Origin: an uncultured Bacteroidales bacterium
GTDB lineage: Bacteria; Bacteroidota; Bacteroidia; Bacteroidales; Muribaculaceae
Assembly (NCBI GenBank): GCA_902774055.1
Contig: CACYGX010000029.1
Span: forward strand, 1-40,057
Length of the DNA stretch: 40,057 nt
Direction: 5' to 3'
The position numbers and the translations under genes were made by a program. Every line of letters begins with the position of its first letter. The first letter of the stretch is position 1. The notes beneath the pieces were generated by a model, which saw only the letters and a program-made list of their open reading frames with translations, searched no databases and had not been told where the DNA came from. This document shows, piece after piece, positions 1 to 40,057 of the stretch.

Positions 1-356
1 TCCTTCTTGATAATGCGGCGCTCCTTGATGCGAGCCTTCTTACCGGTGAGACCACGCAGGTAATACAGCTTAGCGCGACGCACCTTACCATGCTTGTTGA
101 TAACGATGCTGTCGATAAACGGAGACTCGAGCGGGAAAATACGCTCAACGCCAATGTTGTCACTGATCTTGCGAACGGTGAAACGCTTCTTCTCACCCTC
201 ACCAGTGATCCTAATCACCACACCACGGTACTGCTGGATACGCTCCTTGTTACCCTCCTTGATGCGGTATGCTACCGTGATCGTGTCACCCGGGAAAAAC
301 TGCGGGTGCTGCTTGTTTGTAGCAAATGCTTGTTCTGCAACTTTAATCAAGTCCAT
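1..356 (-). CDS. rplS: 50S ribosomal protein L19 (partial, C-terminus off the window)
   Basis: Reading the minus strand from ATG at 356 gives the L19 fold: an N-terminal [11 protein letters not shown], then [25 protein letters not shown], the [18 protein letters not shown] core and the basic tail [14 protein letters not shown]19 sits at the 30S-50S interface. About 118 residues are visible, nearly the whole protein, and the frame is still open at base 1. A TAnnTTTG promoter element lies about 85 bases upstream. The gene stands alone here, separated by about 220 bases from the CotH cluster. Confidence 0.97.
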
Positions 357-440
357 TGTTATGTCATTTAATCTGTTAATAATCACTTCGCAATATACAC
401 AAGCCACTCTTTTCTTGCCAGAGATTACGAAAAGCGGTGC

Positions 441-448
441 AAAGGTAG
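441..448 (-). promoter_or_regulatory. Bacteroidota-type -7 promoter element for rplS
   Basis: TACCTTTG on the minus strand matches the TAnnTTTG consensus. A TTG (ATTG) lies 19 bases further upstream in the -33 position. The element is about 85 bases before the rplS start, so the transcript would have a leader of roughly 75 bases. The 357-573 gap holds nothing else I can recognise. Confidence 0.6.
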
Positions 449-573
449 TACAAATCTTCGAACTGGCAATGAAAAAAATGCATTTTTTCCTGACATGGAT
501 TTTTCACAGGCCGTGGCTGAGTGCGCTTTACTGCATTTTAGCGCACCCTACTCTGTCCAAACACTTAACTTGA

Positions 574-2184
574 TTAAATTGAGAGGATGATGTTGATTAC
601 TGCGTTGATGTCCGAGACGGTCACTTCACCGTCCTCGTTAACATCAGCCCTGGATCGCATGAAATCGCTCACTTCGGCCCCAAGCAGGATGTCAAGGAGG
701 GCATTGACGTCAGAAATGCCTACTTCTCCATCACCATCTACATCTCCCCTGACTGACTTCTTGAAAGCATGCTCATCGAGGTAGGCTATGCGTCGCTCGA
801 GCCAGTCGCTCACATACGCTAACTCGACGTCAAAGTCGAGCGGATAACCACCCAATTCCGAACAGCCAGAGAAGCGTAGCGTTTCGCGGTACAGGGCACC
901 GCTATGGCGCAAGACGTCATAGAGGTCGGTAAAGCGACTAATCAGACTGTCAGGAACAAGGATGTCCTTGCGCAACTCCCAGTAGCGGTCAACGACCTGA
1001 TGTCTGAATTCCGGCCATTCCATCAATCGCATGAACAAGCGATTTTGGGACAGCAGAGACACATCCTTTAGATCTCTATCGGGCGCCACCTTTGTGCCAT
1101 GGTAATATTCACCCTCAACTGCCAGCAAGACGTTGATGAACACATAATAATCACGCAACACAGGCAAGTCGAAATATTCGCCCACGTGCTCACGGAATTC
1201 GGCATCATCACTGTTTTCCACAAAGGCAATCGCATCGCTCAAGATATGGTAATCGGTGGGATTGACATCCTCCATGTTGGGGTATTCCAGCTCATATCCG
1301 GCCCATTCCTCCTGCTCGTTATCGTAGGTCGTATCGGCAGCAAAGAGCGTCTGCCAGGTCTCGTCCTTGGCCTTCCACATCATGCCGTGGAACTCACTGG
1401 CTTCCTCATCATACTTCTTGAGCTTCATCTGCTTGCGGTCCAGATACTCGGCCATGTCACAGAAACCCATGTATCTCTCGTTGACGAACAATTCGACAAT
1501 GAAACCACGGGTGTAGGAACGTGCATTAGGCTGGACTTCGGCATAATAGGGTTTAGTGCCCATGTCGGCCCACAGGCCGTTGGAGACCTTGTTGCGCACG
1601 CGGCAGAAATCGATAACTCCACCATCAAGGCGCCAGTGGTTATCGTTGCGCAAGCTGTCGAAGGAGACGTCCATCTTCTCGAGGGTGTCGTCCAGGAACT
1701 TGATGTGGTAGTTGTGCTTGTGGAACCAGGACATGGTAGTCGAACCGCCTGCCCACTTGAGTTTGGCATTCCACTCGCGGATAATCGTGTCTTCAGGAAC
1801 CTCCATGAAGGCCTTGCCAACAACATACTCGTTCTTGATTTTCCCAGTAAGTTTCATTACCGGAAGGAACGTGAAACGAACGCCACCAAACCTAATGATG
1901 CCATTGCAACGGTAGGCAAACGTATAGGTGGTATCGCCCTTCACCACCTTGAAAGGCATGGTATCATAAATCTGACGGCCATCCTTCACCACCTGGGCCA
2001 CCGAATCATCACGCACAAAGCGTGCGGTATAGGGCTTGCCGTAATAATCCTCGGGCACCGGCAACAAGAAAATGCGCTCCACGTTGTCATAAAAAGGGCG
2101 CTTACCGTCAAGGGTGAACTGTGCGCACATCATCTGGGCGCAACACAAAGCCAGCAACAAGTACAATCCTCTCCTTGTCATCAT
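574..2184 (-). CDS. Secreted CotH-family protein with dockerin-like C-terminus (copy 1, internal deletion)
   Basis: A signal peptide (TRRGLYLLLALCCAQMMCAQ) is followed by a CotH-type domain: HNYHIKFLDDTLEKMDVSF, then LRNDNHWRLDGGVIDFCRVR, then RGFIVELFVNERYMGFCDM and EYLDRKQMKLKKYDE. The C-terminus has two Ca-binding-like repeats (GDVDGDGEVGISDVNALLD and ADVNEDGEVTVSDINAVI), a type I dockerin pattern. CotH proteins are atypical secreted kinases in spore formers; activity here is inferred only. Relative to copy 3 about 35 residues are missing after LLAV, including the WDLE motif, so the protein is probably catalytically impaired. The likely start is ATG 2184, overlapping the TGA of copy 2 (TGATG); a GTG at 2187 is possible. 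It is the last gene of the run. Confidence 0.85.
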   Translation of the reverse strand: MMTRRGLYLLLALCCAQMMCAQFTLDGKRPFYDNVERIFLLPVPEDYYGKPYTARFVRDDSVAQVVKDGRQIYDTMPFKVVKGDTTYTFAYRCNGIIRFGGVRFTFLPVMKLTGKIKNEYVVGKAFMEVPEDTIIREWNAKLKWAGGSTTMSWFHKHNYHIKFLDDTLEKMDVSFDSLRNDNHWRLDGGVIDFCRVRNKVSNGLWADMGTKPYYAEVQPNARSYTRGFIVELFVNERYMGFCDMAEYLDRKQMKLKKYDEEASEFHGMMWKAKDETWQTLFAADTTYDNEQEEWAGYELEYPNMEDVNPTDYHILSDAIAFVENSDDAEFREHVGEYFDLPVLRDYYVFINVLLAVEGEYYHGTKVAPDRDLKDVSLLSQNRLFMRLMEWPEFRHQVVDRYWELRKDILVPDSLISRFTDLYDVLRHSGALYRETLRFSGCSELGGYPLDFDVELAYVSDWLERRIAYLDEHAFKKSVRGDVDGDGEVGISDVNALLDILLGAEVSDFMRSRADVNEDGEVTVSDINAVINIILSI

Positions 2185-3822
2185 CACTTCATTCTGAGCA
2201 AGAGATCTATGAGTTCAGTCAAATCTTCGATATTAACCTGGCCGTTCAGATCAAGATCTGAATTAACCACATTAATCAATTCAACATTGCCCGTCAACAA
2301 GTAGTCGATCAACACCGTGAGATCATCGATGCTCACCACACCATTGCCATCCACATCACCTCGTGACGAGTTCACAAAGGTGTTGGCATCCAAATAGGCA
2401 ATACGGCGTCTCAACCAGTCGCTCACATAGTCTAATTCGACATCAAAGTTGAGCGGATAACCACCTAATTCCGAACAGCCGGAGAAGCGCTTCGTTTCGC
2501 GGAACAGGGCTCCGCTATAGCGCAACACGTCATAGAGGTCGGTGAAGCGGCTAATCAGGCTGTCGGGAGTGAGGATATCCTTGCGCAACTCCCAGTAGCG
2601 GTCAACGACCTGCTGCCTGAATTCCGGCCACTCCATCAATCGCATGAACAAGCGATTTTGGGACAGCAGAGACACATCCTTTAGATCTCTATCGGGCGCC
2701 ACCTTTGTGCCATGGTAATATTCACCCTCAAATCATATTCTTGCACACGTTATCAACTGCCAGCAACACGTTAATGAACACATAATAATCACGCAGCACA
2801 GGCAGGTCGAAGTACTCGCCCACGTGTTCACGGAATTCGGCCTCATCACTGTTTTCCACAAAGGCAATCGCATCACTCAAGATGTGGTAATCGGTAGGGC
2901 TGACATCCTCCATATCAGGATATTCCAGGTCAAATCCGGCCCAATACTCCTGTTCGTTATCGTAAGTCGTGTCGGCGGCAAAGAGCGTCTGCCAGGTCTC
3001 GTCCTTGGCCTTCCACATCATGCCGTGGAACTCACTGGTTTTCTCATCATACTTCTTGAGCTTCATCTGCTTGCGGTCCAGATACTCAGCCATATCACAG
3101 AAGCCCATGTACTTCTCGTTGACGAACAATTCGACAATGAAACCACGGGTATAAGAACGTGCATTAGGCTGGGTTTCAACATAATAGGGTTTAGTTCCCA
3201 TATCGGCCCACAGGCCGTTGGAAACCTTGTTGCGCACGCGGCAGAAATCGATAACACCGCCATCAAGGCGCCAGTGGTTATCGTTGCGCAAGCCGTTGAA
3301 GGAGACATCCATCTTCTCTAGGCTGTCGTCCAGGAATTTGACATGGAAGTTGTGTTTGCGGAACCAGGATGCGGTAGTCGAGGCGCCTGCCCACTTGAGT
3401 TTGGCATTCCACTCGCGTGTAATCGTGTCTTCAGGAACCTCCATGTAGGCCTTGCCAACAATATACTCGTCCTTGATATTTCCACTGAGTTTCATCACCG
3501 GAAGGAACGTGAAACGAACGCCGCCAAACTTGATAATGCCATTGCAACGGTAGGCAAACGTATAGGTGGTATCGCCCTTCACGACCTTGAATGGCATGGT
3601 GTCATAAATCTGACGGCCATCCTTCACCACTTGGGTCACCGAATCATCGCGTACAAAGCGTGCGGTATAGGGCTTGCCGTAATAATCCTCGGGCACCGTC
3701 AACAAGAATATGCGCTCCACGTTGTCATAAAAAGGGCGCTTTCCATCAAGGGTGAACTGTGCGCACAACACCTGAGCGCAACACGACATCAGCAACAGAA
3801 GTAATGCTCTCGCGGCATTCAT
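2184..3822 (-). pseudogene. CotH-family dockerin protein, copy 2, broken by a frame-shifting deletion
   Basis: The 5' part (3822 to a TGA at 2728-2730) encodes a signal peptide and CotH domain very like copy 1, ending at LLAVDNVCKNMI. The 3' part (down to 2184) resumes in another frame with EYYHGTKVAPDRDL and carries the rest plus a dockerin (RGDVDGNGVVSIDDLTVLIDY). Compared with copy 3, about 24 codons around the WDLE motif are gone and the frame is lost. I start it at ATG 3822, giving MNAARALLLLLMSCCAQ, because this ATG lies 2 bases past the stop of copy 3 and directly begins a signal peptide; an upstream in-frame ATG at 3855 lies inside copy 3. Two separate polypeptides are possible but the second would lack a signal peptide. 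Confidence 0.8.
2728..2756. repeat. TCAA direct repeats bounding the 25-bp difference between CotH copies 2 and 1
   Basis: On the plus strand TCAA occurs at 2728-2731 and again at 2753-2756. Removing one repeat plus the 21 bases between them gives exactly the sequence seen in copy 1 at 1115-1118 (ACCCTCAACTGCC). On the coding strand this is TTGA...TTGA. The 25-bp loss changes the frame by one and makes copy 1 open. Confidence 0.85.
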
Positions 3823-3824
3823 TC

Positions 3825-5552
3825 TTACATTTCGAGCAACATGTCTATAAGCCATGATAAATCTTTAATTGATACTTCAAAATCCATATTTACGTCTGAA
3901 TTGATTTCCTGAATCAACTCATTCTCATCCAGTAGGTAATCAACAAATCGAGACACATCACGGATATCCACCACGCCATCACCGTTCACGTCTCCGCGCA
4001 AGTGATAGAACGTGTGGTTGTCCAAATAGACGATGCGACGCCTAATCCAGTCAGCCATGTATTCAAACTCCCCGTCAAAATCCATGGGTCGATAAGCCAA
4101 GTCTTCATCGCCCGACCAACGCTCGGTTTCACGGTCGATCGCGCCACACTTCTTTAAGGCGTTATGGACGGCGGCGTAGCGAGCAATAAGGCTGTCGGGA
4201 TTCAGGATGGTCTTTCGTAACTGCCAGTAACGGGAATCAACCGCTTTGTTGAACTCGGGCATCTGTTTCAAGCGGTTAAAAAGGCCATTGAGCCACAACT
4301 TCGAGAACCTGTGATAGTCCTGATCCAAATCATTTTCGGGGCCAATCTCGGGAGCATGGAAGAATCCGTCACCGTCATACCAGTGCTGCCCCACTGTTGC
4401 CTCAAGATCCCATACCGAGAGGGTCAGTTTCTTGTCCTTGGTGCAGTCATAGCAACTCCAGATAATGTTTTTACAAGAGTTGTCAATGGCAAAAAGCACC
4501 GTGATGAACAAATAGTAATCAGACATAATCGGCATGTCAAAGTAGTCACCCACCTGTGAGACAAAGGTCAAGGAGTCGCTGTTAACCACAAAATTGATGG
4601 CATTAGCCAGCACATTATAATTGGTCGGGCACACGTCATCATAGTCGGGATACATGATATCAAAACCACACCAGCGTTCGACGGTATTGTTAACCGTTCC
4701 GGTTGAGCGAAACTGCGTCTGTGCCGTCTCGTCCTTGGCTTTCCACATCAAGCCTCGGAAGGTGCCCGTCTCTTCGTCATATTTCTTGAGTTTCATCTGC
4801 TTGCGGTCCAAGAACTCATGTAGGTCAAAGAAGCCCATGTATTCACCATTGAGGAACATCTCAACATGATTGCCACGAGAATAGGAACGTGCCTTGGGTT
4901 GCGCATCGTAATAATAGGGCTTGTTGTCAAAGTCGGCCCACAGGGTGTGAGCGACCTTGTTGCGGTAACGCAGCATGTCGATGATGCCCGCATCCAGGCG
5001 CCAATGGTTATCATCGCGCAGGCCAAAGAATGACACATCCATCTTCTCCAAACTGTCGTCAACAAACTTCAAGTGGTAGTTGTGCTTGTTGATCCAGTCA
5101 TAAGTTGTCGTGCCACCAGCCCACTTGATACGTGCCTTGTACTGAGTTGTCGTAGCGCTGTCGGGCATAGTCAACTGTACATGGCCCAACGAGTACTCGT
5201 CAGTGAAGTCTCCCTCAAGACACAAGATGGGCAACGATGTGAAGCGAATCCCGGCTTGGCTCAAACGGTTTTTATGAGCAAACATGATTGTATAGACCGC
5301 ATCACCGCTGACAAGAGGGAAATCGACAGAACCCAGCACATTCTGGCCATCTATTTTCACCCAAGTCACAGTGTCATCAATCTGGGTCACCGCACTATAG
5401 GGACGTCCAAAGACCGAATCGGGCAAGGTCAACAGATAGGTGTTCGTCAATTTGTCGTAAACCAGACGTTTGCCATCGAAGGTCAATTGAGCCATCATGG
5501 TAAAACCAACCAGCCCACACAAAAGTAATGTATAAATTCTAGTTTTCATCAT
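3825..5552 (-). CDS. Secreted CotH-family protein with dockerin-like C-terminus (copy 3, intact)
   Basis: 575 residues. There is a signal peptide in the first ~21 residues (to MMAQ). The CotH region spans roughly residues 140-510, with HNYHLKFVDDSLEKMDVSF (157-175), RDDNHWRLDAGIIDMLRYRN (179-198), the EFLDRKQMKLKKYDEE stretch and WDLEAT (381-386). The last motif fits the metal-binding Asp region of CotH kinases. Residues ~519-575 form a dockerin-like double repeat (RGDVNGDGVVDIRDVSRFVD, then NSDVNMDFEVSIKDLSWLID). It is the only one of the three tandem copies that keeps the WDLE segment, so it is probably the functional member. Its ATG follows the DUF3109 stop after 3 bases (TAAAGGATGATG), indicating one transcript. 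The substrate is unknown; binding to a cohesin or to the cell surface is inference. Confidence 0.88.
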   Translation of the reverse strand: MMKTRIYTLLLCGLVGFTMMAQLTFDGKRLVYDKLTNTYLLTLPDSVFGRPYSAVTQIDDTVTWVKIDGQNVLGSVDFPLVSGDAVYTIMFAHKNRLSQAGIRFTSLPILCLEGDFTDEYSLGHVQLTMPDSATTTQYKARIKWAGGTTTYDWINKHNYHLKFVDDSLEKMDVSFFGLRDDNHWRLDAGIIDMLRYRNKVAHTLWADFDNKPYYYDAQPKARSYSRGNHVEMFLNGEYMGFFDLHEFLDRKQMKLKKYDEETGTFRGLMWKAKDETAQTQFRSTGTVNNTVERWCGFDIMYPDYDDVCPTNYNVLANAINFVVNSDSLTFVSQVGDYFDMPIMSDYYLFITVLFAIDNSCKNIIWSCYDCTKDKKLTLSVWDLEATVGQHWYDGDGFFHAPEIGPENDLDQDYHRFSKLWLNGLFNRLKQMPEFNKAVDSRYWQLRKTILNPDSLIARYAAVHNALKKCGAIDRETERWSGDEDLAYRPMDFDGEFEYMADWIRRRIVYLDNHTFYHLRGDVNGDGVVDIRDVSRFVDYLLDENELIQEINSDVNMDFEVSIKDLSWLIDMLLEM

Positions 5553-5555
5553 CCT

Positions 5556-6137
5556 TTATGATAAGTATTCTTTAATATATAATTCACACGAAGCGACCAG
5601 CGTGTCATACCATTCCTGGCCATAACGCTCAATGAGCGGTTCACGCAGGAACTGATACAAGCGGATTCCTTCACGGCGTCCGAGCACCTCGGCACACTTG
5701 CATATCTTCCAGCGGTCATAATTCACAGCCTCATATCCCGGATAACGCTTGATGCGGACGGGATAGAGGTAACATGAGATGGGTTTTCGACACGTGATGC
5801 GGCCCTCACGATAGGCTTTCTCGATGGCACACAGGCACATGCCACCGCTCTTGTAGGTAGTGAACACACAATTAGCGCCACCCACCAGTTGGGTCACCAG
5901 CTCGCCCTCAACGTCGATATAGGCCACGCCGTTCTCGGTAATCTGTTGCTGGGCCTGAGGCAAGAGGTCGTCCCAAATTTCTGGCAAAATGGCCTTGAGT
6001 TGCTCATATTCCTGGCGGGTCAACGGCGCGCCCGAATCGCCCTCGATGCAACAAGCACCCAGGCAGGAATCCAGGTCACAGCAGAAAAATCGCTCTACTA
6101 GATCCAAGCTCACCAGAGTTCCGTCAATGTCAAACAT
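5556..6137 (-). CDS. DUF3109 family cysteine-rich protein
   Basis: 193 residues matching the DUF3109 family, which is common in Bacteroidota. The family pattern is clear: IDGTLVSLDLVERFFCCDLD, then CLGACCIEGDSGAP, an EGELV...CVFTT segment, CAIEKAYREGRI, KPISCYLYPVRIKRY, then NYDRWKICKCAE. The regularly placed cysteines suggest a metal or Fe-S/zinc site, as in YkgJ-like proteins, but no biochemical role is established. There is no signal peptide, so it is likely cytoplasmic. It lies 29 bases after cdaA and 3 bases before the CotH genes, apparently in one operon. Confidence 0.9.
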   Translation of the reverse strand: MFDIDGTLVSLDLVERFFCCDLDSCLGACCIEGDSGAPLTRQEYEQLKAILPEIWDDLLPQAQQQITENGVAYIDVEGELVTQLVGGANCVFTTYKSGGMCLCAIEKAYREGRITCRKPISCYLYPVRIKRYPGYEAVNYDRWKICKCAEVLGRREGIRLYQFLREPLIERYGQEWYDTLVASCELYIKEYLS

Positions 6138-6166
6138 ATCTTCTATTTCCTTCTCAATTATCCTAT

Positions 6167-6949
6167 TTAATCATTCTCAACGAGGGCCGACAAGGCATGT
6201 TCCAGGTCGGTGTTGGACAAGTTCAGGTGCAACTCGCCCTTGTGGGCATATGATATGCGCCCCGTCTCCTCACTCACCACGATGGCAATGGCATCGGTGG
6301 CTTGGGCAATACCTTTTGCCGAACGATGGCGCAGACCCAGGTAACGTGGTATGCTAGTATCATGGGACACGGGCAAGATACAGCCCGCACTCATGATCTT
6401 ATTGCCAGCAATGATGAGAGCGCCGTCATGCAGAGGGCTGTTCTTGAAAAAGATGTTCTCGATGAGACGCGAATTGATGTCGGCATTAATCATGTCACCC
6501 GTACGCTCATAGTCAATCAGCGGAATAGTCTGTTGAACGACAATCAGTGCGCCTGTCTTGGACTTAGCCATATTCATGCAAGCGTACACCACAGGCAGAA
6601 TCCACTTTTTCTCTTCCTCGACTTCGGCTTTGCTCTTGAATAGTTTCTCAAATAACTTGAGACCTCGCCTCGAGCCCAACTCGGTCAAGAACCGCTTGAT
6701 CTCGTCCTGGAAGAGGATGACTAGGATAAACAGGCCGATGTCGATGAACTTGTCCATGATAGTGCCGATGAGGCGCATGTCCATGATCTTGTACATCACC
6801 ACCCAGGCAACGACAAATGCCAGCACACCCACAAAAATGTCGAGCGACCCCGAATCTTTCATCGTGCGATAGAGGTAGAACAACAGTGTAGCCACCAGCA
6901 AGATGTCTATCAGGTCCTTGATACTGAAAAGTGTAAAAAACGTTGGCAT
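6167..6949 (-). CDS. cdaA: Diadenylate cyclase CdaA (c-di-AMP synthase)
   Basis: 260 residues. Three N-terminal membrane helices (about 11-28, 37-54 and 60-80) precede a DAC (DisA_N) domain. The signature motifs are present: SPLHDGALII with DGA at 175-177, and GLRHRSAKG with RHR at 207-209. The enzyme joins two ATP into cyclic di-AMP, the second messenger for osmotic and cell-wall homeostasis. Length and architecture match CdaA rather than DisA. Its ATG overlaps the folP stop by one base (TAATG), so the two are co-translated, a gene pair I recall as common in Bacteroidota. Confidence 0.96.
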   Translation of the reverse strand: MPTFFTLFSIKDLIDILLVATLLFYLYRTMKDSGSLDIFVGVLAFVVAWVVMYKIMDMRLIGTIMDKFIDIGLFILVILFQDEIKRFLTELGSRRGLKLFEKLFKSKAEVEEEKKWILPVVYACMNMAKSKTGALIVVQQTIPLIDYERTGDMINADINSRLIENIFFKNSPLHDGALIIAGNKIMSAGCILPVSHDTSIPRYLGLRHRSAKGIAQATDAIAIVVSEETGRISYAHKGELHLNLSNTDLEHALSALVEND

Positions 6950-7830
6950 TATCGTGTCATTTCTTGTTTTGTGTTAATTGCTGCCCGGCGCACCATTGTG
7001 GTGAGCTTTACAGCCTCGACCGCCGCCTTCACGTCATGGACGCGCAGGATGTGGGCGCCACGTTCCAGAGCCATCACATGAAGAATGGTCGTGCCGTTGA
7101 GCGCCGCCTCGGGGCGACACTCTAGCGGCGTGTATATCATGCGCTTGCGCGAAACGCCCACCAATAACGGGGCATTCAGTGCATGGAAAGCCTCCAAACG
7201 CGCCAGCATTTCGTAGTTTTGCTCTAATGTCTTGGCAAAGCCAAAACCCGGATCGGCAATCACGTCGGCCACGCCCATCTGCCGCAATTCGTCGATACGG
7301 CGGGCCATCCATTCGAGGACGTCGGCCGTGACATTGGCATAGTCAGTCATCGACGACATGGTCTCGGGAGTGCCCCTCATGTGCATGAGCACATAGGGAA
7401 CGCGCAGTGCCGCGATTGTGGCAAACATGGCCTCGTCCATCGTGCCGCCTGAGATGTCGTTGATGATGTCGGCACCCCATTGCTCGACACAACGTTGTGC
7501 CACAGCGGCGCGGTAGGTATCCACCGAGAGTATGGCCTCGGGAGCCTCACGACGTATCACAGCAAGCGCCCATTGCAAGCGCCTCATTTCCTCTTGAGCA
7601 TCAACCGATTCGCTCCCAGGACGGGTTGAGCAGGCTCCGATATCCAGCACGTCGGCACCCTCGCTAAGCATCTGATGCACCCGCGCGATAAGGGCTTCTT
7701 CATCATTGACACGACTGCCGCTGTAGAACGAGTCAGGCGTGATATTGATGATGCCCATCACCCACGGACGGTCGATGGTCACCAGCCTCCCGTTGAGGTT
7801 GAGGCTATATGTCTTGAACGGCTGCATCAT
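6949..7830 (-). CDS. folP: Dihydropteroate synthase
   Basis: 293 residues from ATG 7830 (MMQPFKTYSLNLNG). The upstream in-frame extension reads through the promoter region and is not family-like. Motifs in order: MGIINITPDSFYSG, DIGACSTRPGS, SVDTYRAAVA, DIINDISGG, DPGFGFAKT, LLVGVSRKRM. FolP condenses p-aminobenzoate with the pterin pyrophosphate in folate synthesis and is the sulfonamide target. It is the first gene of the minus-strand run folP-cdaA-DUF3109-cotH. A TACCTTTG element lies 23 bases before the start. Confidence 0.97.
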   Translation of the reverse strand: MMQPFKTYSLNLNGRLVTIDRPWVMGIINITPDSFYSGSRVNDEEALIARVHQMLSEGADVLDIGACSTRPGSESVDAQEEMRRLQWALAVIRREAPEAILSVDTYRAAVAQRCVEQWGADIINDISGGTMDEAMFATIAALRVPYVLMHMRGTPETMSSMTDYANVTADVLEWMARRIDELRQMGVADVIADPGFGFAKTLEQNYEMLARLEAFHALNAPLLVGVSRKRMIYTPLECRPEAALNGTTILHVMALERGAHILRVHDVKAAVEAVKLTTMVRRAAINTKQEMTR

Positions 7831-7852
7831 TGCTATGCTCACTTTTAACCTG

Positions 7853-7860
7853 CAAAGGTA
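7853..7860 (-). promoter_or_regulatory. -7 promoter element for folP operon
   Basis: TACCTTTG on the minus strand, 23 bases before the folP ATG; no good TTTG -33 box is visible. It is one half of a divergent arrangement with the murI element at 7967-7974. A third TACCTTTG on the plus strand at 7884-7891 could be an alternative start for murI. Confidence 0.55.
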
Positions 7861-7966
7861 CTCATTTTTTTTGAAAAATAACGTACCTTTGCTATGAAAT
7901 AGCGAAGGTAGGCTGTGTTTAGGCATAAAAACTAGCATTTTTGTTTATTCTGCGCTCAACTTGCAT

Positions 7967-7974
7967 TACCTTTG
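7967..7974 (+). promoter_or_regulatory. -7 promoter element for murI
   Basis: TACCTTTG on the plus strand, about 20 bases before the murI ATG. A TTTG at 7940-7943 is 23 bases upstream, slightly further than ideal. The resulting leader would be only about 15 bases. Confidence 0.55.
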
Positions 7975-7994
7975 CAGGAAAGAAATCACAAGAC

Positions 7995-8843
7995 ATGGCA
8001 ACTACGATGACAGACAATGGTCTCCAGAAGGCACCCATCGGGGTGTTTGACTCGGGTTTTGGCGGGTTGACTATCCTGCGCGACATCAGGCAGAGACTGC
8101 CTCAATATGACTACCTCTTTGTGGGAGACAACGCACGGGCGCCCTATGGTACGCGCTCACGCGAAATTGTCTATGAATTCACCCTCCAGGCCGTCAAGCA
8201 CCTGTTCTCCCAGGGATGCCATTTGGTGATTTTGGCATGCAACACGGCCTCGGCCGAAGCCCTGCGCACCATTCAGCAACAAGACCTCCCCACCCTAGCA
8301 CCCGACCGGCGCGTCCTGGGCGTTGTGCGACCCACGGTGGAGCGCGTGGGCGAATTGTCTCGCACTGGGCACATCGGGGTGTTTGGCACACCTGGCACTA
8401 TCGCCAGCCGCAGCTATAATATCGAGATTGAAGGCATGTACCCCGGATTTAAGGTGCATGGCCACGCCTGCCCCATGTGGGTGCCACTGGTCGAGAACCG
8501 GGAGAGCGAGGGCGACGGTGCCGATTATTTCGTCAAGAAGGACATCAACCAACTCATGAGTGAATGCCCCGACATTGACACCATCATTTTGGGCTGTACA
8601 CACTATCCCCTGCTCATCAACAAAATCAACCTTCACAAACCACAGGGCGTGAACATCATCCAGCAGGGGCCTATCGTCGCCGACAGTCTAGCCGATTACC
8701 TGCAGCGCCATCCCGAAATCGAGTGCCACTGCAGCCGTGGCGGCACATGCAATTACTACACGACCGAGGATCCCGACCATTTCTCTCCCCTGGCCAGCAT
8801 CTTTGTCAACGAACCCGTCAATGCCCAGCGCCTCATCCTATGA
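7995..8843 (+). CDS. murI: Glutamate racemase
   Basis: 282 residues from ATG 7995 (MATTMTDNGL). An upstream in-frame ATG at 7941 would place the promoter inside the gene. Motifs: IGVFDSGFGGLTIL, VGDNARAPYG, the first catalytic Cys in ILACNTASAEALR, FGTPGTIASRSY and the second catalytic Cys in ILGCTHYPLL. It converts L- to D-glutamate for peptidoglycan. It is transcribed divergently from folP and is monocistronic. Confidence 0.97.
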   Translation: MATTMTDNGLQKAPIGVFDSGFGGLTILRDIRQRLPQYDYLFVGDNARAPYGTRSREIVYEFTLQAVKHLFSQGCHLVILACNTASAEALRTIQQQDLPTLAPDRRVLGVVRPTVERVGELSRTGHIGVFGTPGTIASRSYNIEIEGMYPGFKVHGHACPMWVPLVENRESEGDGADYFVKKDINQLMSECPDIDTIILGCTHYPLLINKINLHKPQGVNIIQQGPIVADSLADYLQRHPEIECHCSRGGTCNYYTTEDPDHFSPLASIFVNEPVNAQRLIL

Positions 8844-8896
8844 TTTTTTTCAGACATGGACAATATTAAGCAATTGACTATTCAGTCAACGAATCG

Positions 8897-8974
8897 CACG
8901 CTAAAGCGCTAAGAATTATACTATTTGCTCACAAGAGGCTCGCAATTTTTTAAAAAACTTTGCGACTTAGCGTG
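8897..8974 (+). repeat. Palindromic MITE/REP-like element, copy A
   Basis: A 78-bp element with imperfect terminal inverted repeats: left CACGCTAAAGCGCTAAG, right CTTTGCGACTTAGCGTG. The interior holds AATTATACTATTTGCTC, AAGAGGCTCGCAA and a T/A run. Copy B at 12483-12566 is the same element in the opposite orientation. No ORF inside. It resembles the short TTAGCG/CTTTGCG-type intergenic repeats common in Bacteroidota; whether a transposase mobilises it is unknown. Confidence 0.75.
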
Positions 8975-8998
8975 ACACCAGTTTGCATAGTTAGAATA

Positions 8999-9037
8999 AA
9001 CAACCTGGACAACTTTTTATTTGTTGCCCAGGTTGTT
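8999..9037 (-). terminator. Stem-loop terminator downstream of the InlB-repeat gene
   Basis: AACAACCTGGACAAC pairs with GTTGCCCAGGTTGTT across a 9-base AT loop, giving a 15-bp stem with one mismatch. It lies about 50 bases past the stop of the minus-strand gene. The U-tract after it is weak (TATTCT). Nearly the same hairpin occurs at 12627-12666. Confidence 0.7.
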
Positions 9038-9089
9038 CTATTTAGTTGTCTTGGTTGCCTGAAAGACGGGTGGCTGTATAGACAATATC

Positions 9090-12000
9090 TTACCAGCTAC
9101 CTGTCAGCAGGTAGTCGATCAGTGCCGAGACATCGGCGATCGTTATGTCATCATCACCGTTACAATTGGCGGCATCCATATTGATTAAGGATTCGTCGCC
9201 CGTGAGCAGGTAGTCGATGAGTGCACTCACGTCAGCAATGGTCACTTCGGTGTCGCCATTGGCGTCGCCACGCAGGAAGTCAACCTCAGTAAATGTGGCT
9301 GTCACGAACACGTTGCATGCCGGCATCACAAACTGGTTATTCTGGTCCATGCTCACAATGAAGCCAGGTTCTTCGGGGGTGACGGTGATGCTCTCCAAGC
9401 GGTAACCCGGGTCGGGGGTGACGGTGAGCGCCACAACATCGTCGGCCTTGGCGCTAGTAGGAGCTACGACAGTGCCGTGCTCAATGGCGCCATCCACAGT
9501 GATGGTGTAATCGAAAGACGTGAAGTCAGCATAGATTTCCACCTTGACATTATAAAGTTCCACCCCTTCGGGCACGTCAAAGATGAAGTGGTATTCGGTA
9601 AGCTCCGTCTGGGACTCATCGGGGCCGAAGATGTCGAATTCTCCACCGGCCCGATATTCCTTTACAACTTGGCCTCCTTCACCTTGCGTGACATCCACCA
9701 GGCGGACGACGATATCATTCTTATTCACATAGTTGCCAAGATTGGGTTCTACAACGAAATACATGGGTTCGCCCTGAACGACACGCGCCCACCCGTAGTT
9801 CTCCATATCCTCCTCGTCGGGAGAACTCTTTGACTGCTTTTTAAGATCAGGCCGTTGGTGCAACAAAACCCTACCACGAGCAGTCACATAAGACCAGAAA
9901 CTTACTGGGTTCATTGGGGGAACACCATAGGCTGTGTCATCGAAAAGCGCTCCAATTTTCACATCGCACGGAGGCATGGTGAACTCGTTTTGAGTCATTT
10001 CTCCAATGAAGTAGCCATCAGAACGTGTCAAGACATAGTAGCTGAACGTGATAGCTAGATAATTGGAGTTCATATCGCGATTATTTCCCATTTGGATCAC
10101 ATCACCTATATGGGCATTGGTAGTACTTGTAGGAAAAATCAGCGGAGGAATAATGCCGGTATTAGCATCTCCAGCACTAATAGGAGGAGTAGGAGGTGAT
10201 GCGGATGTATTCGTAGCGGTTATATAGCCACCCCACCAATTCGTCATATCGAGGGCAAGTACGTAGTTGATCGGCAAGAAGACCGGAACCACCAGCACAT
10301 CGCAGTTGGGCATTGAGAAATCAGTGTTGTCGGGCGGATTCAACCAAAGACCTGTCAGTTGAGGACCCGGATAATTCCCCAAGTCATACAGCTCATAGTG
10401 ACTGAGGTAATAGCCACGATTAGTAGAAGTGACAATCATGTTGACAGCATCACCATAGTCTACAGGCTGATATGTTTGGGTAACGGGGTCGTACACTGGG
10501 AGAGTGCCCCCTATCCATGCCTCAGCTGTGCCACCATAAACATTCTGCACTTGAACTTTGTGCTGATTCTTCGCAAACTCCACCGAAACATTTACATCGT
10601 GGGGAGGCATCTGAAAGGTGTTGGTGGTGATAGCGACATTGTAAGCTGGATTATCAGCATCGCCCTGCAAAATATATTTTACAAAGTAATAGCCAGGATT
10701 GGGGGTATCCCACAATGTGACCATATCGTCCACGTAGGCTGTGTATGGCGGTGTCCCTCCCGTGACGCCAAAATTGCCGTCGGGGTTGGGTATAATGTTA
10801 ATATTGTATTGGCTGCGGTTGTAGTTCACCGTGACGGTCACGTTGCTAGGAGGCATGGTGAATTGATAGTAACCGTCTGCAACATATATAGTAGGCACCG
10901 TTCCACCACCATCGTCCCTAGTCACGGTAATCGAGTTAAAGGTGTAACCCGGATGGACGTCGAAGTATATGATGATAGTATTACCCGTTGTGTAGTCATT
11001 CGGATCAACAGGACTAACAACGTTCACATCGCCACCAGTGTTGCCATTATTGACAGGCGTTGCAACGGTAGTGATATTGTAGACTTGTGGAACGAACGGA
11101 TCTAACACTCTCACTGAGCCAGCAGGCATGGTAAACTGTCCGCTGGCATTCACCAGCACATCGGTGCCGTCGTCTTCGTTGATCACGGCGTATTGGTTGA
11201 ACATATAGCCCTGGGCAGGCACGTTGCTCAGCTGGACAGTATTGCCCATCGGAAAATCGAGACTTTGATAGTTTTGACAACTCATTAATGTATTCAGATC
11301 CTTGGCTGTCACTGTGCCATGGGACGGATCAACATCAACATAAAGCGAGAATGGCAACGGTGCGAAAGTCGGAATCAAGGTGATATCGCACGGCGGCATA
11401 TCAAAGTTCATTTCTCCGTTTATTAACGTCCTATTGAAGACTGTGTCATTCGCAACGATATCGACATGATCGAGAATATAACCTGGGTTAGGAGTGAAGT
11501 TCAATGCAATATCCTCACCAATGTGGGCGATATAGGGTGGCGTTAAGCCCTCTTGGCCATTGATACTATAGATACTCAAAGTGCCGTTGGGGTCACTATT
11601 GTTAATTGTAATGGTTAAGTTGACCAGATTGAAGTATGCCACCACAGTCGTCGGGTCAGAGGGCATGATGAACTCGGTATTCGGCAGCAGATTAACATTT
11701 CCCTGGTATTCCAAGTTAATGTAGTTAAGTTGCCAGCCCAGGTCAGGTGTCACTTTCAGCGTGATGGTGTCGCCTGTGCGGGCCATGATATTGTGCGGGT
11801 CAGGAAAGGCAATGGTGTCCAGAGGCTGACCGTTGATGAGCTTGACTTCACAATGACCGCTCCCTCCTCCTGTAAAGGAATTCAGTGGATATTCTATCCC
11901 CGTGAAAGTCACACTCACACGCACGTTGTGATCGTTGAGTGGCATCTGAAAGGTGTAATTCTCAGGAACTTGCGTCTCGGGTGGGCCAGTAACGGTGAGC

Positions 12001-12251
12001 GAGTCAACGAAGTCGTTGTTCTCATCGACCTCAATGACCACAATGTCCTCAATGAACAAATGGTAGCCGGGGTCGGGAGCCACGTTGATCGTGACAATAT
12101 CACCTGGACCAGGGTCTAAATTGTCCACGCCGACATTGCCATGCATCATGACCGGGTTCCATGGGTCTGGTTCAAGGAAAACATGTCCAGCCCACAACGT
12201 CATGGCACTCATGAGTGCCATGCACATCAGCAGTATCTTCTTTTTCATCAT
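9090..12251 (-). CDS. Large secreted InlB-like repeat protein with dockerin-like C-terminus
   Basis: 1053 residues with a signal peptide (KKKILLMCMALMSAMTLWAG). The body is about ten divergent modules of roughly 75-90 residues. Each has the pattern PGYxxxxxxV...FxMPxxxVxVxxxF, for example NPGYYFVKYILQGD, HPGYTFNSITVTRD and YQFTMPPSNVTVTVNYN, as in the bacterial repeat / divergent InlB B-repeat families. Residues ~993-1053 form a dockerin pair (RGDANGDTEVTIADVSALID, then CNGDDDITIADVSALIDYLL). One module (~790-920) deviates, with a charged stretch (KKQSKSSPDEEDMENYGWAR). It is probably an extracellular or surface adhesin-like protein; the ligand is unknown. It is monocistronic, with its own promoter and terminator. 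Confidence 0.85.
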   Translation of the reverse strand: MMKKKILLMCMALMSAMTLWAGHVFLEPDPWNPVMMHGNVGVDNLDPGPGDIVTINVAPDPGYHLFIEDIVVIEVDENNDFVDSLTVTGPPETQVPENYTFQMPLNDHNVRVSVTFTGIEYPLNSFTGGGSGHCEVKLINGQPLDTIAFPDPHNIMARTGDTITLKVTPDLGWQLNYINLEYQGNVNLLPNTEFIMPSDPTTVVAYFNLVNLTITINNSDPNGTLSIYSINGQEGLTPPYIAHIGEDIALNFTPNPGYILDHVDIVANDTVFNRTLINGEMNFDMPPCDITLIPTFAPLPFSLYVDVDPSHGTVTAKDLNTLMSCQNYQSLDFPMGNTVQLSNVPAQGYMFNQYAVINEDDGTDVLVNASGQFTMPAGSVRVLDPFVPQVYNITTVATPVNNGNTGGDVNVVSPVDPNDYTTGNTIIIYFDVHPGYTFNSITVTRDDGGGTVPTIYVADGYYQFTMPPSNVTVTVNYNRSQYNINIIPNPDGNFGVTGGTPPYTAYVDDMVTLWDTPNPGYYFVKYILQGDADNPAYNVAITTNTFQMPPHDVNVSVEFAKNQHKVQVQNVYGGTAEAWIGGTLPVYDPVTQTYQPVDYGDAVNMIVTSTNRGYYLSHYELYDLGNYPGPQLTGLWLNPPDNTDFSMPNCDVLVVPVFLPINYVLALDMTNWWGGYITATNTSASPPTPPISAGDANTGIIPPLIFPTSTTNAHIGDVIQMGNNRDMNSNYLAITFSYYVLTRSDGYFIGEMTQNEFTMPPCDVKIGALFDDTAYGVPPMNPVSFWSYVTARGRVLLHQRPDLKKQSKSSPDEEDMENYGWARVVQGEPMYFVVEPNLGNYVNKNDIVVRLVDVTQGEGGQVVKEYRAGGEFDIFGPDESQTELTEYHFIFDVPEGVELYNVKVEIYADFTSFDYTITVDGAIEHGTVVAPTSAKADDVVALTVTPDPGYRLESITVTPEEPGFIVSMDQNNQFVMPACNVFVTATFTEVDFLRGDANGDTEVTIADVSALIDYLLTGDESLINMDAANCNGDDDITIADVSALIDYLLTGSW

Positions 12252-12344
12252 GTGATAAAGGTTTATGGGTTAATAAATAATGAATTTTCTTGGAGACGTC
12301 ATGAGGGCGCAATACGCCCAAAAATCAATCATCTTGATTTTTTT

Positions 12345-12352
12345 CAAAATTA
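12345..12352 (-). promoter_or_regulatory. -7 promoter element for the InlB-repeat gene
   Basis: TAATTTTG on the minus strand, with CTTG 20 bases upstream. The leader is about 85-90 bases and contains a small hairpin (GGGCG-TATTG-CGCCC, 12305-12319). The rest of the 12252-12694 gene-free stretch holds the palindromic element B, the 12627 hairpin and AT-rich sequence; I see no ORF in it. Confidence 0.55.
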
Positions 12353-12482
12353 CTCTTTTTTATGGAAATTTTCAAGCAAATCGACAGAAAAATCGCGATT
12401 TTGATATCAATATTACTATTTTCGGCGGCATTCATTAACACATTGCCACGCGTCGCGTTGCTATTCAGCCAACTGGCATCAT

Positions 12483-12566
12483 GCTAAGCCACAAAGCCAC
12501 TAAGTTTTTTTTAAAAATTGCGAGCCTCTTGCGAGCAAATAGTATAATTCTTAGCGACTTAGCGTG
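12483..12566 (-). repeat. Palindromic MITE/REP-like element, copy B (inverted relative to A)
   Basis: On the minus strand it reads CACGCTAAGTCGCTAAG, AATTATACTATTTGCTCGC, AAGAGGCTCGCAATTTTTAA and ends in CTTTGTGGCTTAGC. It aligns over about 80 bases with copy A (8897-8974) in opposite orientation. The two copies bracket the InlB-repeat gene. Confidence 0.75.
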
Positions 12567-12626
12567 AAAATGGGTGAGATTGCGTGAAAAGCGTGATGCA
12601 AGATTGGTTATATGGTTATATGGAAA

Positions 12627-12666
12627 AACAACCCAGACAACTTTTTAAATTGTTGTCCAGGTTGTT
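12627..12666 (-). terminator. Rho-independent terminator of the glycine-zipper lipoprotein gene
   Basis: In the minus-strand transcript AACAACCTGGACAAC pairs with GTTGTCTGGGTTGTT (one G-U) around an A/T loop and is followed by TTTTTCC, a proper U-tract. It sits about 30 bases past the stop. The hairpin and about 30 flanking bases on its gene side are close relatives of the 8999-9037 region. Confidence 0.8.
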
Positions 12667-12694
12667 TATCAAGTTGTCTATGTTGTCTGAAAAG

Positions 12695-13345
12695 CTAACG
12701 GGTAGTGCGCAGTTGGAAGGAGCGCATGGTGTAGAGTTTATCACCATCCGATAAGCCGATGGAAAAATCGGCTGTACCATTCTTGAGTTTCTTGGTGGCG
12801 ATCACTTCGCTCTGGTAACGCACGGCCTTGCCTGGTCCCAGTTCCTTAACGATAGCGGTGGGCGACAGGTAAATCTCCTTGGTGCCGCTCACGGTGATGA
12901 CGGGAGCAATGTCGTACACATAGTCGCGCCCCGTGTTGCGCATGATGAACACCAGCTTAGCGTGCTCGTTGGCATCCAGAGCCCGGTTATTGTTCTCGTC
13001 AACAAAGCGCAATTCCTCAATCTCGATGTTGGCAAAGGGGCTGTAAGAATTGTTCTGACGGTAGTCGTCCACGCCGTAGTCATAGTAGTAATCGGACGAG
13101 CGGTAATTCCCGTCATCGGTCTTGGGGGCGGTTGCAGCGGCGCCGATAATGCCACCGACGGCCATACCTACCACTGTGCCTAAATCATGGCCACGTGGAC
13201 CATCGGCCATCCCTCCGATTGCCGAACCAAAAATGCCGCCAATCGAGGCACCCGTAGCGGTACCATAGAATTGTCCCATCGATTGGCAACTCGACAACAA
13301 CAGGACCGAAGCCAGCAATCCAGCAAAGACAGTCTTTTTGTTCAT
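12695..13345 (-). CDS. Lipoprotein with glycine-zipper segment
   Basis: 216 residues. A lipoprotein signal ends in LLSSC (Cys ~20). It is followed by a glycine-zipper region (~27-72: TGASIGGIFGSAIGG and VVGMAVGGIIGAAATA), a Tyr/Asp-rich linker (SSDYYYDYGVDDY), and a C-terminal beta-rich domain from ~108 (IEIEELRFVDENNNRALDAN, then VFIMRNTGRDYVYDI). The C-terminal part resembles domains that follow glycine zippers in Bacteroidota envelope lipoproteins. Likely outer-membrane anchored; function unknown. The next gene upstream is 105 bases away. Confidence 0.75.
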   Translation of the reverse strand: MNKKTVFAGLLASVLLLSSCQSMGQFYGTATGASIGGIFGSAIGGMADGPRGHDLGTVVGMAVGGIIGAAATAPKTDDGNYRSSDYYYDYGVDDYRQNNSYSPFANIEIEELRFVDENNNRALDANEHAKLVFIMRNTGRDYVYDIAPVITVSGTKEIYLSPTAIVKELGPGKAVRYQSEVIATKKLKNGTADFSIGLSDGDKLYTMRSFQLRTTR

Positions 13346-13414
13346 TTTCTCAAACTTAATATCTGGTTATACGGTTATCTCTTGAGCGGAGCATAAACGC
13401 CGCCAAGACACGTA

Positions 13415-13451
13415 TTAGCAATAATTGTGCCAACTCTGCTAAGAGCACAAT
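13415..13451 (-). other. Overlapping inverted repeats between the small exported protein and the lipoprotein gene
   Basis: ATTGTGC (13424-13430) pairs perfectly with GCACAAT (13445-13451), and TTAGCA (13415-13420) pairs with TGCTAA (13437-13442). The two stems overlap and exclude one another. There is no U-tract. This could be a weak terminator, a processing site or chance. Confidence 0.3.
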
Positions 13452-13879
13452 CACTTCTCACTATCACGGTTGAAGTCGGAGGGGGAAAAAGTCATGAGGG
13501 CGGTGTCTTCACTGCCTTGTGGCCGCAGGTTGACAACGATGCGACGGTCGGCCTCCACCATCATTTTCACAAAGCGGTTCCAGGGCTCACCATACATCTT
13601 GAGCTGCCTGATCCACAACTGTTTCACGTTGTCCTTATTACCCGACAACGATGAGAGAAACATCGACAGGTTAGACGGCAGTTGTATATCGACCAAGGCA
13701 TATCTGTCGCCGACCATAGTAAAGGAATTTACCGCCCACTTATCACCATAGGATATCGGGCACTTGTCGTTCAATTCCTCGACATACTCATCGACGCTGA
13801 CGGCCGTTGTATCCTGGGCATGAGCCATTATAGGAAACAACAACACAACGATCAGGAAAAACAGTCTGAAGCCGCTCAT
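13451..13879 (-). CDS. Small exported protein of unknown function
   Basis: 142 residues. A clear signal peptide (FRLFFLIVVLLFPIMAHAQD, cleavage after AHA). The mature part begins DTTAVSVDEYVEELNDKCPI and has alternating strands (YALVDIQLPSNL, ADRRIVVNLRP) but no motif I recognise. The region from ~73 on (SLSGNKDNVKQLWIRQLKMY) is probably helical. It lies 22 bases after the TerB-like gene and is probably co-transcribed with it. Confidence 0.7.
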   Translation of the reverse strand: MSGFRLFFLIVVLLFPIMAHAQDTTAVSVDEYVEELNDKCPISYGDKWAVNSFTMVGDRYALVDIQLPSNLSMFLSSLSGNKDNVKQLWIRQLKMYGEPWNRFVKMMVEADRRIVVNLRPQGSEDTALMTFSPSDFNRDSEK

Positions 13880-13901
13880 GGTCGCTAATCAATCAAACGA
13901 T

Positions 13902-14291
13902 TTACTCGGCACTCTCGGCATCCAGCTGGTCAATCACTCCAGCAATCATGCCGTCAACAATACTGCCGCGGTAGCCTAATGCCATTGCATAGAGTTTGCA
14001 GATGGCCATTTCGGCCTCGTCAAGCTCGCCGTCAATCATCATCATGGCAACCATGTCGCGCAAGTACGCCAACTTGGTCTCCTCGTCCTCGGGCAAGGTG
14101 ATATTGACACTGTCGGGGTCATCAATCACCTTATTAAATTCCTCGGGAGTGAGATTCTCACGAGATGCTACAGCAAGCAGCACGGCCATCTCCGAGTCGG
14201 TGACCTTTTCATCGGCCGAAGCCAGCATCACGAGGTTCTTGAGTTGTCCCAAGCGTTGCAAATCCTTACTGTTTTTGCTTTTTGTGTCCAT
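13902..14291 (-). CDS. TerB-like protein
   Basis: 129 residues, all-helical by composition. Two acidic repeats are typical of the TerB/DjlA-N fold: LVMLASADEKVTDSEMAVLL and AMMMIDGELDEAEMAICKLY. TerB domains bind metal and occur in tellurite-resistance and envelope-stress settings, but single-domain copies are widespread and mostly uncharacterised. No signal peptide, so cytoplasmic. It leads a probable operon with the small exported protein. Confidence 0.75.
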   Translation of the reverse strand: MDTKSKNSKDLQRLGQLKNLVMLASADEKVTDSEMAVLLAVASRENLTPEEFNKVIDDPDSVNITLPEDEETKLAYLRDMVAMMMIDGELDEAEMAICKLYAMALGYRGSIVDGMIAGVIDQLDAESAE

Positions 14292-14319
14292 TCTCTTAAA
14301 TGTTTATAATTTTTAATGG

Positions 14320-14327
14320 CAAAGGTA
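14320..14327 (-). promoter_or_regulatory. -7 promoter element for the TerB-like gene
   Basis: TACCTTTG on the minus strand, 28 bases before the ATG. It is divergent from the plus-strand element at 14350-14357. Confidence 0.5.
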
Positions 14328-14349
14328 ATGCTTTTTCATGAAGTTAGTG

Positions 14350-14357
14350 TAATTTTG
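14350..14357 (+). promoter_or_regulatory. -7 promoter element for the TPR-GNAT operon
   Basis: TAATTTTG on the plus strand, 22 bases before the ATG of the small TPR gene. No clear TTTG -33 box. Confidence 0.5.
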
Positions 14358-14379
14358 TCCCTATAAAACAAATAATAAA

Positions 14380-14664
14380 ATGAAAACCATACAAGAAATC
14401 AAAGAAATGCTCTCGCGCAGCGAGGGAGAAGCAGCGCTCGAAGCTGCCAACGAAATCGTCGAGAACAAGTCGGTCAACAAGGAAACCCTGGCAACAGCCT
14501 ACTACCTGCGCGGTAACGCCTACCGTCAGAACGGCAATGTGCGCATGGCGCTCAATAGCTATCTCGAGGCCATGGATCTTGACCCCAACGGTCCTGCCGC
14601 CGAGGCTTATCGCCACCTCCAGGAACTCCTCGACTACTATCACAAGGACTACTACAATCCCTAA
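14380..14664 (+). CDS. Small tetratricopeptide-repeat protein
   Basis: 94 residues. One well-formed TPR (ATAYYLRGNAYRQNGNVRMA, then LNSYLEAMDLDPNGPAAEAY) preceded by a helical hairpin and ending in an aromatic tail (LDYYHKDYYNP). No signal peptide; probably a cytoplasmic protein-binding module. The next gene starts 21 bases later. Confidence 0.8.
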   Translation: MKTIQEIKEMLSRSEGEAALEAANEIVENKSVNKETLATAYYLRGNAYRQNGNVRMALNSYLEAMDLDPNGPAAEAYRHLQELLDYYHKDYYNP

Positions 14665-14685
14665 GCTATCACAACCGCTATCAGC

Positions 14686-15570
14686 ATGATAATCTTCAGA
14701 CAAGAAAGACCCGAAGACTACCGCGAGGTGGAGAATCTGACACGCGAAGCATTCTGGAACGTTTATCGTCCCGGTTGCACTGAGCACTTTGTGCTCAACC
14801 AGTTCAGGAGTAACCCCGACTTTATCCCTGAACTCGACTTCGTGATGGAAGAGGACGGCAAAATCATTGGCCACGTGATGTATTCCAAAGCCGAACTGGT
14901 ACTCGATGATGGCACAAAACGCCCCTCGTGGACCTTTGGCCCGATTTGCATCCACCCCGACTACAAGCGTAAAGGCTATGGCCTGAAGTTGCTGAAGTAT
15001 TCATTGGAAAAGGCTCGTGAACTGGGCGTAGGCTTCTTGTGCATGGAGGGCAACATCGAGTTTTATCGTCTTGCAGGTTTTGACCTTGCCAGTAAATTAG
15101 GCATTCATTACCATGCTGAGCCGCGAGATGCCGTGGTACCGTACTTCCTCGCCCAAGAACTCATTCCCGGATGGCTGAATGGAATTGAGGCCACATACTG
15201 CCCGCCCAAGGGATATTTTGTCGCCGATGCGCATCCTGACGCTTTTGAGGCCTACGAGGCGACCTTTCCAGCCAAAGAGAAAGCCTTCATGCCTGGCCAA
15301 CTGCCTCAGTTCTGCCAGAGTTGCGGCATGCCACTGACCAGCAAAGACGACTGCGGGACCAACGCCGACGGTAGCATCAACTATGACTATTGTAAGTACT
15401 GCTATCAAGATGGTAAGTTCCTGCAAGACTGCACGATGGAGGAGATGATCGAGCATTGTGCCCAGTTTGTCGATGAGGTCAACAAGAACATGCCACAACC
15501 GATGACCCAGGAAGAATACAAGCAAATGATGCGCCACTTCTTCCCCATGCTCAAGCGATGGAGGTCATGA
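14686..15570 (+). CDS. GNAT acetyltransferase fused to a zinc-ribbon domain
   Basis: 294 residues. Residues 1-150 are a GNAT N-acetyltransferase with the acetyl-CoA loop ICIHPDYKRKGYGLKLLK (88-105). Residues ~205-290 match a putative zinc ribbon: FCQSCGMPL (C210, C213), then C223, and YCKYCY (C236, C239), followed by a helical tail (PMTQEEYKQMMRHFFPMLKR). This zinc ribbon is usually a small stand-alone protein or a C-terminal add-on. The fusion suggests a protein or nucleic-acid partner, but the substrate is unknown. Its TGA overlaps the next gene's ATG. Confidence 0.85.
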   Translation: MIIFRQERPEDYREVENLTREAFWNVYRPGCTEHFVLNQFRSNPDFIPELDFVMEEDGKIIGHVMYSKAELVLDDGTKRPSWTFGPICIHPDYKRKGYGLKLLKYSLEKARELGVGFLCMEGNIEFYRLAGFDLASKLGIHYHAEPRDAVVPYFLAQELIPGWLNGIEATYCPPKGYFVADAHPDAFEAYEATFPAKEKAFMPGQLPQFCQSCGMPLTSKDDCGTNADGSINYDYCKYCYQDGKFLQDCTMEEMIEHCAQFVDEVNKNMPQPMTQEEYKQMMRHFFPMLKRWRS

Positions 15571-16085
15571 TGGAAACCGATAGGCTCATATTACGTCCAT
15601 GGCAGGACAGTGACGCAGAAGCCCTTTTCAAGTATGCGTCGGACCCTGACGTGGGATCTCGTGCAGGATGGCCACCGCATCGCAGTATTAAGGAGAGCCT
15701 AGAAGTTATTCAAACAGTCTTTCACAACGACACTACCTGGGCCATTGAACTCAAAGAGAGTGGTGAGCCCATTGGCGCAATAGGCTATGGACCAGCATGT
15801 GACTGCAATCTGCCAGCCCGAGAAGGAGAGCCAATCGTCGGCTATTGGATAGCCAAGCCCTATTGGGGTCAAGGCATCTGCACCGAGGCGTTGAGGCTGA
15901 TGCTGGGGCACATCCGTGCAACGGCCGATATTCCATCATTAATCAGCGGTCACTTTATCGACAATCCCGCATCGGGGCGCGTGATGGAAAAATGCGGATT
16001 TATACCCACAGGCGAGACCTGTATTGATGAGAATCAATACCAAGGCAAGGATCGACCTATCAGGGTGTTAAGATTAATTCTTTGA
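15567..16085 (+). CDS. GNAT acetyltransferase, RimJ/RimL-like
   Basis: 172 residues from ATG 15567 (MMETDRLILRPWQDSDAEAL). ATGs at 15558, 15567 and 15570 are possible; GGAGG at 15560-15564 best fits the last two. Motifs: TDRLILRPW, WAIELKESGEPIGAIGYG, VGYWIAKPYWGQGICTEAL (acetyl-CoA loop) and NPASGRVMEKCGF. Typical of the Acetyltransf_3 group that acetylates protein N-termini or small molecules. Translationally coupled to the GNAT-zinc ribbon gene. It converges on hflX with a single base between the two stops. Confidence 0.9.
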   Translation: MMETDRLILRPWQDSDAEALFKYASDPDVGSRAGWPPHRSIKESLEVIQTVFHNDTTWAIELKESGEPIGAIGYGPACDCNLPAREGEPIVGYWIAKPYWGQGICTEALRLMLGHIRATADIPSLISGHFIDNPASGRVMEKCGFIPTGETCIDENQYQGKDRPIRVLRLIL

Positions 16086-16086
16086 A

Positions 16087-17337
16087 CTATTCTTCTTGAG
16101 TGTTTTCCAAATCTTCGTAGGTTTGGAATAGGAAATCGTTATAGGGGAAGCGGGCAGTGTGAACAGCCTTGGCCTTGTTGTAGAGCAAGCGCTTGAGAGC
16201 ATCGATGTTCTGCTGCTTTTTGGCACTGATGAAAACGCAATTCTCACCCATGCGTGACATCCATGTCTCCTGCAGCTCCTCGAGCGGAATATTCTCGCGC
16301 AGGCGAGGCGTCAGGTCGTCTTCATCCTTAGGAACATGGGTAAACTGGTCTATCTTGTTGAAGACCATAATCATCTCCTTGTCACCGGCATCACACACCT
16401 CTTGGAGTGTTCGGTTGACGACTTCTATCTGCTCCTCGAATTGGGGATGCGAAATGTCCACCACATGCACGAGGATATCACTGTCGCGCACCTCATCGAG
16501 GGTGCTCTTGAACGATTCCACCAGGTGAGTCGGCAACTTGCGAATGAAGCCGACGGTATCGGTCAGCAGGAACGGCAGGTTGGAAATGACGACCTTGCGC
16601 ACGGTAGTGTCGAGGGTAGCAAAAAGCTTGTTCTCGGCAAAGACCTCGCTCTTGCTCAAGACGTTCATCAAAGTTGATTTACCCACGTTGGTATAGCCCA
16701 CAAGAGCGATGCGGGTGAGTTTGCCGCGGTTTTTGCGCTGGGTAATTTTCTGCTTATCGAGTTGCTCAAGTTTCTGCTTGAGCAGGGCGATTTTGGTCTT
16801 GACGATACGGCGGTCGGTCTCAATCTGGGTCTCACCAGGGCCACGCATACCGATACCTCCTCGCTGACGCTCCAAGTGGGTCCACATACCTGTCAATCGC
16901 GGCAACAGGTACTGATACTGAGCCAGTTCGACCTGCATCTTGGCGCTAGCCGTTTGTGCCCGCTTGGCAAAGATGTCGAGGATGAGGCTCGTGCGGTCGA
17001 GCGTTTTGACCTTGACCGCCTTCTCGATAAAGGCAATCTGCTTGGGCGTGAGGTCATCGTCAAAGATGACGAGGCTGATATCGTTCTCCTCGACAAAGGC
17101 CACAATCTCCTCCAGTTTGCCCTTGCCGACGTAGGATGTGCTGTTAGGGCCATCACACCTTTGCAAGAAAGTACGCACAGTGACGGCGCCTGCCGTCTCG
17201 GCAAGAAATTCGAGTTCGTCGAGGTACTCTTTGGTTTTGGCTTCACCCTGCTGGGGCGTGATCAGGCCCACGAGGATGGCGCGTTCCTCTTGTATATCAA
17301 TTTCGTTGATACGTTTACTATCGTCAATAAGTCCCAT
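16087..17337 (-). CDS. hflX: GTPase HflX
   Basis: 416 residues from ATG 17337 (MGLIDDSKRINEID); longer starts would include the promoter. The N-terminal HflX domain has TSYVGKGKLEEI, then LIFDDDLTPKQ. The glycine-rich GMWTHLERQRGGIGMRGPGE follows, and then the GTPase: G1 GYTNVGKSTL, G2/switch FATLDTTVRKV, G3 DTVGFI, G4 NKID, G5 SAK. HflX binds 50S and 70S particles and rescues or splits stalled ribosomes, especially in heat stress. Confidence 0.97.
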   Translation of the reverse strand: MGLIDDSKRINEIDIQEERAILVGLITPQQGEAKTKEYLDELEFLAETAGAVTVRTFLQRCDGPNSTSYVGKGKLEEIVAFVEENDISLVIFDDDLTPKQIAFIEKAVKVKTLDRTSLILDIFAKRAQTASAKMQVELAQYQYLLPRLTGMWTHLERQRGGIGMRGPGETQIETDRRIVKTKIALLKQKLEQLDKQKITQRKNRGKLTRIALVGYTNVGKSTLMNVLSKSEVFAENKLFATLDTTVRKVVISNLPFLLTDTVGFIRKLPTHLVESFKSTLDEVRDSDILVHVVDISHPQFEEQIEVVNRTLQEVCDAGDKEMIMVFNKIDQFTHVPKDEDDLTPRLRENIPLEELQETWMSRMGENCVFISAKKQQNIDALKRLLYNKAKAVHTARFPYNDFLFQTYEDLENTQEE

Positions 17338-17363
17338 AGAGTCACATTTTTTAATATTTGGTG

Positions 17364-17371
17364 CAAAATTA
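17364..17371 (-). promoter_or_regulatory. -7 promoter element for hflX
   Basis: TAATTTTG on the minus strand, 26 bases before the ATG. No good -33 box in the A/T-rich upstream sequence. Confidence 0.5.
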
Positions 17372-17393
17372 CTAAAAAGCTGCGGTTTTTTTT

Positions 17394-17401
17394 TAATTTT
17401 G
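17394..17401 (+). promoter_or_regulatory. Possible -7 promoter element for the GH92 gene
   Basis: TAATTTTG on the plus strand, giving a leader of about 100 bases before the GH92 ATG. It is divergent from the hflX element. The T-run context makes a chance match fairly likely. Confidence 0.35.
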
Positions 17402-17509
17402 TCACCACAAAATATGTGCAAGCCGAACGCAATGAGGGTGCACTCTCAATTGCTGAGGCGCAGCCAAATATATCCAAATGTGAGAAACCAACTGCTACGC
17501 TATTGATAT

Positions 17510-19738
17510 ATGAAACAGACTATCTTACTCTTAGCCCTGTGGAGCACATTGCTGCTCCAAGCCACCACAACCGACTACACCCAATATGTCAATCCGTTTA
17601 TCGGCACACAGACCGATGCCACAGGCGCCTTGAGCGGCAGCACGTTCCCCGGAGCCACGATGCCACAGGGAATGGTGCAGCTGAGTCCCGACACCGAACA
17701 GATGGTGACCTGGGACCCCTGCTCTGGCTATGACTACAACCGTGACAGCATCTACGCCATCTCCCACACCCACTTGAGCGGCACGGGCTGTACTGACCTG
17801 TTTGACGTCTCGCTCATGCCAGTGACCTGGAATGTCACTCCAGAGTATCTGGCGACAGGCAACTTCGGACAGACTTTTTCACACGAGCAAGAAGCGGCAC
17901 GTCCAGGATATTATAGTGTTATACTTCAGGAAAGCGGAGTAAAAGCCGAGCTCAGCGCTACTACCCGTGCTGGCATCCACCGCTATACTTTCCCCCAAGG
18001 GAAGCCGCAACAGGTCATTCTTGACCTCGACCACTCCACCTTTCGCGGCCAGGCCTATTATAGCGGACGCCGCAGTTATGACATCATCCAGGCCCAACTC
18101 CGCCTTGTCAATGACCACACGGTAGAAGGCTACCGCGTCATCACCGGCTGGGCCAAGCTGCGCAAAGTCTATTTCCGCGCCGAATTTTCTCGTCCCATCA
18201 CCGGGCACCTGCTCATGGACGGCACGCGTACAGTGGGTGATGCTACGGTAATCAACGGACGCACACTGCGCTGTGCCCTGTCGTTTGACAATGCAGATGA
18301 TAGCCAATTGACGGTCAAGGTTGCCCTCTCGGCGGTCGATATCGACGGAGCACGCCGAAACCTCGCCGCCGAAGCCCCAGGCTGGGATTTTGACCTATAT
18401 GTCCGTCAAGCCCACGACGAGTGGCAGCGGCAGTTGTCATGCATCGATATTGACGGTACAGATGAGCAAAAGCAGATCTTCTACACCGGACTTTACCACG
18501 TGTTGTTGCAGCCCAACACCATGAGCGATGTCGATGGCCGATACATGGACACCAACTACGAGGTGCGCCAGATGCCCAAGGGGCAGAGCTACCACTCCAC
18601 TTTCTCGCTGTGGGATACCTTCCGCGCCGCGCATCCGCTTTACCTCTTGCTCAAGCCCGACCTGGCGGCACAGTTTGTCAACGACATGGTGCGCCATCAC
18701 GACACATATGGCTACCTGCCCATCTGGGACCTGTGGGGACAAGAGAACTACTGCATGATAGGAAACCATGCCATCCCGGTCATCGCCGATGCCATTCTCG
18801 CCGACCTGCCCGGCATCGATGTTGAGAAAGCCTATCGAGCGATGGTCGAGAGTAGCACAAGGTCACACACTAACTCACCGTTTTACCTGTGGGAAGAACT
18901 GGGCTACATGCCCTGCAACACGCAAAAATCTTCGGTTTCCATCACACTGGAGCAGGCATTTGACGACTGGTGCGTCGCTGCCGTTGCCGCGCGTCTGGGC
19001 TACAAAGACGATTATCATCACTTTGCCCAGAGGGCGACTAACTACAAAAACCTGTATGATGAAAAAACAGGGTTCTTCAGAGCACGTGACGACAACGGAC
19101 AATGGGCAGTGCCATTTGACCCGCTCAGCTATGAGGACAACAGCTTTATTGAGGGGAACGCCTGGCAATACCTGTGGTTTGTTCCTCATGCACCCGAAGA
19201 ATTCATCGAGCTTATGGGAGGCAAGAAATCATTTCTGAAAAAATTGAATGAGAATTTCAGCCTCACTACCGAAAACCGCGAGACTAACGGCAATGCCTCG
19301 GCATTTATCGGTCAGTATGCCCACGGCAACGAACCTAGCCACCACACCGTCTATTTCTACAACTTCGTAGATTGCCCTTGGCGCACTCAAGAACTGGTCA
19401 ACCAAGTGCGCTCCGAATTCTATAATGCCACACCAGCAGGCTATGCTGGCAACGATGACTGTGGACAGATGTCGGCGTGGTACATTTTCTCGGCATTAGG
19501 ATTCTATCCCTTCAATGCGGGCGCTGCCGAATATATCATCGGCACGCCACTGTTCCAGCGTGCCACGCTGCACTTAGCTGGCGACAAGGAGTTTACCATC
19601 ATCCGCAAGGGCGACAAGGGTATATACGTCAAGGAAATCCGCCTCAACGGCAAGCGGCTACAGGGTTTCAAACTTAAGCATCAAGACATTATGGCGGGTG
19701 GAACGCTGGAATTTGTCATGAGCAAGAGGCGCCCCTAG
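17510..19738 (+). CDS. GH92 family alpha-mannosidase, secreted
   Basis: 742 residues with a signal peptide (KQTILLLALWSTLLLQATTT). The N-terminal GH92 beta-sandwich begins YTQYVNPFIGT and continues GSTFPGATMPQGMVQLSPD and GYDYNRDSIYAISHTHLSGT. The (alpha/alpha)6 domain has YLPIWDLWGQENYCMIGNH, FIEGNAWQYLW (~545, proposed acid) and GNDDCGQMSAWYIFSALGFY (~646, proposed base Asp pair). GH92 enzymes are Ca-dependent exo-mannosidases acting on alpha-1,2/1,3 mannosyl linkages of host or yeast N-glycans. No SusC/SusD pair is adjacent, so this is not a full polysaccharide locus. It converges on dgt with 20 bases between. Confidence 0.94.
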   Translation: MKQTILLLALWSTLLLQATTTDYTQYVNPFIGTQTDATGALSGSTFPGATMPQGMVQLSPDTEQMVTWDPCSGYDYNRDSIYAISHTHLSGTGCTDLFDVSLMPVTWNVTPEYLATGNFGQTFSHEQEAARPGYYSVILQESGVKAELSATTRAGIHRYTFPQGKPQQVILDLDHSTFRGQAYYSGRRSYDIIQAQLRLVNDHTVEGYRVITGWAKLRKVYFRAEFSRPITGHLLMDGTRTVGDATVINGRTLRCALSFDNADDSQLTVKVALSAVDIDGARRNLAAEAPGWDFDLYVRQAHDEWQRQLSCIDIDGTDEQKQIFYTGLYHVLLQPNTMSDVDGRYMDTNYEVRQMPKGQSYHSTFSLWDTFRAAHPLYLLLKPDLAAQFVNDMVRHHDTYGYLPIWDLWGQENYCMIGNHAIPVIADAILADLPGIDVEKAYRAMVESSTRSHTNSPFYLWEELGYMPCNTQKSSVSITLEQAFDDWCVAAVAARLGYKDDYHHFAQRATNYKNLYDEKTGFFRARDDNGQWAVPFDPLSYEDNSFIEGNAWQYLWFVPHAPEEFIELMGGKKSFLKKLNENFSLTTENRETNGNASAFIGQYAHGNEPSHHTVYFYNFVDCPWRTQELVNQVRSEFYNATPAGYAGNDDCGQMSAWYIFSALGFYPFNAGAAEYIIGTPLFQRATLHLAGDKEFTIIRKGDKGIYVKEIRLNGKRLQGFKLKHQDIMAGGTLEFVMSKRRP

Positions 19739-19758
19739 GCCTTCGTAGTACTTTGTCT

Positions 19759-21096
19759 TTATACGGTAGGCAGGGATATGCCATCGAGCTGGCGGTAGAG
19801 GTTGAGGGCATAGACGTCGGTCATAGCGCTGATATGGTCTAGCACGGCCTGCACCTGCTCAAAGAGCGTAGGGGCATGCACGTCGTACTGCTGCGGGAAT
19901 TTATTCATCAGCAACTGTGAGTAGTTACGCTCGGGGTGCATGACCGCTTCAATGAGCTTTTCCAGCAGCAGATTAATAATTCTATTGCCGGCTAAGTCCA
20001 CATCAACGACGTAGCTGGCACGATAAAGGCGAGTCATGGCCAGGGTGCTGCATGCCTGATAGGCCTGTGCCGGCAATGGGTCGATACAATCTATCAAGCT
20101 GCCCTCAAAGCGCCCTTCCATGATCTCTTGCTCATGGTCGGCAAAGGCTGCAGCGCACTGTTCCACCAGCAGTCCCACGATGCAGGAACGGAGGTAGGCG
20201 ATTTTCTCATTGGGGTCAGCCACGCGTCCCATGTGCTCCCGCAGGTGATTCTGACGTTCCTCTGTAAAGAAGCCCAACAGCAGGTCAATGGTCTCGTCGG
20301 TACCGATGATCTTAAGTTTATGGCCATCCTCGATGTCCATGATTTGGTAACAGATGTCATCGGCAGCCTCGACAATATAGACCAGAGGATGACGGCAATA
20401 ACGGTCCTCCTCGAGACGAATAAGGCCCAATTCATCGGCTATGCGCTTGAAAATCTCTTTCTCGGTGGTGAAGAAGCCAAATTTGCCTTTGGGGCCGGCG
20501 TGCATCGAAGAGTAAGGGTACTTCACGATTGAAGCCAGCGTGGAATAGGTCATAGCGAAGCCTCCAGGACGGCGGCCATTGAACTGGTGGACAAGGGTGC
20601 GCAGGGAGTTGGCATTGCCCTCAAAGTGGATGAGATCGTGCCATTGCTCTACAGTAAACTTATCCTTGAATTCCAAGCCCTTGCCCTCGCTGAAGTAGGC
20701 CCCGATGGTCTTCTCACCCGAATGACCGAATGGAGGATTGCCCAAGTCGTGCGCCAGGCATGCGGCAGCGACTATTTCACCAATGTCGCGCAATTTCTCG
20801 GCCCAGGGTTCATCTTTATAGCGTGGCATGAGGCGCATGACAATCTCACGGGCCATTGACTTGCCCACACTCGAAACCTCCAAACTATGTGTTAACCTGT
20901 TGTGTACAAAGATGCTATCGGGCAACGGAAACACCTGCGTCTTGTTCTGCAGGCGACGGAAAGGCGACGAAAACACCAGTCGGTCATAGTCGCGTTCAAA
21001 GTCGCTTCGAACTCCACCCTTCTCGTCGTGATAGTGCTCGAGGCCCAACCTTTTGTCCGAAATCAATCGGTCCCAATTCATTCGCTGAATAGCCAT
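19759..21096 (-). CDS. dgt: Deoxyguanosinetriphosphate triphosphohydrolase-like HD protein
   Basis: 445 residues from ATG 21096 (MAIQRMNWDRL). Earlier in-frame codons overlap the promoter. HD-superfamily metal ligands: the His of NRLTHSLEVSSVG, the HD of CLAHDLGNPPFGHSGE, and the Asp in YIVEAADDICYQIMDIEDG. The N-terminal DFERDYDRLVFSSPFRRLQN is characteristic of Dgt. It hydrolyses dGTP (or other dNTPs) to nucleoside and tripolyphosphate. A TATCTTTG element lies just upstream, so it is probably transcribed on its own. Confidence 0.94.
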   Translation of the reverse strand: MAIQRMNWDRLISDKRLGLEHYHDEKGGVRSDFERDYDRLVFSSPFRRLQNKTQVFPLPDSIFVHNRLTHSLEVSSVGKSMAREIVMRLMPRYKDEPWAEKLRDIGEIVAAACLAHDLGNPPFGHSGEKTIGAYFSEGKGLEFKDKFTVEQWHDLIHFEGNANSLRTLVHQFNGRRPGGFAMTYSTLASIVKYPYSSMHAGPKGKFGFFTTEKEIFKRIADELGLIRLEEDRYCRHPLVYIVEAADDICYQIMDIEDGHKLKIIGTDETIDLLLGFFTEERQNHLREHMGRVADPNEKIAYLRSCIVGLLVEQCAAAFADHEQEIMEGRFEGSLIDCIDPLPAQAYQACSTLAMTRLYRASYVVDVDLAGNRIINLLLEKLIEAVMHPERNYSQLLMNKFPQQYDVHAPTLFEQVQAVLDHISAMTDVYALNLYRQLDGISLPTV

Positions 21097-21110
21097 AACT
21101 ATTTTTTTGA

Positions 21111-21118
21111 CAAAGATA
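21111..21118 (-). promoter_or_regulatory. -7 promoter element for dgt
   Basis: TATCTTTG on the minus strand, 15 bases before the dgt ATG, with a CTTG 20 bases upstream. It implies a very short leader. Confidence 0.55.
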
Positions 21119-21153
21119 CACTTTTCCTGCCAATGATACAAGAAATCCCATCA

Positions 21154-22224
21154 TCAGTTGCTTTTGAGCCTCATCATAACCCAGTCCACTATGGTCTTAA
21201 TGATCCATGAGGCGATAAAAGTGAACAATATGGCCCATAAAACAACGAGATTGATATGACCAAATATCGTTATCATGGGCTGATAGAACCAGCGTACCGG
21301 AGTGGTGAAAAACAAGGCGTGAAAAAACCACATATACACACTCAACTCGCCCATTTTCACTAACACTTTCCTAAGTGCATCCCACTTGAACTTATTGAAC
21401 AATAACACAATAGCACCTATCAAGAAAGGGATCTGGAAAAAGTCTTTGTGTATGGGGAAATGATAGATTTTCACATAACGACGCAGGACAAAGGTTAACA
21501 AAAGCACAATCAAGCAGATTGCTAGCGTCAGCCCCTTTGAGCACTTATCTACCCTGATGCGCTCATAGTATCCGTTGCGAGCAAAGAGATAGCCAAGAAG
21601 CATACATGGCGTCATCAGTAAGCTATTGTACAGTGCATATACTAGCCTCATCTGTTCGGTCGGCGGCAAATGAATGCCAAAAAGCATTGACGACACCCTA
21701 GAGACCTCATGCACGGCGCCGATGAGAAAAGCTGCGACAATAACCGCAATGGCAGTATTCCTTAATGGCTTTTTATCGATAAACCTCGAGATGAAAGGCA
21801 TGACCAGCATCGCATAGATGAAGAAATAGACAAACCAACTGTACCAGTTATAGTGGGAATCAATGCCAAAAAGGTTATAGAACAGCGTCTTGAAGTCATC
21901 GTTCAGTACTTCACGAAAACAAAATGGCAATGTGAAAACAAACAAAATAACCCAAAAAGATTTGAGCAACTTCTTGATATGCTGGAAGCCATATCGAAAA
22001 TCCTTGGTTTTAGAGAACGCGTAGCCATATCCTACCATGAACACATATATGCCTACACACAACTTGAAGAACCCGCTATATCCTGTTAATGAGTATGAGA
22101 AGTCAAGACTAACATCATAATTATCTTGATAGCAATGAAGTAACAGCATAAAAAGGATAGCAACACCCTTTATAATGCCTGTCATTTGCTTGTCAAAAGT
22201 CACATATGCTGGTTGTTTCATCAT
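21154..22224 (-). CDS. Membrane acyltransferase, acyltransferase_3 family
   Basis: 356 residues with about ten membrane helices. The first helix carries IIKGVAILFMLLLHCYQ with the family's conserved His. Later parts include YSWFVYFFIYAMLVMPF and ELSVYMWFFHALFFT. The family O-acylates surface sugars, lipids or peptidoglycan; the substrate cannot be told from sequence. The start could be either of the adjacent ATGs (22224 or 22221). No glycan-synthesis genes are adjacent. Confidence 0.88.
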   Translation of the reverse strand: MMKQPAYVTFDKQMTGIIKGVAILFMLLLHCYQDNYDVSLDFSYSLTGYSGFFKLCVGIYVFMVGYGYAFSKTKDFRYGFQHIKKLLKSFWVILFVFTLPFCFREVLNDDFKTLFYNLFGIDSHYNWYSWFVYFFIYAMLVMPFISRFIDKKPLRNTAIAVIVAAFLIGAVHEVSRVSSMLFGIHLPPTEQMRLVYALYNSLLMTPCMLLGYLFARNGYYERIRVDKCSKGLTLAICLIVLLLTFVLRRYVKIYHFPIHKDFFQIPFLIGAIVLLFNKFKWDALRKVLVKMGELSVYMWFFHALFFTTPVRWFYQPMITIFGHINLVVLWAILFTFIASWIIKTIVDWVMMRLKSN

Positions 22225-22248
22225 TTTCGAGGTCGTGTAGAATCATTG

Positions 22249-22256
22249 CAAAATTA
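22249..22256 (-). promoter_or_regulatory. -7 promoter element for the acyltransferase gene
   Basis: TAATTTTG on the minus strand, 24 bases before the start. A TTTG 24 bases further up is too distant to be convincing. Confidence 0.45.
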
Positions 22257-22319
22257 AGCAAAATATGAGTTAGTCGAGCGCAAAATAAGTTTAATTTTTG
22301 CTTTAGGCGCGTACATTAA

Positions 22320-22351
22320 TTTGCCATTGTATTTGGCTTGCACTATCTTTG
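22320..22351 (+). promoter_or_regulatory. Complete Bacteroidota promoter for dut
   Basis: TTTG at 22320-22323, a 20-base spacer, then TATCTTTG at 22344-22351. It fits the TTTG-N19/20-TAnnTTTG consensus and is the best promoter in the window. The dut ATG is 21 bases downstream. Confidence 0.75.
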
Positions 22352-22372
22352 TGCCTTAAAATACATTGTAGC

Positions 22373-22816
22373 ATGGATAAGATTGACGTGAAAATCGTGA
22401 ACCGTGGACCGCACGAGGTGCCGCAATATGGCACTACACTGAGCGCGGGCATGGACTTGCGCGCATGGCTCGATGAGCCACTGACGCTGCAGCCCCTGCA
22501 GCGGGCACTGGTGCACACTGGCATATATATCGCTCTGCCCGAAGGCTATGAGTGCCAAATAAGACCCCGCAGCGGCATGGCGCTGAAACGTGGATTGACA
22601 GTGCTGAACACACCTGGCACGATTGATGCTGACTATCGCGGCGAGATAGGGGTCATCATGGTGAACCTGAGCAACGAGCCCCAGACCATCGAGAATGGTG
22701 AGCGTATCTGCCAGATGGTTGTAGCACGTCACTCCACCGTCCAGTGGACCCTTGTCGAAGACCTGGATGATACCGAACGCGGGGCTGGCGGTTTTGGACA
22801 CACAGGAACGAGATAG
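22373..22816 (+). CDS. dut: dUTP diphosphatase
   Basis: 147 residues from ATG 22373 ([12 protein letters not shown]); the upstream in-frame ATG at 22349 lies inside the promoter. Trimeric dUTPase motifs: [65 protein letters not shown]. It hydrolyses dUTP to dUMP and PPi, limiting uracil incorporation. Its TAG stop codon forms the first three bases of the following 7-bp repeat array. Confidence 0.97.
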
Positions 22817-22925
22817 TTAATAGTTAATAGTTAATAGTTAATAGTTAATAGTTAATAGTTATTAGTTAATAGTTAATAGTTATTAGTTAATAGTTAATAG
22901 TTAATAGTTAACAGTTTATAGTTAT
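22814..22925. repeat. 7-bp tandem repeat array (TAGTTAA), about 16 units
   Basis: Sixteen consecutive 7-base units from 22814: TAGTTAA, with occasional TAGTTAT variants and degenerate last units (CAGTTTA, TAGTTAT). The array starts at the dut stop codon and ends 13 bases before the ATG of the TPR gene. It fills the whole intergenic space and carries stop codons in all forward frames. Confidence 0.95.
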
Positions 22926-22938
22926 CAGCAGATAATTG

Positions 22939-24669
22939 ATGAAACGACATTTAGCGATAATAACCATCATCTTGCTGGCGCTGAGCGCTGTTGCAGGCAA
23001 GAAAGAGACCGCCCTACGGACTATCCCCGTGGAGGATCAGCGCAAGGCCGAATATATCTTCCTGGAAGCCCAATCCCAAAAGCTCAAAGGCAATCTTGAT
23101 GCATTCTATGACTTGACGTCCTATGCCCACAAGCTGGACCCCGAGAACACCAGCATCTCGTTCTATATGGGCATGTGCCTGCTCAAGATGAACAATACCA
23201 ACAAACAGCTGTGCGAGAAAGGGCTGGCACTGATGAAGGCGCATTTTGAGGCCCAGCCTGCCGACCTATACGAGACCACATTCTACAGTGACGCCAACAT
23301 GCAACTCGGGCATCCTGAAGAGGCCCTGCGGGCCATTAAGCTGCTCAACGAGTATAACCCCAACCGCCTTGAGCTGCAGGTTCGTCTCGCCGAGGCTTAC
23401 TCTCAGTCGGGGGACTATGCCCAGAGTAATGTGACCTATGACAGCATCACTGCCATCTTTGGTGACAACATACGCATCACGTCGAGCAAGATTGACAACT
23501 ACATGGCGATGAATGATAGCGCTGGGGCCCTCAAGGAAATGCGCGGATTGCTCAACAAGGCACCGCAAAACGACACCTACAACATTGCCATGAGTAGCCT
23601 GTTCCAACATTATGGCATGAATGACAGCGCACTCTATTATCTGGACCGCGCTCAAGAATATGCGCCAGACAATGGCTTCATATACCTAGCCCGAGCCGAG
23701 TATTATAACATGGCTGGCGACAGCGCCGCCTATGAGCAACAAATCTACAATGCTCTCACGGCCGAACAACTTGATGTGGACACCAAGCTGGGCGTTTTGC
23801 TGGGCTACATACGCGAGCAATTGGCCAAAGAGGACACTACTCAACGCATCAACAACCTGTTCACGGCTCTTATTCAACAACATCCCCACGAGGCAAAAAT
23901 TCACCAGCTTTATAGTGAATACTTCTATACCAAGAAGGATTTGAAAGGGGCTATCGAACAGTTGAGCTATAGCCTCGATGTCAATCCCACCGATGCCGAC
24001 GGCTGGCGCAACATGGTCATCCTGAACATGATGGACGACAATTATGCCGAAGCGGTGAAAGCATCAGAGAAGGCATTGGTCTATAACCCTGACAACCTGG
24101 ATCTGCTAGGATATGTGGCTGGATGCTACCACCAGATGAAGGAGTATGACAAAGCCATTGAGACCTACGAGAGAACCATTGCATTGACCGATTCGGCCAA
24201 TGTCGAAAAGCTGTCAGACCTCATCACTGGCATGGGTGACACCTACAGCGAAATGAACGATACCGCCAAGACCATCGAATGCTATGAGCGTGCCCTTCAA
24301 CTCAATCCCATCAACTCGGGAGCCCTCAACAATTATGCTTACTACCTCGCCCAGCGCGCCGAGGACTTGGACCGTGCCGAACGCATGGCGGCCCTTGCCA
24401 TCAAGGATGAGCCAGACAATGCTAACTTCATCGACACCTATGCATGGGTATTTTTCGCCAAGAAAGACTACCAGATGGCATTGCTTTACATCAAGAGTGC
24501 TATCGAGAAAGACGATGATAACCACCTGCTAGAGCACTACGGCGACATCCTGTGGTTCAACGATGAAAAGGAAGCCGCTGTTGAGCAATGGAGCAAAGCC
24601 CTCGAACAAGACCCCGACAACGAATTATTACAACGAAAAGTTAAAGACAAGACCTATTATGAAAAATAA
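22939..24669 (+). CDS. Exported TPR-repeat protein
   Basis: 576 residues from ATG 22939 (MKRHLAIITIILLALSAVAG); a TTG three bases earlier is less likely. After the signal peptide come many TPR units covering most of the protein, e.g. AEYIFLEAQSQKLKGNLDAF, YLGYVAG-type helices in LDLLGYVAGCYHQMKEYDKA, and INSGALNNYAYYLAQRAEDL. In Bacteroidota a TPR protein followed by a DUF4292 lipoprotein after dut is a recurrent arrangement, often ending in an M23 peptidase. It is probably a periplasmic scaffold. The end overlaps the DUF4292 gene by 11 bases. Confidence 0.9.
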   Translation: MKRHLAIITIILLALSAVAGKKETALRTIPVEDQRKAEYIFLEAQSQKLKGNLDAFYDLTSYAHKLDPENTSISFYMGMCLLKMNNTNKQLCEKGLALMKAHFEAQPADLYETTFYSDANMQLGHPEEALRAIKLLNEYNPNRLELQVRLAEAYSQSGDYAQSNVTYDSITAIFGDNIRITSSKIDNYMAMNDSAGALKEMRGLLNKAPQNDTYNIAMSSLFQHYGMNDSALYYLDRAQEYAPDNGFIYLARAEYYNMAGDSAAYEQQIYNALTAEQLDVDTKLGVLLGYIREQLAKEDTTQRINNLFTALIQQHPHEAKIHQLYSEYFYTKKDLKGAIEQLSYSLDVNPTDADGWRNMVILNMMDDNYAEAVKASEKALVYNPDNLDLLGYVAGCYHQMKEYDKAIETYERTIALTDSANVEKLSDLITGMGDTYSEMNDTAKTIECYERALQLNPINSGALNNYAYYLAQRAEDLDRAERMAALAIKDEPDNANFIDTYAWVFFAKKDYQMALLYIKSAIEKDDDNHLLEHYGDILWFNDEKEAAVEQWSKALEQDPDNELLQRKVKDKTYYEK

Positions 24670-25495
24670 CATTGTGATCTTGATGGTCATTGCCGCCTTG
24701 ATGACTGCCTGTGGCACGGCCAAGAAGGCAACCACGCCCAACACCCCTCAGACAACCGAGCCGACCACACCATCGACAGTGACTACCGACCCCTACAACG
24801 CCATCATTTCGACGCTGGGCCAATGGCAAACAATGCAGACCGGAGGTAACATCAAGTTGAATGCCGGCAGCAGTTTCTCATCATCTGTCCAGGTGCGCAT
24901 GGTGCGTGACAAGGCCATTTTCATCTCATTACGTCCCGTACTGGGTATCGAGGTGGGCAAACTCATCATCACTGCCGACAGCCTCTATGCCGTGGACAAG
25001 GTGCACAAGCGCTACATTGCCGAGAAAGTGTCCATCCTCACATCGGGCATTCCACTCACCGTGAGTGACGTTCAGGACATCTTCCTGGGCAGGCCCTTTA
25101 TCCTCGGGAAAGGCACCATCAACATCGACTCCAAGGCCGATATGACCGTCAACCGTGAGGGCAACTCGGTCATTCTGGCTCCAAACGAGAGCTACAAGGG
25201 ATATAGCTATGCCTTCAGCTTCAACAAGAGCAACCGCATCGCCTCGCTCGACATCATGCCCGCCGGCAGCACCACACCTGCCTATCAAGTCAAGTACAGT
25301 GACGTGCGAACCACGTCTGCCGGCAACATCGCCCACGAGATGAATGCCCAAGCGACTGTCGAGAGCAAGAAGATGTCCCTCACACTCTCCTACAAGGACA
25401 TCGACTGGAACGGCAAAGTGACCATCGACAGCAGCATCTCAGGCAATTACTCACGCATGAGCGCCCGCGACCTCTTCTCCATGTTTGCCAACTGA
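24659..25495 (+). CDS. DUF4292 family lipoprotein
   Basis: 278 residues from ATG 24659 (MKNNIVILMVIAALMTACGT). A lipoprotein signal ends in the MTAC box, then a Thr/Pro-rich linker (NTPQTTEPTTPSTV). The DUF4292 domain has FSSSVQVRMVRDKAIFISLR, PVLGIEVGKLIITADSLYAV and the IFLGRPFILG stretch, with a LolA/LppX-like beta fold expected. It is likely anchored to the outer membrane and involved in envelope biogenesis; the exact role is unknown. Translationally coupled to the TPR gene. A start further upstream inside the TPR gene is unlikely because the lipobox would become internal. Confidence 0.88.
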   Translation: MKNNIVILMVIAALMTACGTAKKATTPNTPQTTEPTTPSTVTTDPYNAIISTLGQWQTMQTGGNIKLNAGSSFSSSVQVRMVRDKAIFISLRPVLGIEVGKLIITADSLYAVDKVHKRYIAEKVSILTSGIPLTVSDVQDIFLGRPFILGKGTINIDSKADMTVNREGNSVILAPNESYKGYSYAFSFNKSNRIASLDIMPAGSTTPAYQVKYSDVRTTSAGNIAHEMNAQATVESKKMSLTLSYKDIDWNGKVTIDSSISGNYSRMSARDLFSMFAN

Positions 25496-25530
25496 TCGAT
25501 TGGCATCGCTCCACTAGTGCCTCATGAGAT

Positions 25531-25580
25531 AACGTCGCAAAAAAGGGTGCTTTTACAATTTCAAAGCCCTTTCTGCGTTA
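25531..25580 (+). terminator. Imperfect stem-loop after the DUF4292 gene
   Basis: CGCAAAAAAGGGTGCTTT and AAAGCCCTTTCTGCG form a long, bulged hairpin (inner stem GCTTT/AAAGC, then GG/CC, outer CGCA/TGCG). No long U-tract follows. It probably separates the dut-TPR-DUF4292 unit from the TonB receptor. Confidence 0.45.
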
Positions 25581-25605
25581 TGTTATTATATATCATAAGA
25601 TTTTA

Positions 25606-27987
25606 ATGAGATTTCACTTCCGCATATTGTCGATTGTAGCGTGCCTGATGTGCGCTACAGTAGCGTTTTCACAAGTCAAAATCACGGGTAAAGTCATTGA
25701 TGCCGCCGGCGAACCCATCGAGTTTGCCACGGTTCGCCTGCTGGGCACTGCCGTGGGTACAAACACCGACACCAAAGGCATGTATGAGATGAATGTCCCT
25801 AAGGCCGACACCCTGATGGTGGAATTTTCCTGTTTGGGTTACTCTACAGTCACGCGCCAACTCATCAAGCCCGAGGGCACGGTGACCATCAACCCCAAGC
25901 TGTATGAGAAAACGCTCGAACTGGGCGAAGTAGAAATTACTGAATACAAGAAGCAGACCACTGGCATGCAGGGCATCGACGTGGAAATGCTCAAGCGCAC
26001 ACCCGACGCTTCAGGCGGTAGCGTTGAGGCCGTGCTAACGACCATGGCGGGCGTCAGCTCGAAGAACGAGCTCAGTTCGCAGTACATGGTGCGCGGCGGC
26101 TCCTATGACGAGAATAGCGTCTATATCAACGGCATCGAGGTCTATCGTCCGCAGCTCATCAGTTCAGGCCAGCAGGAGGGTATGAGTATCATCAACCCTG
26201 ACATGGTGCGCAAGGTTGATTTCTCGACAGGTGGTTTCAGCGCCGCCTATGGTGACCGCATGTCGTCGGTGCTCGACATCACCTACCGCGAGCCTGAGGC
26301 CTTTGAAGGCGCCTTTGCCGCCAGCCTACAGGGCGGCAGCCTGATGCTGGGACACAGCACAAGCCACTACTCACAGATGCACGGTGTGCGTTACAAGCGC
26401 AATTCCTCGCTCATGGGCTCACTGGAGAGCAAGGGCGAATATGACCCCCAATACTTCGACTATCAGGCCAGCCTGGTGTTCAAGCCCATGGACAAGCTGC
26501 GCATCGCCCTGCTGGGCAACGTCAGCATCAACGATTACCGCTTCACGCCCAAGAACCGCGAGACCAGTTTCGGTACTAGCCAGGACGTGAAGTCGTTCAC
26601 CGTCTATTTTGACGGCTACGAGAAGGACAAGTTCCAGACCTACTTTGGCGCTGGCGCCGTGACCTACATGTTCAACAAGAAGGGCACCGACCTCACACTG
26701 CAAGCCTCGGGTTACCGTACCGACGAGTTGGTCGCCTACGACATCCACGGCGAGTATTGGCTGGACCAAGCCGGCCAGGAGCTGGGCGTGGGCAAGTATC
26801 ACGAGCACGAGCGCACCCGCTTGAAAATGAACGTGATGGACTTCACCCTGCGCGGTAATGTCGGCATCAATCAGAACAGCATCTCCTATGGCATCTCTAT
26901 GCGCCAGGAGAAGATCTACGACCGTTCCCGTCAATGGCAATGGCGCGACAGTGCGGGCTACTCCCTTCCCCACATCCCCGATCAGGTCAACGTCATCTTT
27001 ACCGAGTCGTCCAGCAACGACCTGAACACCACCCGCTTTGCCGGTTGGCTCATGGACACCTGGCGATTTACTACGGGCGCTGGCTACTGGTCACTGAATG
27101 CGGGCGTGAGGTTGTCACATTGGAACTTCAATGGCGAGACCCTGGTTTCGCCGCGCGTCAGCTTGGGCTTTGTCCCCGAGCGCAACGGCAACCTGTCACT
27201 GCGACTGTCTGGCGGCGTTTACTATCAGGCACCCTTCTACAAGGAATACCGGCAGCAGGTCATGGACTCGCTCAACAATCGCAATATCCTGCTGAACAAG
27301 AATATCAAGTCACAACGCAGCATTCAGGTCATTTTGGGCAGCGACTACACCTTCCGCGCCCTAGATCGTCCCTTTAAATTTACGGCCGAAGCTTATTACA
27401 AGAATCTGTCGAACCTCATCCCCTATGAGATCGATAACCTCAAGCTCGTTTATAGCGGCGTTAATTCTTCAAAGGGCTACATTGCCGGCCTGGACATGAA
27501 ATTGTTTGGCCAGTTTGTCGAGGGTACCGACTCTTGGATCAGTTTCTCGCTGATGAAGACCCAGGAAGACCTGAACGGTGTTAAGGTCCCCCGCCCCACC
27601 GACCAGCGTTACAGCATCGCCATGTTCTTCACTGACTACTTCCCCAACATCCCACGCCTCAAGTTCAGCCTCAAGGGCATCATCAGCGATGGTCTACCCA
27701 CCACAGCACCTCACTTGACACGCGCCGACTCCTACGTGCGCCAGCCCGCCTACAAGCGCGTGGACGTGGGACTGAGCTATGAACTCATCGGCAAGGAGCA
27801 TCGTCCCCACAGCGGTTTCTTCAGCCACTTCAAGGAAGTATGGCTTGGCCTGGACTGCTTCAACCTCATGGATATCTCCAACGTGAGCAGCTACTACTGG
27901 GTCACCGACGTCAACAACATCCAGTACGCCGTCCCCAACTACCTCACCCGCCGCCAGCTCAACGTCCGCCTCTCCGCCTCGTTCTAA
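25606..27987 (+). CDS. TonB-dependent outer-membrane receptor with carboxypeptidase-like N-domain
   Basis: 793 residues. Signal peptide to ~22 (CLMCATVAFSQ). Residues ~24-105 are a CarboxypepD_reg-like domain (VKITGKVIDAAGEPIEFATV, TNTDTKGMYEMNVP). The plug domain (~115-240) contains QYMVRGGSYDENSVYINGIE and FSTGGFSAAYGDRMSSVLDI. The remainder is a beta-barrel ending in RQLNVRLSASF with the terminal aromatic residue expected for outer-membrane insertion. No SusD partner is next to it and it is short for a SusC. It therefore more likely imports a small ligand such as a metal complex or cofactor; the substrate is unknown. Confidence 0.93.
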   Translation: MRFHFRILSIVACLMCATVAFSQVKITGKVIDAAGEPIEFATVRLLGTAVGTNTDTKGMYEMNVPKADTLMVEFSCLGYSTVTRQLIKPEGTVTINPKLYEKTLELGEVEITEYKKQTTGMQGIDVEMLKRTPDASGGSVEAVLTTMAGVSSKNELSSQYMVRGGSYDENSVYINGIEVYRPQLISSGQQEGMSIINPDMVRKVDFSTGGFSAAYGDRMSSVLDITYREPEAFEGAFAASLQGGSLMLGHSTSHYSQMHGVRYKRNSSLMGSLESKGEYDPQYFDYQASLVFKPMDKLRIALLGNVSINDYRFTPKNRETSFGTSQDVKSFTVYFDGYEKDKFQTYFGAGAVTYMFNKKGTDLTLQASGYRTDELVAYDIHGEYWLDQAGQELGVGKYHEHERTRLKMNVMDFTLRGNVGINQNSISYGISMRQEKIYDRSRQWQWRDSAGYSLPHIPDQVNVIFTESSSNDLNTTRFAGWLMDTWRFTTGAGYWSLNAGVRLSHWNFNGETLVSPRVSLGFVPERNGNLSLRLSGGVYYQAPFYKEYRQQVMDSLNNRNILLNKNIKSQRSIQVILGSDYTFRALDRPFKFTAEAYYKNLSNLIPYEIDNLKLVYSGVNSSKGYIAGLDMKLFGQFVEGTDSWISFSLMKTQEDLNGVKVPRPTDQRYSIAMFFTDYFPNIPRLKFSLKGIISDGLPTTAPHLTRADSYVRQPAYKRVDVGLSYELIGKEHRPHSGFFSHFKEVWLGLDCFNLMDISNVSSYYWVTDVNNIQYAVPNYLTRRQLNVRLSASF

Positions 27988-28010
27988 CCATTATTGGACA
28001 AACTATGTTA

Positions 28011-28025
28011 CGAGCCAAAGGCTCG
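28011..28025 (+). terminator. Small hairpin after the TonB receptor gene
   Basis: CGAGCC-AAA-GGCTCG is a perfect 6-bp stem 24 bases past the stop, but no U-tract follows. GGCTCGCAA also occurs in the palindromic elements A and B, so this may be a fragment of the same repeat family. Confidence 0.4.
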
Positions 28026-28064
28026 CAATACAAAACAACTCCCTCATTACATTCATCTACCACG

Positions 28065-28289
28065 ATGAAAAGCAAAATGAGCCTTTTGGGTCTTGTTTTG
28101 CTAATTCATTGTGTTTCAGCAGCTGTTGTTGCTGTGGCTATGCTTCAGGGGTGGAGCGGGAATGTTAACGTAGTATTAAAAGCACGATTAGCTTGCCACG
28201 CAGCTAAGGTACAATGTACAGCAATACATGTCAACGATAAAAAGCAGAGTAATGGCCAAAAGTCGCCATTAGCGACGGGAAATGGGTAG
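28065..28289 (+). CDS. Possible small membrane or exported protein
   Basis: 74 codons from ATG 28065. The first ~30 residues are hydrophobic (KSKMSLLGLVLLIHCVSAA, VVAVAMLQGW), like a signal anchor, followed by a basic tail with two Cys. I do not recognise it. The region beyond 28289 is repeat-derived. It could equally be chance in a gene-poor stretch, as no promoter is seen. Confidence 0.25.
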   Translation: MKSKMSLLGLVLLIHCVSAAVVAVAMLQGWSGNVNVVLKARLACHAAKVQCTAIHVNDKKQSNGQKSPLATGNG

Positions 28290-28336
28290 CCAGTGGGCGG
28301 AGAGAAACCGAAGTCCTTCGAGCACCAGCCACGCTC

Positions 28337-28369
28337 CCCAAAAATTACATCAAAAGAACCGTCCCTATT
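28337..28369 (+). repeat. GGGACGGTTCTTTTG-type repeat, copy 1 (with inverted partner 28402-28418)
   Basis: The core ACATCAAAAGAACCGTCCC (continuing TATT) spans 28347-28369 and is preceded by CCCCAAAAATT. ATCAAAAGAACCGTCCC (28349-28365) pairs perfectly with GGGACGGTTCTTTTGAT (28402-28418) across a 36-base loop, forming a 17-bp stem. Such GGGACGGTTCT repeats are widespread and in several phyla associate with REP-type or IS200-like elements. None is encoded here. Confidence 0.85.
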
Positions 28370-28401
28370 ATACCCTCTTGATTGCACGGGTGCTATCAGC
28401 T

Positions 28402-28418
28402 GGGACGGTTCTTTTGAT
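28402..28418 (-). repeat. GGGACGGTTCTTTTG-type repeat, inverted copy
   Basis: Perfect 17-base reverse complement of 28349-28365, making a strong hairpin in either transcript. Confidence 0.85.
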
Positions 28419-28487
28419 TGGCCAAAGCGAAGCGACGCCATCACAAAGACCCGTCCCAATGATGCACCACCCTCGCAGCCACCACTT

Positions 28488-28524
28488 CCCCAAAAAATTA
28501 CATCAAAAGAACCGTCCCTATTTT
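28488..28524 (+). repeat. GGGACGGTTCTTTTG-type repeat, copy 2
   Basis: CCCCAAAAAATT followed by the same 23-base core (28500-28522). The preceding ~20 bases (CAGCCACCACTTCCCC) also resemble those before copy 1 (CAGCCACGCTCCCC), so the duplicated unit is longer than the core. Confidence 0.85.
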
Positions 28525-28528
28525 CCAT

Positions 28529-28560
28529 TAAAAATACATCAAAAGAACCGTCCCTATTTT
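28529..28560 (+). repeat. GGGACGGTTCTTTTG-type repeat, copy 3
   Basis: The same 23-base core at 28536-28558, exactly 36 bases after copy 2, followed by the same TATTTT. The remaining 27988-28671 sequence has no other gene I can support. Confidence 0.85.
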
Positions 28561-28610
28561 CGCGGGATGAAAAAAAAGAAACTGGGAAGCGGGAAATAAA
28601 AAGTTTTTAT

Positions 28611-28618
28611 TAACTTTG
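28611..28618 (+). promoter_or_regulatory. -7 promoter element for the ROK kinase gene
   Basis: TAACTTTG on the plus strand, 53 bases before the ATG. No clear -33 TTTG. Confidence 0.5.
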
Positions 28619-28671
28619 CCCTTTGAGAAATAATCGATTTATTATCAACCTATAAAAATTGAACCAAAATC

Positions 28672-29634
28672 ATGGCAAAACCTTATGTAATCGGTATCGA
28701 CATGGGCGGAACGAATACCGTGTTCGGTATTGTGGACGCTCGCGGCAATGTGATTGCCAGCAGCTCAATCAAGACTGCTAAACACAGTGATTTCAATGAC
28801 TATATCGACGAGTTGCACACCGAGCTGACACGCTTGATGAAAGACAATGAAGTTGAGGACAAGATCAACGGCATCGGCATCGGCGCTCCTAATGGTAACT
28901 ACTACACTGGCTTGATCGACCAGGCTCCCAACCTGCCGTGGCCTACGCCTATCCCTCTTGCCGAGATGGTGACGAAGAAATTTGGCATTCCTTGTGTGAT
29001 CACGAATGATGCTAACGCTGCTGCCATCGGCGAGATGACCTATGGTGTGGCTCGTGGCATGAAGGATTTCATCATGATCACGCTGGGCACTGGTGTGGGC
29101 AGCGGTATCGTGGTTAATGGCCAGATGGTATATGGCCATGATGGCTTTGCTGGTGAGCTGGGTCACGTGATTGTGAAGCGCACCAATGGTCGTGTGTGCG
29201 GTTGTGGCCGCACGGGTTGTCTGGAGGCTTACTGCTCGGCAACGGGTGTTGCCCGCACGGCTAGGGAGTTCCTGGAGCTGCGTGATGAGCCTTCGAAGCT
29301 GCGCGAGTATGATATTGCTGCGATCACGAGCAAGGATGTGTATGACTGCGCTGTTGCTGGTGACAAGCTGGCGAAGGATATCTTTGAGTACACGGGCACG
29401 ATCCTGGGCGAGGCTCTGGCCGATTTCACCAACTTCTCGAGCCCTGAGGCCTTTGTGCTGTTTGGCGGCTTGACGAAGAGTGGAGACTTGATCATGAATC
29501 CTGTTAAGGAGGCGTTTGAGCGCAATGTGCTGGGCATCTACAAGGGCAAGGTGAAGATCCTCATCAGCGAGCTCAAGGAGAGTGATGCTGCTGTGCTGGG
29601 TGCGAGTGCTCTGGGTTGGGAAGTTAAGGAGTAA
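28672..29634 (+). CDS. ROK family glucokinase
   Basis: 320 residues. ATP-binding motif IGIDMGGTNTVFGIV, the catalytic Asp in ITNDANAAAIGEMTYG, LGTGVGSGIVVNG, the GHDGFAGELGHVIV glucose-binding segment with the conserved E and H, and the ROK zinc site CGCGRTGCLEAYCS. It phosphorylates glucose (or a related hexose) with ATP at the entry to glycolysis. There is no N-terminal HTH, so it is an enzyme, not a ROK repressor. Codon use shifts towards GT-ending codons relative to its neighbours, consistent with high expression. The next gene starts 18 bases downstream. Confidence 0.94.
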   Translation: MAKPYVIGIDMGGTNTVFGIVDARGNVIASSSIKTAKHSDFNDYIDELHTELTRLMKDNEVEDKINGIGIGAPNGNYYTGLIDQAPNLPWPTPIPLAEMVTKKFGIPCVITNDANAAAIGEMTYGVARGMKDFIMITLGTGVGSGIVVNGQMVYGHDGFAGELGHVIVKRTNGRVCGCGRTGCLEAYCSATGVARTAREFLELRDEPSKLREYDIAAITSKDVYDCAVAGDKLAKDIFEYTGTILGEALADFTNFSSPEAFVLFGGLTKSGDLIMNPVKEAFERNVLGIYKGKVKILISELKESDAAVLGASALGWEVKE

Positions 29635-29652
29635 TATCCCTGGGCTGGCGAG

Positions 29653-29973
29653 ATGAGAAAGGGTTTCTTTCCACTGATTGTGGCTGTGATTGCGCTGTTG
29701 TGCCTGGCCTCTTGCAACAAGGTGCCCAGGCATTACCAGATGGTGCAGAACATGTCGGACGGCAAGCAGATTGTTGACACATTTGATGCTGAGAATGACA
29801 CGGTTGCCTTGAACATGTATCTGGACCGCATGTCGAATATCATTATTCAGAACATGAATAAGAATGACAGCACGGCTGCCAAGATTGAGTCGATGTATGT
29901 TCTCTCGCCTGAAGGCGACACGCTGAACACCAATCCTGAGCTGATGGATGCCATCGAGCGACAGCTCAATTAA
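29653..29973 (+). CDS. Small lipoprotein of unknown function
   Basis: 106 residues. A lipoprotein signal with lipobox LASC (RKGFFPLIVAVIALLCLASC). The mature part has no recognised domain: a helical-looking YQMVQNMSDGKQIVDTFD, then LNMYLDRMSNIIIQNMNKND and a short strand-rich end (YVLSPEGDTLN). Probably co-transcribed with the glucokinase. A strong terminator follows. Confidence 0.75.
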   Translation: MRKGFFPLIVAVIALLCLASCNKVPRHYQMVQNMSDGKQIVDTFDAENDTVALNMYLDRMSNIIIQNMNKNDSTAAKIESMYVLSPEGDTLNTNPELMDAIERQLN

Positions 29974-30001
29974 GGCATCTCTTCAAGACATAACACAAAA
30001 T

Positions 30002-30043
30002 GCTAAACACCCCGCGACACTTGATGTGTGCGGGGTGTTTAGC
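30002..30043. terminator. Bidirectional terminator between the lipoprotein gene and rplQ
   Basis: GCTAAACACCCCGC (30002-30015) pairs perfectly with GCGGGGTGTTTAGC (30030-30043); the loop can pair further (ACAC/GTGT). This GC-rich 14-bp stem lies between convergent transcripts, 28 bases past one stop and about 80 past the other. Confidence 0.85.
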
Positions 30044-30124
30044 GTTATTGTGTAAAGTCGGTCTGTGTTGAGAGCGGCCTTATCGCGACAAGACCGCTGT
30101 GCTACTATGCGACTTTGTGTACAA

Positions 30125-30619
30125 TTATTCTTCGGTCTTGGGAGCTTCCTCGGCGGGAGCGGCAGGAGCCTCGGCTGCGGGAGCGGCGGCTTTCTTGCGG
30201 CTGCGGCGAGTAGTCTTCTTGGGAGCGGCCTTCTCCTGGTTCTTAGCCTCGAGCAGTGCCTCATTGAAGTCAACGAGCTCAATGAAGCAGGTCTTGGCGT
30301 TGTCACCCAGGCGGTTGCCGAGTTTCAAGATGCGGGTGTAGCCACCGGGGCGGTCACCGATCTTGGCAGCAACGGTCGAGTAGAGTTCCTTAACGGCCTC
30401 CTTGTTCTGGAGGTGTTTGAAGACAAGGCGACGCGAAGCGGTGGTGTCGTCCTTAGCCCTGTTGATCAGGGGCTCGGCATAGACACGCAGGGCCTTAGCC
30501 TTAGCGAGGGTCGTGACGATGCGCTTGTGCATGATGAGGGAGATGGTCATGTTGGCCAACATGGCATCACGGTGGGCGCTCTTACGGCTCAGATGGTTGA
30601 ATTTCTTATTATGTCTCAT
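30125..30619 (-). CDS. rplQ: 50S ribosomal protein L17
   Basis: 164 residues. The L17 core is intact ([20 protein letters not shown], the [13 protein letters not shown] segment, [33 protein letters not shown]). After ~125 a lysine/alanine/proline-rich tail ([20 protein letters not shown]) extends it about 40 residues beyond the E. coli length. Such tails are usual in Bacteroidota L17. It is the last gene of the operon. Confidence 0.97.
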
Positions 30620-30625
30620 CGTTTT

Positions 30626-31618
30626 TTACTCTTTTTCTAATTTGTATTTAGTGATATCCATGCCAAAGTGCAGATTGAGGTTGGCCAACAGCTCCTCAAG
30701 CTCGCTGAGCGACTTCTTGCCGAAGTTGCGGAACTTGAGCAGGTCGGTCTTGTTGAAGACCACGAGTTCTCCAAGCGTCTCGACCTCTGCCGACTTGAGG
30801 CAGTTGAGGGCACGCACTGAGAGGTCCATGTCAACAAGTTTGGTCTTGAGCAGCTGACGCATCTTGAGTACTTCCTCGTCAAACTCCTCGTTGCCATTGC
30901 TCTCGTTATTGTCGATAACGATTTCACGGTCGGTGAAGAGCTGGAAGTGCTGTATAAGAATCTCGGCAGCGCCCTTGAGAGCGTCCTTAGGATGGATGGA
31001 GCCATCGGTGGTGATTTCGATGATGAGCTTCTCGTAGTCGGTCTTCTGCTCGACACGGAAGTTCTCGACTGTTGTCTTCACGTTCAGGATGGGCGTGTAG
31101 ATGGAGTCGATGGCAATCACGTCGATGGGGTCATTGGCGTTGCGGTTTTCCTCGGCAGGAACATATCCCCTACCCTTGTTGATTGAGAATTCAATCTGGA
31201 AGCCGCAAGAGGGGTCGATGTGGCAAATCTCGAGCTCGGGGTTCAGTACCTCGAATGCGCTCAGGACCTTGCCGATGTCGCCCGCCTTGAAGACGCTCTG
31301 ACCTGAAACCTTGACAACGGCCTTCTCGGTGTCGGTGTCTTCGACAATGCGTTTGAGGCGCACCTTCTTGAGGTTGAGGATGATGTTGGTGACATCTTCC
31401 TTGACACCCGTGATGGTTGCGAACTCATGCTGCACGCCGTCGATGCGGATGCTGCAGATTGCGAAGCCTTCGAGTCCGGACAGGAGGATGCGGCGCAGTG
31501 CGTTACCGATGGTGACACCGTAACCGGGCTCCAGTGGGCGGAACTCAAATCTGCCGAACGAGTTGTCGGCTTCCAACATTAAGACTTTGTCGGGTTTCTG
31601 AAATGCTAAAATAGCCAT
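30626..31618 (-). CDS. rpoA: RNA polymerase alpha subunit
   Basis: 330 residues. The N-terminal dimerisation domain ([40 protein letters not shown]) and the C-terminal domain ([36 protein letters not shown]) are both complete. It lies 6 bases upstream of rplQ, in alpha-operon order. Confidence 0.98.
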
Positions 31619-31629
31619 GGATAAAAATT

Positions 31630-32238
31630 TTACTGTTTAGAATACAACTCGACGATCAACTGCTCCTTGATATTCTCGGGGATGTCCTCACGAACGGGCA
31701 TGTGCAAGAGCTTGCCGCCCTTGACGGTCTCGTCCCATTCAATCCAGGGATACTTGCTGTGGTTGAAGCCGGCGAGAGCGTCTTGGATGACCTCAAGCGA
31801 CTTGGACTTCTCGCGTACAGCAACGATTTGACCCTCGCTCACCGAGTAGGAAGGGATGTTGACAACCTTGCCGTCAACGGTGATGTGGCGGTGCAGCACG
31901 AGCTGGCGTGCGGCGGCGCGGGTGGGAGCGATACCCAAACGATAAACCATGTTGTCGAGCCTAGCCTCGAGCAACTGGAGGAGCACTTCACCAGTAACGC
32001 CCTTCATGCGTGAAGCCTTGTTGAAGAGGTTACGGAACTGGCGCTCAAGCACACCGTAGGTGTACTTTGCTTTCTGTTTTTCGCGAAGCTGGGTGCCGTA
32101 CTCAGACATTTTTCTGCGACGATTTGCACCATGCTGGCCCGGGGGATAGTTCTTCTTGGCAAAGTACTTGTCCTCGCCGAAGATGGGTTCACCCAGTTTA
32201 CGGGCAATTTTTGATTTTGGACCGGTGTATCTAGCCAT
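31630..32238 (-). CDS. rpsD: 30S ribosomal protein S4
   Basis: 202 residues. [28 protein letters not shown], then the S4 RNA-binding domain ([40 protein letters not shown]). Primary 16S-binding protein. It is preceded by an unusually long 173-base spacer after rpsK. Confidence 0.98.
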
Positions 32239-32411
32239 AGTCTTTAATAAATAATAAACATTGTGAATTGGAATCGCTTCAGTGCAGCCGCGATTGCAGA
32301 GAGGTCGTTAAAAATGCAATCCATTCACTGATAGAGATTCGCGAAAAAGTTTGTTAATAAAAAAATCTGTTAAAACAGTGTTGTGTTGTTGAAAACAAGC
32401 GCCTAACTCTC
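32239..32411 (-). other. Structured spacer between rpsK and rpsD (possible r-protein leader)
   Basis: 173 bases without an ORF in an operon whose other spacers are mostly under 90. In transcript order it has a weak CTGT/ACAG hairpin followed by ATTTTTTTATT (an attenuator-like site, plus-strand 32355-32378). It then has GATTGCA pairing with TGCAATC (32315-32321 with 32292-32298). S4 autoregulates its operon in E. coli; that this spacer does so here is inference. Confidence 0.4.
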
Positions 32412-32801
32412 TTAGACCCTTCTTCTCTTGGGGGGACGGCAACCGTTGTGGGGCAGCGGTGTGACGTCGATGATCTCGGTAACTGCGATGCCGGCACCAT
32501 GGATAGTGCGGATAGCGGACTCACGTCCATTACCCGGACCCTTCACATAGGCCTTGACCTTGCGCAAACCGAGGTCGTAAGCGACCTTTGCGCAATCTTC
32601 GGCAGCCATCTGGGCAGCGTAGGGTGTGTTCTTCTTAGAACCACGGAAACCCATCTTGCCAGCCGAGGACCACGAAATTACCTGTCCCTCGCCGTTAGCG
32701 AGGCACACAATGATGTTGTTAAATGAAGAATGTACGTGGAGCTGACCAATACCGTCAACACGAACGACTCTCTTCTTAGCTGCGACTGTCTTTTTAGCCA
32801 T
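32412..32801 (-). CDS. rpsK: 30S ribosomal protein S11
   Basis: 129 residues, full length. [58 protein letters not shown], and the conserved C-terminus [13 protein letters not shown]. Confidence 0.98.
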
Positions 32802-32816
32802 AGTTGTTCGATAATG

Positions 32817-33182
32817 TTATTTAGTAGCTTTCTTCTTGTTAGCAACAGTTTTCTTGCGGCCCTTGCGGGTGCGGGCATTGTTCTTGGTGCTCTGACCGCG
32901 AACAGGGAGACCGTTGCGGTGACGGATGCCACGATAGCAACCGATGTCCATCAATCGCTTGATGTTCATCTGCACCTCGCTGCGCAGGTCACCTTCTACC
33001 TTGTATTCGTTACCGATCACCTCACGCACTGCGGCTGCCTCGGCATCGGTCCAATCCTTCACGCGGGTGTTCTCGTCGACACCAGCCTTCTTGAGGATTG
33101 TAGCGGCTGAGCTGCGCCCGATACCAAAGATGTAGGTCAAGGCGATGACGCCGCGCTTGTTTTGGGGAATATCAACCCCGAC
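32817..33182 (-). CDS. rpsM: 30S ribosomal protein S13, 5' end lost at a junction with rpmJ
   Basis: 121 residues align with S13 from [20 protein letters not shown] to the basic tail [20 protein letters not shown]. The usual length is about 126, and the missing part is just the expected MAIRI. No ATG or GTG precedes it in frame: going upstream the frame reads IPSF, then AAA codons, ACA, TTA and a TGA stop inside rpmJ. The first possible start is an internal TTG at 33140 (in IALTYIF), which would remove the N-terminal region. Everything downstream is normal, so loss of about 14 coding bases plus the spacer at this point is the simplest reading. S13 is essential in most bacteria, so a sequence or assembly error must be considered. 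Confidence 0.9.
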
Positions 33183-33282
33183 AAAACTTGGGATTTTTTT
33201 TGTTAATCACATAAAGGCGCCCTTTGCGACGGACGATCTTGCAGTCCTCGTTGCGCTTCTTGATAGATGCTCTAACTTTCAT
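33172..33282 (-). CDS. rpmJ: 50S ribosomal protein L36 with altered C-terminus
   Basis: 36 residues: [20 protein letters not shown], then [13 protein letters not shown], as in Bacteroidota L36, but ending CRG-stop instead of the usual KQRQG. The last codons (TGT CGG GGT TGA) are S13 sequence read in another frame, so the C-terminus comes from the same junction that beheads rpsM. An A8 run (T8 at 33194-33201 on the plus strand) lies inside the gene, 10 codons before the stop; loss of one A would fuse L36 to S13 in frame. Confidence 0.88.
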
Positions 33283-33299
33283 AATGTATTGTGATTTAG

Positions 33300-33518
33300 T
33301 TATTTGTATCGAAATGAGATTCTTCCTTTAGACAAATCGTAGGGGGACATTTCCACTCTCACCTTGTCACCGGGCAAAATTTTGATGTAGTGCATTCTCA
33401 TCTTGCCGCTGATGTGTGCGGTGATCTGGTGTCCGTTCTCGAGTTCCACGCGGAACATCGCGTTGGACAGGGCCTCGACGATTGTGCCGTCTAATTCTAT
33501 TGCTGTCTGTTTTGCCAT
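33300..33518 (-). CDS. infA: Translation initiation factor IF-1
   Basis: 72 residues, full length, single S1-like OB fold: [20 protein letters not shown], then [20 protein letters not shown] and [20 protein letters not shown]. Lies between map and rpmJ as is usual. Confidence 0.97.
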
Positions 33519-33578
33519 ATAAAACCTTAATTAACGATTACCGGTTATTTTCTTGTTTAAAAGCTGTGAATTCTTCAA

Positions 33579-34364
33579 TCAGATGAACCTGTCACCCAGG
33601 ACCTCCTTGATACCGTCAAAGGAGGAGAGGATGTCGGGCTTGCCATGGTGGATGGCGATGGAGTGCTCAAAGTGTGCACTGGGCTTGCGGTCGCGGGTGC
33701 GAGTCGTCCAGCCGTCGCGCTCGGTGATGATGTTCTTGCTTCCCATGTTGATCATGGGCTCGATAGCAATGGTCATGCCGTTGCGCAACAGTGGACCGGT
33801 GCCGCGCCTACCATAGTTAGGCACCTCGGGGTCCTCGTGCAGCTTGCGCCCCACTCCGTGTCCGGTCATCTCGCGCACGACACCGTAGTTGTGTCGCTCG
33901 CAGTACTGCTGGATGGCATGGGCGATGTCGCCGATGCGGTTACCGGGCACGGCGTGCTCGATGCCGACATACAGCGACTCCTTGGTCACGCGCAGGAGCT
34001 GCTTGGTTTCTTCGGCCACTTCACCGACACAGAAGGTGTAGGTGCTGTCGCCGTTGAACCCCTCGGGGGTGACGGCACCGCAGTCACAGGACACGATGTC
34101 GCCATCCTCGAGAACGTAGTTCGACGGGATGCCGTGCACTACGACCTCGTTGACCGAGGTGCAGAGCGTGGCGGGAAAGCCGTACAACCCCTTGAAGCCG
34201 GGGGTGCAGCCTTGAGAACGGATATACTCCTCAGCGATTTGGTCGAGTCGCCTGGTGGTGACTCCTGGGGCGACCCACTTGGCCACCTCGGCGAGTGTGC
34301 CGGCTACGACCTGATTGGCCTTGCGCAGCATCTCGATTTCCTCGTCTGTCTTGAGATATATCAT
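33579..34364 (-). CDS. map: Methionine aminopeptidase, type I
   Basis: 261 residues. The five metal ligands are visible: Asp in IVSCDCGA, Asp in FNGDSTYTF, His in MTGHGVGRKLHE, Glu in TIAIEPMI and Glu in AHFEHSIA. It removes the initiator Met from nascent proteins. Located between secY and infA, as in many bacterial spc operons. Confidence 0.97.
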   Translation of the reverse strand: MIYLKTDEEIEMLRKANQVVAGTLAEVAKWVAPGVTTRRLDQIAEEYIRSQGCTPGFKGLYGFPATLCTSVNEVVVHGIPSNYVLEDGDIVSCDCGAVTPEGFNGDSTYTFCVGEVAEETKQLLRVTKESLYVGIEHAVPGNRIGDIAHAIQQYCERHNYGVVREMTGHGVGRKLHEDPEVPNYGRRGTGPLLRNGMTIAIEPMINMGSKNIITERDGWTTRTRDRKPSAHFEHSIAIHHGKPDILSSFDGIKEVLGDRFI

Positions 34365-34403
34365 GGTGTGATTGAATAGCTTTTAAATGCCGGTAAACGT
34401 CAT

Positions 34404-35741
34404 TTAACGGGAACGGCCCTTGATTTTACCAGACTTCATCAGACCATCGTAGTGGTGCATCATCAAGTGGGTCTCAATCTGCTGGAGTGTGTCAAGAACG
34501 ACACCCACGGTAATCAGCAGTGAAGTTCCACCGAAGAACTGGGCGAACTGCTGGTTGACGCCAAAGTAGCGGGCAAATGCGGGCAGGATGGCGACGATAC
34601 CCAGGAAGATCGAACCCGGAAGGGTGATGCGTGACATGATCGAGTCGAGATAGTCGGCGGTCTTCTTGCCGGGCTTGATGCCGGGGATGAAGCCGCTGTT
34701 CTTCTTCATCTCTTCGGCCATCTGGGTGGGACGCACGGTGATGGCGGTGTAGAAGTAGGTGAAGGCGACGATCATGATGAAATATACCACATTGTACCAG
34801 AAACCGTTCATGTCACCGAAGGTGCGCGAGAGCGAACCGAGGAAACCGGAGTCGTTCTGGCGAGCGCCAAAACCGGCAAGGGTGATGGGGATGAACATCA
34901 AGGCCTGGGCAAAGATGATAGGCATCACGTTAGCAGCATTGACCTTCAGAGGGATGTACTGGCGGGCGCCACCATACTGCTTGTTGCCGACGATGCGCTT
35001 GGCATACTGCACGGGGACCTTGCGGGTGCCCTGGGTGAGCATGACGGCGCCAGCGGTAACGGCGAAGAGGATGACGATCTCGACCAGGAACATCACCAGA
35101 CCACCTTGAGCGGTGTTCAGGCGGCTGGTAAACTCTTGAACGATGGCACCAGGGAAACGGGCGAGGATACCCACCAAGATGATGATGGAAATACCGTTGC
35201 CGATACCCTTGTCGGTGATCTTCTCACCGAGCCACATAATCAACATCGCACCAGCGGTGAGCACGATAGACAGATAGATCATCGTCATACCCGAGATGTG
35301 GGCATGGCCACCGGCTGCGTTGACCTGATACTGGAGGTTCATCAGGTAGGCGGGAGCCTGGACCAGAAGGATGGCTACAGTCAGGTAACGGGTGTACTGA
35401 TTGAGCTTCATGCGTCCACTCTCACCCTCGCGCTGCATCTTCTGGAAGCTGGGTACTACCATACCCATCAATTGGATAACGATCGACGCGGTGATATAGG
35501 GCATGATACCCAATGCGAAGATTGAGGCCTGGCCGAAGGCACCGCCCGAGAACATGTCGAGCAGCTGCATCAGACCGCCACTGGTAAAGTTGCGCATGGC
35601 TTCCAAGTCGCTGGGGTTGATTCCCGGCAGCACCACATGACAGCCAAAGCGATAGATCACAATGAACAGGAATGTGGTGATGAGGCGCTTGCGCAAGTCC
35701 TCAATCTTCCAGATGTTTTTTAATGTTTCAATGAGTTTCAT
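34404..35741 (-). CDS. secY: Preprotein translocase subunit SecY
   Basis: 445 residues and about ten membrane helices. LRKRLITTFLFIVIYRFGCH at the N-terminus, YITASIVIQLMGMVVP, the plug region SGGAFGQASIFALGIMPYIT, and QTRKVPVQYAKR-type cytoplasmic loop (GTRKVPVQYAKRIVG). Length is normal. It forms the protein-conducting channel with SecE and SecG. Confidence 0.98.
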   Translation of the reverse strand: MKLIETLKNIWKIEDLRKRLITTFLFIVIYRFGCHVVLPGINPSDLEAMRNFTSGGLMQLLDMFSGGAFGQASIFALGIMPYITASIVIQLMGMVVPSFQKMQREGESGRMKLNQYTRYLTVAILLVQAPAYLMNLQYQVNAAGGHAHISGMTMIYLSIVLTAGAMLIMWLGEKITDKGIGNGISIIILVGILARFPGAIVQEFTSRLNTAQGGLVMFLVEIVILFAVTAGAVMLTQGTRKVPVQYAKRIVGNKQYGGARQYIPLKVNAANVMPIIFAQALMFIPITLAGFGARQNDSGFLGSLSRTFGDMNGFWYNVVYFIMIVAFTYFYTAITVRPTQMAEEMKKNSGFIPGIKPGKKTADYLDSIMSRITLPGSIFLGIVAILPAFARYFGVNQQFAQFFGGTSLLITVGVVLDTLQQIETHLMMHHYDGLMKSGKIKGRSR

Positions 35742-35748
35742 CGTTGGG

Positions 35749-36195
35749 TTAGAGTTTTACGATTGAGCCACCGGCAGCGGTGATGATTTCCTCTGCCTTC
35801 TTGGAGAATGCGTGGGCTTCAACCTCGATCTTGTGGTTGAGTTGACCCTGGCCCAAAATTTTAACAAGTTGGTTCTTACGTACCAGACCAGCCTGGATGA
35901 GGTTGGCAACGGTAATTTTGTCGAGACTATTCTGCTCGGCGAGTGCCTCAAGCACAGCAACGTTGATGGCCTTGTACTCCACGCGGTTGATGTTCTTGAA
36001 ACCACCCTTGGGGACACGGCGCTGGAGGGGCATCTGGCCGCCTTCGAAGCCGACCTTCTGCTTGTAACCAGAGCGGGACTTGGCGCCCTTGTGACCACGG
36101 GTAGATGTACCGCCCTTGCCCGAACCGGGACCGCGGCCGATACGACTTTTCTTCTTATTTGAACCTACAGCAGGTTTTAAATCATGTAATTCCAT
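35749..36195 (-). CDS. rplO: 50S ribosomal protein L15
   Basis: 148 residues. RIGRGPGSGKGGTSTRGHKG near the N-terminus, GFEGGQMPLQRRVPKGGF, and the C-terminal VEAHAFSKKAEEIITAAGG. Full length. Confidence 0.98.
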   Translation of the reverse strand: MELHDLKPAVGSNKKKSRIGRGPGSGKGGTSTRGHKGAKSRSGYKQKVGFEGGQMPLQRRVPKGGFKNINRVEYKAINVAVLEALAEQNSLDKITVANLIQAGLVRKNQLVKILGQGQLNHKIEVEAHAFSKKAEEIITAAGGSIVKL

Positions 36196-36226
36196 AATGT
36201 TGTTTCTTGTTTTGAGATTTTAAGAA

Positions 36227-36409
36227 TTAATCAACATTGGTGACTTCCACCAGATGACGAACAGCGTTGACCATACCGAGCACCTGAGGTGTAGCCTCGA
36301 GGGTAACGGTGTGGTTGAGTTTCCTCAGGCCCAGGGCGTCGAGGGTTCTCTTTTGGCGAGCCGGACGATTGATGCGGCTTTTCACTTGTTTAATCTGTAT
36401 CTTAGCCAT
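36227..36409 (-). CDS. rpmD: 50S ribosomal protein L30
   Basis: 60 residues: IKQVKSRINRPARQKRTLDA, LGLRKLNHTV and MVNAVRHLVEV. Normal size. Confidence 0.97.
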   Translation of the reverse strand: MAKIQIKQVKSRINRPARQKRTLDALGLRKLNHTVTLEATPQVLGMVNAVRHLVEVTNVD

Positions 36410-36426
36410 AACTAGTAAACAAATTT

Positions 36427-36945
36427 TTAACCGTTAAACACCTTGTCCACAGTAACGCCGCGATAGTGAGCCACGGTAGCCGGGCTGCGCATCTCGTCGA
36501 GGGCCTTGAGCGTGGCCTTCACCAGGTTGTGAGGGTTGCTTGATCCCTTGGACTTACAAATAACATCGGTAACACCCACCGTCTCGAAGACGGCACGCAT
36601 AGCACCACCAGCCTTAACGCCGGTACCGGCGCTGGCGGGCTTCATGATAATGCGGCTGCCGCCGTACTTGGCAACTACCTCGTGGGGGATTGTGCCCTTG
36701 TGGACGGGGACCTTGATCAGGTTCTTCTTGGCCACCTCGGTACCCTTAGAGATTGCCGTGGTAACCTCATTGGCCTTACCCAAGCCGTAGCCGATAATGC
36801 CATTGCCGTCACCGACAACGACGATAGCGGCGAAGGTAAACGTGCGACCACCCTTGGTAACCTTGGTGGTGCGGTTGATAGCGACCAGACGCTCCTTGAG
36901 TTCGGCGTCGGCTGCGATCTTTACTCTATTATTTTTCTTAATCAT
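36427..36945 (-). CDS. rpsE: 30S ribosomal protein S5
   Basis: 172 residues. [37 protein letters not shown], and [20 protein letters not shown], with the [16 protein letters not shown] motif. Full length; N-terminal [13 protein letters not shown] is slightly unlike the common MAxxNNRVK. Confidence 0.98.
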
Positions 36946-36953
36946 GATGATTC

Positions 36954-37295
36954 TTAAAATTTAAGTCCGCCTTTGCGTGCGCCGTCGGCCAACGATTTAA
37001 CTCTACCATGGAACAGGAAGCCGTTGCGGTCGAACACGACCGTGCTGATGCCGGCCTCGAGGGCCTTCTTGGCGATGGCTTCACCCACCTTAGCGGCGAT
37101 CTCGCTCTTGTTGCCCTCGGTGATTCCCTTAGAGGAAGCGGAGCAGAGGGTATTGCCAGCTACGTCGTCGATGACCTGGGCATAAATTTGCTTGTTGCTG
37201 CGGAAGACACACAGCCTGGGGCGCTCGGCAGTGCCGCTGATGCGACCGCGGATGCGGGCCTTGATCTTGTTTCTTCTATCTGATTTGGATATCAT
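36954..37295 (-). CDS. rplR: 50S ribosomal protein L18
   Basis: 113 residues. [38 protein letters not shown], and [20 protein letters not shown]. Full length; binds 5S rRNA. Confidence 0.98.
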
Positions 37296-37315
37296 ATCGT
37301 TTCCTTTCTACTTAA

Positions 37316-37870
37316 TTATTTGGCAGCTGCCGTTTTACCAGACTTACGACGAATAACTTCGCCAACGAACTTAACACCTTTACCCTTGTAAGGCTCGGGC
37401 TTGCGGAAGGAGCGGATCTTGGCACAGATTTGTCCCAGGAGCTGCTTGTCGCACGATTCGAGGGTGATGAGCGGGTTCTTGTTGCGCTCACTCTTGGCTT
37501 CGACCTTGACCTCGGGCGGCATCTTCAAGTAGATAGCGTGTGAGTAACCGAGGGCCAGCTCCAGGACTTGTCCGTTGCTGGTGGCACGGTAACCGACGCC
37601 GACAATTTCGAGTTCTTTCTTGAAACCCTCGCTCACGCCAACAACCATGTTGTTGATCAGTGCGCGGTAGAGACCGTGCTGAGCGCGTGACTCACGCTCG
37701 TCGTTGGGGCGGGTCACCTTGATTTCATTATCTTCGATCTCAACGGTGATGTTGGGGTTGAGGGTCTGCTTGAGCTCGCCCTTGGGGCCCTTCACGGTGA
37801 GAACGTTATCTTTTTGTTCAACAGTTACGCCAGCGGGGATGGCGATGTGCAATTTACCTATTCTTGACAT
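37316..37870 (-). CDS. rplF: 50S ribosomal protein L6
   Basis: 184 residues from ATG 37870 (MSRIGKLHIAIPAGVTV). The longer in-frame extension overlaps rpsH and is spurious. NVLTVKGPKGELKQTLNPNI, KKELEIVGVGYRA, LESCDKQLLGQICAKIRSF and RKPEPYKGKGVKFVGEVIRR are all in place. Confidence 0.98.
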   Translation of the reverse strand: MSRIGKLHIAIPAGVTVEQKDNVLTVKGPKGELKQTLNPNITVEIEDNEIKVTRPNDERESRAQHGLYRALINNMVVGVSEGFKKELEIVGVGYRATSNGQVLELALGYSHAIYLKMPPEVKVEAKSERNKNPLITLESCDKQLLGQICAKIRSFRKPEPYKGKGVKFVGEVIRRKSGKTAAAK

Positions 37871-37887
37871 AGCGCTTCTCCTCTTGA

Positions 37888-38289
37888 TTAATAAACGTAA
37901 CACAATACTTCGCCACCGATCTTCTGGTTCTTGGCTTCCTTGTTGGTCATGACGCCCTTGGAAGTGGAGATGATGGCAATACCTAAACCATTGAGCACGC
38001 GGGGCATGTCCTTGTAGCCAGTGTACTGGCGCAGGCCGGGCCTTGAGACGCGTGTGAGGCACTTGATGGCGCTGACGTTGTCGACGTTGTCATACTTGAG
38101 CGCGATCTTGATGGTGCCACGGGGAGAATCCTCGCTCTCGACGAACTTGTAGTTCAGGATGTAACCCTGGTCGAAGAGAATCTTGGTGATCTCCTTTTTG
38201 AGCTTCGAAGAAGGGATTTCAACGACACGGTGCTGTGCCTTGATCGCATTCCTCAATCTAGTCAGATAATCTGCAATAGGATCTGTCAT
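37888..38289 (-). CDS. rpsH: 30S ribosomal protein S8
   Basis: 133 residues. MTDPIADYLTRLRNAIKAQH, KLKKEITKILFDQGYI, and the C-terminal GIAIISTSKGVMTNKEA, GGEVLCYVY. Full length. Confidence 0.98.
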   Translation of the reverse strand: MTDPIADYLTRLRNAIKAQHRVVEIPSSKLKKEITKILFDQGYILNYKFVESEDSPRGTIKIALKYDNVDNVSAIKCLTRVSRPGLRQYTGYKDMPRVLNGLGIAIISTSKGVMTNKEAKNQKIGGEVLCYVY

Positions 38290-38376
38290 TATTGTAACTT
38301 GTTTTAAATTGATTCGACGTTGTCGAACAATATTTAATACTTAATGTTGTTGTGTTGTAAAAAAAGTGTTTGAAAA

Positions 38377-38646
38377 TCACCAGCTGGCCTTGTGGACGCC
38401 GGGAATCAGACCGTTAGAAGCCATCTCGCGGAAGTTGATGCGGGAGATGCCGAACTGACGCATGTAGCCCTTGGGGCGGCCTGACATCTTGCAGATGTTG
38501 TGCAGGCGCACGGGAGATGCGTTGCGGGGCAGCTTCTGCAGTGCCTCATAGTCACCGTCCTTCTTGAGCTGGGCACGCTTGGCGGCGTACTTGGCGACGA
38601 GGCGCTCACGCTTGGCCTGGCGGGCTTTCATTGATTCTTTTGCCAT
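38377..38646 (-). CDS. rpsN: 30S ribosomal protein S14 (zinc-free type)
   Basis: 89 residues. [59 protein letters not shown] and C-terminal GVHKASW. It lacks the CxxC pairs of zinc S14. Confidence 0.97.
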
Positions 38647-38660
38647 AATTTAACTTTCAA

Positions 38661-39203
38661 TTATTTGTTGTTAAACGGGATTCCGAATTCCTTGAGCAGG
38701 GCGTAGCCTTCCTCGTCGGTCTTGGCGGTGGTGACGAAGGTGATGTTCATACCGGTCATCTTGGTCACGTTGTCGATGTTGATCTCGGGGAAGATGATCT
38801 GCTCGGTAACGCCGACGGTGTAGTTGCCGCGGCCGTCGAGCTTGCCGTTAACACCCTTGAAGTCGCGGATACGCGGCAGGGCGATGCGGATGAAGCGCTC
38901 CATGAACTCGTACATGCGGTCACGACGCAGGGTCACGCGGACGCCGATGGGCATTTTCTTACGCACCTTGAAGTTGGAGATATCCTTCTTCGACAGTGTC
39001 TGTACGGCCTTCTGGCCGGTGATTGCTGTGAGCTCGTTGATGGCGGTCTCAATGATCTTCTTGTCCTGGGTTGCGTCACCCAGACCCTCGTTGAGGACGA
39101 TCTTGACCAGACGCGGAATCTGCATCGGCGTGCTGTAGTTGAACTGCTTCATCAAAGCGGGAGCAATCTTCTCGTCATATTGTTTCTTCAGCGTGGTACT
39201 CAT
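38661..39203 (-). CDS. rplE: 50S ribosomal protein L5
   Basis: 180 residues. PRLVKIVLNEGLGDATQDKK, TGQKAVQTLSKKDISNFKVR, KKMPIGVRVTLRRDRMYEFM, and NYTVGVTEQIIFPEINID. Start ATG 39203 overlaps the rplX stop by one base. Confidence 0.98.
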   Translation of the reverse strand: MSTTLKKQYDEKIAPALMKQFNYSTPMQIPRLVKIVLNEGLGDATQDKKIIETAINELTAITGQKAVQTLSKKDISNFKVRKKMPIGVRVTLRRDRMYEFMERFIRIALPRIRDFKGVNGKLDGRGNYTVGVTEQIIFPEINIDNVTKMTGMNITFVTTAKTDEEGYALLKEFGIPFNNK

Positions 39204-39532
39204 TATTTAATCTCCTCTCCAGTTTTTTTAGAATAACGAACAGTTTTGCCATTCTCATCCTTCCTGAAGCCTACGCGTGTGGGCTTGGGGTCGCGGCCGC
39301 TCTTGGGGTCAACGACTGCGAGGTTGCTCAGGTGGATGGGGGCTTCCATCTTGACAATGCCGCCCTGGGGGGCCTTGGCATTGGGCTTCGTGCTCTTGGA
39401 CACGATGTTGACACCCTCGACGATTGCCTTGCCCTTGTCAGGCAGGATGTTCAGCACGCGACCGGTCTTACCCTTGTCGTCACCAGCGAGAACATAGACG
39501 GTGTCACCCTTCTTGATTTTTAACTTAGCCAT
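39203..39532 (-). CDS. rplX: 50S ribosomal protein L24
   Basis: 109 residues. [20 protein letters not shown] (KOW motif), RAIVEG-equivalent [19 protein letters not shown], and [12 protein letters not shown] at the end. Full length. Confidence 0.98.
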
Positions 39533-39561
39533 ATATTGATTATTGCTATTTTAATGATTGA

Positions 39562-39861
39562 TTAAAGAACCTCGGGAGCGAGGGAAACGATCTTCATGTT
39601 GGTGGCGCGCAGCTCGCGGGCTACGGGGCCGAAGATGCGCGTTCCGCGCAGCTCGCTCTCCTTGCTGGTGCGAACCACGACAGCCTTTGAAACAGTACCC
39701 TTCTTCACCTCTGAAGCGGGGATAGCCTTCTTGACGGTGACTACGATGATGTCACCCACCGAAGCGTAACGACGACCGGAACCGCCGAGCACCTTGATGC
39801 ACAGAACTTCCTTTGCGCCGCTGTTGTCGGCAACTGTCAATCTACTTTCAGTCTGTATCAT
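39562..39861 (-). CDS. rplN: 50S ribosomal protein L14 with an internal in-frame deletion
   Basis: 99 residues instead of the usual ~121. [40 protein letters not shown] and [16 protein letters not shown] are normal, and so is [20 protein letters not shown] to the end. The segment that normally sits between them (the RRxDGSxIRFDxNAxVLxN stretch, about 22 residues) is absent. The join is at codons ~67-70 (39652-39663) and is in frame. L14 contacts 23S rRNA and L19 at the subunit interface, and this strand pair is among its most conserved parts. Either the sequence is missing 66 bases or this is a truly shortened L14. Confidence 0.93.
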
Positions 39862-39870
39862 AATAAATAA

Positions 39871-40057
39871 TTACTTCGCTTTTTCGATGATTTCAACTAA
39901 TCTCCACCTCTTGGTCTTGCTCAACGGGCGGGTCTCCATCAGGCGAACGGTGTCGCCGACGTTGCACTCGTTGTTCTCGTCATGAGCGTGGTACTTCTTT
40001 GTCTTGTTGACAAACTTGCCATAGATTGGGTGTTTCTCCTTCCACTTGATGGTCACA
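39871..40057 (-). CDS. rpsQ: 30S ribosomal protein S17 (partial, N-terminus off the window)
   Basis: The visible C-terminal ~61 residues read [20 protein letters not shown], then [20 protein letters not shown] and [20 protein letters not shown], the S17 OB fold. The frame is open at the window end. It lies 9 bases upstream of rplN. Confidence 0.96.

Follow-up and report, generated by a model that had tools for sequence, protein, structure and literature searches.

An rpmJ–rpsM junction in a Bacteroidales draft genome that is very likely a local assembly error

The apparent junction between the genes of the ribosomal proteins L36 (rpmJ) and S13 (rpsM) in the draft genome of an uncultured Bacteroidales bacterium is, as far as sequence comparison can tell, very likely a local error of a short-read assembly of metagenome type; this verdict is a strong inference and not a proof. 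The fusion, the missing start codon and the foreign tail are almost certainly consequences of this error, with no real fusion, frameshift or unusual start behind them, and in the real organism rpmJ is very probably intact and followed by a spacer and an S13 gene that starts with ATG. An assembly or consensus error had been the first hypothesis of the preliminary description of this DNA, and the comparison with related genomes supports it. The window, that is the whole stretch of DNA analysed, is the complete contig C29 (40,057 bp) of the draft assembly G000, which consists of 54 contigs with 3.17 Mb and an estimated completeness of 94.29%. Its relevant features are as follows.

1..40057: the window, the whole contig G000:C29 (40057 bp)
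1..99, no strand: start of contig C29, k-mer overlap with contig C6 of a de Bruijn assembly, from identity to the C6 start (reverse complement)
32817..33182, minus strand: rpsM (S13), lacking a start codon and codons 1–5 (MAVRI)
33172..33201, minus strand: junction of the rpmJ and rpsM remnants, with 72 bp of the closest relative G067 absent, from comparison with relatives
33184..33282, minus strand: rpmJ (L36) remnant, residues 1–33 of 38, its reading frame extending to 33172 as CRG-stop
39562..39861, minus strand: rplN (L14), shortened by a private in-frame loss of 66 bp with its junction near 39656/39657
39871..40056, minus strand: rpsQ (S17), cut by the contig end, from its translation and the contig end at 40057

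The L36 reading frame starts at 33282 and occupies 33172–33282 of the minus strand. As had been described, it is family-like up to NPKF and then continues as CRG-stop, and it matches positions 1–33 of the 38 of the Pfam L36 profile (PF00444) above the cut-off, which is not a full-length match. The S13 frame opens on the same strand at the sixth residue of the protein, and the Pfam S13 profile (PF00416) is matched over positions 3–128 of 128 at 32868–33182 (minus strand), free of stops. No start codon was found upstream of this domain, the earliest ATG, GTG or TTG in the S13 frame being an internal TTG at 33140. The earlier claim that S13 lacks its start holds for the first five codons and the start codon, although the genus reads MAVRI at this place and not MAIRI, as had been supposed. 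The contig sequence at the junction is clean and contains no N. A TT microhomology that had been proposed for the breakpoint is not borne out; the product retains the TT pairs of both flanks (TTTT), a repeat-mediated deletion would leave only one of them, and the script scored 0 bp.

The arrangement was sought in 101 genomes of the genus; direct reading of the junction covered the 30 best-matching loci, with a recount by script. In this comparison with close relatives, which the preliminary description had proposed as a check, 27 of the 30 loci have the KQRQG-stop, the spacer and ATG-MAVRI, with the L36 end followed by a short A-rich spacer and then by the S13 start. The remaining three are the window (L002), G053, which has a different deletion (L003), and G065, where the locus is ended by a contig end (L009). 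In G053 the L36 end is gone and MAVRI is retained, the piece lost being different from that of the window, while G052, counted among the 27 with an intact junction, has lost 24 bp near the L36 start. G067, which at 92.8% has the highest operon identity to the window, is 72 bp longer than the window here by direct comparison. Against the intact rpmJ–spacer–rpsM arrangement of the genus, the gene order and the flanks of the window are the same, and its sequence is shorter by these 72 bp, which span the rpmJ end and the rpsM start. The comparison thus bears out the proposed loss of the L36 end, the spacer and the S13 start, which is private to one assembly.

The L36 profile was matched above the cut-off in 82 of the 101 genus genomes, with all 38 positions covered in 79 of these; the three matches that are not full-length are those of G000 (1–33), G053 (1–32) and G052 (11–38), which represent three different lesions. 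A shortened L36 was also sought in 397 genomes of the family, with few low scorers outside the genus, such as G365 and G374, among the matches listed. Relaxed selection on L36 was considered since three genomes have a damaged L36, and was rejected because other genes are also damaged (rpsH, rplF, map, rpoA, rpsK and others).

Other observations concern the same stretch in the relatives. One locus (L206, G022:C124:2697-2810) has a full-length L36 match with one internal TAG. The rpmJ–rpsM stretch had no match in 18 of the 101 genus genomes, some of them 90–94% complete (for example G047, G059, G070 and G079), which suggests that the operon is frequently missing from bins. The rpmJ–rpsM spacer of the relatives (L004, L005, L010 and others) has 37–40 bp and carries TA-NN-TTTG, often as TATTAACTTTGCA; the motif occurs in all 38 genomes in which the spacer was found by pattern (83 were tried), and the spacer is missing from the window. 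This motif resembles the Bacteroidetes -7 promoter element, and the spacer may hold an internal promoter for rpsM and the genes after it.

The junction is not the only lesion in G000, and the others are unrelated to it and lie in regions common to several species. Within the window, about 6.5 kb from the rpmJ–rpsM junction, rplN has a 66-bp deletion that is private to G000 among 32 clade genomes. On contig C39 of the same assembly, rpsG has lost 43 bp and rplB 13 bp, both with a frameshift, and both genes are intact in the two relatives compared (G095 and G067). From what is established about these proteins, a living cell with L2, S7, L14 and S13 all broken together is not credible. For fusA, the damaged copy is that of G067 (L268, G067:C16), which has two in-frame gaps of 51 and 42 bp relative to G095 and G000; these are lesions of the same kind as those of G000, in a close relative.

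The ribosomal operon from 83 genus genomes was aligned in two sets according to identity to the window, a clade of 32 genomes with at least 89% (the window included) and a second set of 51 genomes with at most 82%. The clade species are 89–93% identical to the window over the operon. The clade alignment (280 kb) contains 31 private deletions of 10 bp or more, spread over 17 of the 32 genomes, 7 of the 31 being past rplQ at the alignment end. The second set has 27 such deletions, 12 of which are in G035, a genome with a poorly aligning flank; G035 and G065 were omitted from the deletion listing.

In a comparison of the proteins from 19 genes, 19 of the 479 clade copies were broken and 4 had internal gaps of 8 aa or more, plus one N gap. 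The breakpoints in this table are common to no two genomes. The known lesions of rpmJ and rpsM in G000 and of rpmJ in G053 are below the protein thresholds and stand outside these 23, and rplQ was omitted from the comparison because its tail is variable. The damaged genes of the clade include rpsQ, rplN, rplX, rpsH, rplF, rplR, rpsE, rplO, map, rpmJ, rpsM, rpsK, rpsD and rpoA. In the 51 genomes of the second set, 18 of 826 copies were flagged, plus two N gaps. These 18 comprise 4 full-length matches with internal stops, 13 length variants of secY or rpsN, which were taken together and not row by row as probable natural variation, and one private deletion (rpsH of G063), the only flagged copy judged comparable to the clade lesions. 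A Fisher test was run on this hand classification (23 of 478 vs. 1 of 826), and its p-value is not relied on.

The 23 junctions listed have sizes of 13–154 bp, two of which are understated because the contig of the chosen neighbour ends at the site: 17 bp is listed for the window junction (72 bp vs. G067) and 24 bp for rpsK of G075 (89 bp by alignment). The microhomology is 0, 1 and 2 bp in 14, 6 and 3 of these junctions, respectively, and the deletion length modulo 3 is 0, 1 and 2 in 6, 7 and 10 of them, so the sizes ignore the reading frame. N runs are present in 4 of the 83 operon loci, and that of G075 is inside rpsH.

As a control, the less conserved genes beside the operon (window 16–28 kb) were compared in 13 genomes including G000, giving 89 sequences of eight genes and 125 kb, of which 8 sequences are from G000; the acyltransferase is represented by the G000 copy alone and GH92 by 10 copies. 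With the same 13 genomes and the same method, the operon (about 144 kb) yielded 14 private deletions of 10 bp or longer and the control (125 kb) 0. A binomial test had been made on the count of 12 vs. 0 that preceded this like-for-like count, and its p-value is not relied on. The cruder protein criterion flags 34 of the 89 control copies: an end is missing in 21, the match is split in 2, stops occur in 5, and 6 have gaps of at least 8 aa. The first two kinds lie no further inward than the first Met of annotations that are over-long; because this Met is at residue 29, 16 or 9, they were taken for over-long start annotation, as were the stops, by their kind and without individual placement. Five of the gaps are in DUF4292 (58–70% identity) and one is in a TonB-dependent protein, and these were taken for ordinary variation of divergent proteins. 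The gene rpoB, which is full length in 14 of the 15 genomes with a match, with one gap (G052), and has no match in 3 of 18, is intermediate between the operon and the control in its lesions. Real deletions would show the opposite order, because selection purges them from translation genes and spares dispensable ones.

The damage tracks the k-mers that are common to several species. Of the 99-mers of G000, 5.0% of those in the operon and 0.03% of those in the neighbouring region were found in the same 12 genomes, and for the rpoB locus 0.7% occur in 14 partner genomes. The mean sharing of 31-mers among the 83 loci is 52% in the clade and 21% in the other set. The start of C29 is identical to the start of C6, as its reverse complement, over exactly 99 bp, and this exact overlap is a mark, if an indirect one, of short-read de Bruijn assembly with k near 99. 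For the other end of C29, inside rpsQ, no overlapping partner was found in the G000 genome. At rpmJ, the overlap between two contigs of G039 is exactly 141 bp. For G023, an overlap of 77 bp had been taken from coordinates and was discarded, as the check gave 0.

The course of the proposed error can be outlined on the assumption that congeners co-occurred in the source sample. At the ribosomal operon, the k-mers common to the related species would have tangled the assembly graph; a step of graph simplification or of local assembly may then have joined both sides, with about 72 bp dropped. Some points count against the reading as an assembly error. A new junction in a de Bruijn graph normally requires a read or a local-assembly step, the lesion excess in one clade could stem from one study or pipeline, and the cruder protein criterion flags many control copies too.

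Errors of a related kind have been described for other data. According to passages of Chen et al. 2020 (PMC7111523), metagenome-assembled genomes contain local assembly errors without read support, which give incomplete or incorrect protein-coding genes, and these authors suspect that such errors are prominent in IDBA-UD assemblies. The passages agree with the present case in that the errors lie within assembled sequence and produce faulty genes; however, the errors described there were recognised by missing read support, whereas the evidence here is comparative, and the concentration of lesions in operons conserved between species was measured here and does not come from those passages. In passages of a review (PMC7299287), related species are described as linking assembly graphs via shared k-mers, which can yield chimeric contigs. 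The likeness consists in related species linking the graph, whereas the product here is a small deletion, with no demonstrated chimera of species.

Among the alternatives to an assembly error, a real 72-bp deletion in this lineage is very improbable. It would leave L36 truncated and S13 translated from a start that is unusual or internal, unless the two were tolerated as partial losses. The contig does read cleanly across the junction, L36 is damaged in two other genomes too, and the loss of rpmJ is reported to be tolerated in E. coli (PMC10038286); however, S13 has no ATG, GTG or TTG ahead of its internal TTG, G000 would also have to survive a damaged L14, S7 and L2, and the lesions of the other genomes all differ and strike essential genes, with none in the neighbouring genes that were compared. 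Extended to the clade, the same idea would require that living populations of these uncultured Bacteroidales-like bacteria often carry private deletions of 13–154 bp with nearly blunt ends in genes essential for translation, and tolerate or repair them by an unknown route, which is extremely improbable. An artefact of another type (scaffolding, gap closing, polishing or a chimera of two related species) has an equally slim chance; the N runs in the 4 loci would be in line with it, as would the right flank, which G071 and G065 match without a difference over 124 bp, but the junction itself is without N and the exact 99-bp overlap suggests plain contigs and not scaffolds. Equally, it is extremely improbable that L36 and S13 are made as a fusion protein, whether transcription slips at the upstream run of eight A (A8) that the preliminary description had pointed out or a +1 slip occurs, which TTT-T at the junction would permit. 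A one-base shift does join the two frames, but nothing else favours this reading. In relatives with an intact locus the A8 run is plain coding sequence of rpmJ, and most of those listed have it, so that it is no peculiarity of G000; the arrangement expected of a programmed frameshift or slippage fusion gene is absent from all 29 other loci read; and the lesions of rplN, rpsG and rplB in G000 are not accounted for by any slip site.

Other features were observed at a distance from the operon. The minus strand of window 574–5552 contains three tandem paralogous genes with dockerin-like ends, presumably CotH-like. The first two are 85% identical and both are without an 86-bp stretch found in the third; the second is frame-broken at this site (ORFs 2728–3855 and 2184–2702), and the first is without a further 25 bp. 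A damaged gene may really have been duplicated here, or this may be another assembly lesion, between near-identical copies. A 48-bp repeat in three copies, ending in ACATCAAAAGAACCGTCCCTATT, is found at 28322–28558, ahead of a ROK-kinase-like gene.

The rpmJ–rpsM junction is of no importance as biology and is useful as a caution. Contig C29 is unfit as a basis for any claim on S13 translation in this organism, and where ribosomal genes seem lost or fused in genomes of this kind, the claim has to be backed by reads or a second assembly. When a genus comprises many close species, conserved operons can carry the majority of the assembly lesions and the completeness estimate can still be high, as in G000, and in short-read assemblies like this one the most conserved genes can be those most often broken.
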